Source: Bacteroidota bacterium (GTDB taxonomy: Bacteria > Bacteroidota > Bacteroidia > NS11-12g > UBA955). From it: a stretch of DNA of 64,000 nt. The stretch spans positions 62,001 to 126,000 of the forward strand of contig JAEUUL010000008.1 of assembly GCA_016787485.1 (NCBI GenBank), read 5' to 3'. The first letter of the stretch is position 1. The number at the start of each line of letters is the position of its first letter. Positions 1-64,000 of this stretch are shown here, in pieces. Both the position numbers and the translations under genes were made by a program. Under the pieces are notes generated by a model. That model had not been told where the DNA came from and did not search any database. It saw only the letters and a program-made list of their open reading frames with translations.

Positions 1-1052
1 GCATTGGGAGAATAGATTTCACCATTTCTTCTAGCGGATGACGTAATTTCACCTTTAAAACCAAGCCATGCATTCGCCTTCAAGTCTCCATTTTCAAACC
101 CGGTAAATACCCTGCAATAATCAGGATCCGGGGGACTGGGTGTTCCCATCAGGTCATTGTCTGCCCATTCATAGGCAGAGTCAGCATAAAACCCATGGGT
201 TAAATAAAAAGAATCATCAGAAACGGTAAAGAAAAACAAATCACTACGCCCATCATTTATACCAACTTTGTCCCAAGTTTGGGACCGACATTCCACTTGC
301 CAGTAGTAGTATTTACCGGGGGAAAAATTCACTTTACCCTGAGGTATTTTATAGTGATAAGCGTGGTAACTTGTGTCAGTAAAGAAAGGAATACTGTCCT
401 GAAATGCCTTATCGGACCCGGCACTGTCCCTTTGCCAGAGGTTAATTATATATTTCAGTCCGGAATATTGCTCTTTATCTGCATTACCATATCCAAAATG
501 TAGTCTGGGGGTCTGATTTACATGCAAAGTTGTGGCGCACAATGGATAATAATTTACGGGATTGGAAATGCTATCCATCCAGAATGTAAAACTATCAGCA
601 CATTTTAAAGCTCCACTGAGTTCATTCATTGAAATATAGAATTTAAATTGACCCGGCGGAAATTCATTCTTGTTTTTGGCATAATGATAGAACCAACTGT
701 CCAGCATAACATTGGCATAAGAAGTTATATCGGGCAAATAAAATCTTTTGTAAGAATTTGCCGTAATCCGCACCGTGTCTTCAGGAAGATTATTGGCAAA
801 AAGGGGATCGGTGCTTTCTGTTTTACTCACCCTGAAATACCAGGTACCAGTGAAGGCACTTATTGAATTGTTTTTTACAGAAAAACCCAATTTTGCAGTA
901 TCCTCAAACCAACGATGGTATTGGTTCGGTAATTTAACAGAGTGCTTTATCTGTAATTGAATTCCCTGAGAATACCCCCCCCCAGCAAATGCTATGCCGA
1001 AGAGGACCGCAAAATGAGAAATTTTGCAATTTGATTTGATGCTGTTTTTCAT
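1..1052 (-). CDS. Secreted protein of unknown function, truncated by window edge
   Basis: An open frame runs without a stop from an ATG at 1052 to the window edge, giving the first 350 residues of a longer protein. Residues 1-29 form a signal peptide (basic start, hydrophobic core AVLFGIAFAGGG, then YSQ), so the product should enter the periplasm and perhaps the surface. The rest is rich in aromatic residues and short beta-strand-like blocks (for example KYYYWQVECRSQTWD), which suggests extracellular beta-sandwich modules. I do not recognise a family; a T9SS cargo protein is possible, but the C-terminus is outside the window. Nine consecutive C at 975-983 encode three Gly at the signal-peptide end, and slippage there would shift the frame. 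Function is unknown. Confidence 0.75.
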   Translation of the reverse strand, partial: MKNSIKSNCKISHFAVLFGIAFAGGGYSQGIQLQIKHSVKLPNQYHRWFEDTAKLGFSVKNNSISAFTGTWYFRVSKTESTDPLFANNLPEDTVRITANSYKRFYLPDITSYANVMLDSWFYHYAKNKNEFPPGQFKFYISMNELSGALKCADSFTFWMDSISNPVNYYPLCATTLHVNQTPRLHFGYGNADKEQYSGLKYIINLWQRDSAGSDKAFQDSIPFFTDTSYHAYHYKIPQGKVNFSPGKYYYWQVECRSQTWDKVGINDGRSDLFFFTVSDDSFYLTHGFYADSAYEWADNDLMGTPSPPDPDYCRVFTGFENGDLKANAWLGFKGEITSSARRNGEIYSPN

Positions 1053-1433
1053 GCCTTTTGACCTCTTGTGGGTTTAGACAAATAAAAATCAAAAAAATGA
1101 GAAAAACAAGTTAATAAATACCTGAAGTTTCATTGTTCGGTGATTTTAATAATTACATAAGTCACATCACTGCTGTAAAAAGATTCTCAGAAGCATCTTG
1201 AAAGTCACATTAAGACTGTTTGACTGGAATAAATCTCTGCGATGTCTGATTTGCGAGGTCTGTAAAAATAAAATAACTTACGAAGAACTGCAATTGAGGT
1301 TTATTATATAATCAACTTATTGACAATCATCTATTTAAAATATTAATTAATTGCTCCTGAAACGAAGAAAGCCGGTTTAACCCGGCTTTCTTCGTATGAA
1401 TGGCACAATAACTTATGCCTGTGACTCATTTCT
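1053..1433. other. Intergenic region, AT-rich
   Basis: This 381-base gap separates the two leftmost minus-strand genes. It holds the 5' region of the truncated secreted gene and, near its other end, a strong hairpin terminator for the downstream-facing DUF5723 gene. I found no RNA gene or credible small reading frame in the remainder. Confidence 0.6.
1363..1394 (-). terminator. Hairpin terminator after the DUF5723/coiled-coil gene
   Basis: A perfect 13-bp inverted repeat (CGAAGAAAGCCGG and its complement) closes a 6-base loop. It lies 40 bases beyond the stop of the gene ending at 1434. On the minus strand the stem is followed by TTTC rather than a long T tract, so termination may be partial. 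Confidence 0.7.
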
Positions 1434-4400
1434 TTATCGCCCGGAATCCGGATTCGGGTTGAGCATGCCTCCGGTATTGCCATCCTGGCATTTCTTCAGT
1501 TTATCCTGCAAATCCGCCACCTGAGCTTTCAGGCCTTCGATTTCCGACTGCCTGGCAGCAATCTGGGTTTTCAGGGTTCCGTTTTCTTTGGTTTGGGTAT
1601 CATAGGCGTCCTGCAGTTCATCCAGCGATTTCTGTCTTGCCGCCACTTCTGCATTCAACTGCGCGATGGTAGACTTCAGGGTTTTAATCACTTTTTGCAA
1701 ACTGTCGGTAAACTTGTTGTCTCCACCACCGGTATTGCTTTCCTGGCAGGTTTTCAACTGGTTTTCCAGGCTGGATACTTTCGCTTTCAGGTTAGCCAGA
1801 TCTTTGTTGCACTGCTGGTACTCTGCCATCACTGCGTTGTAGGCATTCACCTGTGCTTCGTATTTGGATTTCCATTCATCCCGTTCCTCTTCGCAGGTTT
1901 TGCAATCCGACCCTTTGCAGTTTTTCAACCGCAGATTCAGCGCCGCAATGGTGTCTTTGGCCACATCCAGTTGGGTAGTCAGGTTCACTTTGTCTTTTTC
2001 CAGCGCTTTCACTTTGGCATCAAGTTCAGCATTTTTGGTTTTCTGGGTTTCCAGATCCGCTTTTACTTTAGCCAATTCATCGGCATTGCCGCAATTTTTC
2101 AATTTGGCTTCCAGTTCTTTGTTTTTGGCAAATTCGAATTCGTACTCCTTGCGCAACTCGTCCAGCTGTTTTTTGAATCCGGCAGCAACCGCAGCAATAC
2201 TGTCGCAGTTCACACCCTTCTTCTGCGATTCAAGCACTTTGTTGCGGGCAGCCAGAATATCCATCCTGCGGTTCAGGGTATCCACCTGCACCTGCAACTT
2301 TTTAGACTTAGCCTGTTCTGCAGCAATCTGACTTTCGAGCACCGGAATTTTATCACAACAAGCTTTACCTGATGCACAGTCGGCCTTCACTTTCGCCAGT
2401 TCAGCCTGTAATTCGGATACTTTTTTCTTGTTCAGTTCATTCTCTGCTTTTACCGCTGCAATATCTGTTTTCAGCTTGTCGTTGTCTTTCTGCAGTTGAA
2501 TGCGGCGGCCTTGTTCTATGGCCAGAAGGCTATCCAGAGATTTGGTTTGTTTTTCGCAGGGATTGCCGCTTAGTCTGGCTTTGGCCAGCTCGCCGCGCAG
2601 TTTTTCAATTTCTGCCTTCAGGCCTGCATTTTCATCTTTCAGGCCATCGCGTTCTTTCCGCACCGCATCGCGTTCGCCTTCCAGTTCGGTCACCCGGCCT
2701 TTGCTCCGGCCCAGTTCGTCGCGGGTGGTGAGCAGGTCGGCGCCCAGTCTGGTATTCTTTTCCTTCTCTGACTTTACTTCACGTTCCAGCTCTTCCACTC
2801 TGTCGCAACATTTACTACCCAGGCCCATGGCGGAATTTTCGCGGCCTTTCAGGTCGGTTTCACGCTTTTTCAGTGCATCTTCTTTTGCTTTCAGGTCGGC
2901 TTCACGTTTTTTCAGCTCTGCATCCTTGCGGGTCTGATCTGCAGTAATTTCAGTGTTTTTGTATTTTACAATGGTATCGCGAAGGGTTTTTACTTTATAT
3001 ATGGTGTCATGCTTCACGATGCGCACAGTGTCTTTCTTCCAGAAGGTAACTGAGTCTGTTTTGGAAACAGTGTCTCTGTATTCTTTCAGTATGGTATCAC
3101 GTTTATTGTAGCGGGTTTCCCAACCGCAGGCGGCCAGCTTAAAGCGCAGTGCGAAATACAGGTTGGCGCCCTGGTAATTGCCATTGGAAGCCAGCTTGGC
3201 GAGACCTCCAAGGTTGTCGGTACCCAGAATGACTGGTCCCAACCGGCCATACAGACCCACATTGAGTTTGCTGTAATCCTGAGTGAGTGAAACAGGCACA
3301 CCCACTTCGGCAAACTCACCCTCCCAACGCGGAACCACACTGAGATAAGAGGCTTTGCGGATGCCTGAGGTATAAGCACCTTTCAAACTCTGGGTAAGAT
3401 TGACGCCCACATTAAAATGATTTTTTAAGTTCACATCCAGTTGTGCATTGAAAGCAGCGGGTGTGGTGGTGGCAAATCCGCGGCCGGATTCACTGCCCAT
3501 GGCAGTAAAAAACCCGGTATCCACTTTGTTCAGCCTGTCTCCATCCAGCCCTTGTATGTGGTTATAATTATCTACTACCGCGGTATTGATATTCCAGTTT
3601 CTGGTGCCGGTAAAGTTGAGCAGATTGCGGCTGCCGCTATAGGCGATAAAACCCAGATCAGTAACACTGGCTCCAAATCTCCAGTTGTAATCCTGACGCT
3701 TTTCGTCCATACAATCCCACCAGGGGTATTTCACAGTTTTGCGGTTTTTGTCGGGCCGGCGTTCGTAGGTAAAACCCAGATCAAAACCAGCTCCACCGCC
3801 CTGCACTTCGTTGAATTTAAGTCCAAGCGGGTGGTTGAGTGCCGCTGTGGCCGAAGCATCGTCAGTATGGAAATAGGTGGCATTGGTATTTGATAATGCG
3901 ACCTGGCGGTTGTTCAAAAATTTATAGTCCATGCGGGTGGCACCTGCATGTGCCGCGCCCATTCCCAAAAGAATTTTGCCTGTACCGCCCCATTTCCAGA
4001 AATTCTGTCCACGGTCGCGAGTTACAGCAGCATAGCTGAAATACCATTCCTGGTAGCGGTCTGCATTGATACTGAAAGGTTTCGCACTGTAGGACTGTCC
4101 CAGTGCTACTCCATTTGCGCCGGAAAAGGCCGGACTGCTGCTATCCATACCATATCGAATCAGTTTTGCCAACTCAGGTGTAACTCCGTTGGCACTGAGA
4201 CCGCTTACCGCCCTCAATCCAAAACCAATACCCTGCCGGTGACTGATGCGGAAATTGACCGCAGGCCCCAGCACCTCATTCAAATAGTAAAACCGTGGAT
4301 TCTGCGCAGACTCATCGGTTTTAAGCCAGTCCTGCTCAAACCGCAGTTTGCCGTTCCAGGTCTTGTATTGGTCCGGCATATCATTATTGGCCCATTTTAC

Positions 4401-4634
4401 AATGCCAAAAGGGGCATTGTAAGTGAGGTAATTATTGGTAAATCCTGTGTTGGCTCCCCAGAAATTGAAGTACACCCTGTTCTTGTCTGAATAGGTTTGG
4501 GAAGGATTCAGAAAAGCTGCATAGGGTGCATTGTGGTTGCCGATGTAAAGACCAGTGGAATGCTGGGAATACAAGGTCCCAACCACTGATACCATACAAA
4601 AAGCAATGCCTTTGAGAGTAAGTTTCTTTTTCAT
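1434..4634 (-). CDS. DUF5723-type outer-membrane protein with long C-terminal coiled coil
   Basis: The product has 1066 residues. The start is the ATG at 4634, preceded by a strong AAGGAGA ribosome site; the longer frame upstream lacks a signal peptide. Residues 1-24 are a signal peptide ending near YSQ. Residues about 24-505 resemble the DUF5723 beta-barrel family of Bacteroidota (GLYIGNHNAPYAAFLNPSQ at the N-terminus). A linker of Asp-Thr repeats (KDTVRIVKHDTIYKV) follows, then about 500 residues of heptad-rich coiled coil (ELKKREADLKAKEDALKKRE) broken at intervals by Cys clusters (KCCD, ACCDK, KNCKGSDCKTCEEE). The tail is probably periplasmic. Usual DUF5723 proteins end after the barrel, so the tail is the unusual part. 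Role unknown; a structural link between outer membrane and cell wall is an inference. Confidence 0.75.
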   Translation of the reverse strand: MKKKLTLKGIAFCMVSVVGTLYSQHSTGLYIGNHNAPYAAFLNPSQTYSDKNRVYFNFWGANTGFTNNYLTYNAPFGIVKWANNDMPDQYKTWNGKLRFEQDWLKTDESAQNPRFYYLNEVLGPAVNFRISHRQGIGFGLRAVSGLSANGVTPELAKLIRYGMDSSSPAFSGANGVALGQSYSAKPFSINADRYQEWYFSYAAVTRDRGQNFWKWGGTGKILLGMGAAHAGATRMDYKFLNNRQVALSNTNATYFHTDDASATAALNHPLGLKFNEVQGGGAGFDLGFTYERRPDKNRKTVKYPWWDCMDEKRQDYNWRFGASVTDLGFIAYSGSRNLLNFTGTRNWNINTAVVDNYNHIQGLDGDRLNKVDTGFFTAMGSESGRGFATTTPAAFNAQLDVNLKNHFNVGVNLTQSLKGAYTSGIRKASYLSVVPRWEGEFAEVGVPVSLTQDYSKLNVGLYGRLGPVILGTDNLGGLAKLASNGNYQGANLYFALRFKLAACGWETRYNKRDTILKEYRDTVSKTDSVTFWKKDTVRIVKHDTIYKVKTLRDTIVKYKNTEITADQTRKDAELKKREADLKAKEDALKKRETDLKGRENSAMGLGSKCCDRVEELEREVKSEKEKNTRLGADLLTTRDELGRSKGRVTELEGERDAVRKERDGLKDENAGLKAEIEKLRGELAKARLSGNPCEKQTKSLDSLLAIEQGRRIQLQKDNDKLKTDIAAVKAENELNKKKVSELQAELAKVKADCASGKACCDKIPVLESQIAAEQAKSKKLQVQVDTLNRRMDILAARNKVLESQKKGVNCDSIAAVAAGFKKQLDELRKEYEFEFAKNKELEAKLKNCGNADELAKVKADLETQKTKNAELDAKVKALEKDKVNLTTQLDVAKDTIAALNLRLKNCKGSDCKTCEEERDEWKSKYEAQVNAYNAVMAEYQQCNKDLANLKAKVSSLENQLKTCQESNTGGGDNKFTDSLQKVIKTLKSTIAQLNAEVAARQKSLDELQDAYDTQTKENGTLKTQIAARQSEIEGLKAQVADLQDKLKKCQDGNTGGMLNPNPDSGR

Positions 4635-4686
4635 AATGTCTCCTTTGTATAATTTACCATACACTAATTCTGTACCAAAATTTAGA

Positions 4687-4716
4687 CATAGATTGGTTTT
4701 TTTGATGGAATCTATG
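4687..4716. repeat. Inverted repeat upstream of the DUF5723 gene
   Basis: CATAGATT at 4687-4694 is mirrored by AATCTATG at 4709-4716 with a 14-base spacer. It lies 53-82 bases upstream of the ATG at 4634 and could be an operator or a leader hairpin. No regulator nearby can be tied to it. Confidence 0.35.
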
Positions 4717-4884
4717 CCAGGAGGCTGCAAATTCAGCGTATAGAGCATTCATACAAGGCCGCGAATTTCGGGATACCGGTACATAAAAATGCTGTATTCG
4801 TCCAATTTTAAGGCAAGGATTTGTCTTTATCCTGTCAATTCCCAAATTAAACGAATTGTAAATGCGCTGAGGGAAAAGGGGTTG

Positions 4885-4892
4885 TAGTTTTG
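4885..4892 (+). promoter_or_regulatory. Likely -7 box for sppA
   Basis: TAGTTTTG matches the Bacteroidota -7 consensus TAnnTTTG exactly. It ends 12 bases before the ATG at 4905, so the transcript would have a very short leader. The TTG at 4890 lies inside the box and is therefore an unlikely start codon. No clear -33 TTG is seen at the usual spacing. Confidence 0.5.
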
Positions 4893-4904
4893 AATCCTAA
4901 TCGC

Positions 4905-6677
4905 ATGAGGGACTTTTTTAAAACCATGTTTGCCAGTATGCTGGGTTTTTTCCTGACCATACTGCTGTTTTTTCTTTTTATCGGCATACTCATCAGCAGT
5001 GTTGCCAGCAGTGTAAACCGCACTGAAGAGGTAGAAGCCAACTCTGTGCTTGAACTGAAGCTCAGTGGTGCAGTGCCGGAACGCCTGGCAGATAACCCAT
5101 TTGAAGGATTCAACCAGGGTCCGTTGGCAGATGCTGCCCCTGCTGTGGGATTGGAACAAATCATCTGGGGCCTGGAAAAAGCCGCAAAAGACAACAAAAT
5201 CAAAGGTGTTGTGCTGCGGGCTGATTATTATGCCGGTGGTCTGGGCACGGCAGAAGAAATCAGACAACAAATTCTCGCATTCCGCAAATCGGGCAAGTTC
5301 GTTTATGCTTACGCAGATATTCTTACCGACGGTGGTTTTTACATTGCCTCTGCCTGCGATAAAGTGTACCTCAATCCCAAAGGGTTTGTTGAATTCAACG
5401 GATTTGCCGGACAAGTGATGCTTTACAAAGGCCTGCTCGACAAGCTGGGTGTAGAATTTGAAGTTTTTAAAGCCGGGAAATACAAAAGTGCTGTGGAGCC
5501 ATTTACCCGCAATGAACTGAGTGAACCCAACAAGGAGCAGATAAGGCAGTATGTTACAGAATTATATGGCCATCACCTGAAACAAATTGCGCTGAGCCGC
5601 AACCTGGATTCCGGTGCTTTGGCTGAAACCTCCAATCTGTTCAAAGCACGTACCGCTGCAAAAGCACTGGAATTCAAACTTGTGGACGGATTGAAATATT
5701 ACGATGAGTTTGAAGACGAACTGCGCAGCAAACTGGGCATAAAGGAAAAAGACAAGAAAATCAACAAATCCTCATTTGCCGCTTATTCTAAAAATGCAAA
5801 GAGCAGCAAAACCGGCAATGATAAAATTGCAGTGATTTATGCCAATGGTGAAATTGCCATGGGTAAAAATGAATCGGGCGACGCCATAGGCGGTGAAAGC
5901 CTTGCACAAACCATTCGAAAAGCGCGACTTGACAAGAATATCAAAGCCGTGGTGCTGCGTGTAAACAGTCCGGGTGGAAGCAGCAATGCCAGCGACATTA
6001 TTGCACGTGAAGTGGAACTCTGCAAAAAAGAGAAACCAGTCATTGTCTCCTTCGGTAATGTGGCTGCGAGTGGAGGCTACTATATTGCCTGCGTAGCAGA
6101 CAGTATTTTCGCTTACCCCAACACCATAACCGGTTCAATCGGGGTGTTTGCACTGGTGCCCAATACACAGAAAATGTACAAACAGCACCTGGGACTGAGC
6201 TATGAAACAGTGCCTACAGGTGAATATGCCGTAACCTGGAGACCCGATCAGGGACTCACACCGGCTATGCGTTCCTATTTTCAGGGAATGGTGGATGAAA
6301 TTTATACCGATTTCATCAGTATTGTAGGCCGGGGGCGGCATATAGACACCGGCCGGGTGGCAGAGCTGGCACAAGGACATGTATACACTGCCATGCATGC
6401 AAAAACGCTGGGACTGGTAGATGGTTTCGGCGGACTACAGCGAAGCATACAGAGTGCTGCATGGAAAGCCAAACTGAAAGATTACAGGTTGGTTTCATGG
6501 CCCGAAATGAAAAGCCCGATTGAACTGTTGTTTGGCGACAAGAGCAAATCCATGCTGGATGAGAAACTGGCTGAATCTGAGCTGGGACCTTTGTTCAAAG
6601 CCTTTGGCCAGGCAAACTCGGTACTGAAAATGACCGGTCCGCAAATGCGCATGCCCTGGGAAATTCAGGTACAGTAA
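4905..6677 (+). CDS. sppA: Signal peptide peptidase SppA, 67K type
   Basis: A 590-residue tandem-domain serine protease of family S49, which degrades signal-peptide remnants in the inner membrane. A single N-terminal membrane helix (residues about 11-33, LGFFLTILLFFLFIGILISS) anchors it, with the protease facing the periplasm. The catalytic Ser-Lys dyad is recognisable: Lys194 in YKSAVEPF of the first half and Ser359 in NSPGGSS of the second, as in the E. coli enzyme. Length fits the 67K form rather than the short form. The start is set at ATG 4905 because the upstream in-frame TTG is part of the promoter box. It stands alone, divergent from the DUF5723 gene. Confidence 0.93.
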   Translation: MRDFFKTMFASMLGFFLTILLFFLFIGILISSVASSVNRTEEVEANSVLELKLSGAVPERLADNPFEGFNQGPLADAAPAVGLEQIIWGLEKAAKDNKIKGVVLRADYYAGGLGTAEEIRQQILAFRKSGKFVYAYADILTDGGFYIASACDKVYLNPKGFVEFNGFAGQVMLYKGLLDKLGVEFEVFKAGKYKSAVEPFTRNELSEPNKEQIRQYVTELYGHHLKQIALSRNLDSGALAETSNLFKARTAAKALEFKLVDGLKYYDEFEDELRSKLGIKEKDKKINKSSFAAYSKNAKSSKTGNDKIAVIYANGEIAMGKNESGDAIGGESLAQTIRKARLDKNIKAVVLRVNSPGGSSNASDIIAREVELCKKEKPVIVSFGNVAASGGYYIACVADSIFAYPNTITGSIGVFALVPNTQKMYKQHLGLSYETVPTGEYAVTWRPDQGLTPAMRSYFQGMVDEIYTDFISIVGRGRHIDTGRVAELAQGHVYTAMHAKTLGLVDGFGGLQRSIQSAAWKAKLKDYRLVSWPEMKSPIELLFGDKSKSMLDEKLAESELGPLFKAFGQANSVLKMTGPQMRMPWEIQVQ

Positions 6678-6742
6678 CAAAAGGTCTAACAACTCTGGCG
6701 AGAAAAGGTTTTTCAGGCTTTTCGACGAACGGTTGAAAACTT

Positions 6743-6772
6743 TGGAAACTTTTTTCACACTCAAAGTTTCCA
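6743..6772. promoter_or_regulatory. Candidate operator of the TetR-family regulator
   Basis: A perfect inverted repeat, TGGAAACTTT (6743-6752) and AAAGTTTCCA (6763-6772), has a 10-base spacer. It lies about 65-95 bases before the TetR gene and just upstream of a TAnnTTcG box, where a bound dimer could block transcription. Autoregulation of the efflux operon is inferred from position alone. Confidence 0.5.
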
Positions 6773-6787
6773 TTTCGGATTTTGTAT

Positions 6788-6795
6788 TAATTTCG
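6788..6795 (+). promoter_or_regulatory. Possible -7 box of the efflux operon
   Basis: TAATTTCG matches TAnnTTTG at seven of eight positions. It lies 42 bases before the TetR start, with the inverted repeat at 6743-6772 reaching into its -33 region. Confidence 0.35.
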
Positions 6796-6837
6796 CGGCC
6801 GGTTATCGGGGGTTTAGTCAAGACCCGGTATTAAAAG

Positions 6838-7458
6838 ATGGAACTGGTAAAGAAAATTGCACATGCCGCAGACACGCTTTTCTCGCGGTTTGGGGTGCGC
6901 AGTGTGAGTATGGATGATGTGGCCCGGGAAATTTCCATTTCAAAGAAGACCCTGTACAAGTGCTTTCGTGATAAAAACGACCTGGTACGCTGTACCATCG
7001 AGATGCATATGCAGGAAGTGGATACACAGATCAACCGCATACTGGAGACAGAACAACACCCCATACGGCAGATTGCCCTCATAGGCGAACTCATTGTAAA
7101 TACCAATGGGAACCTGAATCCATCGCTGATTTACGATTTAAGAAAATATCACTCCGATTGTTACCATTTGCTTATGGATCACAGGGACAATCAAACCCTG
7201 GAAAGCGTAAAACAAAACATACAGAAAGGAATGGCATTGGGATTATACAGACCGGACCTCGATTTGAACCTGGTTTCACGTTTCTATGTTTTCCTTGTAT
7301 TAAGCGCATTCGATCCCATGCAGATGAGACTTGAAAATGTACGGTTTGATGCTGTGCTCAAAGAACTGATGCGATACCATATGCATGGCATATGTTCACC
7401 CCTTGGCCTGCACGAACTGGAATTAATCCCCTGGTTTCAAACAAAAACAGAATCATAA
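6838..7458 (+). CDS. TetR/AcrR-family transcriptional regulator
   Basis: A 206-residue protein. Residues about 5-50 form a TetR helix-turn-helix: AADTLFSRFGVRSVSMDDVA, then EISISKKTLYKCFRDKNDLV with the typical recognition helix ending in Y-x-x-F-x-x-K. The larger C-terminal part should be the all-helical ligand and dimer domain; its ligand cannot be read from the sequence. It is the first gene of a four-gene run with the TolC, adaptor and pump genes (gaps of 7-23 bases), the normal arrangement for a local repressor of an RND efflux system. The inverted repeat upstream is its likely operator. Confidence 0.9.
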   Translation: MELVKKIAHAADTLFSRFGVRSVSMDDVAREISISKKTLYKCFRDKNDLVRCTIEMHMQEVDTQINRILETEQHPIRQIALIGELIVNTNGNLNPSLIYDLRKYHSDCYHLLMDHRDNQTLESVKQNIQKGMALGLYRPDLDLNLVSRFYVFLVLSAFDPMQMRLENVRFDAVLKELMRYHMHGICSPLGLHELELIPWFQTKTES

Positions 7459-7465
7459 TTCAACG

Positions 7466-8821
7466 ATGAAATACAGTTTCACCCTTATTGCCGCATTGTA
7501 TGCATTGCCCGCATTCGGACAAGACACCATGCGCATGTCTCTGGCAGCCGCATTCAGTTATGCTGAAAAGAACAACCCTGCTTTTCAGAATACACAAACC
7601 GATGTGGAAATCGCAAAACAGACGGTAAACCAAATCAAAGCCAACGGATTGCCGCAGGTAAATGCTTCTGCCAATTTTCAGCAGTACATCACCATTCCCG
7701 GCTCCTGGGTACCCAACTCATTCAGCACCCAACCCGGCGCGCCAGACTATCTGTTTTTCCGTTTTCAGCAGAAATATGCCAGCACGGCCAGCATCGGTGT
7801 AAACCAACTGCTGTGGGACGGTACATTCCTGATGGGACTGAAAGCAGCCACAGAATACGTTTCCCTGAGCCAAACCCTGGTGAACAAGAGCAAAGCAGAC
7901 TTGTATGCCAATGTGAGCAAAGCCTATTTGCTGGCTTTGACCACCGCCAAAAACATGGCTCTGGTAAACAGCAACATGGCTACACTCGAAAAAAGCCTGA
8001 AAGATATAACAGCACTGAATAAAGAGGGATTTGCCGAAAAACTGGATGTGCAGCGGCTGGAACTGGCCCTGAGCAACCTGAAAGTGCAAAAAGACAAATT
8101 GCAGAACGCCGCCATGATTACCCAAAACCTGTTGAAATTTCAGATGGGTATGGACGTTAACACCCCACTCCTGCTTACCGATGACCTGGAAACCCTGGAC
8201 AAGAGCATGGGACTTGCCGAAACCGAAAAAGACGGTTTTAACGTAAAAAACAGAGTGGAACATAAACTGCTCCAGCAAACCCTGAGCCTGAGTTATCTGG
8301 ACGAACGACGCTACAAACTGGGCTACCTGCCTACACTTGTGGGATTCCTCCAACACCAGGAAAGTACAAACCGTCCTGAATTCAACTTCTTTAAAAGCAA
8401 TCTTACCCCAAACAACAACTGGGTACCTGCCTCACTCTGGGGCCTCAGTCTGCAGGTGCCGGTCTTTGACGGGTTGCGCAAGCAGGCCCAGATTCGCGAT
8501 GTGCGGTTGCGGCGTATGAAAACCCAAAACGACTTAAAGAATTTCGAAAATGCCGCAAATCTGGAATATACGAATGCCAGACTGAGCTACGACAACAATC
8601 TGAAGCAGGTGGCAGTGCAAAAGCAAAACCTGGAACTTGCCCGCGACATTTATGAAAAAGCCAATGTGAAATTCAAAGAAGGCGTAGGCAGTACACTGGA
8701 AATACTCCAGGCTGAAAATGAATTGAAAACATCGCAAACCAATTATCTGAATGCCCTGTATGACCTGGTGGTAAGCAAAATAGACCTGCAAAAAGCCACC
8801 GGAACTGTAATCACTGAATAA
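7466..8821 (+). CDS. TolC-family outer-membrane efflux channel
   Basis: A 451-residue protein with a signal peptide (cleaved near LPAFGQ). It carries two outer-membrane efflux protein repeats built from long amphipathic helices (for example residues about 150-215 and 375-440, with LELARDIYEKANVKFKEGV typical of the second repeat). It should trimerise into the outer-membrane duct of the tripartite pump encoded with it. It starts 7 bases after the regulator and precedes the adaptor by 23 bases, so the genes are almost certainly co-transcribed. Confidence 0.92.
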   Translation: MKYSFTLIAALYALPAFGQDTMRMSLAAAFSYAEKNNPAFQNTQTDVEIAKQTVNQIKANGLPQVNASANFQQYITIPGSWVPNSFSTQPGAPDYLFFRFQQKYASTASIGVNQLLWDGTFLMGLKAATEYVSLSQTLVNKSKADLYANVSKAYLLALTTAKNMALVNSNMATLEKSLKDITALNKEGFAEKLDVQRLELALSNLKVQKDKLQNAAMITQNLLKFQMGMDVNTPLLLTDDLETLDKSMGLAETEKDGFNVKNRVEHKLLQQTLSLSYLDERRYKLGYLPTLVGFLQHQESTNRPEFNFFKSNLTPNNNWVPASLWGLSLQVPVFDGLRKQAQIRDVRLRRMKTQNDLKNFENAANLEYTNARLSYDNNLKQVAVQKQNLELARDIYEKANVKFKEGVGSTLEILQAENELKTSQTNYLNALYDLVVSKIDLQKATGTVITE

Positions 8822-8844
8822 TAACCACAAAGAAAAAACACCCA

Positions 8845-9981
8845 ATGAAATCATCGAATATATTCTTCTCAACCCTTGTCGTACTGCTGGCTGCCTGCGG
8901 TGGAAAGCAGGACCCCGTGCAGGCAAAAAAAGCAGAACTCGAAAAAATCCGCAAGGAAATTGCAGCCCTGCAGGCCAAAGCCAAAACCCTGGAAGACGAA
9001 CTGGCCAAAATGCAACCCGGAGGACCCGAGGGCAAACTGGTGGAAACCGAAACCGTGGAAACTGCCGATTTCCGCAGTTACCTTACCCTTGAAGGCAAAG
9101 CCGATGCAGAGCAAAGCACCATAGCCACAGCTCAGGTGCCGGGTACAGTAACCCAGGTTCTGGCCCAGGCCGGACAACAGGTATCTGCCGGACAAGCGCT
9201 GGCCTACCTGGACAATGCAGCATTGAAACAAAGCAGACAGCAACTGGAACAGCAACTGAGTTTTGTAAACACCCTGTATGATAAACAGAAACGCCTGTGG
9301 GAACAGGGTGTGGGAACTGAAGTACAGTTCCTGAGTGCTAAAAACCAGAAAGAAGCGCTGGAGAAAAACCTGGCCACCCTTGACGCACAAATTGCCATGT
9401 ATACAGTGAAATCTCCCATCAGTGGCAGTGTGGAAAGTGTGGACACCAAAGTAGGACAGGCAGCTGCACCGGGCATTCCCATGTTTAAAGTAGTGAATCT
9501 GGGCAACCTGAAAGTTGTGGCCGATGTTGCTGAAAGCTATGCGCAGAAAATCAACACAGGGGACCAGGTTCTTATTGAATTCCCCGATCTGGAAAAGAAA
9601 CTGGAAGCCAAAGTAAGCTTTGCCAGCAAGGTGATAGACCCGCTGAACCGCACCTTTAAGGTTGAAATACGCATACCGGCCATGGCCGATGTGAAACCCA
9701 ACATGATTGCCCGCCTGAAAATCACCAATTACCAGAACAAAGCAGCCATAACAGTGCCATCCAACTGCCTGCAACAATCCGATGAAGCCACCTATGTTAT
9801 GGTAGCCATTGATGAAAAAGGAAAACTCATCGCACGCCGCCGTGTGGTTAAAACCGGAAAATCCGGCGAGGACCGCACCGAGATAACCGATGGACTGCAA
9901 AAAGGCGATCTGGTGATTGTAACCGGCTATCAGGAACTCAACGACGGACAGGAAATACAGCCCGCCAAAACCGAAAAATAA
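8845..9981 (+). CDS. RND efflux periplasmic adaptor, lipoprotein
   Basis: A 378-residue membrane-fusion protein. The lipobox LAAC at residues 15-18 predicts a lipid-anchored protein. A short coiled coil (about 25-55, AKKAELEKIRKEIAALQAKA) precedes the barrel-sandwich half-motifs around 90-125 (GTVTQVLAQAGQQVSAGQALAYL) and 185-215, which flank the alpha-hairpin. A beta-barrel and a membrane-proximal domain follow. It links the inner-membrane pump to the TolC channel. The extra N-terminal helix before the hairpin is common in Bacteroidota adaptors. Confidence 0.92.
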   Translation: MKSSNIFFSTLVVLLAACGGKQDPVQAKKAELEKIRKEIAALQAKAKTLEDELAKMQPGGPEGKLVETETVETADFRSYLTLEGKADAEQSTIATAQVPGTVTQVLAQAGQQVSAGQALAYLDNAALKQSRQQLEQQLSFVNTLYDKQKRLWEQGVGTEVQFLSAKNQKEALEKNLATLDAQIAMYTVKSPISGSVESVDTKVGQAAAPGIPMFKVVNLGNLKVVADVAESYAQKINTGDQVLIEFPDLEKKLEAKVSFASKVIDPLNRTFKVEIRIPAMADVKPNMIARLKITNYQNKAAITVPSNCLQQSDEATYVMVAIDEKGKLIARRRVVKTGKSGEDRTEITDGLQKGDLVIVTGYQELNDGQEIQPAKTEK

Positions 9982-10002
9982 ACCGAAAAACTGAGCAAAC
10001 CC

Positions 10003-13000
10003 ATGAGTGGCTTTAAACAATTCAAGCCCAGCAGCTGGAGTATAGACAACAAAACCAGCATTTATATCCTTACCCTGTTTATCAGTGTAGCGGGTATTAT
10101 CAGCTATATCAAGCTGCCCAAAGAGCAGTTTCCCGATATCGTTATTCCCACCATCTACGTTCAAACCATTTATCCAGGCTCATCACCCAAGGATATTGAG
10201 AACCTGATTACCAAACCCATCGAGAAAAAGATCAAATCCATCAGTGGTGTAAAGAAACTGAAAAGTCAGTCCATACAAGACTTCAGCATCATCACCGTAG
10301 AATTTGATACCGATGTTAAGGTAGACCAGGCCAAACAAAAGGTGAAGGACGAAGTGGACAAAGCCAAAAGCGACTTGCCCACCGACCTGAAAAACGACCC
10401 CATGGTAATGGAAGTGAATTTCAGCGACATTCCCGTGCTGTATATCAACATCAGCGGAACCTACGACCTGCCTTCGCTGAAACGCTATGCAGAAATGGCC
10501 AAAGACCGTATCGAAAGCATGAAGGAAATCACCCGGGTGGATATTGTTGGGGCACTGGACCGAGAAGTACAGGTAAACCTGGATTTGGCAGCCATGGGCG
10601 CAGCCGGACTTACCCTGGACGATGTGTCAAGGGCCATACAATACGAAAACATGCGCATTTCCGGAGGCAACGTGGATGTGGGCAATATGAAGCGCAGCCT
10701 GAGTGTAAGCGGCGAATTCAAGAACAAAGCCGATATAGAAAATCTGGTGATTCGCAGCAGTGCAGGTGCCACGGTTTACCTGCGCGACATGGCCGAAGTA
10801 AAGGACGGTTTCAAAGAAAAAGAAAGCTATGCGCGCCTGGAAGGGAAAAATGTGATTACACTGAACGTGGTGAAACGCGCGGGTGAAAACCTGATTGAAG
10901 CCAGCGACAAGTGTCGTGAAATTGTGGACGATTTACAAAAAACCAAGGCCTACCCTGCCGATCTGCATGTGGTTCTTACCGGAGACCGAAGTACCAAAAC
11001 CCGCGTAACCCTGCATGACCTCATCAATACGATTATCATTGGTTTTGTACTGGTATCGCTTATCCTCATGTTCTTTATGGGTGCCACCAATGCCATTTTT
11101 GTGGCCCTGAGTGTACCCCTCTCCTGCTTTGTGGCCTTCCTGGTGATGCCCACCATCGGATTCAGCCTCAACATGATTGTGCTGTTTAGCTTCCTGCTGG
11201 CACTGGGCATTGTGGTGGACGACGCCATTGTGGTGATAGAAAACACCCACCGCCTGTTTAAAAACGGACAGGTACCCATAGTAACCGCGGCCAAAAAAGC
11301 CGCAGGAGAAGTATTTCTGCCAGTGCTCAGCGGAACCCTTACCACACTTGCACCATTTGTGCCTCTGGCTTTCTGGAAAGGCATTGTGGGCAAATTCATG
11401 TTTTTCCTGCCGGTTACACTCATCATCACACTGCTGGCCTCGCTTGTGGTAGCCTATATCATCAACCCGGTGTTTGCGGTTGACTTTATGAAACCGCACC
11501 ATGACAGCGATGAGAAAAAACCTGCATTCACACGTGGTTTCTACCGTACAGCCATCGTTTTTGGCGTGCTGTCATTGCTCTTCTACCTGGGCGGAAATCC
11601 GGGTATGGGTAACTTTATTGTGTTCCTTTTCCTGTTGTATTCCCTGCACAAATTCTGGTTGGAAAAAGTCATCCGGAATTTCCAGAACAAATCCTGGCCC
11701 CGTGTGCAGAATGCCTACCGCCGTATTATTGAATACCTGCTTACCCCAAAGCGGTCGCGCAGGCTCCTGTGGAGTACCCTCATCCTGTTTATTGCCTCCA
11801 TCGTCATCACCATTGTGCGCAAACCTACCGTGGTGTTCTTTCCTGCAGCTGAACCCAATTTTACCTATGTGTACTTTACACTGCCGGTAGGCACCAGTGC
11901 CTCGCATACCGATAGCATTGTGCGTCTGGCAGAAAAGAAAGTATTCAAAGCCATAGATGCTGACCGCGATATTGTAGAAAGTGTGATATCCAATGTTGCC
12001 GTGGGTGCCACAGACCCCAACAGCGGCGATCGTAGTGTGGCAGGCAACCGCGGAAAAATCACCGTAGCCTTTGTCGAATTCAGCAAACGAAAAGGAAAAA
12101 GCACAGCCACTACACTTAAAAACATCCGCGAGACCATGACCGGATTTGCAGGGGTGGAAATCGTGGTGGAAGCCGAACGCAACGGTCCGCCTGTGGGCAA
12201 AGCCGTAAACATAGAAATACGGGGAGACGAGTTTGAGTCGCTGGTTTCTACCGCCTCCAAACTAAAAAGATTCCTCGACGACAAGCATATAGGCGGAGTG
12301 GAAGAGCTGAAATCCGACTTTATCAGTTCCAAACCCGAGGTGGTGATACAGGTAGACCGCGAACGGGCCAACCGTCAGGGAATCAGCACAGCACAAATTG
12401 GCATGGCACTACGTAACAGCATTTATGGCGCAGAGGCCAGTAAATTCCGCGACGACAACGACGACTACCCCATTATGGTGCGTGTAAAAAAAGAGCAGGC
12501 CAATGATCTGGATGCCCTTTTGAACATGAAAATCACTTACCGCGATATGGTGATGGGTGGCATGTTGCGTCAGGTGCCACTGAGTGCTGTGGCCACCGTG
12601 GTAAAAGCCAACTCCTATGGTGGGATCAACCGCCTGAATCAGAAGAGGGTAATCACCCTTGCCTCCAATGTGATTGCCGGCTATGCGCCAAATGAGGTAG
12701 TGGCACAGGTGCAAACCGCCATAGATCAGTTTGACAAACCCGGAGACCTGCAGGTAGTGATGACCGGTGAACAGGAAGAACAGAAAGAAACCGGTAGTTT
12801 CCTGGGTATGGCCATGCTGGCATCCATTTGCCTTATCATTATCATACTGGTTACACAGTTCAACTCCATTTCCAAGCCCATCCTCATCCTTACAGAGATA
12901 TTCTTCTCCATCACCGGGGTATTGCTGGGACTGGCCATATTCAACATGGATTTCTCTGTGGTAATGACCGGAATAGGCATAGTGGCGCTGGCTGGAATCG

Positions 13001-13422
13001 TAGTGCGAAACGGTATATTGCTGGTAGAGTTCACGGATTTGCTGCGTTCCGAAGGAGTTCCCCTGCGTGAAGCCATCATAGAAGCCGGACGCACACGTAT
13101 GACTCCGGTACTGCTAACTGCAGGCGCTACCATACTTGGTCTGATACCGCTGGCTGTGGGACTCAATCTGGACTTTGTCACACTCTTTACCGAGTTCAAT
13201 CCGCACCTGTACCTGGGTGGTGACAACGTAGCTTTCTGGGGTCCTCTCAGCTGGACCATGATCTTCGGACTCGGTTTTGCTACCTTCCTCACCCTGATAC
13301 TGGTTCCGGCCATGTATTACCTGAACGAAAAATTCAAAACCCGCTTTTTCGGCTGGTTTGGCCGCACATACGACCCCGATGCAAATGCCAGACCCGATGC
13401 CCTGAAAAATCTGGATTACTAA
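10003..13422 (+). CDS. RND-family efflux permease (AcrB-like)
   Basis: A 1139-residue inner-membrane proton/drug antiporter. The first membrane helix is near residues 20-40, followed by a large periplasmic porter domain. A second set of helices (about 340-490) contains the paired aspartates of the proton relay at about 406-407 (GIVVDDAIVVIEN). The duplicated half shows VMTGIGIVALAGIVVRNGILLVEF. A short insertion with extra hydrophobic stretches (about 500-550) between the halves makes it slightly longer than E. coli AcrB. Substrates cannot be inferred. It ends the operon and is followed by a strong terminator. Confidence 0.93.
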   Translation: MSGFKQFKPSSWSIDNKTSIYILTLFISVAGIISYIKLPKEQFPDIVIPTIYVQTIYPGSSPKDIENLITKPIEKKIKSISGVKKLKSQSIQDFSIITVEFDTDVKVDQAKQKVKDEVDKAKSDLPTDLKNDPMVMEVNFSDIPVLYINISGTYDLPSLKRYAEMAKDRIESMKEITRVDIVGALDREVQVNLDLAAMGAAGLTLDDVSRAIQYENMRISGGNVDVGNMKRSLSVSGEFKNKADIENLVIRSSAGATVYLRDMAEVKDGFKEKESYARLEGKNVITLNVVKRAGENLIEASDKCREIVDDLQKTKAYPADLHVVLTGDRSTKTRVTLHDLINTIIIGFVLVSLILMFFMGATNAIFVALSVPLSCFVAFLVMPTIGFSLNMIVLFSFLLALGIVVDDAIVVIENTHRLFKNGQVPIVTAAKKAAGEVFLPVLSGTLTTLAPFVPLAFWKGIVGKFMFFLPVTLIITLLASLVVAYIINPVFAVDFMKPHHDSDEKKPAFTRGFYRTAIVFGVLSLLFYLGGNPGMGNFIVFLFLLYSLHKFWLEKVIRNFQNKSWPRVQNAYRRIIEYLLTPKRSRRLLWSTLILFIASIVITIVRKPTVVFFPAAEPNFTYVYFTLPVGTSASHTDSIVRLAEKKVFKAIDADRDIVESVISNVAVGATDPNSGDRSVAGNRGKITVAFVEFSKRKGKSTATTLKNIRETMTGFAGVEIVVEAERNGPPVGKAVNIEIRGDEFESLVSTASKLKRFLDDKHIGGVEELKSDFISSKPEVVIQVDRERANRQGISTAQIGMALRNSIYGAEASKFRDDNDDYPIMVRVKKEQANDLDALLNMKITYRDMVMGGMLRQVPLSAVATVVKANSYGGINRLNQKRVITLASNVIAGYAPNEVVAQVQTAIDQFDKPGDLQVVMTGEQEEQKETGSFLGMAMLASICLIIIILVTQFNSISKPILILTEIFFSITGVLLGLAIFNMDFSVVMTGIGIVALAGIVVRNGILLVEFTDLLRSEGVPLREAIIEAGRTRMTPVLLTAGATILGLIPLAVGLNLDFVTLFTEFNPHLYLGGDNVAFWGPLSWTMIFGLGFATFLTLILVPAMYYLNEKFKTRFFGWFGRTYDPDANARPDALKNLDY

Positions 13423-13451
13423 AAGTCTAGCTTTTAGCGAACTCATTACAG

Positions 13452-13486
13452 AAATGCATGTCATCTGCGGATGGCATGCATTTTTT
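13452..13486 (+). terminator. Terminator of the efflux operon
   Basis: A 14-bp stem with one G-T pair closes a TGCG tetraloop and is followed by six T. It begins 30 bases after the pump stop codon, a good rho-independent terminator. Confidence 0.85.
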
Positions 13487-13720
13487 AATTCCTCTTCTTC
13501 TTGTCTTTTGCCCTGTTCAGATATCTTGACACCCCACACAAACTGTTGACTGTTACATTTGGCCCGCAGGCATTAGGCTAGCTATAGAAAACACCCACAC
13601 TGTAACATCCTGCATTCAACAATTCAATAACCACTTCTAAATCCATTTGCCCGCTAAAATCGTGAACAAAATGTGTATGCTGGCCGGATGGTGAAGGATA
13701 AATTGCAGGACGGTAGAATT
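13487..13720. other. Leader region upstream of mutS
   Basis: This 234-base stretch holds one exact TAnnTTTG box (TACATTTG, 13554-13561), which would start a transcript about 150 bases before the chosen mutS ATG. No -33 element sits at the normal distance, and no RNA fold or small gene is evident. In-frame GTG 13673 and ATG 13688 are alternative mutS starts. Confidence 0.4.
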
Positions 13721-16351
13721 ATGTGCGCATCCCCCAAAAACAAAACAGAAACACCCCTCATGAAGCAGTACTATGCCATCAAGGCACAGTATCCCGGTGC
13801 CTTGCTGCTGTTTCGAGTGGGTGATTTTTATGAAACCTTTGATGAAGATGCCCGCATTACTTCAAAGGTATTGGGAATTGTGCTTACCAAACGCAGCAAC
13901 GGAGCCGCCTCAGACATGGATCTGGCCGGGTTTCCGCACCACTCACTTGACAGTTATCTGCCCCGTTTGGTGAAAGCCGGCCACCGTGTAGCCATCTGCG
14001 ACCAACTGGAAGACCCCAAACTGACCAAAACCATCGTAAAACGCGGGGTAACCGAACTTGTAACTCCCGGAGTGAGCTACAACGACAAAGTGCTTGAAAG
14101 CCGGCAAAGCAATTACCTTGCATCGCTGTGGCTGGGGGCAGACAAATACGGTATCGCCTTTTTGGACATCAGTACCGGTGAGTTTCTGGCCACCTCCGGT
14201 GAGTCGGATTACATACGCAAGCTGCTGTTTGGCTTTCATCCGGCCGAGGTGCTGTATCCAAAGTCTCAAACCGCTGCCATGCAAGCCCTGGCTGGAGACA
14301 CATTCTTTTCACAGTCGCTGGACGAATGGGTATACCAGACCGATTATGCCATGGAAAAGTTGTGCAGACAATTCCAAACTAGCAGTCTGCGCGGGTATGG
14401 CATAGCCGATATGCCGGAAGCCATACTGGCGGCAGGAGCTGCCCTGCAGTATCTGGACCATACTCAGCACACCCAAACTGCCCATATCCATACCCTGAGC
14501 CGTATAGACGAGGACAGATACGTGTGGCTGGACGGGTTTACCATCCGCAATCTGGAACTGCTGAGCCCTGTATTTCCGGGAGGAAACAGCCTTCTGCAGG
14601 TAACAGACAAAACCACTACACCCATGGGTGCCCGCCTTCTGAGAAACTGGCTGGTGCTGCCACTGAAAGATAAAAACAGCATAGTGGAAAGACATGCCAT
14701 GGTTGAATACTTCACCACAAACACAGCACAGTTGTCCAGATGTACCGGTATAGCCGAACGGGTTGGCGATTTGCAGCGCATTGTTTCTAAAGTTGCACTT
14801 GGCCGCATCAATCCAAGGGAACTGCTGCAACTGGGACGCAGTCTGTCCGCTGTTCAGGAATTGCAACAGGTACTTGCCGACTCACAAAATCCGGCGCTGA
14901 ACCATTTGCTTCAGTTGCTCAATCCATGCGATGCGGTAACATCAGCCATACAGCAGCAAATCGCTGAGGATGCACCTGCCCTGCTGAACAAAGGCGGGGT
15001 GTTTAAAAACGGCGTTTCGGAAGAACTGGATGAACTCAGGTTCATTGCGTTCAGCGGCAAAGATTATCTGGCCGATTTGCAGCGGCGCGAGGCAGAAAAA
15101 ACAGGAATAAGCAGCCTGAAAGTGGGATTCAACAACGTATTCGGTTACTATCTGGAAGTTACCCATGCCCACAAAAACAAGGTACCCGCAGAATGGATAC
15201 GCAAACAAACCCTTACCGGGGCCGAACGATACATTACCCCCGAACTGAAGGAGTATGAGGAAAAAATACTGAATGCCGAAGACCGCATGGGAGCTGTGGA
15301 GCAGCGTCTGTGGGATGACCTCATGCAAGTACTTGCTCCATGGGTGGCACCCATACAGATGAATGCAACCCTGGTGGCACAATTGGATGTGCTTATGGGC
15401 TTTGCTGCACTGGCGCTTGAAAACAACTATTGCAGACCTGTGATGGACGAGTCTTTTGACCTGGACCTCAAAAATTGTCGCCACCCGGTGATAGAAAAAC
15501 AACTGCCTCCCAATGAAAGCTATATACCCAACGATATTCTGCTGAACGGGGAAGAACAGCGTATGATTATCCTTACCGGGCCCAACATGAGTGGTAAGAG
15601 TGCGGTATTGCGGCAAACGGCTCTGTGTGTAATTCTGGCCCAGTGCGGCAGCTTTGTTCCCTGCTCTTCGGCACGCATAGGCCTGGTAGACAAAATTTAT
15701 ACCCGGGTGGGTGCCAGTGACAACATCAGTTCGGGAGAATCCACGTTCATGGTGGAAATGATTGAGACCGCCAGCATTCTGAATAACCTGAGCAACCGCA
15801 GCCTGATTCTGCTGGATGAAATCGGCAGGGGTACCAGCACCTACGATGGAGTGAGCCTGGCATGGAGTATTGCCGAATTTTTGCAGGGACACAGCGCCCG
15901 GCCCAAAACGCTGTTTGCCACCCATTACCATGAACTGAACGAACTGGAGAGCAAACTGGAAGGCATTCGCAATTACCACATAGACATCCGCGAGCAGGCA
16001 AACAATATCGTGTTTTTACGCAAACTGAAACCCGGCGGCAGCGAACACTCATTTGGCATCCATGTAGCTCAGATGGCGGGTATCCCGAATCAGGTGCTGC
16101 TGCGTGCCAGTGAAATTCTGCACAATCTGGAGTCCGACCGCGCAAGCATAAGCGGACGCGAAACGCTGAAAAAGACAACACCTTCCAAAGTCTACCAGAT
16201 GAGCATGTTTCAAACAGAGGACCCAAGTGTGCAAATGGCCCGTGAAATGCTGCAGAAAACGGATATCAATGCCCTTACACCCATTGATGCACTGCTGAAA
16301 TTGCAGGAGTTGAAACACCGGCTGCTGGCACCTGTACCTTCGGAAAATTGA
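13721..16351 (+). CDS. mutS: DNA mismatch repair protein MutS
   Basis: An 876-residue mismatch-recognition ATPase. The N-terminal mismatch-binding domain carries the Phe-x-Glu reading motif within GDFYETFDEDA, followed by connector, lever and clamp domains. The ATPase has Walker A GPNMSGKS near residue 620, then DNISSGESTFMVEM, LILLDEIGRGTST and FATHYHEL. The start was chosen at ATG 13721 because relatives have only about eight residues before ETPLMKQY; ATG 13688 and GTG 13673 are in frame. Its stop abuts the stop of the opposing gene. Confidence 0.95.
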   Translation: MCASPKNKTETPLMKQYYAIKAQYPGALLLFRVGDFYETFDEDARITSKVLGIVLTKRSNGAASDMDLAGFPHHSLDSYLPRLVKAGHRVAICDQLEDPKLTKTIVKRGVTELVTPGVSYNDKVLESRQSNYLASLWLGADKYGIAFLDISTGEFLATSGESDYIRKLLFGFHPAEVLYPKSQTAAMQALAGDTFFSQSLDEWVYQTDYAMEKLCRQFQTSSLRGYGIADMPEAILAAGAALQYLDHTQHTQTAHIHTLSRIDEDRYVWLDGFTIRNLELLSPVFPGGNSLLQVTDKTTTPMGARLLRNWLVLPLKDKNSIVERHAMVEYFTTNTAQLSRCTGIAERVGDLQRIVSKVALGRINPRELLQLGRSLSAVQELQQVLADSQNPALNHLLQLLNPCDAVTSAIQQQIAEDAPALLNKGGVFKNGVSEELDELRFIAFSGKDYLADLQRREAEKTGISSLKVGFNNVFGYYLEVTHAHKNKVPAEWIRKQTLTGAERYITPELKEYEEKILNAEDRMGAVEQRLWDDLMQVLAPWVAPIQMNATLVAQLDVLMGFAALALENNYCRPVMDESFDLDLKNCRHPVIEKQLPPNESYIPNDILLNGEEQRMIILTGPNMSGKSAVLRQTALCVILAQCGSFVPCSSARIGLVDKIYTRVGASDNISSGESTFMVEMIETASILNNLSNRSLILLDEIGRGTSTYDGVSLAWSIAEFLQGHSARPKTLFATHYHELNELESKLEGIRNYHIDIREQANNIVFLRKLKPGGSEHSFGIHVAQMAGIPNQVLLRASEILHNLESDRASISGRETLKKTTPSKVYQMSMFQTEDPSVQMAREMLQKTDINALTPIDALLKLQELKHRLLAPVPSEN

Positions 16352-17848
16352 TTACTGAAATGCGGTAATGGCATACACCCATCGGCGAAACGCTTGTCCG
16401 GGTGCGGTTTTTACCCGCTGATACCCATTAACAATGTACCTGTTTTTTCGCCAATACATGGCCTTTAATGGATCCGATTTGGGTACTTCATGGCTGGCTC
16501 CCCTTTCCATTATCGTGCAGTTCGCTGTGAGGTTTCCGTCATGTAACCTGTAACTATACACTGCATTTCTCCAGGGATATAAGAGACGAATACAATGGGA
16601 TAAACTGTCTGTAAAGGCCACGGAAACCCGGTTTGGTTCGGATATCCGTTCGGTTATGGTTAAAGGAATGGTAATGTGTTCTTCTATCTTTCCTGTAGAA
16701 TCCAATGCACAGACCAAACTGTGCGAATACTCCGGGATAACGCTGCGCCAGGCGTTGCGGGTTTGCCGGTCCATTTCCCATGCGTTATTGGGTGGATCCT
16801 GAATCACCCGGAAAAAATCGAAATGCATAAGGGTTCTGCCTGGCCAGAAGGTGGTCTCTCCCATCACCACCGGACCGTTCCACATGAGTTCCTTTTCTTT
16901 CCGCTGTTTCTTTTCCCTTTTTTTCTGCATCCGATTCTCCGGCACGGGTCCCATCCAGGCATAAAACCTTTCAAGGGTAGTAAACTCTGTATATTGAAGT
17001 TCTTCTGTTTTTCCTGCCTCATACCGACCCCAGAAATAGCCCTGGGGCGTGTTTCGCAGCCGGAGATGGTCCCAAATGCCGCAAACAGTATATTGGCCTG
17101 TACCTGTGCGGGTATAGAAGATATTCTGCCAGCGGTAGGGTTTGTTCTGGTCATAATTCCCTGCATACTGCACCGGAATCTGTGCCTGCCCATCCATTCC
17201 GAGAATGGTAAAAGCATGCCTTCCCTTTTGACTGTAAGCATCCAACTTATAGAGCAACAGAAAATCCTGCTCATCCCAGGTCATTGCAGCATCCAGCACC
17301 ACATCTGCATCCGGCCATGTAAACGGGAGTTTTCTGATTCCCGAATCGGGATGAAAACGGTATAACACGGGCCGGTAATTGCGTTCTGAAGCCAGTATCC
17401 ATTCTCCGTTTACAGGCAACAGGACCTGGGGAAGCCATTTCTGCCCCTGCGTTATTTTCACCTCATGCTTCTGCGTTTTTCCTGAATGCGTATTCAAGAA
17501 CAAAAAGGTAGCAGTGTGAAAGGTGTTTTGTATAAAAAAACCCACCTCGTGTTTCCTGGCAGAATAAGCAACCCGTAACTGTGTTGCATCGGTCTCTAGT
17601 TTGACGGTATCGGTATACACCGGGCGCAGTGCAGTATCCAGCAGATGCCATGCAATACTTCGTCTGCCTGAAGGGGCAGTTTCCCATAGCATGAGTCCGT
17701 CTTCTTTCAGATTAAGAACATGCAGGTCACGGCCGGGTTTAAACAATTCATAGCGGTAAAGCTGGGAATCCTGGGCCCCTGCATTGGCCAGAACCAGGGA
17801 CAACAAAACCGGTATGAGGATGCGCTGCAACAGCTGCAATTTAAGCAA
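16352..17848 (-). CDS. Secreted protein of unknown function downstream of a TonB receptor
   Basis: A 498-residue protein with an N-terminal signal peptide (LIPVLLSLVLANAGAQ). The mature part looks like repeated beta-strands with many Trp, Tyr and Arg residues, suggesting a beta-propeller-like or barrel fold. A basic stretch (QKKREKKQRKEKELMW, residues about 308-323) is odd for an exported protein. I recognise no family. It starts 10 bases after the TonB-dependent receptor stop, so the two are co-transcribed and probably work together at the cell surface. It is convergent with mutS, with touching stop codons. Confidence 0.7.
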   Translation of the reverse strand: MLKLQLLQRILIPVLLSLVLANAGAQDSQLYRYELFKPGRDLHVLNLKEDGLMLWETAPSGRRSIAWHLLDTALRPVYTDTVKLETDATQLRVAYSARKHEVGFFIQNTFHTATFLFLNTHSGKTQKHEVKITQGQKWLPQVLLPVNGEWILASERNYRPVLYRFHPDSGIRKLPFTWPDADVVLDAAMTWDEQDFLLLYKLDAYSQKGRHAFTILGMDGQAQIPVQYAGNYDQNKPYRWQNIFYTRTGTGQYTVCGIWDHLRLRNTPQGYFWGRYEAGKTEELQYTEFTTLERFYAWMGPVPENRMQKKREKKQRKEKELMWNGPVVMGETTFWPGRTLMHFDFFRVIQDPPNNAWEMDRQTRNAWRSVIPEYSHSLVCALDSTGKIEEHITIPLTITERISEPNRVSVAFTDSLSHCIRLLYPWRNAVYSYRLHDGNLTANCTIMERGASHEVPKSDPLKAMYWRKNRYIVNGYQRVKTAPGQAFRRWVYAITAFQ

Positions 17849-17858
17849 AACCCACTTA

Positions 17859-20144
17859 TCAGAACGAATAGGTGAATCCTGCTGCAGGCAATATTGGCAA
17901 TTGGTTTACCCGTGTAAGATTCACCCGGTCGTAATAAAAAATATTTGCCCTGTTGTACACGTTTGTCAGACTTACCACCACGTTCCATTCCCGTTTGTTT
18001 TTCAGCTTCCAGGTGCGTTTGGCAGAGAAATCCAGGCGGTGGTAATAAGGAAGCCGACCCTGATTGAGTCCACTGTAAATCACACCCAGTGAACCAGAGC
18101 CGGTTGTATAATTTGTGCCGATTCCGTTCTGGAAATCAAATTTCTCATAATACCCTTGCGTTTGCGTAAACGGGAAACCACTGCCCAGATTCCAGCGCAG
18201 TGAAATCTCAGTAGGATTCTTTTTATCAAACTCATACGACAGGAGCAAATTCACATTGTGTCTCCGGTCAAACACAGGCTGGTAAGTGATTATGCCGTCA
18301 TACCTGTTTACCCAGGTAAGGCTGTATACCGACCAGATATACCAATGCCTGTAGGAATACTTATAACTGAAATCACCGCCATAGGCATTGCCTCTTTCAA
18401 TGATGTAATCCTGCCGCAATTGCGCAGGTTTATCCTGATTCTGCTCGTCGTCATCAAACAGTTTGTCCCGGTTGATGTTGGTAATCTGATTAAAGAATTT
18501 GTAAAACCCTTCTACATTGATATAATGGTGTTTTGCAAATGTCCAGTCGAAACCACCCACCAGATGTTGTGCTTTCTGCAGGCGTGTTCGCACGGCTTCT
18601 CCGTCAAACGTTTTGGGCAAATTGTCTGGTCCGCTGAGGAAACCATAAAAAAGATTCACAACATCCCGGTCGCTGTTTGCAGCCAGTAAATTCTGTGAGT
18701 ACATACCGGTGGCAAATTTGATACCCACCCATGGCACCGGACTATAGCGAACCTGCATCCGCGGCTCCAGAGAACGGTTGCCCAGTGATGCGTAGTATTG
18801 TCCTCGCAGACCGGCATTGGCCACCCAATGTTTGCGAATCAGTTTGTAATTGCCAAATACATTCAGCTCCGTGGTACTTTCCAGCTGACCCACAAAGCGG
18901 TTGTTGGTATTGCGGAAATTAAAATCGGTATTGAATCCGTTGATTTCAATTCCCCATTTGAAATCGTCTTTGCGGAAGTTGTATGTGAAATTCATTCCCA
19001 TATTGAACCCGCCTATGCTGCTGTTTCTGGGAGAATTATCGGCTTCGGCTTGTGCAATGCGGTAATTGCTGTACAGGAAAAACCCGTCTATCCGTGTTTT
19101 GGCCTGTTCCGGCACAATCAGGAATTTACCCCCCAATCCGTTGGCAGACCAGTTGTAACTGGTGGTGCCTGGAAAAGCCACATTGTCGCTGAAATGAAAG
19201 GCATACAATTTTGCATAACCTCCATTAGCCATATTGAAACTCAGTTTGCCAAACAAATCGCCGAAGGTGTAGGGCAATTTATCCGGATTGGCATATTGGT
19301 AAAAAATCCTGCTGCTCTGTTTCAGGTAAGAATTGCGGAAAGACACAACAAAAGAACTGTTGCTGCGGCCGGCAACATATTTCTTCAATGGTCCTTCCAG
19401 CAGAAACTTGCTGGTAAATGTGCCGGCACCCACTTTTCCCGTCACCCGGTTGTGATTGCCATCCCGTGTTTTTATGTCTACCACTGCAGAAACCCGGCCT
19501 CCGTATTCCGCACCAAATCCGGCAGAAGAAACATCGGCTGTTTTAATAAGGTCTGTTTCAAAAACACTGTACAAGCCTATTGAGTGAAAGGGGTTGTAGA
19601 TTGTAAGTCCGTCCAGCATGACACGGTTCATTACCGGAGAGCCTCCGCGTATGTATAATTGTCCGCCCTGGTCGCCACTGAATACAACCCCGGGCAGTAC
19701 CTGCAGGTATTGAATGATATCGGCTTCTGCGCCAATCGTGGGAATTTTTTTTATTTCTTTGGCATCAATCGTGGTCACCCCTACCCGGGTTGTTTTTACC
19801 AGTCTGGCCCTGTTGATTTCTACCACATCGAACGATTTCTGCCTGTTCAGGTACATATCCTGCCGGGTATTCACATTGGCCTGCACCTGCACGGTTACAA
19901 AAACCGTATCATAATCATTGGCCCAGGCCATCAGAGTGTGCGCACCCACGGGCATTTTAGCCAGAGAATAATATCCATCCAGATCCGTAATTCCGGTGCG
20001 GCCATTGGACAATGCCACTACAAAACCACCCGAGATACGATCTCCGTTTTCTCCATTGTATAAAAACCCCCGGATATCGCCGGTTTGGGCATGAACAGTG
20101 AAAACTGCCAATGCACCCATTAGCGACAGGTACCAATTTTTCAA
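17859..20144 (-). CDS. TonB-dependent receptor with carboxypeptidase-like domain
   Basis: About 761 residues. The signal peptide ends near VHAQ. A CarboxypepD_reg-like beta-sandwich (TGDIRGFLYNGENGDRISGG to about residue 100) precedes the plug (IIQYLQVLPGVVFSGDQGGQ, YIRGGSPVMNRVMLDGLTIY) and a barrel ending in Phe (PAAGFTYSF). It imports a ligand across the outer membrane using TonB energy; the substrate is unknown. The longest frame begins at TTG 20162, but a TACTTTTG promoter box overlaps those codons. The start is therefore placed at TTG 20144, five bases after the box, which leaves a normal signal peptide; ATG 20120 is the other option. No SusD gene is present. Confidence 0.88.
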   Translation of the reverse strand: MKNWYLSLMGALAVFTVHAQTGDIRGFLYNGENGDRISGGFVVALSNGRTGITDLDGYYSLAKMPVGAHTLMAWANDYDTVFVTVQVQANVNTRQDMYLNRQKSFDVVEINRARLVKTTRVGVTTIDAKEIKKIPTIGAEADIIQYLQVLPGVVFSGDQGGQLYIRGGSPVMNRVMLDGLTIYNPFHSIGLYSVFETDLIKTADVSSAGFGAEYGGRVSAVVDIKTRDGNHNRVTGKVGAGTFTSKFLLEGPLKKYVAGRSNSSFVVSFRNSYLKQSSRIFYQYANPDKLPYTFGDLFGKLSFNMANGGYAKLYAFHFSDNVAFPGTTSYNWSANGLGGKFLIVPEQAKTRIDGFFLYSNYRIAQAEADNSPRNSSIGGFNMGMNFTYNFRKDDFKWGIEINGFNTDFNFRNTNNRFVGQLESTTELNVFGNYKLIRKHWVANAGLRGQYYASLGNRSLEPRMQVRYSPVPWVGIKFATGMYSQNLLAANSDRDVVNLFYGFLSGPDNLPKTFDGEAVRTRLQKAQHLVGGFDWTFAKHHYINVEGFYKFFNQITNINRDKLFDDDEQNQDKPAQLRQDYIIERGNAYGGDFSYKYSYRHWYIWSVYSLTWVNRYDGIITYQPVFDRRHNVNLLLSYEFDKKNPTEISLRWNLGSGFPFTQTQGYYEKFDFQNGIGTNYTTGSGSLGVIYSGLNQGRLPYYHRLDFSAKRTWKLKNKREWNVVVSLTNVYNRANIFYYDRVNLTRVNQLPILPAAGFTYSF

Positions 20145-20149
20145 GACTG

Positions 20150-20157
20150 CAAAAGTA
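20150..20157 (-). promoter_or_regulatory. -7 box of the TonB receptor gene
   Basis: TACTTTTG on the minus strand matches TAnnTTTG exactly and is followed by CAGTC then TTG AAA AAT. Transcription would begin at or next to the start codon, implying a leaderless message. Confidence 0.5.
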
Positions 20158-20215
20158 CGCAAGCAATTTCAATGGGGATGTCAAAAAAAGGGTTCCAATC
20201 GGATTGCTGTTTTGC

Positions 20216-20223
20216 TACCTTTG
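20216..20223 (+). promoter_or_regulatory. -7 box of the pRiA4b ORF-3-like gene
   Basis: TACCTTTG matches the consensus exactly and sits 7 bases before the ATG at 20231. The expected transcription start is at the start codon, so the message is probably leaderless. No -33 TTG is seen at 19-20 bases. Confidence 0.55.
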
Positions 20224-20230
20224 CGGCCCC

Positions 20231-20872
20231 ATGGTTTACAGGTTTAAAGTTTGGTTTGAGGATATGGAAGATATTGTTCGCTGGATCGATATCAAACCCT
20301 CACACACTTTTCTCGACTTTCACAACATCCTTCAGGAGTCCATCGGATTTGACAAAAAAGAACTTGCATCGTTTTATTTAAGCGATGAAAAATGGCGCAA
20401 GTTGATGGAAATCACACTGGAAGATATGGGTGAAGCAGAAAAGGATGCCGACCCAAAGTTGCTGATGAAAAACGCCAAACTGCGGGATTTCATCAACGAT
20501 CCACACCAGCGTTTTGTGTATGTTTCAGATTTTCTGGTGATGTGGACCCTGTATTGCGAGTTGCTGAGTATCAATGATGAAGCGCCGAAAAAAGAGTACC
20601 CCCTGGTTTTCCGCAGCGAAGGCAAAGCCCCCAGGCAAAGGGAAGACAACCGGTTCAAAATGGTTGAGGACAATGAATTCGATGCACTTGCTGCTAAAAT
20701 TCTGGCGGCAAAAGGAGGCAAGAATATCATGGAAGGTGCAGAGGAGGAACTTGTAGAAGACGCGGGTGAAGAGGATGAAGAAGAGGATGAATTTGGTTTC
20801 AAAAGCCTGGGCGAGTCCAATGACGACGAATTCGGCCTGGAAGGCTTTTCCGAAATGACCGAAACTCCTTGA
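20231..20872 (+). CDS. Plasmid pRiA4b ORF-3-like protein
   Basis: A 213-residue protein. The N-terminal two thirds resemble the pRiA4b ORF-3/IS1096 TnpR-passenger family (MVYRFKVWFEDMEDIVRWID, then LASFYLSDEKWRKLMEITLEDMG). The C-terminus is strongly acidic (EEDEEEDEFGFKSL). Despite the family name it is a chromosomal housekeeping-like gene with no transposon around it. Its function is not established. The ATG at 20231 is chosen because the promoter box lies inside the longer frame. It overlaps miaA by four bases (TTGA), so the two are translationally coupled. Confidence 0.8.
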   Translation: MVYRFKVWFEDMEDIVRWIDIKPSHTFLDFHNILQESIGFDKKELASFYLSDEKWRKLMEITLEDMGEAEKDADPKLLMKNAKLRDFINDPHQRFVYVSDFLVMWTLYCELLSINDEAPKKEYPLVFRSEGKAPRQREDNRFKMVEDNEFDALAAKILAAKGGKNIMEGAEEELVEDAGEEDEEEDEFGFKSLGESNDDEFGLEGFSEMTETP

Positions 20873-21783
20873 AACCCTTTGTCGTAGTTATTTGTGGCCC
20901 CACAGCTTCAGGCAAAACCACTGCTGCCGTTGAGGTAGCCGAACAATTGGGAACTGAAATTGTAAGTGCAGACAGCCGGCAGATATATAAGGAACTGAAC
21001 ATAGGCGTAGCCAAACCCGGCCCCGAAGATTTGGCCCGGGTTCCCCATCATTTTATTGGCCATGTTTCCATTCACACACACTACAATGCGGGGGAATATA
21101 CACGCGAAGCCACGGCAGTGCTTGCGAACCTGCTGAATACCAGAGGAACTGCCGTTGTTGTGGGTGGCACCGGATTGTATTTGCAAAGCTTATTGCAGGG
21201 CGGACTTCATGAATTGCCAAATGTGCCGGAAGAAATAAGATTACAGGTAGCCAGTGACTTAAAAAACCATGGACTTGACAGTTTGGTTCAGCACCTAAAG
21301 CAACTGGACCCTCAAGCCGCAGAGAGTATAGATATAAAGAACCCGGCCAGGGTTCTTCGTGCACTCGAATTATTGATAACCACAAATAAACCATTGGCAG
21401 AATTGTATGCACCGGTGCGTCTCCATCCGGCTTTCCGCAGTGTGTGGTTTGCACCAGACTGGCCCAGAAATCAGTTGTACAAACGCATACATGCCCGGGT
21501 AGATCAAATGCTGGAACAGGGACTGGAACAGGAAGCCAGAGAGCTGTTCCCTTACAGACACTTGAAAGCCCTGCAAACGGTAGGTTACAATGAGTGGTTC
21601 CCTTATTTTGACGGAGATTATATGCGTGAAAAGGCAATAGAGCTGTTACAACAGCATACCCGAAACTATGCCAAGCGTCAGCTTACATGGTTCAGAAATA
21701 AAACGGAATCTGAATGGATTGCTCCTGAGAACATGTCTCACACTATTTTTGCCCGACTAAAAAATCATGGATATACATCTTAA
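20869..21783 (+). CDS. miaA: tRNA dimethylallyltransferase MiaA
   Basis: A 304-residue enzyme that transfers the isopentenyl group of dimethylallyl diphosphate to adenosine 37 of tRNAs reading UNN codons. The P-loop GPTASGKT is at residues 10-17, followed by SADSRQIYKELNIG (tRNA A37 contact) and GGTGLYLQSLLQG. The C-terminus has RNYAKRQLTWFRN, typical of the family. The start must be TTG at 20869, since the P-loop begins nine residues later and no ATG precedes it. It overlaps its neighbours on both sides by 4 and 17 bases. Confidence 0.95.
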   Translation: MKPFVVVICGPTASGKTTAAVEVAEQLGTEIVSADSRQIYKELNIGVAKPGPEDLARVPHHFIGHVSIHTHYNAGEYTREATAVLANLLNTRGTAVVVGGTGLYLQSLLQGGLHELPNVPEEIRLQVASDLKNHGLDSLVQHLKQLDPQAAESIDIKNPARVLRALELLITTNKPLAELYAPVRLHPAFRSVWFAPDWPRNQLYKRIHARVDQMLEQGLEQEARELFPYRHLKALQTVGYNEWFPYFDGDYMREKAIELLQQHTRNYAKRQLTWFRNKTESEWIAPENMSHTIFARLKNHGYTS

Positions 21784-22483
21784 TCAGGAAGCCATAACCG
21801 GACTTGTCGCGCTAACAGTGCTTGAAATTGTGCTGGGTATAGACAATATTATTTTCATTTCTATTCTGGCCGATAAAACACCGAAGGAAAAACAAAAATC
21901 GACCCGGCAGATGGGGCTTATGATAGGTATGGTGGTGCGCATACTGCTGCTGCTGTGTGTGAGCTGGATTGTAGCTCAGGACAAGAATATCCTGTTTTCG
22001 ATTGCCGGACATCATTTCACATTGCGCAGCCTGGTACTTACCCTGGGTGGCTTGTTTCTGCTCTATCAGAGTGTGCACGAAATTCACCTGAAAATGAAAG
22101 GCCCTGTGGAAGAAACCAAACAACGGACAGCGGCCCGTGGTTTTGCAGCCATTGTGTTGCAAATGGTGTTTCTGAACGTGGTGTTTTCTCTGGACTCGGT
22201 TATTACTGCCATTGGTATGGCAGACCAGCTATGGGTTATGATTACCGCTGTGGTTTTGAGTATGGTTGTTATGTTGGCTGCAGCTGGTCCCATTGCAACA
22301 TTTGTAAATAAAAATCCGGGTATAAAGGTTCTTGCTCTGTCGTTCCTGGTTCTTATTGGTGTAAGTCTTATCGGCGAAGGATTTGACCAGCATATAGAGA
22401 AAGGGTATGTGTACTTCTCTATGGCCTTTGCCTTTGTGGTAGAGTTGGTAAATATGCGTGTAGACCGCAAGAGTAAAAAGTAA
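21767..22483 (+). CDS. TerC-family integral membrane protein
   Basis: A 238-residue protein with about seven hydrophobic helices. It has the two TerC signature blocks: LEIVLGIDNIIFISILAD near residues 18-35 and FLNVVFSLDSVITAIGMADQ in the middle, each with an acidic residue inside a helix. TerC-family proteins are implicated in metal (notably manganese) export or metalation of secreted proteins. A tellurite-resistance role should not be assumed from the name. It overlaps the miaA 3' end by 17 bases and is probably co-transcribed. Confidence 0.88.
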   Translation: MDIHLNQEAITGLVALTVLEIVLGIDNIIFISILADKTPKEKQKSTRQMGLMIGMVVRILLLLCVSWIVAQDKNILFSIAGHHFTLRSLVLTLGGLFLLYQSVHEIHLKMKGPVEETKQRTAARGFAAIVLQMVFLNVVFSLDSVITAIGMADQLWVMITAVVLSMVVMLAAAGPIATFVNKNPGIKVLALSFLVLIGVSLIGEGFDQHIEKGYVYFSMAFAFVVELVNMRVDRKSKK

Positions 22484-22485
22484 TC

Positions 22486-23118
22486 TTACAAATCGTCGTA
22501 CTGGTATATAGGTTCTACCGGAGAGCCGGGTGGAAGGTCGTAAATTGTTTTTAAAATTCCATCATCCAGTCCGTACACCCAGCCGTGAATATGGGGGCGC
22601 TGATGGTATTTCCATGCTTTTTGCACAATGCTGGTTTTGCTCAGATTGATGACCTGTTCTTTCACATTCAGCTCTATCAGCCGGCGCAAACGCAATTCCA
22701 CATTGTCAATTCCCTCTAATTCACCACTGTAGAGGCGATATACATCTTTCACATTGCGCAACCATTTGTTCAGCATGCCCATATTGTGGTGGTTCAGGGC
22801 AGCCCGCACCCCGCCGCAGCCATAGTGACCGCACACAATGATGTGTTTTACCTTGAGTTCCTCCACCGCGTACTGCAGCACACTCAACAGATTCAGATCG
22901 GTATGCACCACCATATTGGCAATGTTTCTGTGTACGAACAATTCACCGGGCTCGGCACCGATTACTTCATTTGCCGGTACCCGGGAATCTGAGCAACCAA
23001 TCCACAGATAGTTTGGCGTTTGGTCCTCAGCCATGCGCACAAAATAGGAATCGTCTTCCTGAATCTTCTCTTCAGCCCAGGCTTTGTTGGCCAGCAGCAA
23101 TTTTATATATTCTTTCAT
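22486..23118 (-). CDS. can: Beta-class carbonic anhydrase
   Basis: A 210-residue zinc enzyme interconverting CO2 and bicarbonate. The zinc ligands Cys42, His98 and Cys101 are present (GCSDSR and GHYGCGG), with the Asp44-Arg46 dyad. It has no signal peptide, so it is cytoplasmic. Its ATG overlaps the SulP transporter stop by four bases, which couples the pair: bicarbonate brought in or sent out by the transporter can be equilibrated at once. It is convergent with the TerC gene with a two-base gap. Confidence 0.95.
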
Positions 23119-24665
23119 ACGGGCATTTTCAGTTTTACTTTCTGGTCCTCATTCAGAAACCGGTAATCTACCCTTATTCCCCGGGAGGGTGCATCTTCGG
23201 CAAATTCCAGAATCATGGTACGAATGTCACTGTCGGCAAAGATGCATTTGGAAAAATCGAAAAGCAGGGAGGATTCATCAGGTATGTTCATAAGGGCGTT
23301 TTTCAATAGCGACTTGTTCAGAAACGATACCTGATTCATGAGCTTGATCATGTAATTGTTATCGAGGTGAACCACGATAAGCGACTTGCGGAAATTAGAA
23401 CGGATTACAAAAAACACTCCTACCAGCAAGCCAATAATGACCCCAAGCAATAAATCGCTGAGCAAAATCGCAACGACCGTGATCACAAAGGGCAGAAAAA
23501 CATCCCAACCGAGCCTGTAAGATTGTCTTACCAGAGAAGGACTTGCGAGTTTAAATCCCACATAGCATAAAATGGCTGCCAATGCGGCGTAGGGAATCCG
23601 GTTAAGCAGGGATGGCAACAGCAACACAAGCAGGGCGAGTAAAACGCCATGCAGCAATGCACTGAGACGGGTACGTGCACCTCCACTGATATTTGCGGTA
23701 CTGCGTACTACAACAGCCGTTACCGGGAGTCCACCCAGAAAAGCCGCGGATATGTTTCCCACACCCTGTGCAAGTAGTTCACGGTTTGGCGGGGATATCC
23801 GTCCTTCAGGGTCCAGATTGTCTGTGGCCTCTATACTCAGCAGGCTCTCCAGAGATGCAATGGCCCCGATGGTAATACCAGCCATCCAAACGGTACTGTC
23901 TCCAATCCGGCTGAAATCTGGTGATGACAACACTGAGCTCAGTGAATCCCAATTGGTTATCACCGGTACATTCACCATGTGTTCTGCACGGATGGCAAAA
24001 TCCGGAAACAATCTTTTCATGGCTTCATTCAGCACTACGGATAAGATGACCACGAGCAGGGGGCCGGGCAGAAATCTGGTCCACTGCCTCTTTTTCATTG
24101 CCGGCCTGTCCCACACATACTGAATTGCCAGACCAACCAGACCAAGACACATGGCAAACGGAGTGAGCTGCAACCATGCCATTTTTAATTCTGTAAAAGT
24201 ATTGTGGCCATCGGGTTGAAAGAAAGATTCGTCCCCTTCAAAATCTGCATCATAACCCACCAGGTGAGGGAGTTGTTTCAATATGAGCATAATACCGATG
24301 GCGGCCATCATCCCTTTGATGACTGCAACAGGGATAAAATCAGCAATCATACCGGCTTTAACCAGGGCCAGCAGAATCTGAATGAGACCGGCAATGAGCA
24401 CAGCAAGCAATAAAACCTGAAAACTGCCCAATTCCTGCATATAGAGAGAAATCACCGTAATAAGTCCGGCAGCCGGGCCACTGATACTGAGGTGCGAGCC
24501 ACTGATGGCTCCTACAACCAAACCGCCAATGATACCGCTGATAATCCCACTGAAAATGGGAGTACCAGAGCCAAGTGCAATACCCAGGCATAAGGGCAGT
24601 GCCACAAGAAACACAACAATAGAAGCGGGAATATCTGCAGCGGCGTGGCGAAACAATTTTCGCAT
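23115..24665 (-). CDS. SulP-family anion (probable bicarbonate) transporter
   Basis: About 516 residues with 10-14 membrane segments. It has the SulP N-terminal signature ([24 protein letters not shown]) and an ISGPAAGLI block near residue 65. Helices continue to about residue 410, followed by a cytoplasmic STAS domain ([19 protein letters not shown]-like start, [16 protein letters not shown]). Family members carry sulfate, bicarbonate or other anions. Coupling to a carbonic anhydrase gene points to bicarbonate. The start is set at ATG 24665, six bases beyond a TAATTTG box; an in-frame TTG at 24674 lies within the box. Confidence 0.9.
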
Positions 24666-24670
24666 ATGGC

Positions 24671-24678
24671 GCAAATTA
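24671..24678 (-). promoter_or_regulatory. Possible -7 box of the SulP-carbonic anhydrase operon
   Basis: TAATTTGC on the minus strand is a one-base-short form of TAnnTTTG. It lies five bases before the ATG at 24665. A TTG 21 bases upstream falls inside the neighbouring terminator loop. Weak but well placed. Confidence 0.35.
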
Positions 24679-24687
24679 GGTAAAAAT

Positions 24688-24718
24688 AAAAACCCCGCAC
24701 AATATATGCGGGGTTTTT
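24688..24718 (-). terminator. Terminator after the OmpA/TSP3 gene
   Basis: AAAAACCCCGCA and TGCGGGGTTTTT form a perfect 12-bp stem around a 7-base loop. On the minus strand it lies 17 bases past the stop of the gene ending at 24736 and ends in a T-rich run. Confidence 0.85.
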
Positions 24719-24735
24719 ATGGAAAACCTTTATTC

Positions 24736-26334
24736 TTAGCGGGTAGAACGGGGACCGGGGCTTACAGTTCCACCGGAAGTTTTACCACCACCGAATTTAA
24801 AGTCAATTTTATTTTTGTCTGTACTGCGGCATGTATTGTCTACGATAATGCGATCGCGGCTCATACCATACTGGCTTACCAGAATATTGATGATGTTTTC
24901 TACACGGCAGCTTCCTACCACATCACCTTTTTTACCGGCATACATTTTTTCTTTGCCACCGGTTGCACCGCAGATGGTGAGTTTCTTGTCGGGGCACTGT
25001 TTCATTTTATCAGCAATCATGGTCAATACCACGTTGTACTCAGGCTTGATATTGCATTTGTTCAGGTCGAAGTACATGCTGGGGAAGTTCATGTCATCGC
25101 AGTTGCAGCAATTGTTCTGGATAGCGCGGCCACGGGCGTCAACATATGAACCGATAGGGCTGTTGGGCTCCAGGTCACGACCGTTGGGAACACCATCACC
25201 ATCAGAATCAATCATCACACCATCTTTGTCCACTTCAGAACCTTTGTCGCTGGCCACTTCTTTGTCACGGCAATCAGGAACTCCATCACCATCAGTGTCA
25301 ACAGCAATACCGTTGCCATATACGTTGCAGTCTTTCTCAGTGCTGTCATCTTTGTCGAAGAAGTCACTTACACCATCACCGTCGGAGTCCATAGACAGGC
25401 TGTCTACGCGCTTGTCGATTTTGGTAATTTTGTCGTATACAGACTCAATCGGGCTCAGCCAATCGTAGTGCTGTGCACTTTTGTTACCCAGTTTCCAGGC
25501 GCCATAAACACTCAGGAAGCTATATTGGTCAAACCAACGGTTTGCCCAGATTGGAGTGTTGTATTTATCGATATCATCCGTACGGGTATAGGTTTGACGG
25601 TAGTCAACACCCAGATCGAAGTAGCGACCCAGATTGTGTTTCAGACCAAAGCCGAAAGGCACAACCCAGTTGCGGCCTTCGCCACGTTCTGTAACAGATT
25701 TATTCAGGTTGGGGTTGGGCGTGCCCACTCCCAGATAGTGACTCAGATAGTAATCACCACCTACATACAAACGCTGATCTACGAAGGTAGCAGTAGTGCG
25801 GTAAGCAATCCATCCACCACCGAAGAAGAAATTCATTTGTGTTTTACGCAAAGGACGCAGGAAACTGATGTTACCCAGGGTGAAAACCATTTGCAGGTTA
25901 AAATCCTGGAAGTTGCTGCGGAATTTGAAGAAGTCTTTGTACAGGGTGGGTGCCTGGAAATCGCGGGCACCGCGCAACTGTCCAATGGTCCATTCAGCTT
26001 TCAGGCCAAAAGTCTGGCTGATGCTGTATTTACCGAACACACGGGCATGCCAGCTGGGCATTACTTTGTCGGCATCGCCGAAAAAGAATGTAGGACCAGC
26101 GCCTACACCGAGGCTCCACTTCTTGGCACGACGGTCAACGAAGAAAGAGGTCACAGCGTGTTGACCGCTGTCTGCCGGGTTTTTGCGAACCTTTCCTTCG
26201 GGCCATTGTGATTTTGCCGTTTCGTGATAATCAATACCGCCGGCTGCTCCGGGTTTGTACGTGTCAACCTGCGCAACGGCAGATCCCGTAAGCATCGCAA
26301 GGGCGATAAAAGCAAATGATTTAGTGAATTTCAT
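24736..26334 (-). CDS. OmpA-family protein with thrombospondin type-3 repeats
   Basis: A 532-residue outer-membrane protein. The signal peptide ends near SAVAQ. A barrel-like region (about 40-310) precedes a calcium-binding TSP3 array (DSDGDGVSDFFDKDD, DTDGDGVPDCRDKE, DSDGDGVPNGRDLEP). The C-terminal OmpA-like domain (FPSMYFDLNKCNIKPEYNVVL) normally holds peptidoglycan. That domain is divergent and carries several Cys residues. The ATG at 26334 is used rather than the ORF start 21 bases upstream, because a signal peptide follows directly. Its own promoter and terminator make it a single-gene unit, probably abundant. Confidence 0.9.
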   Translation of the reverse strand: MKFTKSFAFIALAMLTGSAVAQVDTYKPGAAGGIDYHETAKSQWPEGKVRKNPADSGQHAVTSFFVDRRAKKWSLGVGAGPTFFFGDADKVMPSWHARVFGKYSISQTFGLKAEWTIGQLRGARDFQAPTLYKDFFKFRSNFQDFNLQMVFTLGNISFLRPLRKTQMNFFFGGGWIAYRTTATFVDQRLYVGGDYYLSHYLGVGTPNPNLNKSVTERGEGRNWVVPFGFGLKHNLGRYFDLGVDYRQTYTRTDDIDKYNTPIWANRWFDQYSFLSVYGAWKLGNKSAQHYDWLSPIESVYDKITKIDKRVDSLSMDSDGDGVSDFFDKDDSTEKDCNVYGNGIAVDTDGDGVPDCRDKEVASDKGSEVDKDGVMIDSDGDGVPNGRDLEPNSPIGSYVDARGRAIQNNCCNCDDMNFPSMYFDLNKCNIKPEYNVVLTMIADKMKQCPDKKLTICGATGGKEKMYAGKKGDVVGSCRVENIINILVSQYGMSRDRIIVDNTCRSTDKNKIDFKFGGGKTSGGTVSPGPRSTR

Positions 26335-26359
26335 TGCGTAATTGTGGTTTTCCAAAGTG

Positions 26360-26389
26360 CAATATTACACATCAGATTCGATATGTCAA
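26360..26389 (-). promoter_or_regulatory. Promoter of the OmpA/TSP3 gene
   Basis: On the minus strand TTGACA is followed, 19 bases after its TTG, by TAATATTG, one mismatch from TAnnTTTG. Both elements and the spacing fit a strong housekeeping promoter. The leader to ATG 26334 would be about 20 bases. Confidence 0.6.
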
Positions 26390-26436
26390 GTATAATTATC
26401 ATTATTTTTTGTTTAAATGCCAGATTCTGAAAGCAA

Positions 26437-28026
26437 TTACTGAATGTCCAGATACATCAGCGGAGATGATTCAGACTCGGGCAATTCTGCCGCCGGCATG
26501 GCCCCCAGTCCGGAAACCAGATACCATTCAAGCCAGTATTGTGTGCGTTCCTGCGGACTTGTGTTGTCTGCCACCCGCGATTTCAGTTTGTTCAAACGGG
26601 ACAGAAGTGCTGCATTTTTTTCCTGTGAAAACAGTTCGGTTTCATACTTTTCAGAGGCCGTTTTTAACTGCTGAAACCAGGCTTCTCCTGTCTTTTTCAA
26701 TGCCTTCAAATCCGGATGTTTCCAGGTGTATAAAACATTGGCAGATTGTTGAATAACCGCTTCCAGTTCTTTCAAAACAGGCAGCATGGGATTGGCTCCG
26801 GCCAATTGCTGCATCAGTCTGTTTTTCAGTACTTCACGGCTTTCCCACAATTCAGGAAATCCTGTTTTTAATTCCTGCATCCACTTGATTGCTGTGCTGT
26901 CCGAGATTGTAAAAGCATGCCTGTGTTTTAATACAGGTGCCTGCATTTCAAGTGCCTGAAACAATGGGTACAACTGACACCAGTAAACCATTTCCGAGGG
27001 ACCGGCCACATAGGCCAGATTGGGCAGAATAACCTGCTGGTACACCGGCCTGAGGACCACATTCGGACTGAATATTTCAGGAGATTCCTCAGCTTTTTCA
27101 CTTAGCGCCTGCAGGGAAAATGTTGTTGTATCTGTGGTATGAAAACTGCCGTCGGCTGCTTTATCCAGCCGGTTTCTCTTTCCGTTCTCAATCAAAAACA
27201 AATTGCAGCTTCTGGCAGAAATTGCTGGCTCTAATCCCATCGATTTCATTTGCCCGGTGGCCGTCTGCACAGTACTCTGTACCTTGTCAGAACTGAGTTC
27301 CTGCAACAATACAGGGACAAACTCTTTTTTCAATTCCGGATGGTCCGGATCCAGAACCACCAGTCCGTCGTCTCCCAACAACCGATGCAAAAGAAATCTT
27401 GTAGCATCGGCCAATGTGGGGAACCGGGAATAGGCCTCTTCAAACAGATTCAGCCGTTCTGCCTGTTCTGGATTCAAGTGCAACTTTTGTTTCAGTTCTG
27501 TGCATAGTTCTGCCAGTCCACGTGTGGGAAGTCGGCCTACCGGACCTCCGGCGGGAGCCTGCCATGTGTAGGTTTGTCCCCAGAGTTTTACTGTCTGTAT
27601 TTCTTCAAGGTCATGGTCCTCTGTGGCCATCCAGAAAATGGGAACAAAACGGTATTGGGGATACTTTGCAGCCAACTGCCGGGAAAGACTGATGGCAGAC
27701 CATGCTTTATACAATACATACAAGGGTCCCAGAAAAACATGAATCTGTTGTCCGGTGGTGACTGTGAATGTATTGGCATCACGAAGACTTTCAATACTTT
27801 CGGCTATCCCGGAAGATACAATACCTGCATATTGTTTCTGAAGCACGCTGGCCAGCACATTCCGCTTATGGACCGAAAAGTGGCTGTAAGACTGAATCAC
27901 CGGAGCAAAGTCGGCATGCGGACCTGCGGGTGGATAAAGCGACAAGACTTCAGGATCTTCCCGGTAAAATCTTTCGACCAAAGGCGGAAAGTAACCATCC
28001 GGCAGGATATCAGCTTTCCTGATCAT
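26437..28026 (-). CDS. bshC: Putative cysteine ligase BshC (bacillithiol synthesis)
   Basis: A 529-residue protein matching BshC, the last enzyme of bacillithiol synthesis, which adds cysteine to glucosaminyl-malate. Signature blocks are TVTTGQQIHVFLGPLYVLYKAWSA (residues about 88-111), VPIFWMATEDHDLEEIQTV, and VVLRPVYQQVILPNLAYVAGPSE in the middle. A helical region near 440-500 fits the family coiled coil. It is the last gene of the ftsY-rimO run, overlapping rimO by four bases (ATGA). The bshA and bshB genes are not in the window. Confidence 0.92.
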   Translation of the reverse strand: MIRKADILPDGYFPPLVERFYREDPEVLSLYPPAGPHADFAPVIQSYSHFSVHKRNVLASVLQKQYAGIVSSGIAESIESLRDANTFTVTTGQQIHVFLGPLYVLYKAWSAISLSRQLAAKYPQYRFVPIFWMATEDHDLEEIQTVKLWGQTYTWQAPAGGPVGRLPTRGLAELCTELKQKLHLNPEQAERLNLFEEAYSRFPTLADATRFLLHRLLGDDGLVVLDPDHPELKKEFVPVLLQELSSDKVQSTVQTATGQMKSMGLEPAISARSCNLFLIENGKRNRLDKAADGSFHTTDTTTFSLQALSEKAEESPEIFSPNVVLRPVYQQVILPNLAYVAGPSEMVYWCQLYPLFQALEMQAPVLKHRHAFTISDSTAIKWMQELKTGFPELWESREVLKNRLMQQLAGANPMLPVLKELEAVIQQSANVLYTWKHPDLKALKKTGEAWFQQLKTASEKYETELFSQEKNAALLSRLNKLKSRVADNTSPQERTQYWLEWYLVSGLGAMPAAELPESESSPLMYLDIQ

Positions 28027-29339
28027 TGAATGGGTGCAAGATGACCATACAAATCGTATGGAGTATGAGAATCAATGACTACCTGTGCGAAATCACCCAT
28101 ACGCACGTAATTGCCTTCTGCAGGAACCCATACTTCATTGTCTACTTCAGGACTGTCTGCTTCTGTGCGGCCGACAAAAAAGTCACCTTCCAGCCGGTCG
28201 AACAGTACTTTTAAAGTAGTACCTACTTTATGCCGGTTCAGGTCCTCACTGATTTCCTGTTGCGCTGCCATGATGGCTTCTGCCCGGCGGTCTTTTTCCT
28301 CCTGAGGAATATCGTCCTGCAGAGAATAAGCATGTGTATTCTCCTCGTGGGAGTAAGTAAACACTCCCAGACGGTCGAAGCGGTAATCTTTCACAAACTG
28401 CAGCAATTCTTCAAAATCCTGCTCCGTTTCCCCCGGGTGACCCACGAGCAATGTGGTGCGCAGAGCAATGCCGGGAACTTTTTCCCGGATGGTATCCAGC
28501 AACTCCAGGGTGCGTTTTTTGGTTATACCCCGGCGCATGATTTTCAGCATGGAATCTGAAATATGCTGCACAGGAATATCAAGGTAATTGCACAGATTGG
28601 ATTTTTCCGCCAATACGTCCAGTGCATCCATAGGAAACTGGGACGGAAATGCGTAATGCAGCCTGGCCCATTCAAGCCCTTTGATATCACTCACACTTCG
28701 CAGCAGGTCGGCCAGTTTTCGTTCTCCATACAAATCCAGCCCATAATATGTTGAATCCTGGGCTATGAGCATAACTTCTTTGGTACCATTTTTAACCAGT
28801 CCTTCAATTTCTGCGGTAATGGTTTCTATGGGCTTGCTAATGTGTCCCCCGCGCATAAGGGGTATGGCACAAAAGCTACATGGCCTGTTGCAGCCTTCAG
28901 ATATTTTCACATAGGCATAATGCCGGGGTGTGGTTTGCAAGCGTTCACCCAGTAATTCATGTTTGTAATCGGCACCTACCGTACGCAACAAAGCAGGCAT
29001 ATCCAGGGTACCAAACCAGGCATCCACCTCCGGAATTTCGTCTTTCAGTTCATCCTTATAGCGGTGAGACAGGCAACCTGTAACATACAGTTTTTCGATA
29101 TCGCCTTCTTTTCGGGCACCTGCAAAACGCAGAATGGTATTTATGCTTTCTTCCTTGGCGTTGTCGATAAAGCCACAGGTGTTGATGATGACAATGTCCG
29201 ATTCTGAATCGGCTTCATGGTGCACATCGAAATCGGATGCACGGAGTTGACCCATAATCACCTCTGAGTCTACCAGATTTTTACTGCAGCCCAGCGTGAT
29301 TACATTCACTTTGGGATTTTTATGACTTTTGGTTTTCAT
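28023..29339 (-). CDS. rimO: Ribosomal protein S12 methylthiotransferase RimO
   Basis: A 438-residue radical-SAM enzyme that methylthiolates the conserved aspartate of ribosomal protein S12. It has an N-terminal UPF0004 domain with its own cluster cysteines (LGCSKNLVDSE, INTCGFIDNAKEES). The radical-SAM motif is CNRPCSFCAIP, and a C-terminal TRAM domain follows (about 375-438). GCSKNLVDSE favours RimO over MiaB. The start is ATG 29339, since the longer frame adds 24 residues lacking homology. It overlaps the end of ftsY by 20 bases and bshC by 4. Confidence 0.94.
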   Translation of the reverse strand: MKTKSHKNPKVNVITLGCSKNLVDSEVIMGQLRASDFDVHHEADSESDIVIINTCGFIDNAKEESINTILRFAGARKEGDIEKLYVTGCLSHRYKDELKDEIPEVDAWFGTLDMPALLRTVGADYKHELLGERLQTTPRHYAYVKISEGCNRPCSFCAIPLMRGGHISKPIETITAEIEGLVKNGTKEVMLIAQDSTYYGLDLYGERKLADLLRSVSDIKGLEWARLHYAFPSQFPMDALDVLAEKSNLCNYLDIPVQHISDSMLKIMRRGITKKRTLELLDTIREKVPGIALRTTLLVGHPGETEQDFEELLQFVKDYRFDRLGVFTYSHEENTHAYSLQDDIPQEEKDRRAEAIMAAQQEISEDLNRHKVGTTLKVLFDRLEGDFFVGRTEADSPEVDNEVWVPAEGNYVRMGDFAQVVIDSHTPYDLYGHLAPIQ

Positions 29340-30306
29340 GGTTGAAGATAGCGTCGAGGAAATCGGCTTTGTGAAAAGGTTTGAGATCGGCTGCCTTCTC
29401 TCCCAGCCCAATGTATTTTACCGGCAGGCCAAATGTATGACTCACACCGATGACTACACCACCCCGGGCTGTACCGTCCAATTTGGTTACAGCGAGGGCA
29501 TTTACCTGGGTAGCCTGGGTAAATTCGCGGGCCTGTTCATAGGCATTCTGGCCAGTAGTAGCGTCAATCACCAGCAGTACTTCATGGGGTGCCTGTTCCA
29601 TAAATTTCTGAATTACCCGGCGAATTTTGGCGAGTTCATTCATCAGTCCCACCTTGTTATGCAGGCGGCCTGCGGTATCGATGATGACAACATCAGCACC
29701 CGATTCAAGGCCTTTCTTTACAGTTTCAAATGCAACTGAGGCCGGGTCTGCGTTCATACCCATACTCACTATTTCGGCGCCGGTGCGTTCTTTCCAAATG
29801 GTAAGCTGGTCTACAGCAGCGGCACGAAAAGTATCTGCCGCGCCAAGCACCACTTTTTTCCCTTCGGCGGCAAAGCGGGCGGCGAGCTTACCTATGGTGG
29901 TGGTCTTACCCACTCCATTTACCCCTACTACAAGAATCACATAAGGTTTGGGAGCACCCGCGAGGCTGAAGTCAGAGTTGACCGGGGCCATCGGGTCTGG
30001 CATGAGGGCGGCCACTTCTTCTGCCAAAAATGCAGGGAGGCTGCTTTTGTCGATGTATTTGTCGCGTGCAACCCGTTGTTCCAGGCGCTGAATAATCTCA
30101 ACGGTGGTTTCCACACCCACATCTGATGTAAGAAGAATTTCTTCCAGTTCATCCAGAAAAGCTGCATCTACCGTGGATTTCCCCAACAGGGCCCGTCCCA
30201 GTTTCTCGAAAAAACCGGTACGGGTTTTTTCCAGCCCCTGCCGGGTTTCTGCAGGTTCATTTCCGGAATCCGGATTCTTCTTGGAGAAAAAATTAAAAAT
30301 GGCCAT
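29320..30306 (-). CDS. ftsY: Signal recognition particle receptor FtsY
   Basis: A 328-residue SRP GTPase that docks ribosome-SRP complexes at the inner membrane. The acidic A region is very short, as usual in Bacteroidota (MAIFNFFSKKN start), followed by the helical N domain and the G domain: GVNGVGKTTTIGKLA (P-loop), DTAGRLHNK, and TKLDGTARGG, ending in GLGEKAADLKPF. The ATG at 30306 is used, since the extra upstream codons run through a terminator hairpin. It has its own promoter box as well as possible read-through from the ribosomal protein genes. Confidence 0.95.
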   Translation of the reverse strand: MAIFNFFSKKNPDSGNEPAETRQGLEKTRTGFFEKLGRALLGKSTVDAAFLDELEEILLTSDVGVETTVEIIQRLEQRVARDKYIDKSSLPAFLAEEVAALMPDPMAPVNSDFSLAGAPKPYVILVVGVNGVGKTTTIGKLAARFAAEGKKVVLGAADTFRAAAVDQLTIWKERTGAEIVSMGMNADPASVAFETVKKGLESGADVVIIDTAGRLHNKVGLMNELAKIRRVIQKFMEQAPHEVLLVIDATTGQNAYEQAREFTQATQVNALAVTKLDGTARGGVVIGVSHTFGLPVKYIGLGEKAADLKPFHKADFLDAIFNHENQKS

Positions 30307-30312
30307 TTGATG

Positions 30313-30341
30313 AAAAAAAAAGCCCGGGCAAAACCCAGGCT
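30313..30341 (-). terminator. Terminator between DUF4295 and ftsY
   Basis: On the minus strand AGCCTGGG pairs with CCCGGGCT (one G-U pair) around TTTTG and is followed by nine T. It ends only six bases before the ftsY ATG. A TAACTTTG promoter box lies just upstream of the stem, so the ftsY transcript itself would begin with this hairpin. Confidence 0.7.
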
Positions 30342-30342
30342 G

Positions 30343-30350
30343 CAAAGTTA
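30343..30350 (-). promoter_or_regulatory. -7 box of ftsY
   Basis: TAACTTTG on the minus strand matches TAnnTTTG exactly. The expected transcription start is at about 30337-30340, at the foot of the terminator hairpin. Confidence 0.5.
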
Positions 30351-30363
30351 GTATCCGGTATCC

Positions 30364-30522
30364 TTAGGATTTGGAAAAAAAGTCTTTTACCTGATCTGCA
30401 GGAACAATTTCCTCGCGGAAAGTGTAAGCTCCGGTTTTGGGGGATTTCAGGGTTTTGATTACTTTAACGTAATCGCTGCCAGCTCCTTCTTTTTTCAGTG
30501 TTGCTACAACCTTCTTAGCCAT
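30364..30522 (-). CDS. DUF4295 family small protein
   Basis: A 52-residue basic protein found by direct translation (start MAKKVVATLKKEGAGSD, end VKDFFSKS). This family is nearly confined to Bacteroidota and is regularly found, as here, between rpmG and ftsY, suggesting a ribosome-associated role that has not been demonstrated to my knowledge. It begins two bases after the rpmG stop. It is followed by a terminator, so it probably marks the end of the ribosomal protein transcript. Confidence 0.88.
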   Translation of the reverse strand: MAKKVVATLKKEGAGSDYVKVIKTLKSPKTGAYTFREEIVPADQVKDFFSKS

Positions 30523-30524
30523 GG

Positions 30525-30707
30525 TTATTTAATCTCCTTATGAATGGTTACTTTACGCATGTAGGGATTGTATTTCTTGATTTCCAATCTCTCTGCGGTG
30601 TTTTTCTTGTTTTTGGTGGTGATGTAACGGCTCATACCGGCTACACCTGAACCTTTTTGCTCGGTGCATTCCAGAATCACCTGTACACGATTGCCTTTCT
30701 TTGCCAT
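30525..30707 (-). CDS. rpmG: 50S ribosomal protein L33
   Basis: A 60-residue protein with the L33 pattern (VILECTEQ at the N-terminus, [20 protein letters not shown], then [14 protein letters not shown]). Only one Cys is present, so this is the zinc-free form. It follows rpmB by two bases. Assembly is into the large subunit near the E site. Confidence 0.96.
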
Positions 30708-30709
30708 GG

Positions 30710-30943
30710 TTAAATCCTTCCTTTCTTAAAGAGGTTATTGATGCAGGCAGAAATGCCTTTTTTGTCGATTGTCTTCATGGTAGAAGCCGCTACCTTCAGG
30801 GTAATCCATTCTCCAGTTTCGGGAATGAAGAACTTTTTGGTCTGAAGATTGGGATAAAAACGACGCTTCGTCTTCTTGTTGGAATGCGAAACATTGTTAC
30901 CCTTCAGGGCCTTTTTTCCGGTCAAATCACAAACGCGGGACAT
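30710..30943 (-). CDS. rpmB: 50S ribosomal protein L28
   Basis: A 77-residue protein beginning [20 protein letters not shown], the typical L28 start, with a basic body ([14 protein letters not shown]). The ATG at 30943 is chosen; the upstream part of the open frame is promoter and intergenic DNA. It is the first gene of rpmB-rpmG-DUF4295. Confidence 0.96.
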
Positions 30944-30957
30944 AATTTTTAGGGCTG

Positions 30958-30965
30958 CAAAGATA
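30958..30965 (-). promoter_or_regulatory. -7 box of the rpmB operon
   Basis: TATCTTTG, exact to TAnnTTTG, followed by CAGCCC as at other ribosomal promoters in this window. The leader to the rpmB ATG would be about nine bases. No TTG is seen at the -33 position. Confidence 0.55.
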
Positions 30966-31007
30966 GGAATAATTTCCAGAAAAAGGAACAGGAGCAGGAA
31001 AAATTGT

Positions 31008-32255
31008 TCACTCTTCGGGTTTCTCGATGGATAAAGCCCAGGAAAGCAGCACCACAATGGCCGCTATGCCCGACTGTCGTTCTAACAGACTTTCGAACAC
31101 CAGTGCAAGTGCAAAACCCGCACCCAGAGCCAATGCCGGCAAATTTCCATGACGGATGGCATAGGTTGCAAGCAAGACCCAAAAAGCCAGAAACAGAATA
31201 AGGGCCGGATAGCCGCCCTGGACCGCAGTTTCAAGGTATTGATTGTGGGGTTGCTTGCGGTTGAATATGTCCAGTTTTGAACCCACCCACTCATGTGCCT
31301 GAATAACCTGTGATTCAGCACGGGGCATCCCTACCCCGCCCCTTGGATGTTTGCCCAGCAGATACAATGAAGCGCGCCAAGCCTCCCACCGCTGACCAAA
31401 GCTCTTCTGGTTTAAATCCCCGCCGCTGCTCACCGCCTGAAAATCCTGCCAGGTGTTTACAATCCGGTTTCGTGTGCTGGGTACTGTCATCAATAACCCA
31501 ACCCCTGACAAGGCGGCAACCAGCATCCAACGCCAGCCGTGGCGGATACCACCCACCCTGCTCAGGGCAGCAACTGCTGCACCCATCCAGAAAAGCACCA
31601 GACCCGTGCGGGTTGAAAGTATATGCAGGGATAGAATACCAGACAGGGTGGCTACAAGCAGCAATTGATATCCCCAGTTATGAGATTCTCTGCGATGACC
31701 GGTAAGATATATGAGTGAAAACAAACTCGCAGCGGCGAGCATTACACTGAACTCTATGTGGTAAACCTGGCTGTAAATGGGCAATGGCTTGCTTTCCAGC
31801 ACCATTTGATTCAGAAAACGATAATTCCACAGATAATTTATTACACTCGCCCCTCCAATCCAGGCCATGGGCAAGCAGATGATAAGCAAACAGAAAAGCG
31901 TGTGCCTGCCTTTCCAGATTTGAGCTGCTGCAAGCCATGGAAACAGAAGCAATGGGAGTTTCAGCAACAGTTTTCGCTGAAATTCAGCCTCATCACCAGG
32001 CACCCAGTGAAACCAGGATGTAAAAGCAAGCCATCCTATGAGCAGTGGCAACAACCATACAAAAGGATACTGTTTCCATGATTTTATACGGTACACTGAG
32101 ACCCACACAGCACATGCCACTGAGAGGGCAAGAGATATGGAAGACAGTGCGGCAGAAAAGTGCAGCGCAGAAAAAGAAACAGCGGAGGAAATGCCCGCCG
32201 CTGTTCTCAGGTGTTGAATATTTTCAGATTCAGGTTGCAGAGGAAGTGTCTGCAA
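31008..32255 (-). CDS. O-antigen ligase/polymerase-like membrane protein
   Basis: A 415-residue protein with about ten membrane helices. Its Wzy_C-type periplasmic loop is in the second half, with GGVGMPRAESQ and HNQYLETAVQGGYPALILFL, the latter being the best family mark. Members ligate O-antigen or polymerise surface glycans, but some glycosylate proteins, and the substrate here is unknown. The start is TTG 32255, two bases after the LysM gene stop; the first Met is too far downstream. Without other glycan genes nearby the role stays open. Confidence 0.75.
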   Translation of the reverse strand: MQTLPLQPESENIQHLRTAAGISSAVSFSALHFSAALSSISLALSVACAVWVSVYRIKSWKQYPFVWLLPLLIGWLAFTSWFHWVPGDEAEFQRKLLLKLPLLLFPWLAAAQIWKGRHTLFCLLIICLPMAWIGGASVINYLWNYRFLNQMVLESKPLPIYSQVYHIEFSVMLAAASLFSLIYLTGHRRESHNWGYQLLLVATLSGILSLHILSTRTGLVLFWMGAAVAALSRVGGIRHGWRWMLVAALSGVGLLMTVPSTRNRIVNTWQDFQAVSSGGDLNQKSFGQRWEAWRASLYLLGKHPRGGVGMPRAESQVIQAHEWVGSKLDIFNRKQPHNQYLETAVQGGYPALILFLAFWVLLATYAIRHGNLPALALGAGFALALVFESLLERQSGIAAIVVLLSWALSIEKPEE

Positions 32256-32257
32256 AA

Positions 32258-33178
32258 TTAAGGCGCAGCGTATTTGATTTTTACTTCGCCTTTGCCATTT
32301 TCCATACCTATTTTAGAGGCAATGGCACGTGTCATGAGCAAACCGGCACCGTGGTAATCCTGTGTAGCGTAATTATCTACCACCCGGCAGTAGGCCATGC
32401 GGCCGTTTTCCGGGTTTATCACCACTACAATGCTACCTTTGGGTAGACTGGGATGCATTACAAAATTGCGGCTCTGGTCCATTTTGGTATCCACAAGCCG
32501 GGCTTCTCCGGTTTCTTCCTTCTCAGTTATCCGTTCCACAGGTGCAGGTACCGGTTGTGGCTTCTCTGGCATACCCGGATTCACATTTCCGTTTGCCGGC
32601 GCTTTTACATCTGGCGTAACCGGCTTTGTTGTGTTGCCGGTTTCAGGTTTTGCCGGTTCAACCGGATCAGCCGGTTTTACAGGTTCCGGTGCTTTTACAG
32701 GAGTTTCTGTTCCTTTGGGCGCCGGCACTTTCAATACCTGTCCCACTTTAATATTCTCATTGGGCAGTCCGTTGAGTTTTTTAATTTCGGCTACAGTGGT
32801 GCCGTAGTTCCGTGCAATTTTTGAAAGGGTTTCACCGCGTACGATTGTATGCAAACGGGTCGCTGCCGGTGTGGCGGGTTCGGGAGTTTCTTTTACTTCC
32901 GGTGCAGGTTGTACCGGCACGACGGTAGCTGCGCCCATGGGTATCAGCAGTTCACTACCCACTTTTAATGTGGCCGTGTTCTTGTTCAGCTTTTGAAGTT
33001 CTCCCACAGTGCATTTATACCGGGCACTGATTTTATACAAAGTTTCGCCGCGAACCACGGTATGAACAATGTAGGTTTTACCATTGACAACCCGGGTTAC
33101 CGGGCTATCAGGCGGAATAACCCTTGCCACCAGATTCAGCGACAGGGAACAGAGTAAAGCGGCCAGATACTTTTTCAT
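32258..33178 (-). CDS. LysM protein with RlpA-like C-terminal domain
   Basis: A 306-residue exported protein. After the signal peptide there are two LysM peptidoglycan-binding repeats (residues about 36-80, [20 protein letters not shown], and 108-152, [20 protein letters not shown]). A Pro/Lys-rich linker follows (about 155-215). The C-terminal domain (about 225-306, [23 protein letters not shown]) looks like a double-psi beta-barrel of the RlpA kind. It probably binds the cell wall; catalytic activity is not assured. ATG 33178 begins a clear signal peptide. It is co-transcribed with the O-antigen-ligase-like gene. Confidence 0.85.
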
Positions 33179-33192
33179 AAGGATACCTGAAA

Positions 33193-33221
33193 CAAAATTA
33201 GTACCGTGAATGAATACCCAA
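33193..33221 (-). promoter_or_regulatory. Promoter of the LysM gene
   Basis: On the minus strand a TTG and an exact TAATTTTG box are 18 bases apart. The -7 box ends 14 bases before the ATG at 33178. Confidence 0.55.
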
Positions 33222-33280
33222 TCATTCAGAGACCCGGGGATATCCACCCGGGCACAAAAAGTCCAAATAAGTAGACAGGC

Positions 33281-33988
33281 TTAATCCACCAACCCGTTTT
33301 GCAGGGCGTACTTAATCAGGCCTGCGGTATTGCGGGCGTTGATGCGCTGGATCATGTTGTTGCGGTGGTTATCTACCGTACGCTTTGCCAATCCCAGGAA
33401 TTTGGCGATTTCATCGTTCGTGTATTCCAGAGCAATCAGCCGCAGGATTTCCAGCTCTCTCGGGGTAAGTTCTTTGGGATTTACACCTACCACTTCGGTT
33501 TTTACGCGGTTGTTATCTACGGCAAAGTCGTTGTGCACTTCTTTGCTATAGTAATAGTTGCCTGCAATCACTTTGGAAATGCAATCCTGCAACTCATCCA
33601 CACCAATATTCTTTAATATATAACCCCTGGCACCGGCCTTTATCATTTTGGCCACATAGGTGGTTTCGTCGTAATTGGAAATGCCTATGGATTTTACAGT
33701 GGGATATAATTTGAAAAGAAACTCAACCAATTCATCACCGGTATGCTCTCCCATGCGGTAATCGATAAACGCCACGTCGATTTTCTGCGTTTTTACAAGC
33801 TCTTTGGCACGGTCCACAGAGTCAGCCTCGTGCACCCTGAAAGATGTTTTATTGATGGAAGAAAGAATGAGTTTAATTCCGTCGCGGATAATCTGGTGAT
33901 CATCTGCAATCAGCACATCTAGGTATTGGGGAAGATTCCTTGAATTTCCAGCTGTACTCCTGAGTTTTTGCGACTTTTCCATACGCAT
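33281..33988 (-). CDS. NarL/LuxR-type response regulator
   Basis: A 235-residue regulator. The receiver domain (about 22-145) has the acidic pair ADD at 28-30, the phospho-acceptor Asp76 (AFIDYRMG) and the late Lys (YILKNIG). The C-terminal LuxR-type helix-turn-helix (about 170-232) contains LTPRELEILRLIALEYTNDE and KRTVDNHRNNM. It overlaps the 3' end of its kinase gene by 70 bases, so the first 20 or so residues are read from DNA that also encodes the kinase C-terminus. ATG 33982 is an alternative start. Confidence 0.93.
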   Translation of the reverse strand: MRMEKSQKLRSTAGNSRNLPQYLDVLIADDHQIIRDGIKLILSSINKTSFRVHEADSVDRAKELVKTQKIDVAFIDYRMGEHTGDELVEFLFKLYPTVKSIGISNYDETTYVAKMIKAGARGYILKNIGVDELQDCISKVIAGNYYYSKEVHNDFAVDNNRVKTEVVGVNPKELTPRELEILRLIALEYTNDEIAKFLGLAKRTVDNHRNNMIQRINARNTAGLIKYALQNGLVD

Positions 33989-35073
33989 TCTCCGTGAATA
34001 AATTTTGCACGGGTTGCAATATTAAGCAATCCCATCCCATTTTTTTTATTTTTTTTGTCGAATCCCACTCCATTGTCTGTGAGACGGATTTCAAACCGGT
34101 TCAGACTGCACAGTACAAAAATACCGATTTGCTTACAACCACTGTGCTTCAAGGAATTTGTAATGAACTCCTGGATGATACGAAAAACATTGACTTCAAA
34201 ATCTTTGTCAACGTCTTTTTTATCGATGGAAATATGCATGACAAACTGGGTGTTGTTTCGGATCCTGAATTTATCCACCAACAGCTCCAAAGCCTTACCC
34301 AGTCCGACCTCGTTTAGTGTGCGGGGCATGAGATTAAAACATACAGAACGTATTTCTTCAGCGAGGCTATCCACTACACTAAGACATTTCATAGCCACTT
34401 CTTCGCGTATGGCGGCGTTGCCTTTTGAAGCCAGCACCTGCACAAACATTTTCAGTCCGGCTATCTGCTGCCCGATTTCATCATGAAGGTCCTGTGCCAG
34501 GCGGTTTCTTTCAGCTTCCTGGGTGCTGATAATGGCCTGAACCAGTTCCCTGTCCTTGCGGCGCAAATCCGTAATATCCGAAATGGTTGCAACGAAGCCG
34601 GTGTCATATTCATTCAGGCGTATGGCATTGATTTTTACGGAAACCTCAAGCTGACCCGTGGCTGTTTTCAACCTGCCTTCACCATTGAAGTGGTAGTTGT
34701 GCCTTCCGCACCGGTACAGTATTTTCTTCAGGTCGTTGTCTTTTAGTTTGAGCACATCTGTGAGGCTCAATCCCCCCCAGGGTACTCCTGCAGAATGTTT
34801 CAATGCACTCTGGTTCTGGTCTGTAATGATTCCCTTTTCATCCATTACAAACAGAAGACTGTCTACTTCATTGAAAATATTGAGAAAATAATCCCGGTTT
34901 ACCGTGGTGGCACTGAGTTCTTCGCCAAGCATATTGATGGCGGCACCAAAAGAGTCAAAAACGTCGAAATTGCCAGAGATTTCAACACTTGGGGTAAAGT
35001 TTCCCTTGCAGAACTCCAGCAGGACCTGCTCAATTTCTGCCAACCGGGGGTGATCCAGTACCTCGGTACTCAT
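33919..35073 (-). CDS. Soluble sensor histidine kinase (HisKA_3 type) with PAS domain
   Basis: A 384-residue kinase with no membrane segment, so the signal is sensed in the cytoplasm. Residues 1-60 are helical, about 62-170 are a PAS domain (FNEVDSLLFVMDEKGIITDQNQ, ending ATISDITDLRRKDRE). The HisKA_3 dimer helix carries His197 (LAQDLHDEIGQQ). The ATPase has EFITNSLKHS (N box), DNGVGFD and GMGLLNIATRA. It pairs with the overlapping NarL-type regulator. The ligand of the PAS domain cannot be told from sequence. Confidence 0.93.
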   Translation of the reverse strand: MSTEVLDHPRLAEIEQVLLEFCKGNFTPSVEISGNFDVFDSFGAAINMLGEELSATTVNRDYFLNIFNEVDSLLFVMDEKGIITDQNQSALKHSAGVPWGGLSLTDVLKLKDNDLKKILYRCGRHNYHFNGEGRLKTATGQLEVSVKINAIRLNEYDTGFVATISDITDLRRKDRELVQAIISTQEAERNRLAQDLHDEIGQQIAGLKMFVQVLASKGNAAIREEVAMKCLSVVDSLAEEIRSVCFNLMPRTLNEVGLGKALELLVDKFRIRNNTQFVMHISIDKKDVDKDFEVNVFRIIQEFITNSLKHSGCKQIGIFVLCSLNRFEIRLTDNGVGFDKKNKKNGMGLLNIATRAKFIHGECVWKSRKNSGVQLEIQGIFPNT

Positions 35074-35079
35074 AGGGGT

Positions 35080-35466
35080 TTACTTATACGTCTGCAACCA
35101 GGCCAATGCTTCCTCTTCTGTGCGAAAAATCTTTGTGGGTATCACATTGTCGTTATTCAGCACCAGAAAAAACTGAACCACCATTTTGGTAAACGGATTG
35201 GTGACAATGAATGCACCGGCAGAAACACCTTCGATGCCTTCGGCTTTGGACATGTAAATCCTTGCCTCCCTCTTCACTTCTTTTATACCTTCGTCCTGCA
35301 ACAGCATAGGCATCTTTCTGCCTTTCAACAAGTTAAGTCTGTCTGAAACGATAGAATGGGCAGCATTCAGGTCAATTACCGCACCTTTCCTATACCATGC
35401 ATACAGGATTCCTTCCCGGATTTCGAACCTAATGTACTGGTTCTCAAAATATTCCTGATGCGACAT
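35080..35466 (-). CDS. Small STAS/SpoIIAA-like protein of unknown function
   Basis: A 128-residue soluble protein. It has alternating strands and helices with LLQDEGIKEVKREARIYM and IVTNPFTKMVVQFFLVLN. The pattern is like the DUF7793/STAS-like proteins found near Bacteroidota regulators; this is recognition by eye, not a search. The final part (KIFRTEEEALAWLQTYK) is the typical end of such domains. It precedes the kinase by six bases, so it is likely part of the signalling unit. The ATG at 35466 is preferred over the in-frame TTG at 35487. Confidence 0.65.
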   Translation of the reverse strand: MSHQEYFENQYIRFEIREGILYAWYRKGAVIDLNAAHSIVSDRLNLLKGRKMPMLLQDEGIKEVKREARIYMSKAEGIEGVSAGAFIVTNPFTKMVVQFFLVLNNDNVIPTKIFRTEEEALAWLQTYK

Positions 35467-35495
35467 GAATGAATGGCTTTTGGTCAATTTTTCCT

Positions 35496-35503
35496 CAAAT
35501 TTA
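35496..35503 (-). promoter_or_regulatory. -7 box of the STAS-like/kinase/regulator operon
   Basis: TAAATTTG on the minus strand fits TAnnTTTG exactly, 29 bases before the ATG at 35466. It is back to back with the oxoamine synthase promoter region. Confidence 0.45.
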
Positions 35504-35525
35504 GTATTAAATACTCAAACCGTCT

Positions 35526-35563
35526 AGGTATTTATACTCTTGTGCGCTAGTAGTATAATACCT
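35526..35563. repeat. Imperfect inverted repeat in the divergent promoter region
   Basis: AGGTATTTATAC (35526-35537) is mirrored by GTATAATACCT (35553-35563), differing by one base in length. It lies between the two divergent operons, directly upstream of a GAACTTTG box that may be the synthase -7 element. A binding site for the divergently encoded response regulator is possible. Confidence 0.45.
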
Positions 35564-35590
35564 GAACTTTGTATGTAATAATTTACAAAT

Positions 35591-38008
35591 ATGCTGAAAA
35601 ATCATGAATTCGTCAACGCCGTTCAGGGAATGGTGAACAAAGGACTGGAGCAGGGGATTGTGCACTTGTACACCGATGACGAACGGGTTGACCCGGGATA
35701 CCTGCCACTTGCAGGGGAGCAAATAGCCAATTTTGGCTCATGCAGCTACCTCGGACTGGAGCATGATGAACGGCTGAAACAGGGTGCTGTAGATGCAATC
35801 ATGCGCTACGGAACCCAGTTTTCAAGCAGCCGTGCCTATGTTTCAACCGGTGCATACGGCCTGTTTGAGGAGCAGCTGCGTGAAATATTTCAGGCACATC
35901 CTGTTGTAGCCCCCACCACCTCGCTGGGCCATATTGCCACGCTGCCCACCATAGTTGGCGACAATGACGTGGTGCTGCTGGACCACCAGGTGCACAGCAG
36001 TGTACAAACGGCGGCAAAAATTCTGAAAAGCCGGGGAATAACGGTAGAACTGATACGGCACAACCGGCCGGACCTGATAGAACAGAAGATTCTTGAATAC
36101 CAGAGCAGATGCAACCACATCTGGTATCTGGCCGATGGAATTTACAGCATGTATGGTGATGGTGCCCCGGTTGCCGAACTAACCCGGCTGATGAACAAGT
36201 ATGAGCAGTTTTACTGCTATGTGGACGATGCCCATGGAATGAGTTGCTTTGGCCGCAACGGGGCCGGATATGTGCTGGACCATGGACCGCTGCACCCCAA
36301 AATGGTGCTGGCTGTAAGTTTTGCCAAAGCTTTTGCCACAGGTGGCTCTGCCATTGTGTTTCCAAATCAGGAATGGGCTCACACCGTGCGCAGTTGTGGC
36401 GGCCCCATGATTACCTCTGGTCCGCTGCAGCCCGCCACCCTTGGCGCCGCCATTGCCAGTGCACAAATCCACCTGAGCCAGGAGATATATAGCCTGCAGG
36501 AAGACCTGCATGACAAAATACGGTTTACCGAATTCCTGTTGCAAAAGGCTGGATTGCCCCTGATCAAAGACAACCTGTCTCCGGTATTCTTTATTGGAAC
36601 TTCCGCACCAGACGCGGCTTTCAAAGTGGTAGGAAACATGATGAAAGACGGATATTACCTCAATGTTTCAGCCTTTCCTGTCGTACCTATGAAAAATGCC
36701 GGAATCCGTTTTACAATTACCCGAAGCAATGAATTTGACCAGATTGAGCAAATGGTGGCTCACCTCAAAGACCATTTTCACAATGTGATTGAAGAGGAAA
36801 ATATCAGCTTGAACAAAATTTATCAGGCATTCAAAAAAACTCCCCCTGCCCTGCCCGAAACTCCAACCCGGGTTTCAGAACCTGCAAAAAACAATGGGAT
36901 AAGTCTGCACCACCACCGCAGCGTTCAGGAACTGAACCGTGCTGAATGGGATGGATTGTTTGCCGGCAAAGGCAACTATGATGCCGCGGCACTGGAAATG
37001 ATGGAAAAAGCATTTACCCGGCAGGGCCTTCCCGAATGCCACTGGGACATGGACTACCTCATCATACGCGACAGCAGCAATACGCCGGTGCTGGCCACCT
37101 TTTTTACCAGTACTCTGGTGAAAGATGATATGCTGGCTGATGAAACCCAGAGTGAAATCCTCGAAACCTTGCGCAGAGGTGGTGATAAATACTACATGAC
37201 CAGCCGTGTTACCATGATGGGCAGCCTGATAACTGAAGGAGATCATCTGTACCTGAATGAACACCACCCGCTGCGGGAAGAAGCGCTGGGTGCAATGATG
37301 AAATTTCTGGAAACACTGCAAAAGGAAAGAAAATCAGACAGTATCATGCTCCGGGATTTCGATGCAAACAGCCATATGAACCCGGAGTCGGTTGCCACCC
37401 GCTATGACTATATGCGCAAAGAATTGCCCCTGAATTACAGCCTGGACCTCACACTTTGGAATGATTTCGAGGGGTATCTGAATCACTTGGGTTACAAAAG
37501 CCGGAGGCATATAAGGCGAAATGTGCTGCCCTTACTGGACCAGTTTGAGGTGCGCACTGATAAAACCCTTATGGATCCTGAGGTTTGGTACAAACTGTAC
37601 CTTAATGTTCAGGAAAACGGCCGTACCCTGAATACCTACCCACTTCCCGTTGAATTTTTTAAAGAGATGCAGAATACTGTGGGTTGGGATGTGTTAGAAC
37701 TGGTGGACAAACAAAGCGGAAAAGCGGTTTGTGCGGTGTACTCCTACCTCACAGGAGGTGTATGCCACACCATGCTCATCGGCCAGGATTACGATTACAA
37801 TCCATACCGTCCGGGTATGATAGAAACCATAAAACGGGCTAAAGAACTGGGCTGCACTACCGTGCAACTAGGCTACAGCGCAGATATGGAAAAAATACGT
37901 CTGGGCTGCACAGGTAAACCAAAGTTTGCACTGATACAGACCCAGGACACCTTCGCGTATGAGTATATTTCCATGCTGGACACCAAAAAGAAAGGAAACA
38001 TGGCGTGA
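35591..38008 (+). CDS. Fused alpha-oxoamine synthase/GNAT acyltransferase
   Basis: An 805-residue two-domain enzyme. Residues about 1-405 are a PLP-dependent alpha-oxoamine synthase (the KBL/serine palmitoyltransferase/BioF group): DGIYSMYGDGAPV, VDDAHG at 211-216, and the cofactor lysine Lys246 in AVSFAKAFATGG. After a linker (about 410-440), residues 440-800 resemble BioF2/FemAB-like GNAT acyltransferases (GYKSRRHIRRNVLPLLD). The first half would condense an amino acid with an acyl-CoA; the second could acylate the product amine. Sphingolipid, sulfonolipid or a small secondary lipid are candidate products, none proven. The next gene overlaps it by four bases. Confidence 0.85.
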   Translation: MLKNHEFVNAVQGMVNKGLEQGIVHLYTDDERVDPGYLPLAGEQIANFGSCSYLGLEHDERLKQGAVDAIMRYGTQFSSSRAYVSTGAYGLFEEQLREIFQAHPVVAPTTSLGHIATLPTIVGDNDVVLLDHQVHSSVQTAAKILKSRGITVELIRHNRPDLIEQKILEYQSRCNHIWYLADGIYSMYGDGAPVAELTRLMNKYEQFYCYVDDAHGMSCFGRNGAGYVLDHGPLHPKMVLAVSFAKAFATGGSAIVFPNQEWAHTVRSCGGPMITSGPLQPATLGAAIASAQIHLSQEIYSLQEDLHDKIRFTEFLLQKAGLPLIKDNLSPVFFIGTSAPDAAFKVVGNMMKDGYYLNVSAFPVVPMKNAGIRFTITRSNEFDQIEQMVAHLKDHFHNVIEEENISLNKIYQAFKKTPPALPETPTRVSEPAKNNGISLHHHRSVQELNRAEWDGLFAGKGNYDAAALEMMEKAFTRQGLPECHWDMDYLIIRDSSNTPVLATFFTSTLVKDDMLADETQSEILETLRRGGDKYYMTSRVTMMGSLITEGDHLYLNEHHPLREEALGAMMKFLETLQKERKSDSIMLRDFDANSHMNPESVATRYDYMRKELPLNYSLDLTLWNDFEGYLNHLGYKSRRHIRRNVLPLLDQFEVRTDKTLMDPEVWYKLYLNVQENGRTLNTYPLPVEFFKEMQNTVGWDVLELVDKQSGKAVCAVYSYLTGGVCHTMLIGQDYDYNPYRPGMIETIKRAKELGCTTVQLGYSADMEKIRLGCTGKPKFALIQTQDTFAYEYISMLDTKKKGNMA

Positions 38009-38322
38009 AACGGGAAAGGAAAAATACAGAACTGTTTCACCTTACTCCGTCTGAATATCAGGCCCTGGGTGTCCGGAGCCGGGCCAAAATTCTGGAATGG
38101 AAAGGTGAAAAGCTCATAGGGCCTGTTACCGGACAGGATTGTGATTACTCACTGTACTCCCTGTACCGGTTTCTGATAGAAAAAATAGAAAAAGTAGATG
38201 GCACTCTCATGGATTTGCGCATTCTGCACACAACGCAGCATTTGCACCGCTATGCGAGAAGCATACGCATAGAACTGGATGATGGGAAACTTGTGGTACA
38301 GAAACGGCAAGATGATGGATAG
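38005..38322 (+). CDS. Small protein coupled to the oxoamine synthase fusion
   Basis: A 105-residue protein starting at GTG, which overlaps the synthase stop (GTGA). It is soluble, with a basic start and the blocks LTPSEYQALGVRSRAKILEWKGEKL and YSLYRFLIEKIEKVDG. I recognise no family. Tight coupling to the fused enzyme suggests a partner or regulatory subunit, but that is inference only. Confidence 0.7.
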   Translation: MKRERKNTELFHLTPSEYQALGVRSRAKILEWKGEKLIGPVTGQDCDYSLYSLYRFLIEKIEKVDGTLMDLRILHTTQHLHRYARSIRIELDDGKLVVQKRQDDG

Positions 38323-38326
38323 TCCT

Positions 38327-39820
38327 TCAGGCCGGCAAACCGGTCAATTCAGTTCCATAGTGGACAATATGCCCTTTATCCAGCACCAGAAAACGGTCTC
38401 CAAGGGCACGGGCTACCTGCAGATTGTGGGTAATGAAGATGTAGATCATGCCGGTTTGCGCCTGCAAGGACTTTAATAAATCCAGTATTTGCTTTTGCAC
38501 CAGCGGGTCCAGGGCAGCTACAGATTCATCCAGAATTAACACCCTGGGTTCGGAAGCCAAAGCCCTGGCTATGCAGAGTCTCTGTCTTTGTCCACCGGAA
38601 AGCTGATGTGGGTAACCATTTGCCATCTCCCTGCTCAGGCCCACTTTCCCAAGCAGTGCCATTGCTTTTGCATTCGCAGCCGCGTGGTTTTCTCCTTTTA
38701 CCCTGAAAACTTCTGATACTGTGTACAAATTGGTCAATTCCATGTTCAGACTGGCATATGGATCCTGAAAAACCATTTGAATACCTGTGGGTTTTCCTGT
38801 TTTTAATCTCGCCCCATTGAAATACAACATTCCGGTATCGGCATCTTCCAGGCCGGTGAGTATGCGGGCAATCGTGGATTTTCCACTGCCCGAGAAGCCC
38901 ACCAGGGCCAGAGTTTGCCCGGATGACAACGCAAATGATACATCTTTAAGAGCCTCGAACAGCTTTCCTTTGTGCCTGTACAGTTTTCCCAAATGTTCTG
39001 CCTTTAGAATTGCATCTGAATCGGCCACTCTATGGTTTTTGGCAGTTGGATTGGCGTCCAGGAGTTCCCGCACATAGGGATGTGGATTTTCCGACAGCAC
39101 TTCTTCACGGGTTCCCGAAACCACCACTTCACCCCGGCGCATTACAGTAATAAACCGGCAATATTTTGCCACCGTTTCCAGATCATGGCTAACCAAAATC
39201 AGCGCAGACCCCATCTTTGTGCAGGTATCCACCAGGGCATCCATAACCCCGGAGGCAGAAATGGTGTCCAGTGCTGTTGTGGGTTCATCGGCCAGCAGCA
39301 GTGCCGGCTTGTGCAAACTCGCCATTGCAATCATGATCCGTTGTCTTTGCCCGCCGCTGATCTGGTGCGGATAGCTTTGCAAAAACCGTTCGGTTTCCGT
39401 AAATCCCACCTGCAGCAACGCTTTATTGATCTCTTCTGCTGCATTTTGTGCACTGCCATGTACACACCACGCTTCCATCAACTGTTCCCCGCAGGTCATC
39501 TGGGGATTCAGCGCAGTCATTGGTTCCTGAAAAACCATACCGATATGGCGGCCACGCAGTGTTCTCCATATTTTTTCACTTGTATTATATAAGGAGTGGT
39601 TGATTTCGCCCAGATGAAAAACTGCCTCACCGGTGCAGGTAAGTCCGGGTGCCAGGAGCCCGGCAATTGAAAGCAATGTGAGAGACTTGCCACTGCCGCT
39701 TTCGCCTATGATGCCATGAATTTCTCCGGGCCTGACCCATAAACGGGGCACAGTGGCCAAAGTGCGCTTTCCGCTGGCAATCTGCATATTGTTCAGTTTC
39801 AGCAAAACCTCTTTATCCAT
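38327..39820 (-). CDS. Tandem ABC ATPase of the oligopeptide transporter type
   Basis: A 497-residue protein with two complete ATPase domains, like DppD and DppF fused. Domain one (about 1-245) has GESGSGKS, ISGGQRQRIMIAM and LLLADEPTTALD. Domain two (about 265-497) has GFSGSGKST, LSGGQRQRLCIARAL and VLILDESVAALD. It would power an opp/dpp-type importer, but no permease or binding protein gene adjoins it, so partners must lie elsewhere. The ATG at 39820 is used; the in-frame TTG at 39829 falls within the promoter box. It is tail to tail with the small gene at 38005. Confidence 0.9.
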   Translation of the reverse strand: MDKEVLLKLNNMQIASGKRTLATVPRLWVRPGEIHGIIGESGSGKSLTLLSIAGLLAPGLTCTGEAVFHLGEINHSLYNTSEKIWRTLRGRHIGMVFQEPMTALNPQMTCGEQLMEAWCVHGSAQNAAEEINKALLQVGFTETERFLQSYPHQISGGQRQRIMIAMASLHKPALLLADEPTTALDTISASGVMDALVDTCTKMGSALILVSHDLETVAKYCRFITVMRRGEVVVSGTREEVLSENPHPYVRELLDANPTAKNHRVADSDAILKAEHLGKLYRHKGKLFEALKDVSFALSSGQTLALVGFSGSGKSTIARILTGLEDADTGMLYFNGARLKTGKPTGIQMVFQDPYASLNMELTNLYTVSEVFRVKGENHAAANAKAMALLGKVGLSREMANGYPHQLSGGQRQRLCIARALASEPRVLILDESVAALDPLVQKQILDLLKSLQAQTGMIYIFITHNLQVARALGDRFLVLDKGHIVHYGTELTGLPA

Positions 39821-39826
39821 GCAGGG

Positions 39827-39834
39827 CAAAGGTA
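39827..39834 (-). promoter_or_regulatory. -7 box of the ABC ATPase gene
   Basis: TACCTTTG on the minus strand, exact to the consensus, ends six bases before the ATG at 39820, so the message should be leaderless. Confidence 0.55.
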
Positions 39835-39865
39835 TGGCAAAGCGCAGTGGCTTGTAAACCCATAA

Positions 39866-39892
39866 AAAAAGCCCCGTTGCCGGGGCTTTTTA
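39866..39892 (-). terminator. Terminator of the exbB-exbD-exbD-tonB operon
   Basis: An 11-bp stem (AAAAAGCCCCG and its complement) around a 4-base loop, followed on the minus strand by further T. It starts 16 bases beyond the tonB stop. Confidence 0.85.
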
Positions 39893-39907
39893 AAAAGTCA
39901 TATTGCA

Positions 39908-40729
39908 TTATTGCAAAGTAAGCTTGATAGGAATTTGTCTCCAGGCTTTTACCATGGTTCCGTTGTTTTGGGCCGGTATCCAGCGGGGAGATTTTTTCAA
40001 AATCCTGAACGCTTCCTGGGTAAACTCAGGGCAAGCCTTGGTTTCATCCACAGCTTTGACGTTACTGATACTGCCGTCTACATCCACAACGAAACGCAGG
40101 AGCACATAGCCGTTAATGTTTTCTTCCTGACAGCGCGGAGGATATTCGAAGGCAGAACTCACATATTCAATAAATTTTGCATCGCCACCCGGATAGGAAG
40201 CCTGAATATCCACCTTGGTGAGGGGTTCACCGCTACCCGGAGGGTCAAGGGGAGAACCACCGCTGCCACCATCTTCAGGGGCAAAGGGATCTTTGGCACC
40301 TTTTTTTGTGGTAGCTCCCGGGTTCGGAATATCATCAGGCGGGGTTACAGGGTCGTCAGCCTTTGCTTTTGGATTGATTTTAGGCACCACATACTGGGTA
40401 GAAGCAATGGGTTCCGGCTCTTTGGTTTTCGGCGGATCCTTTGGTTTTTCTTCTTCTTCCTCCGGCGGCTTCACATCATCCAGTGTGGTTACCACAATTT
40501 TCACTTTGGGTTTGCCTTTGTTACCGGCGCCCAGGCTGGTAATAATAAGTGGTGTGGCGGCAATAACAGACACCAGAGCACAGGCGGCAATGGTGGCCAA
40601 TACCTTGCTGCGGCGGTAAAGGGTACGAATCTGGTAAGCACCGTATCCTTTGAACCTGTCGGCAAAAACCAACTCAACCCTCTCGTCTGATTCGGGCTGG
40701 TTCCATGAGTTAAACATATTCTCTGCCAT
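39908..40729 (-). CDS. tonB: TonB family energy-transducing protein
   Basis: A 273-residue protein. A cytoplasmic N-terminal tail of about 40 residues precedes one membrane helix (about 44-68, VLATIAACALVSVIAATPLIITS). The periplasmic linker is rich in Pro, Glu and Lys (PPEEEEEKPKDPPKTKEPEP) and then Gly. The C-terminal TonB domain (about 180-273) has YPGGDAKFIEYVSSAFEYP and GYVLLRFVVDVDGSISNVK. It passes the energy of the ExbB-ExbD motor to outer-membrane receptors. It is last in the four-gene operon. Confidence 0.93.
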   Translation of the reverse strand: MAENMFNSWNQPESDERVELVFADRFKGYGAYQIRTLYRRSKVLATIAACALVSVIAATPLIITSLGAGNKGKPKVKIVVTTLDDVKPPEEEEEKPKDPPKTKEPEPIASTQYVVPKINPKAKADDPVTPPDDIPNPGATTKKGAKDPFAPEDGGSGGSPLDPPGSGEPLTKVDIQASYPGGDAKFIEYVSSAFEYPPRCQEENINGYVLLRFVVDVDGSISNVKAVDETKACPEFTQEAFRILKKSPRWIPAQNNGTMVKAWRQIPIKLTLQ

Positions 40730-40736
40730 AACCTGC

Positions 40737-41375
40737 TTACTTACCTTGTTTTTTAATCAACTCTTTTTCCATGGGGGCCATTCCTTCATCCACTACAAAG
40801 TATTTCGCGATTTGTGTAATCATGAATTCATCAATTACATCAATCATGTTTTTGTAGGTGGCTTTTTCGTCGGCTTTTACCAATACAACCAGATCGCTGG
40901 CGGCTTGCGCAGCTTTCACTTCACGGTCCACCTTGTTCTTCGCTGCTGTATCGGCCTCATTTATTTTTTCCATACGCCCCTGCAATTCCTTCAACTTGTT
41001 GATGAGTTTCAGGTTGCGTTCAGCCAATACCTTGCGCAGTCCGTTCTTGGTGTAGTCTATGGTCTCAAGCTGTGCCTTCTCGTCCAGTGCGCCAGTGTAG
41101 TAATAGAGTTTGTCGTCACCTGACAAGAGGAGTGTAATCCCATTGCGTACTTCCGGTGCCTTTACATCGGGGTTGTTTTTATCCAGTTTTTCCGGAAAAA
41201 TCATTCGCAACACCTTGGGCTTGCTAAAGGTGGATGTAAGTACAAAGAAGGTAAGGAGCAGGAAAGCAAGGTCCACCATGGGGGTCATATCCACCCGGGT
41301 ACTTTGTTTCTTGGCGCGTTTCTTATCATGTTTACCACCATGATGCGAGCCGCCACCTGAATTTAATTCTGCCAT
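40737..41375 (-). CDS. exbD: ExbD/TolR-type motor protein, second copy
   Basis: A 212-residue protein. After a Gly/His/Lys-rich cytoplasmic start (GGGSHHGGKHDKKRAKK) comes the membrane helix VDMTPMVDLAFLLLTFFVLTS, whose Asp is the proton-path residue of the family. A long periplasmic part follows, containing a predicted coiled coil (about 115-150). It is seven bases upstream of tonB. Two different ExbD copies in one operon are common in Bacteroidota. Confidence 0.92.
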   Translation of the reverse strand: MAELNSGGGSHHGGKHDKKRAKKQSTRVDMTPMVDLAFLLLTFFVLTSTFSKPKVLRMIFPEKLDKNNPDVKAPEVRNGITLLLSGDDKLYYYTGALDEKAQLETIDYTKNGLRKVLAERNLKLINKLKELQGRMEKINEADTAAKNKVDREVKAAQAASDLVVLVKADEKATYKNMIDVIDEFMITQIAKYFVVDEGMAPMEKELIKKQGK

Positions 41376-41387
41376 TTCTTTATCTCC

Positions 41388-42059
41388 TTATTTGTCTTTG
41401 GGCTTGCTTTCGAGCCCGGTTATCATCTGAAACTGTTTGACTTTCGCATCGCGGAATACTTGTATAACGTGTTTTACCACATCATATTTCGCGTTGGCAT
41501 CCGCCTTTACAGCAAACTGTATATAATTATCCTTGTCGAAATCCAGTTTGCGGTTTTTGGCTTCTTCTTCTCTTTGCTTAAAATCTTTATGTGCCTCCAG
41601 TCTTGCATAGTATGCCCACCAGTAGAGTTGTCCTTTTTTCCCTGTGGTATCATAGGGTATACCGTTTTGCTTCACCTTGGTACGTTCATTTCCATCCAGT
41701 GACAAATATTGTCTCAGATTTTCAATGCTCATACCGATGCTTCCGGCTCCGGTAAATTTAAGAACTTCCTCGTCTGTGGGTTTTATATCATATTGCTTGC
41801 ATACAGACCGGAAAACTTTGGCTTTCACGGCAGCATGTGTAATATCTATGAAAGCTTGTCCTTCGCTGTTCACCGTAATGAGAAACACCTGTTTGGGAAT
41901 CTCTCTTATGGTGGTGCTTGTAGGTGGGTCTACCACCACAGGCTCCTGCATGCGAAAACTGGCGGTAAGCATAAAGAACGTTACCAGCAAAAATGCCAGA
42001 TCCACCATGGGCGTCATGTCCAGGGAGGGGGTCTGTTGGGGCATCTTTATTTTTGGCAT
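41388..42059 (-). CDS. exbD: ExbD/TolR-type motor protein, first copy
   Basis: A 223-residue protein with membrane helix SLDMTPMVDLAFLLVTFFML at about 12-32, carrying the essential Asp. The periplasmic domain contains a TolR-like strand pattern (KQVFLITVNSEGQAFIDI) and a charged helical insertion (EAHKDFKQREEEAKNRK). It differs enough from its downstream neighbour that the two may form a hetero-dimer in the motor. Confidence 0.92.
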   Translation of the reverse strand: MPKIKMPQQTPSLDMTPMVDLAFLLVTFFMLTASFRMQEPVVVDPPTSTTIREIPKQVFLITVNSEGQAFIDITHAAVKAKVFRSVCKQYDIKPTDEEVLKFTGAGSIGMSIENLRQYLSLDGNERTKVKQNGIPYDTTGKKGQLYWWAYYARLEAHKDFKQREEEAKNRKLDFDKDNYIQFAVKADANAKYDVVKHVIQVFRDAKVKQFQMITGLESKPKDK

Positions 42060-42125
42060 GGTTCTCCTTTATTGTTACTTATCCGTTTGTTCTGAAAAAG
42101 GTAAATGGTTTTCTGAAAAATATTT

Positions 42126-42935
42126 TCAGGCGTTGTGGTGGCTCTGGAAATCAGACACAATGGAGTACCCGGCTTCGTCCATGCTGTAGGTAAGGCTGTC
42201 GATGCGGTTTGAGAAATAGTTGTACGCAACGATAGCGATGGTAGAAGCGATGATACCAAAGGCTGTATTTACCAGTGCCTCGGAGATACCTGTAGCCAGG
42301 GCCGCAGTATCAGGAGCACCTGTATTGGCCAGAGCCGCAAATGCGCGGATCATACCGAATACAGTTCCAATCAGACCGATAAGGGTACCGATGGATGCAC
42401 AGGTAGAGATAATGATCAGATTCTTGCTCAGCATGGGCAATTCCAGCGTGGTGGCTTCTTCCAGTTCTTTCTCGATGGCTGCTTTCTTCTCATCGTGGGT
42501 AAGCTTGTTGTCCACTTTCGCCAGTTTATAGCGGGTCAGTCCACTGCGAACCACATTGGCAAGGCTGCCTTTCTGCTTGTCGCAGGCAGCAATGGCATCA
42601 TCAATGCGTCCACCGCTGAGCAGCTCCATCACACGGCGTATGAAAGAGGATGCAGAACCTTTACCACTTGCATTGGACAAGGTGATGAAACGTTCAATCA
42701 CGATAAGCAATACAGTGATGTTTACAGCCACCAGCAGCGGCACGATAAACCCACCGCGGTGGATAATACCCAAAATGTTTACAGGATGTCCTTTCAGAAC
42801 GTCGCCATTTTCAAAGTTCATGGCATTACCCATGATGAAATTGAAGATGAGGATACCCACCACAAGGGAAAACAGAATGGAGGCACCGGCGAACCAGCCC
42901 ATGGGGTTACCGGATTTTTTGGTTGTGTTATTCAT
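42126..42935 (-). CDS. exbB: MotA/TolQ/ExbB proton channel protein
   Basis: A 269-residue inner-membrane protein with hydrophobic helices near 13-35, 60-85, about 165-190 and 205-235. The MotA/TolQ/ExbB core includes LLSGGRIDDAIAACDKQKGSLANVVRSGL and LIGLIGTVFGMIRAF. It forms the ring that converts the proton gradient into work for TonB. As first gene of the operon it is preceded by a full promoter. Confidence 0.93.
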   Translation of the reverse strand: MNNTTKKSGNPMGWFAGASILFSLVVGILIFNFIMGNAMNFENGDVLKGHPVNILGIIHRGGFIVPLLVAVNITVLLIVIERFITLSNASGKGSASSFIRRVMELLSGGRIDDAIAACDKQKGSLANVVRSGLTRYKLAKVDNKLTHDEKKAAIEKELEEATTLELPMLSKNLIIISTCASIGTLIGLIGTVFGMIRAFAALANTGAPDTAALATGISEALVNTAFGIIASTIAIVAYNYFSNRIDSLTYSMDEAGYSIVSDFQSHHNA

Positions 42936-42964
42936 ATGGAAATGTATGGTTTTCTAGGAAACTG

Positions 42965-42996
42965 CAAACATAGCGCGATGCAGCGTTAAAAGCAAA
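42965..42996 (-). promoter_or_regulatory. Promoter of the exbB operon
   Basis: On the minus strand TTTG and an exact TATGTTTG box are 20 bases apart. The leader to the exbB ATG is about 24 bases. Confidence 0.6.
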
Positions 42997-43138
42997 TGAC
43001 CAAATTGTTACCAACGGGGGCATTCCCTGCTTCAACTCCGCGGAATGATTCAGTAAATCGGACATGTTGGAAACTTAAACCACCCGGATTTATAAAATCG
43101 TGTGCAGTGGTGTAAACTTGACACAAAAATCACAATTC

Positions 43139-45124
43139 ATGAAACGTGCCGTTTTGATCATTGTGCTTCTTGCACTGGCCGCAGGTGGCGGATACCTGGG
43201 CTGGAAGTACTATTTCACCGAAACAGAAACCGTAGATGCACTGAAACTGGTGCCCGAAGATGCTGTGTTCATTGTAGAAACCGATGAACCGGTAGAAGCC
43301 TGGCAAACCTTTAGCAGCAGCCCCATGTGGCAGCACATAAAAAACTACAAACCCCTGGGCGATATAGGTAAAATGGCAGATGGTCTGAGCCAGATTATCG
43401 ATGAGAATCAGCTGATATTCAACGCGTTTGGCAGCCGGAAAGTCCTGATTAGTGCGCATGTGGTTTCTGCCACAGATTACGATTTCCTGTATGTGTGCGA
43501 TATGAAGAAGTCGGCCAAATTTGATGTAGTGAAAGAGGGTATCATTGGTTTGCTTAAGAACAACGGATTGGAGTACAGCACAGAAACGGCCGGTGAACAC
43601 ACTGTGCACCGCTTCCGCGATCCGGCAGACAAATCTGTACTGCACATTGCCTTTGTAGGTAATCAACTGGTGTGCTCCTACAATTCCGGGATTATTAAAA
43701 ACAGTCTGAGTGGCAGCAAAGGCAGCATGGCTGCCAGTAAACATTTCAGTGCCATTACCCAGAAAACACCGGGGGGCGGGCTCTGTCGCATTTATCTGAA
43801 CCATACACAGGTTCCGAAATACCTGGATGTGTATATGGATGACGTCAGCGGTATGAAAGGATTGTTCAGCAGCATGCACCACACCGGCGCTTTTGCAGAG
43901 GTGAGTCCTGAAATGGTGGGTTTTAAAGGCTTTACCAGTATCAATGACAGCATGAGCAGCCATCTGCGGGCTCTGGCAAAATCGGGAAAGGCGGCAACCA
44001 AAGCCCAGACCGTGCTGTCAGAAAAAACTGCGTTTACCCTTAGCATGGGCTTTCAGAGCTTTCAAAAATTTTATGCAAACCTTACCGATGTGCTCAAACA
44101 GGATGCCCTGAAATGGAACGAATGGGATGCCAACCGCCGCATGGTGGAGAAATACCTTGGATTCAGTATGGAGGAAGACCTGCTGGGATGGATAGACAAT
44201 GAGGTAACTGTGGCTCAATATGAACAGGAACGGGTTATAGGAGGAAAAGTACATACTGTAATTGCCATGAAAGCGGTAACCATAGACAAAGCCCGCGAAA
44301 AACTGACCGAAATTGAAAAACGCATCAAAAGGCGAACCCCGCTGAAATTCAAAACAGCAAGCTACAAGGAACACGATGTGCATTACCTTGAAATCAAGGG
44401 TTTGTTCAAATTGCTGTTTGGCAAATTGTTTGGCAAAATAGAAAAGCCCTATTTTACCTATCTGGACGATTATGTGGTGTTTTGCGATGATGCTGCAACC
44501 CTGCTGAAAACCATAGATGATTTTGAAGATGGTAAAACCCTGGAAAAAACTGAAACCTATCAGGCCTTTGCCGGCAATTTCAAAAATGAAAGCTCAATGT
44601 TCACCTGGCTGAACATGAAAAAATACTTTCTGAATATGAAAGGGATTCTTGACGCAGGCAGTTATCAGACCTCCTATACAAACAGGGAATATATTCTGTG
44701 TTTCCCGCAAATGGGATTCCAGTTAACCGAGGACGAGGGCATGTTCGATACGCGCCTGATGGTGCAGTTCAAAAAACCTGCTGAGGAAGATATGAAAATT
44801 ACCGAGGCCAAACCCCTGAGCATAGAAGAGATAGAGGAAGCCGACAGCTTGTCTGAAGCAGATGCATTTATTCTGGAGTATGTGAATGGAAATGCCCGCC
44901 GTGAAATGTATGACAACGGCAAGGTGAAATTCATTGCCGAAACCAAAAACGATGAGTTACACGGACGGTACATAGAGTATTGGGAAAACGGAGCCGTAAA
45001 AGTGAAAGGCCGTTACAAAAACGGAGAGAAATCCGGCAAGTGGAAATATTACAAGCAGGACGGAGACCTGGAACGCAGGGAACGGTTTGGCCGGCGCAGG
45101 GAAGCAGAGACTGATTCTATGTAG
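43139..45124 (+). CDS. Exported DUF3352-like protein with C-terminal MORN-type repeats
   Basis: A 661-residue protein with an N-terminal anchor (RAVLIIVLLALAAGGGYLGW, directly after MK). The long middle region resembles DUF3352-like proteins (LKLVPEDAVFIVETDEPVEAW, a start shared by many uncharacterised Bacteroidota proteins). The last 75 residues hold MORN-like antitoxin-type repeats: NARREMYDNGKVKFIAE, GRYIEYWENGAVKVKGRY, KSGKWKYYKQDGDLERRE. Topology suggests a periplasmic protein held in the inner membrane. Function unknown. The ATG at 43139 is used instead of the earlier GTG at 43100 because the signal anchor starts there. Confidence 0.75.
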   Translation: MKRAVLIIVLLALAAGGGYLGWKYYFTETETVDALKLVPEDAVFIVETDEPVEAWQTFSSSPMWQHIKNYKPLGDIGKMADGLSQIIDENQLIFNAFGSRKVLISAHVVSATDYDFLYVCDMKKSAKFDVVKEGIIGLLKNNGLEYSTETAGEHTVHRFRDPADKSVLHIAFVGNQLVCSYNSGIIKNSLSGSKGSMAASKHFSAITQKTPGGGLCRIYLNHTQVPKYLDVYMDDVSGMKGLFSSMHHTGAFAEVSPEMVGFKGFTSINDSMSSHLRALAKSGKAATKAQTVLSEKTAFTLSMGFQSFQKFYANLTDVLKQDALKWNEWDANRRMVEKYLGFSMEEDLLGWIDNEVTVAQYEQERVIGGKVHTVIAMKAVTIDKAREKLTEIEKRIKRRTPLKFKTASYKEHDVHYLEIKGLFKLLFGKLFGKIEKPYFTYLDDYVVFCDDAATLLKTIDDFEDGKTLEKTETYQAFAGNFKNESSMFTWLNMKKYFLNMKGILDAGSYQTSYTNREYILCFPQMGFQLTEDEGMFDTRLMVQFKKPAEEDMKITEAKPLSIEEIEEADSLSEADAFILEYVNGNARREMYDNGKVKFIAETKNDELHGRYIEYWENGAVKVKGRYKNGEKSGKWKYYKQDGDLERRERFGRRREAETDSM

Positions 45125-45154
45125 TTATTCGTAATTGTGCTGAGGGAAACCGGT

Positions 45155-45691
45155 TTAACGCATTCTGCGACCCGGTCCGCGGGGTGGCATACCCTGCCGG
45201 TGTCCCGGAGGTGGCGGACCCGGAGGGCGGCCTTTCATTCCCTTTACCTGCTGCATCAGTTCCATTTGAACTTCTTTGTTTACCCGCGGCAGTATGACGA
45301 TTTTTTTAGCTGGAATGGCGGTTTTTAATTTTTCAGAATACGTACGGAATAAACTCAATTCTGTTTCGCGCAATTTGATTGCATCCGCCAGATATGCTTT
45401 ACTTTCTTCCTCAGTCAGTTCTTCGGGTTTGCGTCCGTTCCATTTATTTCTGAATTCTTTTTTGGCTCCTTTTAATTTCAACTGATATTCATCAAAAATG
45501 GGAAAAAACTTCTCTGCCTCGGTTGCAGTAAGTGACAGTTTTTGGGTGTACAAATCCCGTCGCACCTTTTTCAGTTTTTCAACTTTTGCTTTGCGGGTGC
45601 TGTCATCCGGTTTTTGTGTCTGCTGCGAAAATGCCAGAATGGGCAGAATCAAAAAGATCAGCGTTAAAGATTGGGTCAATTTCGTTTTCAT
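45155..45691 (-). CDS. Spy/CpxP-like periplasmic protein
   Basis: A 178-residue secreted protein (signal peptide to FSQQ). The body is helical with a Spy-like layout (LYTQKLSLTATEAEKFFPIFDEYQLKL), and the tail is rich in Pro, Gly and Arg (GRPPGPPPPGHRQGMPPRG). Such proteins often monitor or buffer periplasmic stress. It is the third gene after an ECF sigma factor and a membrane protein, overlapping the latter by four bases. Confidence 0.7.
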   Translation of the reverse strand: MKTKLTQSLTLIFLILPILAFSQQTQKPDDSTRKAKVEKLKKVRRDLYTQKLSLTATEAEKFFPIFDEYQLKLKGAKKEFRNKWNGRKPEELTEEESKAYLADAIKLRETELSLFRTYSEKLKTAIPAKKIVILPRVNKEVQMELMQQVKGMKGRPPGPPPPGHRQGMPPRGPGRRMR

Positions 45692-46185
45692 GGTTCTATA
45701 TCCATTTCGTCAAACAAGGCGTCTTCCATATCCAGAACAATCAGTCCGTCGTCTTCCAGTTCCATGGCAATGGCCATGTCTTCTGCACTCAAAGCAGCCG
45801 GACTGGGTGTGATGGTTTCTTGTTCATCCAGGTACTTTTCAGCGACAGCAATGGCGTTGTTCTCTGCCACCTCAGGTGCTATGATGAGTGTATCGGCCAC
45901 TACCACCGGCTTTGCAGGCAGAGGGGCTTGTTTTACAATACCCGGCTCCACCGGCCGGTAGTGAAACCACAGATAAATGCCGGCCACCGCCAATACAGCA
46001 ACTGCTGCGGCCCAGGCTATCCAGCGGGTTTCTCTGTTTTCCTGTTTTGGGGTATGTACCACCTTTAACTCAGGCTGCGCAGCGGGCATAGAATCGCGCC
46101 GGGACTGTACTTTCGCTGCCAGATTGCTGAAATAGCCCTCTGGTGCCTGATACGGGTGCCTGATTCGGTTTTCTTTCGGTTCCAT
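45688..46185 (-). CDS. Single-pass membrane protein, probable anti-sigma factor
   Basis: A 165-residue protein with a cytoplasmic N-terminal part of about 54 residues, one membrane helix (about 55-73, WIAWAAAVAVLAVAGIYLWF), and a short acidic periplasmic tail (MELEDDGLIVLDMEDALFDE). No zinc-binding anti-sigma motif is seen, so the role rests on position (next to the sigma gene) and topology. The N-terminal HPYQAPEGYFSNL motif is common in such Bacteroidota partners. Confidence 0.65.
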   Translation of the reverse strand: MEPKENRIRHPYQAPEGYFSNLAAKVQSRRDSMPAAQPELKVVHTPKQENRETRWIAWAAAVAVLAVAGIYLWFHYRPVEPGIVKQAPLPAKPVVVADTLIIAPEVAENNAIAVAEKYLDEQETITPSPAALSAEDMAIAMELEDDGLIVLDMEDALFDEMDIEP

Positions 46186-46225
46186 TTTCTCTCTCTTTGT
46201 TTAGATGCAAAGTTTTACTATAGGT

Positions 46226-46795
46226 TTAAAAACTTCGTTTCAACCACAACTCCAATTTATTCACTGCATGAAAATAGGATGCTTTTAATGCGCCAATGCT
46301 GGTGTCTGTGACTTCGGCGATTTGCTCATAGGACAGGTCTTCGAAATACCGCAGTGAAAAAACCAGTTTTTGCTTCAAAGGCAACCGGGCCATGGCCATC
46401 TGCAGTTTCCTTTCGATTTCTCCCCCGCTGATATGGGCTCCGGAATCTACCAGTTGAGCCAGTTCGGGCATGGCATCGTCCAGGTCAAGGGAGGGTTTGC
46501 GTTTTCTCAGCACGGTCAGCGCTTCATTCGTGGCTATACGGTACATCCAGCTGAAAAGCTGACTTTCGCCGCGGAATCCCGGCAAATTCTGCCATACCCT
46601 GATTAATGTATTCTGCAGGGCATCGTCTGTGTCATCATGGTCTACCACAATCTTGCGGATATGGAAGTACAACCTTTCACTGTAACGGCGCATAATCTCG
46701 GCAAACAGCGCATCCCTGTCCTGATTTTGCTGAAAGGCTTCAACAATTTCCTGGTCAGAAATGGTTTTGAAATGATCAGTTGCTGGGTTTTCCAA
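46226..46795 (-). CDS. ECF-type RNA polymerase sigma factor
   Basis: A 189-residue sigma factor. Region 2 is about 25-95 (LYFHIRKIVVDHDDTDDALQNTLIRVW, FSWMYRIATNEALTVLRKRK) and region 4 about 130-182 (MARLPLKQKLVFSLRYFEDLSYEQIAEVTDTSIGALKAS). It starts at TTG 46795; no ATG precedes region 2. It leads a sigma/anti-sigma/Spy-like operon, a layout suggesting an envelope-stress regulon. Confidence 0.92.
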   Translation of the reverse strand: MENPATDHFKTISDQEIVEAFQQNQDRDALFAEIMRRYSERLYFHIRKIVVDHDDTDDALQNTLIRVWQNLPGFRGESQLFSWMYRIATNEALTVLRKRKPSLDLDDAMPELAQLVDSGAHISGGEIERKLQMAMARLPLKQKLVFSLRYFEDLSYEQIAEVTDTSIGALKASYFHAVNKLELWLKRSF

Positions 46796-46839
46796 AATTT
46801 CCGGTTACAGGATGTTTGATGCGTTAAATCTATGTGGGT

Positions 46840-47859
46840 TTAATCTGTTTTCTCAGAATGGTATCTGAACAGGACCGGATGTATCACGGCCCGCCAAAGC
46901 GGAGGAATGAGGGCCGGCAGGATCAACGCGGCATAGCCGCCTGGAAGTTCCGGGCTTTTTTCACTGGTATCTAATGTATGGTAAGACTTGCCTGCATGCA
47001 TATGGTGATCACTGTGCCGGCTAAGGTCAAACAGCAAAAAACGGCTGAGTACTTTGTCGCAATTCCAGCTGTGTGTGGCTTGCACCCTTTCATTTCCGTT
47101 TCTTTCAAGTCCGTAATGTTCTATATAATTGGTGTACTCCAGCAACAGCATTCCAAATGCGGCTATACCCAAAAAGCACAGCAGACCTGTGGGGGCTGCC
47201 AAAAACCAGACAAGAGCAAAGAAAAACACAATGGCAATATGCTGTAACATCAGGTTTTGTGTGGACCATGCGCTGCGATTCTGTCTCTGAATTCTGATTT
47301 TTTCCGACTGCCATGCCTGGGAAATCTGTCCCGGAATGGTTCGAACAAGGAAAGTGTAAAAACTCTCCCCCATACGGGCAGAAGCGGCATCGGCTGCAGT
47401 GGCCACATCACGGTGGTGTATACGCAAATGATGGATAAAAAAGTAGAAATTGCCGCGACTCAACAACAGATATAAACCCAGTGTGCGGTTTAGCTTTCCT
47501 GGTTTATGCACCAGTTCATGGGCCACTACCCCGGCCGCGGCCTCTGCGCCTGTGCTCAACACTGCCAGCAGCAGATACGCACCCTGCAGCCGACCAGTGT
47601 ACACAGCATACCAGAGAACGATATGGGCACAGGTATGCAATGCAACGCATATATATAGAATAGCTGCCGGATAAATATCCTTTGCCGGACTATGTCCGTT
47701 TCGTCTGTTACGGCCTGCAACCCACTCCAATAAAGGCAAAAGCACAAGTGTTAGCAGCAGATTGGAAGCGGTGTATATTCCCCCGGCCAAAGTGCCTGCA
47801 ATGGTTACCAGCACTGGCAATAAACCCAGAAGATAACCTGTATTTCTCCACCGCCCCAT
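46840..47859 (-). CDS. AlkB-like membrane hydroxylase (fatty acid desaturase superfamily)
   Basis: A 339-residue integral-membrane di-iron enzyme. Four or more helices frame the His motifs: HELVHK at about 114-119, HHLRIHHRDVAT, NYIEHYGLER and LSRHSDHHMH. NYIEHYGL and RHSDHH are the marks of the alkane 1-monooxygenase group, which hydroxylates alkyl chains at the terminal carbon. The rubredoxin and reductase it would need are not nearby, and xylene- or fatty-acid-acting relatives share these motifs. The gene stands alone, and its ATG lies five bases after a promoter box. Confidence 0.85.
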   Translation of the reverse strand: MGRWRNTGYLLGLLPVLVTIAGTLAGGIYTASNLLLTLVLLPLLEWVAGRNRRNGHSPAKDIYPAAILYICVALHTCAHIVLWYAVYTGRLQGAYLLLAVLSTGAEAAAGVVAHELVHKPGKLNRTLGLYLLLSRGNFYFFIHHLRIHHRDVATAADAASARMGESFYTFLVRTIPGQISQAWQSEKIRIQRQNRSAWSTQNLMLQHIAIVFFFALVWFLAAPTGLLCFLGIAAFGMLLLEYTNYIEHYGLERNGNERVQATHSWNCDKVLSRFLLFDLSRHSDHHMHAGKSYHTLDTSEKSPELPGGYAALILPALIPPLWRAVIHPVLFRYHSEKTD

Positions 47860-47864
47860 AGCTG

Positions 47865-47872
47865 CAAATGTA
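47865..47872 (-). promoter_or_regulatory. -7 box of the AlkB-like gene
   Basis: TACATTTG on the minus strand, exact, followed by five bases and the ATG at 47859: a likely leaderless transcript. Confidence 0.55.
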
Positions 47873-47981
47873 GCAGGAATTCAAAATCCAAAATTGTAGT
47901 TCTGATGGCTGTCCTGCCCAGACTACAGCCTGTGGAATAAACATTTTGCGGCAAGGTGATGAAAATTTAACAAAAACTTTC

Positions 47982-47989
47982 TATTTTTG
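47982..47989 (+). promoter_or_regulatory. -7 box of rplS
   Basis: TATTTTTG, exact to TAnnTTTG, followed by CAGCCC as at rpmB. The leader to the ATG at 48009 is about 14 bases; no TTG is seen at the -33 position. Confidence 0.55.
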
Positions 47990-48008
47990 CAGCCCAATTC
48001 GCACTGTT

Positions 48009-48356
48009 ATGAACCCGATCATTAAAAGCATTACCCAGGAATACCTTCGCAGCGATCTTCCTTCCTTCAAAGCAGGAGACCGTGTAACTGTGCATTACAA
48101 AATCAAAGAAGGCAACAAAGAACGTATTCAGCAGTTTCAGGGCGATGTGATTCAGCGTCGCAACAGCGGCACTGCAGAAAGCTTCACCGTACGTAAAATC
48201 TCAAACGGTGTGGGTGTTGAACGTATTTTCCCGATGAACAGTCCGTACATTGAGAAAATTGAAGTAAACCGCCGTGGTAAAGTACGTCGTGCACGTATCT
48301 TCTATCTGCGCAAAACCGTGGGCAAAGCTTCACGTATCAAAGAAAAACGTTCCTGA
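48009..48356 (+). CDS. rplS: 50S ribosomal protein L19
   Basis: A 115-residue protein with the L19 pattern: [20 protein letters not shown], then [13 protein letters not shown] and [20 protein letters not shown], ending in [19 protein letters not shown]. It sits at the subunit interface of the ribosome. ATG 48009 is chosen because the upstream part of the open frame runs through the promoter. It is a single-gene unit here, separate from the usual trmD neighbourhood. Confidence 0.96.
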
Positions 48357-48376
48357 TAATATCAGAAGACAGATAG

Positions 48377-48403
48377 AAACCCCGGTAATTCCGGGGTTTT
48401 TTT
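48377..48403 (+). terminator. Terminator after rplS, shared with the opposing gene
   Basis: AAACCCCGG and CCGGGGTTT form a perfect 9-bp stem with a 5-base loop and a following T run that touches the stop codon of the minus-strand glycosyltransferase-like gene. A-rich DNA on the other side lets it work in both directions. Confidence 0.8.
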
Positions 48404-49880
48404 ATTGTCCCTGCCCGGTTTTTTCCAGCCGGTACCAGGTAAAGGTCTGTGTTGTTCTGCCCTGAATGGGTATGGCTTTCAGTCCGGCCGGGAGCTTTTT
48501 GAACAACAGGCTGTCATTGTCTGTGATTACGCCTCTTGCACCCTGTGCATAAAACCGGGTAAAAAGCTCTCCCGCTTCGTCTTCATGGTACCATGGGAAT
48601 CCTTTGGCGTGCAGATAGTAAAAGTTCACACACCCCGTCTTGTCCGGACCTACGATCCACCGGACAGAAGGATCACTGTACTTTTTATAGGTATCTCCCG
48701 GAGTGGTTAAAAACTCCAAGGAAATGCGTGAACCTTCCGGACTCCAGTTGTCATGCATGCGAAACCAGGCCCATGCGGGTGCCAGCCACAGCCATAAAAC
48801 CAGCCAGGCGGCCCTGGTCTGAGCCAGATACCCGGCACCTTTGCCCACCATATAGGCGAACAATGGCATAAAAACCAATGCGTAATACCCGTGGTGCCAG
48901 AATTGGTACTGAACCAACAGATAAAATACAGCGCAAAGAATCGCATAAACTTTCCAGTCACCCCATTGCCTGCGGCCCGGCCAAATTGCAGGGATGGCAA
49001 ACAGGAGCAAGGGCAGAAATGCATACCCAACAAAGGTTTCCGGAATATCTGATATCACCGTTTTGCCGAGAATAAATGCCGCTTCTTCCAGGTTGCGGGC
49101 ATGGCGCATGGCATGAACAAATTCATGCAGTTGATACTTTGCAGTAAGTACTCCGGCAAACGCATACCATCCCAGAGTTGCCCCACCGGCCAGGGCTGCA
49201 AGTACAAACCCCTGCAGCAGCATTTTGGGCTGTTTCCAGTTTTTTTGCCGTAAAAACCCCAGCATCAGCGGGAAGCCAGCCATTAAAAACTGCATTTTAA
49301 CGGCACCGGCCAGAGCCATACAGGCGGCAGTCGCCAACAGGCTGCCCCAGTTCTGTTTTTTCAACCAATGTATGCCAAATCCCCAGCCCCATAGCATGGC
49401 CGCCAAACTCAGCATATCCGGCACTGCATTGATGCTTTGGTAATAGGTTTCAGGGATAAAGGCAATGGCTGCTCCGGTAAGTGCGGCCTGCCATTCCGGT
49501 AACTGATACAGCCTGGCAAGGCGCACCATACCTGTCACAGCCAACGCAAGAAACAACCAGCAAATCCAGCGATGCAGACTTTCACTGTATCCAAATATTT
49601 TGTAGCCGGCAGCAAATAACCAGGATTGCGCCGGAAACTCCGGACCCGTTATTCCGGGGGTGTTGAACCGTTTGTCAATTCTCGGTTTCAGGATATTCAT
49701 ATCCTCCTCGTAATAGTTGCGGGCCAACGCCAGGGTATTGCATTGCCTCCAAACATGATGTCCGGTGGCCGGCATTTGCATGTAAGGCAAATGGGTACAG
49801 AGACTGAGAAACAATATAACCGGCACCGCCCAGCGGTTTCCCAGCCAGCCAATGGTCTTTTGCACCGCTTTTTCTACCAT
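48402..49880 (-). CDS. GT-C-type membrane glycosyltransferase-like protein
   Basis: A 492-residue protein with about ten membrane helices. The first long loop has the PMT/ArnT-like layout after THLPYMQMPATGHHVWRQCN. A soluble C-terminal part (from about 400, VRWIVGPDKTGCVNFYYLHAKG) probably lies in the periplasm. The family transfers sugars from lipid carriers, but donor and acceptor here are unknown. The start is set at ATG 49880, overlapping the upstream stop by seven bases; the longer open frame runs through the neighbouring gene and adds no homologous sequence. Confidence 0.72.
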   Translation of the reverse strand: MVEKAVQKTIGWLGNRWAVPVILFLSLCTHLPYMQMPATGHHVWRQCNTLALARNYYEEDMNILKPRIDKRFNTPGITGPEFPAQSWLFAAGYKIFGYSESLHRWICWLFLALAVTGMVRLARLYQLPEWQAALTGAAIAFIPETYYQSINAVPDMLSLAAMLWGWGFGIHWLKKQNWGSLLATAACMALAGAVKMQFLMAGFPLMLGFLRQKNWKQPKMLLQGFVLAALAGGATLGWYAFAGVLTAKYQLHEFVHAMRHARNLEEAAFILGKTVISDIPETFVGYAFLPLLLFAIPAIWPGRRQWGDWKVYAILCAVFYLLVQYQFWHHGYYALVFMPLFAYMVGKGAGYLAQTRAAWLVLWLWLAPAWAWFRMHDNWSPEGSRISLEFLTTPGDTYKKYSDPSVRWIVGPDKTGCVNFYYLHAKGFPWYHEDEAGELFTRFYAQGARGVITDNDSLLFKKLPAGLKAIPIQGRTTQTFTWYRLEKTGQGQ

Positions 49881-50329
49881 GTATGGTCTATAATGATTTT
49901 GTGTGCGGTTCCCACTTTGCGCGTAATCAGTGAAAAATAGCCCGATGGCGTATCTGCGTGGCGGTAGAGTTTCCAGGTACCTGCAATATGGCCGGTTTCC
50001 ATGCCTTCGTCCAGAAACTCCACTTTCTGCAAACCGAACTCCAACCGACCCATTGAATCTTTTGTGGGATAGTGTTTTCTGTAAGAATCCAATGTAGCCT
50101 GCCAACCATAACGCACTCCTTTTCTGGTGATGAATTGCATGCCGGTATCGTTGTGATATCCCTGCATAAACCCTTCAATGTCTCCACGGTTCCATGCAGC
50201 CTGCTGGGTAAGAATCAGGCGGCGGAGTGAGTCCGTATGTATTTGTGATTTTTCCGCATGATTTGCAGGTTGGGTCTGGCAGGAGATTGCCAAAAGAACA
50301 GTCAGGATACAAGACAGAAGGTTTTTCAT
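49874..50329 (-). CDS. NTF2-like (DUF4440) lipoprotein
   Basis: A 151-residue protein with a lipobox-like signal (LLAISC, Cys17) and a SnoaL/DUF4440-like fold: ILTQQAAWNRGDIEGFMQGY at the N-terminus and HIAGTWKLYRHADTPSGYF toward the end. Members of this fold often bind small ligands; this one has no assigned reaction. It overlaps the PorT-like gene stop by four bases. Confidence 0.82.
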   Translation of the reverse strand: MKNLLSCILTVLLAISCQTQPANHAEKSQIHTDSLRRLILTQQAAWNRGDIEGFMQGYHNDTGMQFITRKGVRYGWQATLDSYRKHYPTKDSMGRLEFGLQKVEFLDEGMETGHIAGTWKLYRHADTPSGYFSLITRKVGTAHKIIIDHTW

Positions 50330-50952
50330 CTGGGTTCAGCAGACAATGCGTATTTAAGGCCTATACTTATTACGTTGTGATATACGCCGGTTGGATTAAA
50401 CACATTGCCCCCGTTGCGGTCGCTGCGGATATTGGACAGACTGTATTGGGCTTCACCCTGTGCGATGAAGCGCGAACTGAGTTTATACCCGGCTGTAAAA
50501 CAGCCCAGTATACCCACCGTGCGTAAATTGTCTTTTACATGCAGCACAAATCCCTCTTTGTCTGTGGCTTTAAGGAGATAAGTAGTGCGGATTCCGGGTC
50601 CGAAATTCCACTTCCCTTTGTACTTGATAAGAAAAACCGGAATGTCCAGCATCTGAAAATCCAGATGAAAGGAAGCCGCGGCAGCATTATCCGGGTCGTA
50701 AGGCCTGCGACTTCCGCGCACACTATAGGAAATTCCCGCCTCATATGACCATGATTTACCCAAACCCTGCCCGCTGATGAATCCGAAACTGTAGCCAAAC
50801 TTATGATATCCCTTTGCCTGGTCTCCGTCTATCTGGCAAAAAAGGGCTGACAGGTTGGCCCGGCTGAAGAACTCTCCCTTTCCCGCCTGTCCGGACAATG
50901 GAAAAGCGCTGAGCAAAACACAAACAAAGATATACAGGGAGAAATGCCTCAT
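50326..50952 (-). CDS. PorT-like outer-membrane beta-barrel protein
   Basis: A 208-residue protein with a signal peptide (FVCVLLSAFPLSGQ) and alternating hydrophobic strands: FGYSFGFISGQGLGKSWSYEAGISYS, FHLDFQMLDIPVFLIKYKG, and RFIAQGEAQYSLSNIRSD. The central LDIP element is typical of the PorT/outer-membrane-beta-barrel family of Bacteroidota. Assignment to PorT itself (a T9SS part) would need a search. It is first in an operon with the lipoprotein and GT-C genes. ATG 50952 is preferred because the signal peptide follows it. Confidence 0.75.
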   Translation of the reverse strand: MRHFSLYIFVCVLLSAFPLSGQAGKGEFFSRANLSALFCQIDGDQAKGYHKFGYSFGFISGQGLGKSWSYEAGISYSVRGSRRPYDPDNAAAASFHLDFQMLDIPVFLIKYKGKWNFGPGIRTTYLLKATDKEGFVLHVKDNLRTVGILGCFTAGYKLSSRFIAQGEAQYSLSNIRSDRNGGNVFNPTGVYHNVISIGLKYALSAEPR

Positions 50953-50990
50953 AAATGGTTGAAATTCGCAGCAAAATAACACATTCGATC

Positions 50991-52052
50991 ATGCAGGTGC
51001 AAACAATCATTGCCGGGGCCGGGCTCGCCGGTTGCAGTCTGGCACTGGAACTGCACAGCCGCGGACACAGAGTTTTTCTGGCAGACAATCAGGATTCCGG
51101 CAGCAGCAGCCGCGTGGCAGCAGGTCTGGTTAATCCCATCGTGCCCAAAGGGGTAAAAAAAACCTGGATGTGTGACACATTTTTCCCCGGAATAAGAGAC
51201 TGGTACGCCCGTTGGGATTTTCTAGAGGGTCAGCCCTTTTTTCAGTCAGCCCCGTTGTGGCAAATCCATAAATCCTACGGTGAGTATACAGAGTGGCGTC
51301 TTAGCGCAGAAAATCCGGAAATGGAGGGATATCTCTTATCGGGTGAACCTCACAACCACCCGGGATTCAGCAACGATTATGGTTCAACACTTGTGTACCA
51401 TGCCGGCCGGCTGAATACCCTTGCCTTTTGCAATGCGGTATGGTCCTGGTTTTCGTCTCTCGGACAAACCAAAGCTCAATCGTTCAATTACGATGAAATA
51501 ATTGTGGACAATGACTCTGTGCAATTGTGGGGAGTGCGTGCTGATCGGCTGGTATTTTGTGATGGTGCCTCCGGAATGAACAATCCCTGGTTCTCATATC
51601 TTCCCTGGCGCCCGAGTGCTGGTGATATTCTCCGGGTTCGCACGGAAGGAATGAGCAGCCTCTCCGACAGGGCCATTTACCGGCACAGGCATTGGCTGGT
51701 GCCCGACGGAAAGGGTGACTGGCTGGCAGGCGGCAGTTTCCATCCTGATAACACGGACAGACATCCAAATCATGAGGATGCCGAAGAGATACTTACATCA
51801 TTGCGCGGATGGATACATCATCCTGTGCACCTTCTGCAGCACCTGCGGGGTATCAGGCCATCTGTTCAGGACCGTCGGCCGTTTATCGGCAGGCATCCGG
51901 CAAATGCATCTGTCTGGATTTTCAATGGCCTTGGCAGCAAAGGCAGCAGTCTGGTAACCTGGCTGGCACCGGTTCTTGCCGATGCCATAACAGTGAATGC
52001 TGCATTGCCAGCTGAAGTGGATATCAACCGATATAGATATCCGGGCGTGTGA
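50991..52052 (+). CDS. FAD-dependent oxidoreductase (DAO family)
   Basis: A 353-residue enzyme. The dinucleotide-binding motif GAGLAGCSLALELHSRGHRV is at residues 9-28, followed by SSRVAAGLVNPIVPKG, close to the FAD domain of MnmC-like oxidoreductases. The C-terminus (NGLGSKGSSLVTWLAPVLAD) closes the FAD site. A substrate such as an amine or amino acid is likely but unknown; no methyltransferase half is attached. The start is ATG 50991, because the longer frame adds 12 residues before the flavin fold. Its 3' end overlaps the opposing regulator gene by 29 bases. Confidence 0.82.
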   Translation: MQVQTIIAGAGLAGCSLALELHSRGHRVFLADNQDSGSSSRVAAGLVNPIVPKGVKKTWMCDTFFPGIRDWYARWDFLEGQPFFQSAPLWQIHKSYGEYTEWRLSAENPEMEGYLLSGEPHNHPGFSNDYGSTLVYHAGRLNTLAFCNAVWSWFSSLGQTKAQSFNYDEIIVDNDSVQLWGVRADRLVFCDGASGMNNPWFSYLPWRPSAGDILRVRTEGMSSLSDRAIYRHRHWLVPDGKGDWLAGGSFHPDNTDRHPNHEDAEEILTSLRGWIHHPVHLLQHLRGIRPSVQDRRPFIGRHPANASVWIFNGLGSKGSSLVTWLAPVLADAITVNAALPAEVDINRYRYPGV

Positions 52053-52968
52053 TGGTTTGAATCAAATCATCGGGAGAGGCCACAACCTGAAAACCAGGCG
52101 GGAGCCTTAATTCCTTGTTTCGAAGTACCTGACTGCCGGTAAGCAATACCGGTGTCTCGGGAAAATTACGGTGAAGGGTTTGAATATATACCTGCACCGG
52201 AATGGCAGGGTTGTTTACGGTAAATGCGGTAAAAATTTCATCGGGTTTGTGCAACTGCATGATTTTCTGCAAATCTTCCAATGGTATGCTTACCCCCAGA
52301 TAAATGACCCTCTGGCCACGACTGCGCAAAATGTACCAGGCAAAAAGCAAACTGATGTCGTGATTTTCTCCTGAGGGTACAAACAAAAGGTATCGCTTGT
52401 TGCCGGAATTCGGAGGGTGCGGCAGCTGATCTATAGCCACATACAGGCGCTGCCTGATCAGATTGGTGATGAAATGCTCGTGGGCAACATGGATTGTGCC
52501 GGAAACCCACAAAATCCCAACATGCGACATAAACGGGAAAACAATACGGGCAATTGTTTCTTCCAGTCCCAGCTTCAGGATATTGATGGAAAGGGTTTTG
52601 TTGAATTCTCTCTCATCAAACTGCAACATAGCCCCGGTAAGTGCCTGTACCTGACTGTCGTACCGGCTGCTGGTCTCGCTGATACTCAGGGTCATCCGTT
52701 GTATTTCCTCCCGACTCATCCGGGCTATCTGACTTATTTTGTAGCCATGTGAGTTCAGAATACTCACATTCATGAGCAGCCGCACATCCTCTTCTTCGTA
52801 GTACCTGATATTGGTATCCGTTCTTTTGGGTTGAAGCAAACCATACCTTTGCTCCCACATACGCAGGGTAAATGCCTTGATTCCGGTTACGTTTTCTACA
52901 TCCTTGATGAAATACTTCTCCCGGTAATCCCGTTTGGTTTTTTTCCCATCTTCAGACAATTTTGGCAT
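52024..52968 (-). CDS. MerR-type regulator with B12-binding light-sensor domain (CarH/LitR-like)
   Basis: A 314-residue regulator. Residues about 18-90 form a MerR helix-turn-helix (YFIKDVENVTGIKAFTLRMW, EQRYGLL). A helical bundle (about 100-180) contains W154 and E164-H165, an exact Wx9EH motif that caps adenosylcobalamin in CarH. The B12-binding fold follows, with His203 in SGENHDIS as the probable lower cobalt ligand, and ends near 310. By analogy the tetramer represses in the dark and dissociates in light. The last G of the usual ExHxxG is Ser. It is divergent from the TIGR01777/photolyase genes with only 25 bases between start codons. Confidence 0.88.
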   Translation of the reverse strand: MPKLSEDGKKTKRDYREKYFIKDVENVTGIKAFTLRMWEQRYGLLQPKRTDTNIRYYEEEDVRLLMNVSILNSHGYKISQIARMSREEIQRMTLSISETSSRYDSQVQALTGAMLQFDEREFNKTLSINILKLGLEETIARIVFPFMSHVGILWVSGTIHVAHEHFITNLIRQRLYVAIDQLPHPPNSGNKRYLLFVPSGENHDISLLFAWYILRSRGQRVIYLGVSIPLEDLQKIMQLHKPDEIFTAFTVNNPAIPVQVYIQTLHRNFPETPVLLTGSQVLRNKELRLPPGFQVVASPDDLIQTITRPDIYIG

Positions 52969-52993
52969 TTCGCTTGTTAGTTCTGTTTAGCAA

Positions 52994-53908
52994 ATGAAAG
53001 TATTAATCACCGGTGGTTCCGGACTCGTTGGCAGGGCACTGTGTGACCTCCTTTCCCGGTCCGGAATTCCATTCCATTCCCTCACTTCCCACAAAGAAAA
53101 AGGAAATCCTGACCATGGACGGTATTACTGGGACTGGAAAAAAGGGATTTTAGATGAACGTGCACTTACAGGGGTCGACTGTGTCATTCATCTGGCAGGA
53201 GCAAACATCGGGAATAAGCGATGGAGTAAATCCTACAAAGAAGAAATTCTGCTCAGCCGCACCAAATCCCTGCAGTTCCTCTTTCAGCGGTTTAAGGAAA
53301 CAGGCCACAGTCCTGCTACTTTGATTTCGGCCGCGGCCATTGGTATTTATCCAGACCCGGGCAACGGACTCATGGATGAAAACCACCCTGCAGGTTCTGG
53401 TTTTTTGGCCGATGTATGCCGTCAATGGGAATCGGCAACGCTAGAATGGAAGCAGACAGGAACAAGGGTGGTCATACTGCGCACAGGTATTGTCCTCAGC
53501 AACAAAGGCGGTCTGCTGCCAGTGATGAAAAAAACCCTTCCTCTGCGCGTTGTCCCCACCACTGGCAGTAAGGGAAACAACCTGGGCTGGATACATATTC
53601 AGGACCTGGCAGCTTTGTACATGTATGCACTGCAAAACACGAACATGGAGGGTGCATACAATGCCGTTGCTCCGTCGTGCACAACCCAGTTAGAAATGGC
53701 GCGGGGGATTGCTGAAGCTGCTGGTATAAGGGCTTTTCATCCGAATGTGCCTGCATTTGTCCTGAAATGGGTGCTCGGGGAACGTGCCATATTGCCCCTT
53801 ACCCACCAAATGGTGCAGCCCGCCAAAACAATTGCCACCGGATTTGTGTATCAATTCAATGAACTTCGTACAGCCCTTTCTCACCTTGCCAGCTCACCAG
53901 AAGTGTAA
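52994..53908 (+). CDS. TIGR01777 family NAD(P)-dependent epimerase-like protein
   Basis: A 304-residue short-chain dehydrogenase/epimerase-type protein. The Rossmann motif ITGGSGLVGRALCDLL is at residues 5-20, followed by HLAGANIGNKRWSKSYKEEI, which marks the TIGR01777/YfcH group, and a C-terminal DUF1731-like segment (VLKWVLGERAILPL). No reaction is established. It is often linked to photolyase genes, as here, where photolyase overlaps its last 50 bases. Light control by the divergent CarH-type regulator is likely. Confidence 0.9.
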   Translation: MKVLITGGSGLVGRALCDLLSRSGIPFHSLTSHKEKGNPDHGRYYWDWKKGILDERALTGVDCVIHLAGANIGNKRWSKSYKEEILLSRTKSLQFLFQRFKETGHSPATLISAAAIGIYPDPGNGLMDENHPAGSGFLADVCRQWESATLEWKQTGTRVVILRTGIVLSNKGGLLPVMKKTLPLRVVPTTGSKGNNLGWIHIQDLAALYMYALQNTNMEGAYNAVAPSCTTQLEMARGIAEAAGIRAFHPNVPAFVLKWVLGERAILPLTHQMVQPAKTIATGFVYQFNELRTALSHLASSPEV

Positions 53909-55199
53909 CATTTTCTGGTTCCGGCGGGATTTACGCCTTGAAGACAACCATGGTTTGTGGGAATGTCTCCGGGCTGGATTGCCCGTGCTTCCCCTTTTCA
54001 TTTTTGATACGGAAATCCTAGGTAAGCTCGAAAATCCAAAAGACCGTCGGGTTCAGTTCATCCATCAGGAAATTCTCAGGTTAAAAACCGAACTCCGCGC
54101 GGCTGGCTCAGATTTGCTCGTTTTGCACGGCAATCCACATGAGATTTGGCCCACTTTGCTGGCATCCTGTCAGGCAAACGCCATATACACAAACAGAGAC
54201 TATGAGCCCGCTGCCATCCAGAGAGATGACACCACCGCAAAAACAGCAGCTGGTCTTGGCGTTGCCTTTCACAGTTTCAAAGACCAGGTCATCTTCGAAA
54301 CCCATGAGGTGGTGAAAGATGACGGGACACCATATACCGTATACACACCTTACTCAAAAAAATGGAAGAGTGTGCTTCAGGAATCACAATTGGAGCCCTA
54401 TAACAGTGCCGGACTTAAAGCAGAATTTATAACCGGGGTGCAATTTCCTGTGCCCACTCTTGAGGAAATGGGTTTTCAGGCTACCGCTTTTGTGTATCCT
54501 CAAGCCAGATTGGATAAGAATACGCTTGCACACTATGCTTCAGACCGGGATTATCCCTGGAAACCCGGCACTACCCGTGTGAGTCTGGCTCTCAGATTCG
54601 GTACCCTGTCTGTACGGGAATTGTACCGCATCGGGTTTCAAAACAGCGAAAAATGGGTAAATGAGCTCATCTGGAGAGAGTTTTATATGCAAATCCTGTT
54701 TCATTTCCCGTATGTGGTTGGTTCCTGTTTCAGGCCGGAGTACAACCGCATCGTCTGGAGAAACAACGAGGCTGAGTTTGAAGCATGGTGCAATGGCAAT
54801 ACAGGCTATCCCATAGTAGACGCAGGTATGCGTGAGTTGAAGCAGACGGGGTATATGCACAACAGGGTGAGGATGATCACTGCGAGTTTTCTTACCAAGC
54901 ACCTGCTCATAGACTGGCGTTGGGGTGAAGCCTGGTTTGCGCAGCATCTGCTTGACTTTGAGCTCAGCAGTAACAATGGTGGCTGGCAGTGGGCTGCAGG
55001 TTGTGGTGTGGATGCTGCTCCCTATTTCCGCATATTCAACCCTTATCTTCAAACATTAAAGTTCGATCCCAATCTCACCTATATCAGGCGTTGGGTAGCA
55101 GAATTTGACAGCTTAAAGTACTCCAAACCCCTGGTAGATCACGATTTTGCCCGAAAAAGATGCCTGCAGGTGTATCAGGCAGCCCTTCAAAAACCCTGA
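53859..55199 (+). CDS. phrB: Cryptochrome/photolyase family protein
   Basis: A 446-residue flavoprotein. The N-terminal antenna domain begins CNIFWFRRDLRLEDNHGLWE. The catalytic FAD domain shows WVNELIWREFYMQ, GYMHNRVRMITASFLTKHL and LSSNNGGWQWAAG with DAAPYFRIFNP, the usual photolyase pattern for repairing cyclobutane pyrimidine dimers in blue light. The start at ATG 53859 overlaps the upstream gene by 50 bases; TTG 53886 would shorten this and leave a more usual N-terminus. The gene is the second of the putative light-induced pair. Confidence 0.93.
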   Translation: MNFVQPFLTLPAHQKCNIFWFRRDLRLEDNHGLWECLRAGLPVLPLFIFDTEILGKLENPKDRRVQFIHQEILRLKTELRAAGSDLLVLHGNPHEIWPTLLASCQANAIYTNRDYEPAAIQRDDTTAKTAAGLGVAFHSFKDQVIFETHEVVKDDGTPYTVYTPYSKKWKSVLQESQLEPYNSAGLKAEFITGVQFPVPTLEEMGFQATAFVYPQARLDKNTLAHYASDRDYPWKPGTTRVSLALRFGTLSVRELYRIGFQNSEKWVNELIWREFYMQILFHFPYVVGSCFRPEYNRIVWRNNEAEFEAWCNGNTGYPIVDAGMRELKQTGYMHNRVRMITASFLTKHLLIDWRWGEAWFAQHLLDFELSSNNGGWQWAAGCGVDAAPYFRIFNPYLQTLKFDPNLTYIRRWVAEFDSLKYSKPLVDHDFARKRCLQVYQAALQKP

Positions 55200-55235
55200 C
55201 CCCCCCAAAAATGGCATTTGGTAAATTCAAAATCG

Positions 55236-55249
55236 GATTTTGCAAAATC
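55236..55249. promoter_or_regulatory. Perfect 14-bp palindrome upstream of the peptide gene
   Basis: GATTTTGCAAAATC is its own reverse complement. It lies 26 bases before the TTG of the peptide promoter, a place suited to an activator or repressor dimer. No dedicated regulator gene is adjacent. Confidence 0.45.
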
Positions 55250-55274
55250 AAACGGCCATTTGGAACATTTCCTG

Positions 55275-55305
55275 TTGCATAGCCGGAAAATCGTGTCTAA
55301 CATTG
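55275..55305 (+). promoter_or_regulatory. Promoter of the DP-rich peptide gene
   Basis: TTG and TAACATTG (one mismatch to TAnnTTTG) are 20 bases apart. The leader to the ATG at 55330 would be about 18 bases. Confidence 0.5.
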
Positions 55306-55329
55306 TATCACCAAATTACAAAAACCACT

Positions 55330-55638
55330 ATGAGCAACGACAATCTCGATCCAAACAAAAAGTCACTGAGTGACTTCACCAATGACGCAGTAAGCGGTTC
55401 CAATGTTAAAGGCGGAGACGGCGGGGATATTCCTGTAGATCCACTGTCTGGCGCAACAGAACTTCCTGCTGAAGGCTGGAACGGAGATGGTCCTGGTCCT
55501 TTCGCTGATCCCATTATCGGAAACGGCGGAATCAATGCCAACGACCCCTTCAATCCAAACCCCACCGATCCCCTGGGACCAAGCGATGATCCGCATGTTG
55601 GCCCCGATCCGCTGGGTCGTCCGCCTTTCCGTCCCTGA
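55330..55638 (+). CDS. GG-leader, DP-rich secreted peptide precursor (candidate)
   Basis: A 102-residue acidic protein without Cys. Residues 9-29 (KKSLSDFTNDAVSGSNVKGG when counted from Lys10) look like a C39-processed leader: hydrophobic and polar helix-forming residues ending in Val-Lys-Gly-Gly, with a second Gly-Gly at 31-32. The remaining 70 residues are Asp, Pro, Gly and Asn rich with six Asp-Pro units (DPLSG, DPIIG, DPFNP, DPLGP, DPHVG, DPLGR). It has its own promoter and terminator and lies 142 bases before a C39-peptidase exporter gene. It is probably the exported substrate. Bacteriocin, adhesion or signalling roles are all open; no RiPP-modifying enzyme is nearby. Confidence 0.7.
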   Translation: MSNDNLDPNKKSLSDFTNDAVSGSNVKGGDGGDIPVDPLSGATELPAEGWNGDGPGPFADPIIGNGGINANDPFNPNPTDPLGPSDDPHVGPDPLGRPPFRP

Positions 55639-55663
55639 TGTGTAAACAACAGTGATTCAAAAG

Positions 55664-55692
55664 AAACCCGGAGCATTGACTCCGGGTTTTTT
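55664..55692 (+). terminator. Terminator after the DP-rich peptide gene
   Basis: AAACCCGGA and TCCGGGTTT form a 9-bp stem with an 8-base loop and a T run, 25 bases after the stop codon. It would uncouple the small gene from the exporter, allowing a higher level of peptide than transporter. Confidence 0.85.
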
Positions 55693-55725
55693 ATGCCTTT
55701 TACAGCCGCATTTCTGTATCAAATG

Positions 55726-55756
55726 TTTGAGTTTGTCAGAATCCTGTGTAATTTGC
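55726..55756 (+). promoter_or_regulatory. Possible promoter of the exporter operon
   Basis: TTTG followed 19 bases later by TAATTTGC, a near-match to TAnnTTTG. It is placed 24 bases before the TTG start of the exporter gene, after the peptide terminator. Confidence 0.4.
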
Positions 55757-55780
55757 CCGAATTAATAACGCCTGACTGCC

Positions 55781-58018
55781 TTGAAACTGCGAGCCCTATT
55801 TCAGCGTAATCAAAGTATTTTCTTTCCCTCCATCCGGCAACCGGATACCATGGACTGTGGTCCCACTTCCCTGCGTATCATTGCCAAGCATTACGGAAAA
55901 AACTACTCCCTGCCCCACCTGCGCGAACTGAGTTATACCACCCGCGAAGGTTCTTCCCTTTCTCAACTGGGAAGAGCTGCCGAAGCCATCGGGTTCCGTT
56001 CATTGGGTGCCAAAATCAGTTTTCAGCAACTTCGGGATGAAGCACCACTGCCCTGTATAGCGCACTGGAACCAGAACCACTATATAGTGGTTTACAAGGT
56101 AAAGAAAGACAGGGTGTATGTGTCAGACCCCGGACTTGGATTGGTTAATTACTCGAAAGAGGAGTTTATCGAGCACTGGATTGGTGCCGGTGCAAGCACC
56201 AGTTCCAAAGATGGCATTGTGATGCTGCTGGAACCCACCCCTGAATTCTATCAGGCGGAGGAAGAAGCAAAACCGGAAAAACAGGGATTCAGCCTTTTGT
56301 GGCCCTATATGCGACCCCACCGCAGGTACCTGGTGCAGGTTTTTGTAGGTTTGCTTGCGGGCAGTGTTATGTCCCTCATTTTCCCATTCCTTACCCAGAG
56401 TGTAGTGGATATAGGGATACGCAACAAAGACATTCATTTTGTATACCTCATCCTCTTTGCGCAGATATTCCTCTTCTTTGGCCGCAGTGCCATAGAACTC
56501 ATTCGGGGTTGGCTGCTTCTGCACATGAGTGCCAAAATCAACATATCCCTCGTTACCGATTTCTTCTCAAAACTCATGCGGCTTCCCATCTCCTATTTCG
56601 ATTCCAAAATGAACGGGGATATCATCCAGCGCATCGGAGACCACCGCCGGATACAGCATTTGCTTACAGGAAGCTCTCTCAGCATTCTGTTCTCCATGAT
56701 CAATATCATCATCTTCGGGTTGATTCTCATCTTTTATGACTTTACCATTTTTGTCGTGTTTTTCACAGGCAGTATCGCATACATTATCTGGGTTGCTTTC
56801 TTCCTGAAACAACGTGCAGTACTCGATTATAAGCGGTTTAGTCTGGAAGCCACCAACCACGAAAAGGTGCTGGAACTCATCAATGGAATGCAGGAAACCA
56901 AGTTGCACAATGCCGAAAGACAAAAACGCTGGGGATGGGAGCATGTACAGGCCAAATTGTTTAAGGCCAGTCTGAAACAGATGGCGGTAAACCAGACACA
57001 GTCTCTGGGAGCCAGGGTAATCAACGAAACCAAAAATATTTTTATCTCATTCCTTACAGCAAGTCTTGTAATCAAAGGAGATATCACCCTTGGTGTGATG
57101 CTTTCCATTTCCTATATCATCGGACAATTAAACGGTCCCATTGCAGAAATTGTGTCTTTCATGCACGACTTGCAGGATGCCCGCCTCAGTCTGGAACGCA
57201 TATCGGAAATCCACAACCGTGAAGACGAAGAACCAAAAGGCACAGAATTGATTCGTGAATTACCTGAAAACGGGGATATCGTTCTGGAAAAGGTCTCTTT
57301 TCAATATTCCGGACCGGAAAGTCACTGGGTTTTGCGCAACCTCAACCTTACCATACCTTCCGGGAAAATCACAGCCATCGTGGGCGGCAGCGGCAGTGGT
57401 AAAACCACCCTGCTAAAAATGCTGCTGAAATTCTACAATCCGGTGCGGGGCAACATGTTGTTCGATGCGTTCAACCTGAACAAAATAAGCCAGGAAGTAT
57501 GGCGCGACCGCTGCGGCGTGGTTATGCAGGAAGGCTTCATATACAATGACACAATTGCCCGCAACATTGCTGTGGGCCACGAAGAAATAGACCAACAGAG
57601 GCTGATCGATGCAGTGGAAGTGGCTAACATCCGCGAGTTTATCGAGAGTCTGCCACTGGCCTACAACACTAAAATAGGAGCCAGCGGCGGGGGTATCAGC
57701 GGCGGACAGAAACAGCGCATTCTCATTGCACGTGCCGTGTATAAGAATCCCAAGTGCATATTTTTTGACGAAGCTACCTCAGCCCTCGATTCCAAAAATG
57801 AACGCATCATTATGGAAAACCTGGACAAATGGTTTCACGGCCGCACCGTGGTTATCATTGCACACCGGCTTAGTACAGTGCGAAATGCAGATCAGATAGT
57901 GGTGCTGGATCAGGGCAGAATCATTGAACAGGGCACACATGAAGAACTCATTGCCATGAACGGAGCCTATTACGGACTGGTAAAAAATCAACTGGAACTG
58001 GAAAAACTGGATAAATAA
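55781..58018 (+). CDS. Peptidase-containing ABC exporter (C39 peptidase, membrane, ATPase)
   Basis: A 745-residue PCAT protein. Residues about 10-150 are an intact C39 peptidase: Gln20, Cys26 (MDCGPTSLRI), His100 (NQNHYIVV) and Asp116. Five to six membrane helices follow (about 175-460). The ATPase has GGSGSGKTTLLKML, ISGGQKQRILIAR and CIFFDEATSALD. Such proteins cut a leader after Gly-Gly and export the peptide. The start must be TTG 55781, since the only in-frame stretch upstream ends at a stop five codons earlier. It is eight bases before the HlyD-type gene. The likely substrate is the peptide encoded just upstream. Confidence 0.93.
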   Translation: MKLRALFQRNQSIFFPSIRQPDTMDCGPTSLRIIAKHYGKNYSLPHLRELSYTTREGSSLSQLGRAAEAIGFRSLGAKISFQQLRDEAPLPCIAHWNQNHYIVVYKVKKDRVYVSDPGLGLVNYSKEEFIEHWIGAGASTSSKDGIVMLLEPTPEFYQAEEEAKPEKQGFSLLWPYMRPHRRYLVQVFVGLLAGSVMSLIFPFLTQSVVDIGIRNKDIHFVYLILFAQIFLFFGRSAIELIRGWLLLHMSAKINISLVTDFFSKLMRLPISYFDSKMNGDIIQRIGDHRRIQHLLTGSSLSILFSMINIIIFGLILIFYDFTIFVVFFTGSIAYIIWVAFFLKQRAVLDYKRFSLEATNHEKVLELINGMQETKLHNAERQKRWGWEHVQAKLFKASLKQMAVNQTQSLGARVINETKNIFISFLTASLVIKGDITLGVMLSISYIIGQLNGPIAEIVSFMHDLQDARLSLERISEIHNREDEEPKGTELIRELPENGDIVLEKVSFQYSGPESHWVLRNLNLTIPSGKITAIVGGSGSGKTTLLKMLLKFYNPVRGNMLFDAFNLNKISQEVWRDRCGVVMQEGFIYNDTIARNIAVGHEEIDQQRLIDAVEVANIREFIESLPLAYNTKIGASGGGISGGQKQRILIARAVYKNPKCIFFDEATSALDSKNERIIMENLDKWFHGRTVVIIAHRLSTVRNADQIVVLDQGRIIEQGTHEELIAMNGAYYGLVKNQLELEKLDK

Positions 58019-58026
58019 AGACAGGG

Positions 58027-59322
58027 ATGGCAAACGAAAAAGACGAACTGAACCTGAGAAGTGAAGAAATCCAGGACATCATGCAGAAAACGCCTGCATG
58101 GATTTTGCGCTGGGGCATTTCTTCCATATTTATTCTGCTCATACTGGGCTTGTTTCTCACATATCTTATCGAATACCCGGATATCATCAAGGGTCCGGTA
58201 AAAATAACGACCACAGACCCACCGGTGAAAATTGTGTGCCAGGTTGCCGGAAACATTACCCACATCTATGTAAAGGATGGCGACTCCGTGCAGGCAGGCA
58301 CTGTTCTTGCCGAAATTGAAAATCCGGTTTCCGGCGAAGCGGTAAGTTATTTAAAAAGCTACCTGGAATCGCTGGACAAGGCCGTGGGTGCCGGCAGTCC
58401 TGTTTTGCCACTGCCTGATACCTCCGGTCTTGCCTTTGGCGACTTGCGGGCTACCCTCAACGAACTCACCCGTGAAATAGTAACCCTGAACCTGCGCAAA
58501 AGCACCGGGATAGACGACCGCGATATAAGCACACTTATGGCACGCATCCGCCACGAACAGGAATTGCTCAACATCAACGACAAAATGCTGAGCATGGCAC
58601 AGAAAGACCTTGAAAATGCCCGAATAAAATACGAATCGGATAAGGCATTGTATGAGCAGGGTGTGTTATCGAAAACAGACTTTCTGGCTCAGGAAAACAC
58701 CTACCGCAACCGTCAACTGCAGGTAGAACAAATGCAGCAAAGCAGGCTGAACAACTCCATTGCACTCAGCGGACTGCAGCAGCAATACCAGCAATCGGAC
58801 TTTAACCGGCTCAGTAAAGACCGCACAGGCTACGAAGCAGTAAAACTGCAAAGCGAAGCACTTCGCAGCTTTCTGTTTGGCTGGCAGCAACGCTACAGAC
58901 TTACCTCACCCAAAAACGGCCGTGTGAGTTTTATGGTGCACCTGCAACCCCGCATGTTTGTAAAACCCGGTGAAGAACTTATTGCCATACTTGCACCCAA
59001 AGGGGAATATCTGGGGCTTGCATCTGTGCCGGTTGCAGGTATAGGCAAAGTAAAAACCGGACAAAAAGTGCTTATTCTGCTGGAAAGTTTCCCTTACTAC
59101 GAATATGGAATGGTAGAAGGAAAAGTAAAAACAGTGGCCGAGCTCCCAAATGGAAATGAATACCGTGTGGAAGTAGCATTGCCAAATGGCATGATGAGCA
59201 CTCACAATGAGGTATTGAAATTTAGTCCTGAAATGCTTGGCACGGTGGAAATAGTGACCGAAGACAAACGGGTTATTGAAAGGATTTTCAGTTCACTGGT
59301 TAAAATTTTCAAAAAACGATGA
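58027..59322 (+). CDS. HlyD-family periplasmic adaptor of the peptide exporter
   Basis: A 431-residue adaptor. A short cytoplasmic tail and one membrane helix (about 27-48, LRWGISSIFILLILGLFLTY) lead to the barrel-sandwich half GNITHIYVKDGDSVQAGTVLAEIE. A long coiled-coil hairpin (about 140-275) follows, then the second half-motif and barrel. It should connect the ABC exporter to an outer-membrane duct. No TolC-like gene is in this operon, so the duct would be supplied from elsewhere, perhaps the one at 7466. Confidence 0.92.
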   Translation: MANEKDELNLRSEEIQDIMQKTPAWILRWGISSIFILLILGLFLTYLIEYPDIIKGPVKITTTDPPVKIVCQVAGNITHIYVKDGDSVQAGTVLAEIENPVSGEAVSYLKSYLESLDKAVGAGSPVLPLPDTSGLAFGDLRATLNELTREIVTLNLRKSTGIDDRDISTLMARIRHEQELLNINDKMLSMAQKDLENARIKYESDKALYEQGVLSKTDFLAQENTYRNRQLQVEQMQQSRLNNSIALSGLQQQYQQSDFNRLSKDRTGYEAVKLQSEALRSFLFGWQQRYRLTSPKNGRVSFMVHLQPRMFVKPGEELIAILAPKGEYLGLASVPVAGIGKVKTGQKVLILLESFPYYEYGMVEGKVKTVAELPNGNEYRVEVALPNGMMSTHNEVLKFSPEMLGTVEIVTEDKRVIERIFSSLVKIFKKR

Positions 59323-60110
59323 TCAACAAAATTGCACTGCTTATTGATTTTACCGGCGTTTGTCAGCTGGCGATGGAACACACAGCTCTGCTCGCCCGCC
59401 AAAGCCTGTCGCAGGTTACCTTGCTGCATATTGCCGCAGCAGATCAGCAAGCCAATGACAAGGAAATCAAAAATCAAATCCGTGAATTTGCCCAATCCCT
59501 GGAAAATGAAGGCATCCCTTTTGCCATCCATGTGGATTATGGAGATTTTTTTGACATCATCGGTGAAAGTGTGCGCAAACAGAAAGCGGATTTGCTGATT
59601 GTGGGAACGCATGGCATCAAAGGAATCAAGGCGAATTTCCAGAGTTCAGCCATTCTGCGCCTCATGGGTTTGATAGATACTCCGGCACTTGTGGTGCAGG
59701 GACACTCTCAAACCCCACTGGAAGGTTATCTGAACATTTTGATTCCACTGGTTGGCAAAGTAGAAAATGCAGACCTCATTGATCCGGTTTCCCGTTTTGC
59801 GTCCGTATTTAAATCCCATGTGCAGATTCTGTCTTTTTTCCATAAAGAAAATGAAACCGAACGCAGGGAAGATACACGCCGCATAGAATCCGGATTGCTG
59901 GCAAAAAATGTAAAAGTGACCACACATTTAGACGAAACCAGTGTGTATACCAGCAACTATTACCGCAGCATCATCGAATTTGCAGATATAGAAGAAGCCA
60001 ACCTCATTGTGCTTGCGGTACATGAGTCAGGAGATTCGGGTTATTTCAATGAAACCGACGAGGAAAACCTGCTGCTGAACCGGTTGGGAACAGCTGTACT
60101 TTGCTTGTGA
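59319..60110 (+). CDS. Double-domain universal stress protein
   Basis: A 263-residue cytoplasmic protein with two Usp folds. The first (about 1-140) has a strand-helix start (KIALLIDFTGVCQLAMEHTALLAR) and an ATP-loop-like segment LLIVGTHGIKGIKANFQSSA in which the usual last Gly is Ser. The second (about 145-263) is more divergent and ends in NLIVLAVHESGDSGYFNETD. Its ATG overlaps the adaptor stop (ATGA). Coupling of a Usp protein to a peptide exporter is unusual; an energy- or stress-linked control of export is possible but unproven. Confidence 0.85.
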   Translation: MINKIALLIDFTGVCQLAMEHTALLARQSLSQVTLLHIAAADQQANDKEIKNQIREFAQSLENEGIPFAIHVDYGDFFDIIGESVRKQKADLLIVGTHGIKGIKANFQSSAILRLMGLIDTPALVVQGHSQTPLEGYLNILIPLVGKVENADLIDPVSRFASVFKSHVQILSFFHKENETERREDTRRIESGLLAKNVKVTTHLDETSVYTSNYYRSIIEFADIEEANLIVLAVHESGDSGYFNETDEENLLLNRLGTAVLCL

Positions 60111-60184
60111 TAGCTGTGAAATTTTATTGAGAATTTTCAAATCAATTGCTGATTTGTTTTTCGAACACTTTATTTCTTTACACG

Positions 60185-61120
60185 ATGTTTAAATACCCCA
60201 TTCTGCTTTTATTCATTTTCGCGCATGCGCAACTTTTCAGTCAATCTGCCGCAGATTATTTTAACAAAGCTAAAGCCAGTGCTGAATCAGGAAATAAAGA
60301 AGCAGCCCTGGAACAAATCAATGCGGCAATCACCCTGGATCCTGAAAATCTGGTGTAAAAACAATTCAAGTCGGGTTGTTATTTTTCACGGGGGGATTTC
60401 AAATCTGCGTTATCGCAAGTTAAACAACTGGAGAATGAATACCCGGACAGTAGTTCTGTAAACCAACTTCTGGCCAATTATTATGCTGCGTTACTGGATT
60501 ATGAACGTGCTATTGAGGAATACGAAAAAGCTATAGAAAAAGCAGAAACACCCAGATTAAAACACAATTACAATACATATCTGGCAGGATGCAAGTTGAG
60601 TTTGATGCAGTACCGCGAGGCCTATACGATTTTAAGCAAAGAGTATGCATATGACAGTTCCGATATGGATGCACTGAACAATATGGCACATGCATGCTCA
60701 CAGTTAAATATGCGGCAGGAATCGTTCAGAATTTTCATGCGGATGCTCACAATAGATTCCACCAGGCCTTTCGTATGGATTAGTTTGGGAATGTGGTATC
60801 AGGAAGGCAATGAGCACAACAATGCCATCCGTTGTTTTAACCGCTTGATTTCCATGTACCCCAATGACCCATACGGCTACAGCAACAGGGCAACGAGTGA
60901 ACTGGAATTGGGAGAAACCCGGAAAGCGTTGAAAGACATCAATCATTCCATTGAGTTAAAATCCACCAATGCGTATGCCTATTGGACCCGTGCAAAAGTG
61001 TGGCTAAAAAAAGGCAATCAGAAAAAAGCCTGCGAGGACTTAAATACTGCCGAAAAGCTGCGATTTACTGCACTGTATGGGAATAGCGTGCAGGAACTGA
61101 AAGAAAAACACTGCAAATAG
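60185..61120 (+). pseudogene. Secreted TPR protein broken by an in-frame TAA
   Basis: The frame begins at ATG 60185 with a signal peptide (LLLFIFAHAQLFSQ). It encodes a first TPR unit (AADYFNKAKASAESGNKEAA) and meets TAA at 60356-60358 after VITLDPENLV-like sequence. The same frame then stays open to 61120 with further TPR units (YERAIEEYEKAIEKAET, AIRCFNRLISMYPNDP, ALKDINHSIELKSTNAYAYW) and a proper end. Read through the stop, the product would be 311 residues. This is a nonsense mutation, a base-call error, or rarely read-through; no frameshift is needed. A downstream start (TTG 60596 or ATG 60605) could still yield the C-terminal TPRs in the cytoplasm. Confidence 0.72.
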
Positions 61121-61160
61121 TTTCTGCAAGCAAAGGAAAACGAAGCGAAACAATCACCAC

Positions 61161-61191
61161 TTGCCTTTAACCCTTGGCAGGCCTACCTTTG
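61161..61191 (+). promoter_or_regulatory. Promoter of prfB
   Basis: TTG and an exact TACCTTTG box are 20 bases apart; the box ends four bases before the prfB ATG, so the message is expected to be leaderless. Confidence 0.65.
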
Positions 61192-61195
61192 CAGC

Positions 61196-62300
61196 ATGAA
61201 TTCCGACCAGCATAAAGATATAAGGGGCCGTGTAGAAGCCCTGAGGAGGTACCTTTGACGTCGATAGAAAACTGGCTGAAATAGCCGACGAAGAGGAACA
61301 AACGCTGGACCCCTCCTTCTGGAACGACCCCAAAAAAGCAGAGGCACATCTCCGCAAAATCAAAGACAAAAAAGTTTGGACCGAGGCCTTTCAGGCTTGT
61401 GTAAAACAGCTGGAAGACCTGGATGTGCTGGTAGAATTTGCCGATGCCGGTGAAGCCACAGCCGATGAAGTAGACCAGCAATACAAGATGCTGGCCGAAT
61501 CTGTCGAAAACCTGGAGTTTAAAAACATGCTGCAGGATGAGGAAGACCACCTCGGTTGTGTGCTCGAAATCAACTCCGGTGCTGGTGGTACAGAAAGCTG
61601 CGACTGGGCAGAGATGCTCATGCGCATGTACATTATGTGGGCCGAAAAAAATGGTTTCAAAATCACTGAACTCGACCGTCAGGATGGCGATGTGGCCGGT
61701 ATCAAATCCGTAAGTCTGGAAATTGAAGGCCCGTTTGCCTTTGGTTACCTCAAGGGAGAAAACGGTGTACACCGCATGGTGCGCATTTCTCCGTTCGACA
61801 GCAACGCACGCCGGCACACCTCATTTGTAAGTGTATATGTTTACCCGCTGGTGGATGATACCATTGAAATAGAAATCAAACCCCAGGATGTGGAACTTCA
61901 TACCAGCCGAAGCGGTGGTGCAGGCGGACAGAATGTGAACAAGGTTGAAACCAAAGTTCAGCTCACCCATATTCCCACCGGAATCGTGGTGGTGTGCCAG
62001 GTAGACCGCAGTCAGCTGGGTAACCGTGAAAGGGCCATGCAAATGCTCAAAAGCCGGTTGTATGAACTTGAAATCCAGAAACGCAATGCCGCGCGTGCAG
62101 CCATAGAGGACAGCAAGATGAAAATCGAGTGGGGTTCCCAAATCCGCAACTACGTGTTTCACCCTTACAAATTGGTAAAAGACGTACGAACCGGTGAGGA
62201 AACCAGCAATGTCCAAAACGTAATGGATGGTGACCTCTGGCCCTTTATCAAAAGTTATCTGCTGGAAAGCAGCGGTGCTAAAAAAACCGCAGCAAAGTAA
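61196..62300 (+). CDS. prfB: Peptide chain release factor 2, with programmed +1 frameshift
   Basis: Release factor reading UAA and UGA. Twenty codons from ATG 61196 end at TGA 61256-61258. Skipping one base (reading GAC at 61257) opens the frame to 62300 and gives 367 residues, the normal length. The tail has the SPF codon-reading motif ([14 protein letters not shown]) and GGQ in [17 protein letters not shown], which catalyses peptide release. Low release factor 2 raises frameshifting at its own UGA, so the protein controls its own level. Without the frameshift only 20 residues are made. Confidence 0.95.
61244..61258 (+). promoter_or_regulatory. Programmed +1 frameshift site of prfB
   Basis: Codons read AGG AGG TAC CTT TGA, then C. 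A Shine-Dalgarno-like AGGAGG sits three bases before the slippery CTT, and the stop is UGA followed by C, all standard for this site. The usual stimulator is AGGGGG; here it is a full AGGAGG. Confidence 0.93.
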
Positions 62301-62370
62301 TTCCTGCCGTTTGTGAACTGATATCCGCCATTGGTGAATCAAAGTGATTTACCTGCGCGCTGACGGACTT

Positions 62371-62396
62371 GTTTTGGAGCATAATAAAACCAAAAC
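62371..62396 (+). promoter_or_regulatory. Small inverted repeat just before the LamG gene
   Basis: GTTTTGG (62371-62377) and CCAAAAC (62390-62396) flank 12 bases and touch the ATG at 62397. In RNA this could form a hairpin ending at the start codon; in DNA it could be an operator. Confidence 0.35.
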
Positions 62397-63311
62397 ATGA
62401 AAAAGATCAGTACATTTTTTTTAGTTGCAGTGCTGCTTGGAACTGCCATGGCGCAGGCCCCCCTGGCCTGCTACAGTTTCGATGGAAACTACAATGATGC
62501 CCTCAACGGCCGCCACCTGAGCAATACCACCACTACACTGGTACCTGGCCCCTGGGGTGGGGTTGACTCGGTTTGCCAGTTCAACGCTACCCTCTCCAGC
62601 ATCGTACGCCTGCCCAAAACGGCTGCCCTGAGGCCCGCCCTGCTCAGCATGAGTGTTTGGGTGAAACCCGAATCGACTGAACCCCAGTATATCATCTTTC
62701 AGAAAAACAGACAGGCTGCCAACCATGAAGGCTTTGTACTTGCATTCATCGACACCGCCTTTAAATTCATTAAACTCAGCCCCGATTCTGGCAAATACAG
62801 CAACTGCCAGTCGGGTAAAGTCGAATTAAACAACTGGTCTCATGTGGGCATGGTATTCACCGGAGACAGCATCCGGCTCTACGTAAACGCCGTGCGTGTA
62901 GCGGCTGATAAATCTGCATTTCCTATAGAATACGACACCACCAGCATGATTCTTGGCGGTTCAGGTGTCTCATTCAATCTGCCTTTTCACGGGGCTCTCA
63001 ACAATTTAAAAATCTACGACCGGGTGCTTACCCCTGCAGAAATCAGCACCGACTATTTTCAGCATCCCGGTTGCGTAACCGCAGGGATTGCCCGACAGAA
63101 TGCTGTTTCCAATGCCATAAATATGTTCCCAAATCCTGCCAGAGATTTCCTGCATTTGTCAGCACCATCTCATGTTGACATATACTCGGTAAATGGCAAA
63201 AAACTCTACAGTCAGAACCAAATTCAAACCGTACCAGTTCATCATCTGCCCCGTGGGCTTTGCTTCGTGCGCATCAATTCAGGCAAAGCAAGGTCCCTGA
63301 TTCTTGAATAG
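62397..63311 (+). CDS. LamG-domain protein with T9SS type A sorting signal
   Basis: A 304-residue secreted protein. The signal peptide ends near AMAQ. A LamG/concanavalin-like domain (about 22-215) shows LACYSFDGNYNDALNGRH, MSVWVKPESTEPQYIIFQ and LPFHGALNNLKIYDRVLTPAE. The last 70 residues are a type A T9SS sorting domain (MFPNPARDFLHL, VDIYSVNGKKLY, LPRGLCFVRI). So it is moved to the cell surface or released by T9SS and may bind carbohydrate. No T9SS machinery gene is close by. Confidence 0.9.
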   Translation: MKKISTFFLVAVLLGTAMAQAPLACYSFDGNYNDALNGRHLSNTTTTLVPGPWGGVDSVCQFNATLSSIVRLPKTAALRPALLSMSVWVKPESTEPQYIIFQKNRQAANHEGFVLAFIDTAFKFIKLSPDSGKYSNCQSGKVELNNWSHVGMVFTGDSIRLYVNAVRVAADKSAFPIEYDTTSMILGGSGVSFNLPFHGALNNLKIYDRVLTPAEISTDYFQHPGCVTAGIARQNAVSNAINMFPNPARDFLHLSAPSHVDIYSVNGKKLYSQNQIQTVPVHHLPRGLCFVRINSGKARSLILE

Positions 63312-63328
63312 GTCAGGGAAATTCTCCA

Positions 63329-63350
63329 TATTTGTTTGAACAAACAAATA
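63329..63350. promoter_or_regulatory. Inverted repeat overlapping the pirin promoter
   Basis: TATTTGTTTG (63329-63338) and CAAACAAATA (63341-63350) are exact complements around AA. The left arm contains the -33 TTTG, so a bound dimer would block polymerase. This is the clearest operator-like palindrome in the window; its regulator is not identified. Confidence 0.6.
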
Positions 63351-63365
63351 ATTGTACTAACTTCG
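63335..63365 (+). promoter_or_regulatory. Promoter of the pirin gene
   Basis: TTTG and TAACTTCG (one mismatch to TAnnTTTG) are 19 bases apart. The start codon lies four bases after the box, predicting a leaderless transcript. Confidence 0.55.
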
Positions 63366-63369
63366 TGGT

Positions 63370-64000
63370 ATGAGTAAGCAAGTACCGCGTCGCAATTTTC
63401 TGGGTAAACTGGGAGCCGCGCTTGCGGCTTCCGTAGCTTTGCCCCTCATCTCCGCCAAACGCATTCTGCCAACTGACGACGAACCTATGACTGAGCCATT
63501 GATTAAAAACACCAAACCCCTGGGATTTATGTGGGAAACCATAGACCCATTTCTGTTCTGTGTTCACCATGAAGATTTTTTCCCAAAGGGGAATGCTGCC
63601 ATGGGTCCGGATCCTGAGTTATTCAAAGGCCGCCACATGGGTGACGACTTTATCATTAAGGATGGTTTCCGTATGTACCACGGTCGCACGGTTCCCGGTT
63701 TTCCCGGTCACCCACACAGGGGGTTCGAAACCATTACCGTGGTGAGAAAAGGGCTGGTGGACCATGCCGACAGTCTGGGTGCTGCAGGCCGCTATGGAGA
63801 GGGCGATGTGCAATGGATGACCGCAGGCAAAGGCGTTCAGCACAGCGAAATGTTCCCGCTGATCCATACAGACAAAGAAAACACCATGGAACTGTTTCAG
63901 ATCTGGCTCAATCTGCCGGCCAAGGACAAAATGACGGAACCCCATTTCAAAATGTTGTGGGCTGATACCATTCCCCATTTTACGCATACCGACAACAACA
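63370..64000 (+). CDS. Pirin family protein with Tat signal, truncated by window edge
   Basis: The first 210 residues of a cupin-fold protein. [20 protein letters not shown] at residues 7-26 is a twin-arginine signal, so the product should be exported folded, which is unusual for pirins. Metal-ligand pairs are visible: [12 protein letters not shown] and VQHSEMF. Pirins bind iron and some act as quercetinases; the reaction here is not known. The palindrome over its promoter suggests tight control. The C-terminal cupin half lies beyond the window. Confidence 0.9.

Follow-up and report, generated by a model that had tools for sequence, protein, structure and literature searches.

A fused alpha-oxoamine synthase and GNAT enzyme in a conserved Bacteroidota cassette with a histidine kinase, and its possible role in signalling

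The fusion enzyme and its locus

The window (the whole 64,000-nt stretch of Bacteroidota DNA analysed here) encodes an 805-residue protein that contains an alpha-oxoamine synthase (AOS) half (approximately residues 1-405) and a FemAB-like GNAT half (approximately residues 430-805). The genes for a DUF7793 protein, a histidine kinase and a response regulator lie upstream of the fusion gene and are divergent from it, while a small gene lies directly downstream. The features of the locus are as follows.

33281..33988, minus strand: NarL/LuxR-type response regulator, 235 aa, with Response_reg and GerE domains
33919..35073, minus strand: soluble histidine kinase, 384 aa (HisKA_3 and HATPase_c by Pfam); a kinase is near 36 of 41 fused loci, and the cassette kinases are orthologous
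35080..35487, minus strand: DUF7793 protein, 135 aa, SpoIIAA/CRAL-TRIO-like, candidate product carrier (PF25056; 3bl4 profile match; linked in 38 of 41 fused loci)
35504..35514, no strand: candidate operator 1, GTATTAAATAC, an enriched inverted repeat
35528..35537, no strand: candidate operator 2, GTATTTATAC, an inverted repeat and the sole GTATNNATAC in the window
35553..35561, no strand: candidate operator 3, GTATAATAC, an inverted repeat
35591..38008, plus strand: fusion enzyme, 805 aa (Pfam; catalytic residues invariant in 65 of 65 relatives; comparison of 41 fused loci)
38005..38322, plus strand: small partner, 105 aa; in 15 of 21 clade loci a homologous small ORF starts no more than 500 bp past the fusion

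A preliminary description of this DNA placed a full PLP enzyme and a BioF2/FemAB-like acyltransferase in one chain. The 805-aa ORF confirms this, with Aminotran_1_2 (residues 45-376; 65.7 bits, cut-off 19.7) and Acetyltransf_6 (PF13480; residues 636-764; 31.3 bits, cut-off 22) both above their Pfam cut-offs. FemAB_like (PF04339) matches residues 444-715 at 23.8 bits, under its Pfam cut-off of 27. Of 37 members, 27 match Acetyltransf_6 and 15 match FemAB_like at E<=0.01. The best NCBIfam model for the fusion, PRK07505/NF005697 ('hypothetical protein'), gives 261.1 bits, under its cut-off of 342. The AOS half scores 141 bits on the BioF model, far under the NCBIfam cut-off, and falls below the cut-offs of the SPT models NF047600 (137 vs 640 bits) and NF047599 (138 vs 500 bits) and of the AHK autoinducer synthase model (CqsA/LqsA; NF005526; 65.9 vs 428 bits). 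Its match to the solved CFAT 28eh is 62.7 bits, with BioF- and SPT-named chains ahead at 114 and 103 bits. AlphaFold models made without an alignment had mean pLDDT values of 35 and 41 and were set aside.

Lys246 and the VDDAHG motif are where they had been placed. According to the preliminary description, it would be refuted if most homologues lacked a key residue, and no such loss is found: H135, D182, D212, H215, K246 and R373 are unvarying in all 65 AOS relatives. In the AOS fold, K246 is presumably the PLP lysine, D212 the conserved aspartate, and H135 the stacking histidine. Residues W453, K511, D513, R528, G544, D589 and K768 are among those of the GNAT half that are identical in all 41 aligned fused members, including locus L105, whose sequence begins, at a contig end, within the AOS half. 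From its family and its intact catalytic residues, the AOS half is predicted to convert an acyl thioester and an amino acid to an alpha-aminoketone, and the FemAB/GNAT half would then alter the alpha-aminoketone, most likely by N-acylation. The two-step chemistry proposed at the outset appears to fit both domains and their conserved residues.

Its proposed membership in sphingolipid or sulfonolipid chemistry finds no support. Specifically, a sphingolipid or sulfonolipid synthase was ruled out by the failed SPT models, by the distance of the fusion from SPT and KBL in the tree described below, and by a separate CFAT-like paralogue in the same genome (locus L003; 579 bits to 28eh vs 220 for SPT). 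The KBL of this genome scores over its cut-off. In E. coli, the sphingolipid cluster has yghO as its presumptive N-acyltransferase gene, according to the part of PMC9386255 available. The GNAT half has no BLASTP similarity to YghO (best piece E=2.1), which leaves room for more distant homology, and bCerS (of the YghO/CCNA_01212 kind) was rejected as its identity on this result. A PF04339 match is present in Caulobacter, but it could not be linked to bCerS.

It is very improbable that the fusion is a one-chain sphingolipid or sulfonolipid variant, with an AOS half in the role of SPT or CFAT and a GNAT half in that of ceramide synthase. The two systems share, in principle, AOS plus acyltransferase chemistry; the domain order matches condensation followed by acylation, and bacterial ceramide synthesis has been proposed to acylate before reduction (PMC11087976, in the sections available). 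However, the fusion differs from SPT/CFAT and ceramide synthase in its model scores, its place in the tree and its YghO-unlike GNAT half, its genome has its own CFAT-like gene, its distribution is patchy (67 of 395 genomes), and it is linked to two-component genes.

The small partner has a GTG start at 38005 that gives a 4-bp overlap with the TGA stop of the fusion gene, as the preliminary description had it for a 105-residue ORF. It has no matches in Pfam, NCBIfam or PHROGs, and a convincing PDB or Pfam relative was not found. Nevertheless, the ORF belongs to a real family, with homologues starting at most 500 bp past the fusion in 15 of the 21 loci of the closest clade, window included. A sixteenth clade locus, L085, has a homologous small ORF approximately 550 bp from the fusion; none was found in the other five, of which L072 has a contig that ends 226 bp after the fusion. 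Profiles from two other subfamilies of the small protein recover the 105-aa protein at E values of 4e-7 and 3e-4 (Z=1000). No homologue was found beside the 24 unfused AOS genes. We think that the small partner is a subunit or a regulator of the fusion.

Convergent with the small partner is a 500-aa ORF (38327-39829, minus strand), apparently a tandem-ATPase ABC protein. At locus L067 this position is occupied by a gene from the same sequence cluster, which indicates that the flanking order is kept between L067 and the window.

A conserved cassette and its two sensor designs

Some AOS match is present in 68 of the 70 genomes of the window's family, mostly generic paralogues at about 20-23% identity, and the full-length fusion is present in 13 of the family's genomes, including the window's own. 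Genome G040 contains the fusion in pieces only (L016, which is G040:C76, and G040:C81), one with an internal TAG stop, and the fusion may be decaying there. In a sample of the class, close AOS relatives (E<=1e-35) occur in 67 of 395 genomes, at 76 places. The family and class searches together gave 86 close-relative places beyond the window, with G040 uncounted, of which 60 were compared with their flanks. With four named loci and the window, this makes 65 loci, 41 fused and 24 unfused. The named members of the AOS group are Bacteroidota, namely Lacihabitans and a Bacteroidetes MAG.

In a maximum-likelihood tree, 64 of these loci (L105 omitted) form one group with support of 99/97, separate from PRK07505-type enzymes of rhizobia and enterobacteria, from the SPT of E. 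coli, and from the KBL and CFAT-like enzymes encoded in the window's own genome. The unfused AOS are one side of a branch with support of 87/94. A stand-alone GNAT partner was sought in 20 genomes with unfused AOS and six others and was rejected; weak matches were obtained in 16 of the 26, mostly to the second half only, with a best E of 4e-18.

The strongest evidence comes from the neighbouring DUF7793, kinase and regulator genes, which the preliminary description had passed over and which suggest a signalling role. A DUF7793 gene lies no more than three genes away at 38 of the 41 fused loci, a kinase (mostly soluble) at 36 and a regulator at 24; the corresponding numbers for the 24 unfused loci are 0, 15 and 14. 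The window's own regulator is uncounted in these tallies, as it overlaps the kinase and was not called as a gene. At a distance of at least five genes, the 283 background genes of the fused loci include nine kinases, nine regulators and three DUF7793 genes, and 20 control loci of KBL or CFAT-like AOS paralogues have a nearby kinase in three, a regulator in two and DUF7793 in none. Compared with the control paralogues, Fisher p values are 4e-8 for the fused and 0.002 for the unfused loci, in a test that assumes an independence absent among related genomes. The genetic linkage of synthase, kinase and regulator exceeds background.

Nine of the 24 unfused loci, including all three from Lacihabitans, have no kinase by profile search. 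Three further unfused loci (L113, L116 and L117) have a regulator, of the LytTR type in L113, whose neighbour in each case comes from a single gene family; in L113 and L116, the two of these loci that were tested, this neighbour is a histidine kinase by Pfam.

In the 21-locus clade of the window, most kinases belong to a single orthologous type that carries an NMLGEEL motif, and the best match of a cassette kinase is another cassette kinase in 17 of 19 cases. The two exceptions are L080, which best matches an L085 kinase just beyond the three-gene radius, and L084, whose kinase is different and longer. A crude count from hydropathy (mean >=1.3 over 17 residues), which was our estimate of transmembrane (TM) segments, finds no hydrophobic segment in the window kinase. 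By the same count, kinases near fused AOS have at most two such segments in 37 of 39 cases, with both exceptions in L104, while kinases near unfused AOS have five or six N-terminal segments in 14 of 16, four in one and none in one.

The sensor kinases CqsS and LqsS each have six TM segments and are encoded together with synthases of the AOS type (PMC3376566, in the part available). Like the alpha-hydroxyketone quorum-sensing systems CqsA/CqsS of Vibrio and LqsA/LqsS/LqsR of Legionella, the present cassette encodes an AOS-family synthase with a sensor kinase; a response regulator is also encoded in lqs, and the kinases of the unfused sister clade are mostly 6-TM-like, as CqsS and LqsS are. Unlike CqsA and LqsA, the AOS of the window fails the AHK model and is fused to a GNAT half, and its partner kinase is a soluble one with DUF7793 beside it. 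It is unlikely that the fusion is a true CqsA/LqsA-type synthase that makes an exported simple alpha-hydroxy- or alpha-aminoketone, with a GNAT half that tunes acyl supply or is regulatory. The unfused sister clade, with its synthase, 6-TM kinase and regulator, resembles the lqs and cqs clusters as described in that part of PMC3376566 and favours such an assignment; the AHK model score (66 vs 428 bits), the lack of a membrane sensor domain in the kinases of the fused clade and the many invariant residues kept in the GNAT half argue against it.

The DUF7793 protein of the window scores 121.9 bits on PF25056 (cut-off 26) and 14.1 bits on SpoIIAA-like (PF11964), below the cut-off of 25. Its likeness to the SpoIIAA-like CRAL-TRIO/STAS-type proteins (3bl4; 2ook/2q3l) is that of the family profile, which matches PDB 3bl4 at E=3e-14, and among 27 relatives 16 reach E<=0.1 on SpoIIAA-like, the best at 2.9e-7. 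In the open form of the SpoIIAA-like proteins 2ook and 2q3l there is a nonpolar cavity, and the available sections of PMC2954212 propose that they carry nonpolar compounds at the membrane. DUF7793 is present in 182 of 395 genomes, often in several copies; the genome of the window has a single copy, at this cassette. Several fused loci (L085:10942-13180, L095:2746-4116 and L097:10734-11527) have two or three DUF7793 genes in tandem where others have one.

Inverted repeats in the divergent promoter

The 103-bp divergent intergenic region contains three GTAT-n-ATAC inverted repeats with a spacing of 24-25 bp. The motif was first spotted by eye in 13 upstream regions and tested afterwards. The 33 intergenic regions between DUF7793 and AOS genes contain 25 sites in 15 regions; 1000 shuffles gave 1.3 on average and never more than 6. 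The 264 control upstream regions of the same loci (48.7 kb) contain eight. There are none upstream of the 24 unfused AOS genes.

The single GTATTTATAC is not enriched genome-wide (12 vs 10 for the reversed control), while the paired GTAT-n-ATAC form is rare, with two places in the whole 3.4 Mb of the genome, one of them here, and none for its reversed control. The second place is upstream of an operon of three genes, the first of which encodes a probably secreted protein of 1515 aa whose start resembles a signal peptide; ssb is divergent from this operon. Because this site lies between L159:4839-9386 (minus strand) and L148:1645-2037 (plus strand), in C22 of the same genome, either side could be the target. 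In 40 genomes, the paired form is present in eight of 30 with the fusion and in none of 10 without it, a contrast that is not strong by itself; the reversed control is present in one of 40. Other genomes also have paired sites before genes for Phage Tail Collar-domain proteins (L160) and, at L168, before that of a protein without a Pfam match that appears secreted and reminiscent of tail fibres. Five further paired places outside the cassette (L161, L162, L163, L164 and L169) have mixed neighbours, which leaves the regulon tentative.

A signalling explanation

The association of the fusion, the carrier-like protein, the kinase, the regulator and the repeated promoter motif is conserved, and this is secure. 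A conserved cassette that includes a kinase, a regulator and a lipid-carrier-like protein suggests that the enzyme makes a fatty molecule for signalling and not an ordinary lipid of the membrane. On sequence evidence, there is about an even chance that the cassette is a Bacteroidota signalling system in which the fusion makes an (N-)acylated aminoketone sensed by the cytosolic kinase. Likewise, the product of the fusion is likely the ligand of the kinase, though here too the balance is close to even. The DUF7793 protein, resembling CRAL-TRIO-type carriers, would take up the lipophilic product and present it to the soluble histidine kinase. The kinase, judging from the domains, would phosphorylate the NarL-type regulator, and the regulator would bind the GTAT-n-ATAC repeats observed in the divergent promoter. 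The regulator would thereby control synthase and sensor together, plus a few other operons, some for secreted proteins.

Several observations count against signalling. The AOS half scores 66 bits, compared with a cut-off of 428 for the AHK synthase model; two-component linkage is also expected if the system only regulates the enzyme; the fusion has no conserved neighbour that is a transporter or a reductase; nine of 24 unfused loci lack a profile-detected kinase, though three of the nine have a LytTR regulator with another kinase type; DUF7793 is common elsewhere (182 of 395 genomes); and the single GTATTTATAC is unenriched in the genome.

A less probable but substantial alternative is that the fusion makes a specialised (N-acyl) aminoketone lipid of the envelope, not a signal. 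The kinase would then sense another input, for example envelope state, redox or energy, the regulator would activate the enzyme via the shared promoter, and DUF7793 would be a lipid carrier or a partner-switch regulator. The shared divergent promoter with its candidate operators, the cytosolic kinase, and the presence of DUF7793 and such kinases away from AOS are all consistent with a regulated lipid pathway. However, the same AOS clade is linked to soluble kinases with DUF7793, to mostly 6-TM HisKA kinases and to LytS-like kinases, and a mere regulator need not be a kinase every time. For one synthase clade with different sensors, sensors that read the product are probably an easier explanation than mere regulation.

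A more tentative extension of the signalling explanation, and a doubtful one, is a new signalling class, with an N-acylated aminoketone signal made by one polypeptide, CRAL-TRIO-like delivery to a cytosolic kinase and NarL-type feedback, in which the 6-TM kinase of the unfused relatives reads the unacylated product. Published lists of AOS-based quorum sensing, in the available parts of PMC3376566 and PMC5289986, name Proteobacteria and Chlorobiaceae, not Bacteroidota. A literature search, which covered few subscription papers, found no account of this fusion or of AOS/kinase cassettes in Bacteroidota. If the signalling explanation is true, Bacteroidota gain a signalling system based on a lipid, in which synthase, sensor, regulator and candidate operator are all defined, and with it a testable case of hydrophobic signal delivery to a soluble kinase. 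It would also place this branch of DUF7793, and the new small protein family, in a functional context for the first time.

The nearest outgroup in the tree and the best-scoring model for the fusion are both of the PRK07505/NF005697 type, a group of AOS of unknown function on rhizobial and enterobacterial plasmids. Three plasmid members tested exceed the model's cut-off, whereas the window is below it (261 vs 342 bits), and the plasmid genes are unfused. A search for related AOS on plasmids matched 166 records, and eight loci were viewed. Three of the eight (L139, L140 and L143, from S. meliloti, Mesorhizobium and Rhizobium sp. SL42) are near transcription-factor-type response regulators, and the other five have no response regulator nearby. 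The rhizobial PRK07505-type AOS are possibly, on weak grounds, a further AOS signalling group; of the three regulator-linked loci, two have an autoinducer-binding protein nearby and one has an AHL synthase.

Follow-up and report, generated by a model that had tools for sequence, protein, structure and literature searches.

A candidate Cys-free, Asp-Pro-rich peptide encoded upstream of a C39 peptidase-ABC exporter in a Bacteroidota genome, with no modifying enzyme beside it

The forward strand of the window—the whole stretch of 64,000 nucleotides that was analysed—holds a candidate precursor of 102 residues, an intrinsic terminator, a C39 peptidase-ABC exporter, an HlyD-type adaptor and a universal stress protein (Usp), in that order. 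The candidate precursor gene (55330..55638, +) starts with ATG and encodes an acidic, Cys-free protein rich in Asp-Pro; position 55236, where the preliminary description had set the start of the locus, belongs to a longer reading from a TTG, while the ATG-started frame begins at 55330. A promoter-like sequence of the Bacteroidota type, TTG-N20-TAACATTG (55275..55305, +), is found 24 bases 5' of the ATG. Since this pattern is no commoner in the window than expected by chance (3 found vs 3.7 expected), it is position alone that speaks for this site. The precursor and the exporter lie on the same strand, separated by 142 bases, and between them is a strong intrinsic terminator with a 13-pair stem and a T tract (55661..55692, +), a feature absent from the preliminary description.

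The genes flanking the locus encode an FAD oxidoreductase, a MerR regulator, an epimerase, a photolyase, a TPR protein, a peptide chain release factor and a lectin-like protein. As previously stated, no modifying enzyme adjoins the locus: none is encoded in the approximately 4 kb upstream or the 3 kb downstream, no radical SAM/SPASM maturase is found among the neighbouring genes, and no VKOR-type protein is present in positions 49001-64000 of the window. No immunity, receptor or outer-membrane channel gene was recognised near the locus, and an Rfam search of the window gave no match. The TPR gene downstream (60186-61120, +) consists of one frame that is open save for a single internal stop near 60356-60358, which may represent a pseudogene, recoding or an assembly error.

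The exporter gene (55781..58018, +) starts with TTG and encodes a protein with Peptidase_C39, ABC_membrane and ABC_tran domains, that is, a peptidase-containing transporter (PCAT, or AMS) in which a C39 domain bearing the catalytic Gln, Cys, His and Asp is fused to ABC transmembrane and ATPase domains. The active-site residues reported earlier, Q20, C26, H100 and D116, are all intact, and they correspond to Gln21, Cys27, His101 and Asp117 of LahT (PMC6363468). Among its solved relatives are a bacteriocin transporter (4ry2), ComA and the LahT protease domain (6mpz). When compared at the columns conserved in at least 85% of 96 related exporters, the readable part of the C39 domain shows one departure, a Ser for Cys at residue 30; three further apparent departures at the N-terminus are residues omitted by the ATG-based gene model, and are present in the TTG-started reading. 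No other C39 domain was found in the genome, which measures 3.4 Mb.

The exporter gene is followed by that of the HlyD-type periplasmic adaptor (58027..59322, +), assigned by Pfam/NCBIfam in agreement with the preliminary description, and by the Usp gene (59319..60110, +). The Usp had been described as a double protein: Pfam recognises its first half, covering residues 1-126 only, and the remainder appears to form a second Usp half. The ATG of the Usp gene overlaps the stop codon of the HlyD gene (ATGA), so both probably belong to the same operon. No Usp gene was found near the other related exporters read.

The candidate precursor, MSNDNLDPNKKSLSDFTNDAVSGSNVKGG (leader) / DGGDIPVDPLSGATELPAEGWNGDGPGPFADPIIGNGGINANDPFNPNPTDPLGPSDDPHVGPDPLGRPPFRP (core), has a pI of 4.05, and it carries VKGG at residues 26-29 followed by six Asp-Pro units (seven in the whole protein), as had been noted. 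Its frame is coding-like, with 0.20 bits per codon, compared with 0.05-0.52 in 34 genes of the window, and the remaining five frames over the same region have negative codon scores. The putative exported core (55417..55635, +) comprises 73 residues (7.3 kDa), of which 17 are Pro, 10 are Asp and 13 (18%) are Gly, with few Ser/Thr and a net charge of about -10. The Asp-Pro units after VKGG exceed what composition would give (6 seen vs 2.3 expected, P = 0.009), and a motif DP[L/I]xG or DPLG, chosen post hoc, occurs at four of them (P = 2e-5 by shuffling). In five of the six the next residue is Leu, Ile or Phe (DPLSG, DPIIG, DPFNP, DPLGP and DPLGR), so that the core, with its DP[L/I/F] repeats, resembles a degenerate repeat. 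AlphaFold2 without an alignment obtained no structure for the core (pLDDT 53, pTM 0.12), which is probably disordered. A cationic proline-rich antimicrobial peptide can be rejected because of the charge of about -10.

Neither Pfam nor NCBIfam holds a match to the precursor. The proposal that homologues might share VKGG and the Asp-Pro repeats ahead of a C39 exporter found nothing to build on, with no homologue in 70 genomes of the family and no credible one among 395 genomes of the class. From the class, only two low-complexity matches emerged, both weak (E 0.003 and 0.01) and both rejected, one of them crossing four stop codons and the other lying inside a 3,686-codon frame.

The putative leader, residues 1-29 ending in VKGG (55330..55416, +), departs from the canonical pattern. 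On an ungapped profile of 106 leaders encoded near related exporters, the VKGG site scores -3.1, in about the lowest eighth of these neighbouring leaders, whose median is near 13 (most left-out ones score 5 to 25). Its fit comes mainly from positions -4 (Val) and -3 (Lys), while -7 (Gly), -12 (Asn) and -15 (Asp) are misfits. An alternative cut after Gly23-Ser24, where Val at -4 and Leu at -12 fit and position -7 is Asn, scores slightly above the VKGG site. Thus, although residue pairs of the type that ends such leaders (GG, GA or GS) occur at both places—VKGG at 26-29 and GS at 23-24—neither site has hydrophobic residues at all three of -4, -7 and -12. For the C39 peptidase of LahT, hydrophobic residues at -7 and -12 are critical for cleavage, and this enzyme is also able to cleave after Gly-Ser (PMC6363468). 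If a gap of two residues is allowed, the leader can be aligned with leaders of the LanB type, best with that of locus L130 (LNKEAITKLQEDQL--SNVKGG), and 3% of shuffled sequences align as well. The segment is plausibly a divergent double-glycine leader, judged from its residues. Of the original assignment as a GG-leader, the Gly-Gly itself and the fit at -4 and -3 stand; being non-canonical at -7 and -12, however, the leader offers weaker ground for that claim than had been held.

A short leader profile built from the neighbours of related exporters was also run genome-wide. As a control, it recovered the precursors of genomes G362 and G245 as the top matches in their own genomes. Across the genome under study it gave no credible leader, with only noise (E = 2) within a 323-codon frame, and the candidate precursor itself was not picked either.

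Modifying enzymes were also sought beyond the locus. LanB (PF04738) is absent genome-wide, with the positive controls detected. ATP-grasp RiPP ligases were found only in a separate microviridin locus on contig C26 (L141, G000:C26:33000-50000). There, a precursor of 227 residues (9733-10416, -) lies next to genes for MvdC- and MvdD-like ligases (8772-9707 and 7765-8775, -). The precursor combines one PLFAKFL leader with seven T-x-[K/Q]-x-P-S-D cores, contains no GG anywhere, and has no exporter beside its locus. Microviridin precursors carry up to five cores each according to a review, which also describes loci where a C39 transporter is followed by HlyD (PMC7823629); seven cores in one precursor may therefore be unusual.

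Relatives of the exporter are absent, at E <= 1e-100, from the other 69 genomes of the family and, at 1e-150, from the remaining 107 of the order, while relatives at 1e-180 occur in 69 of 395 genomes of the class (the window's own counted), with identities of up to 64%. The exporter of one of these genomes, G444, is identical in sequence to that in the record of the Flavobacteriales bacterium UBA10426, so the class of the window includes Flavobacteriales. In the tree, the window exporter occupies a long branch of its own next to the LanB, grasp-with-spasm and VKOR exporters, and its exact placement is weakly supported. The neighbourhoods of 96 distinct full-length exporters, including that of the window, were surveyed over up to about 15 kb. 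Classed by means of checked seeds, they divide into VKOR/thioredoxin loci (24), loci with LanB (17), with grasp-with-spasm proteins (17) or with radical SAM (7), and 31 in which the stretch read shows no modifying enzyme, a class that includes contig ends and the window itself. Cys-free cores were found in 18 of 122 other leader-bearing peptides near related exporters. Hence, the statement that most described GG-leader precursors of Bacteroidota are Cys-rich or accompanied by enzymes holds for the present clade of exporters, although these counts indicate that exceptions to it are not rare.

Several of the loci surveyed present features of their own. In L062 (G371), a single exporter and a VKOR gene are surrounded by an unusually large array of sixteen GG-leader peptide genes, mostly Cys-rich (304-9474, -). 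L079 (G206) encodes three tandem, nearly identical GG peptides of 47 residues (2759-3273, -), with the Cys-free, Pro/Glu-rich core DEEPLPEPYPSKGNGGNGST, on the strand opposite to a VKOR-type locus. In L098 (G242), a GG peptide (10443-10655, -) whose core contains the exact repeat QDVTSELASGGTTTDT twice adjoins a grasp ligase gene.

The layout of the window recurs in the family labelled f62. In all four genomes of this family examined (G245, G275, G376 and G397), an exporter with no modifying enzyme shares its strand with a GG peptide that is Cys-free and rich in Pro, Asp and Glu, as exemplified by those of L090, MKRIEFEVLTYDEMRLVRGG (leader) / EMDDKPKPPPPPEPPPDIFVPDPGDIWIPIPL (core), and L095, MKDLKKLNIELLNEIELKNVFGG (leader) / NPNDGSIPPDDGIDDDEGSPMQG (core). 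Three of the four (G245, G275 and G397) have the order peptide, terminator, C39 exporter and HlyD with canonical leaders; in L086 and L090 the terminator is placed between peptide and exporter as in the window, and a similar hairpin and T tract can be seen by eye in L084. In the fourth (G376, L095), a gene for a kinase/response regulator lies between peptide and exporter. Like the candidate precursor, these peptides have Cys-free cores rich in Pro, Asp and Glu, no modifying enzyme and, in the three genomes named, a terminator before the exporter. Unlike it, they have canonical leaders and cores of 23-32 residues, and their exporters, which form one clade with 100% SH-aLRT support, are 52-54% identical to that of the window. 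A common ancestry of the peptides was considered and rejected: they show no evident sequence similarity and the exporters fall in distant clades, so the likeness is architectural rather than homologous.

Among characterised systems, the locus can be compared with those for colicin V and the class II microcins. ColV is exported by a PCAT, an MFP and TolC (PMC10352776), and class II microcins are defined by a signal of 15-18 residues, a glycine content of 12-26% and a gene near a PCAT (PMC11494933). The window shares with them a small protein that would remain unmodified, a nearby C39-ABC exporter, an HlyD-like adaptor and an outer-membrane channel that would be encoded elsewhere; its PCAT neighbour fits the definition, as does the glycine content of the core, which falls within 12-26%. 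In contrast, the signal does not match, since the leader would have 24-29 residues and position -7 is not hydrophobic (nor is -12 at the VKGG site). In addition, the core is extremely rich in Pro and Asp, no immunity gene is recognised, and the phylum is different.

Within Bacteroidota, the bacteroidetocins (class IIf) are GG-leader peptides exported by a C39 transporter with no RiPP enzymes involved (PMC6671954), and the window resembles them in its phylum, GG-type precursor, C39 exporter and lack of a RiPP-modifying enzyme. However, their leaders of 15-16 residues, their cores of about 42-48 residues with two to four Cys, and their thiol oxidoreductase gene have no counterpart here, where the core is Cys-free and VKOR-type proteins are missing from the region given above. 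The grasp-with-spasm, class I lanthipeptide and VKOR loci of Bacteroidota share the exporter and HlyD families with the window, including the nearest exporters (about 57-64% identical), but modifying or disulfide-forming enzymes adjoin their exporters. The features of class I lanthipeptides are lacking, with no PF04738 in the genome and no Cys in the core, as are those of graspetides and microviridins: the candidate precursor has no adjacent ATP-grasp ligase, no PFFARFL-type leader motif and no T-x-K-x-P-S-D core.

Taken as a whole, the locus is read here, with somewhat better than even confidence, as an export module for an unmodified peptide in the fashion of colicin V and the class II microcins, in which a small acidic, Pro-rich protein is probably secreted with no chemical modification. 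We infer that the 102-residue protein is the substrate of the exporter, cut at one of the two sites and exported with an unmodified core. It would be made from its own short transcript, ending at the terminator; once the C39 domain had removed a leader of 29 (or 24) residues, a core of roughly 7 kDa would leave the cell through the ABC part, HlyD and an outer-membrane channel whose gene lies elsewhere. This reading is favoured by the order of precursor, terminator, PCAT and HlyD, by a sole C39 domain with an intact active site, by the lack of a better leader-bearing substrate genome-wide, by the recurrence of the enzyme-less layout in f62, by the absence of LanB in a search with working controls, and by the precedents of ColV and the bacteroidetocins. 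It is weakened by the non-canonical leader, by the failure of the leader profile to pick the precursor, by the lack of a homologue showing conservation of GG or DP, and by outer-membrane channel and immunity genes not being recognised nearby.

The same exporter tree lends itself to a different account, where a lanthipeptide or graspetide locus has lost its modifying enzymes and retains the exporter and a drifting precursor, with its former function possibly gone. An exporter standing by itself on a long branch among those of LanB, grasp-with-spasm and VKOR loci, a leader best aligned to a LanB-type leader and a locus present in only one of 108 genomes of the order would all fit such a remnant. 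It is nevertheless unlikely, given that the conserved positions of the exporter, the terminator and the operon are intact, that the precursor retains gene-like codon usage, that its Asp-Pro repeats are ordered beyond chance, and that its core lacks the Cys that lanthionine would need. Slightly more doubtful is the idea that the small protein is not a substrate and that the exporter serves another peptide, such as the multicore microviridin precursor on C26. The known pairing of microviridin loci with a C39 transporter and HlyD (PMC7823629), the lack of an exporter beside the microviridin locus of a genome with a single C39 exporter, and the atypical leader of the 102-residue protein make this worth weighing; but the microviridin precursor has no GG, which makes its export by a C39 exporter unlikely, the short leader profile found no other GG-leader peptide in the genome, and the 102-residue gene lies directly upstream of the exporter, as in three f62 genomes. 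Finally, the core might be modified in trans, for instance with Thr/Ser-Asp/Glu esters, by the pair of ATP-grasp ligases encoded in the microviridin locus, acting on a core that is rich in Asp and has few Ser/Thr. Microviridin ligases recognise a leader helix of the PFFARFL type, represented in this genome by the PLFAKFL of its own microviridin precursor. The 102-residue protein has neither this helix nor the corresponding core motif, so modification by these ligases, which adjoin a precursor of their own, is very improbable.

The secretion of an unmodified peptide, as originally proposed, thus retains an intact exporter, a candidate Cys-free, Asp/Pro-rich substrate and no adjacent enzyme in its favour, with the atypical leader as its weak point. 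The further suggestion of a new peptide class was too strong: comparable lone peptides exist in f62, about a third of the related exporters (31 of 96) are enzyme-less, and the lack of homologues together with the atypical leader leaves such a class not established. A broader view, entertained here as rather speculative, is that Bacteroidota repeatedly secrete a kind of peptide as yet without a name: Cys-free, Asp/Pro-rich and exported unmodified by lone C39 exporters. It would be represented by the window genome, the four f62 genomes and, in flavobacterial loci, further peptides of similar make, and its role would be something other than membrane-active killing, such as metal binding, surface adhesion or signalling. 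Cargo exported in this way is usually a bacteriocin-like or signalling peptide. Since no immunity or receptor gene was recognised, any single role for the peptide outside the cell can be proposed at best tentatively, well short of even confidence.

The exported peptides of Bacteroidota have been mined mainly through modifying enzymes or Cys-rich cores. Acidic, Pro-rich precursors with no enzyme, for which there is no NCBIfam or Pfam match, would be missed by such mining; of the related exporters, about one in three lacks a modifying enzyme within the stretch read. If exported, the peptide described here would test how far leader recognition by C39 peptidases can depart from the -4/-7/-12 rule.
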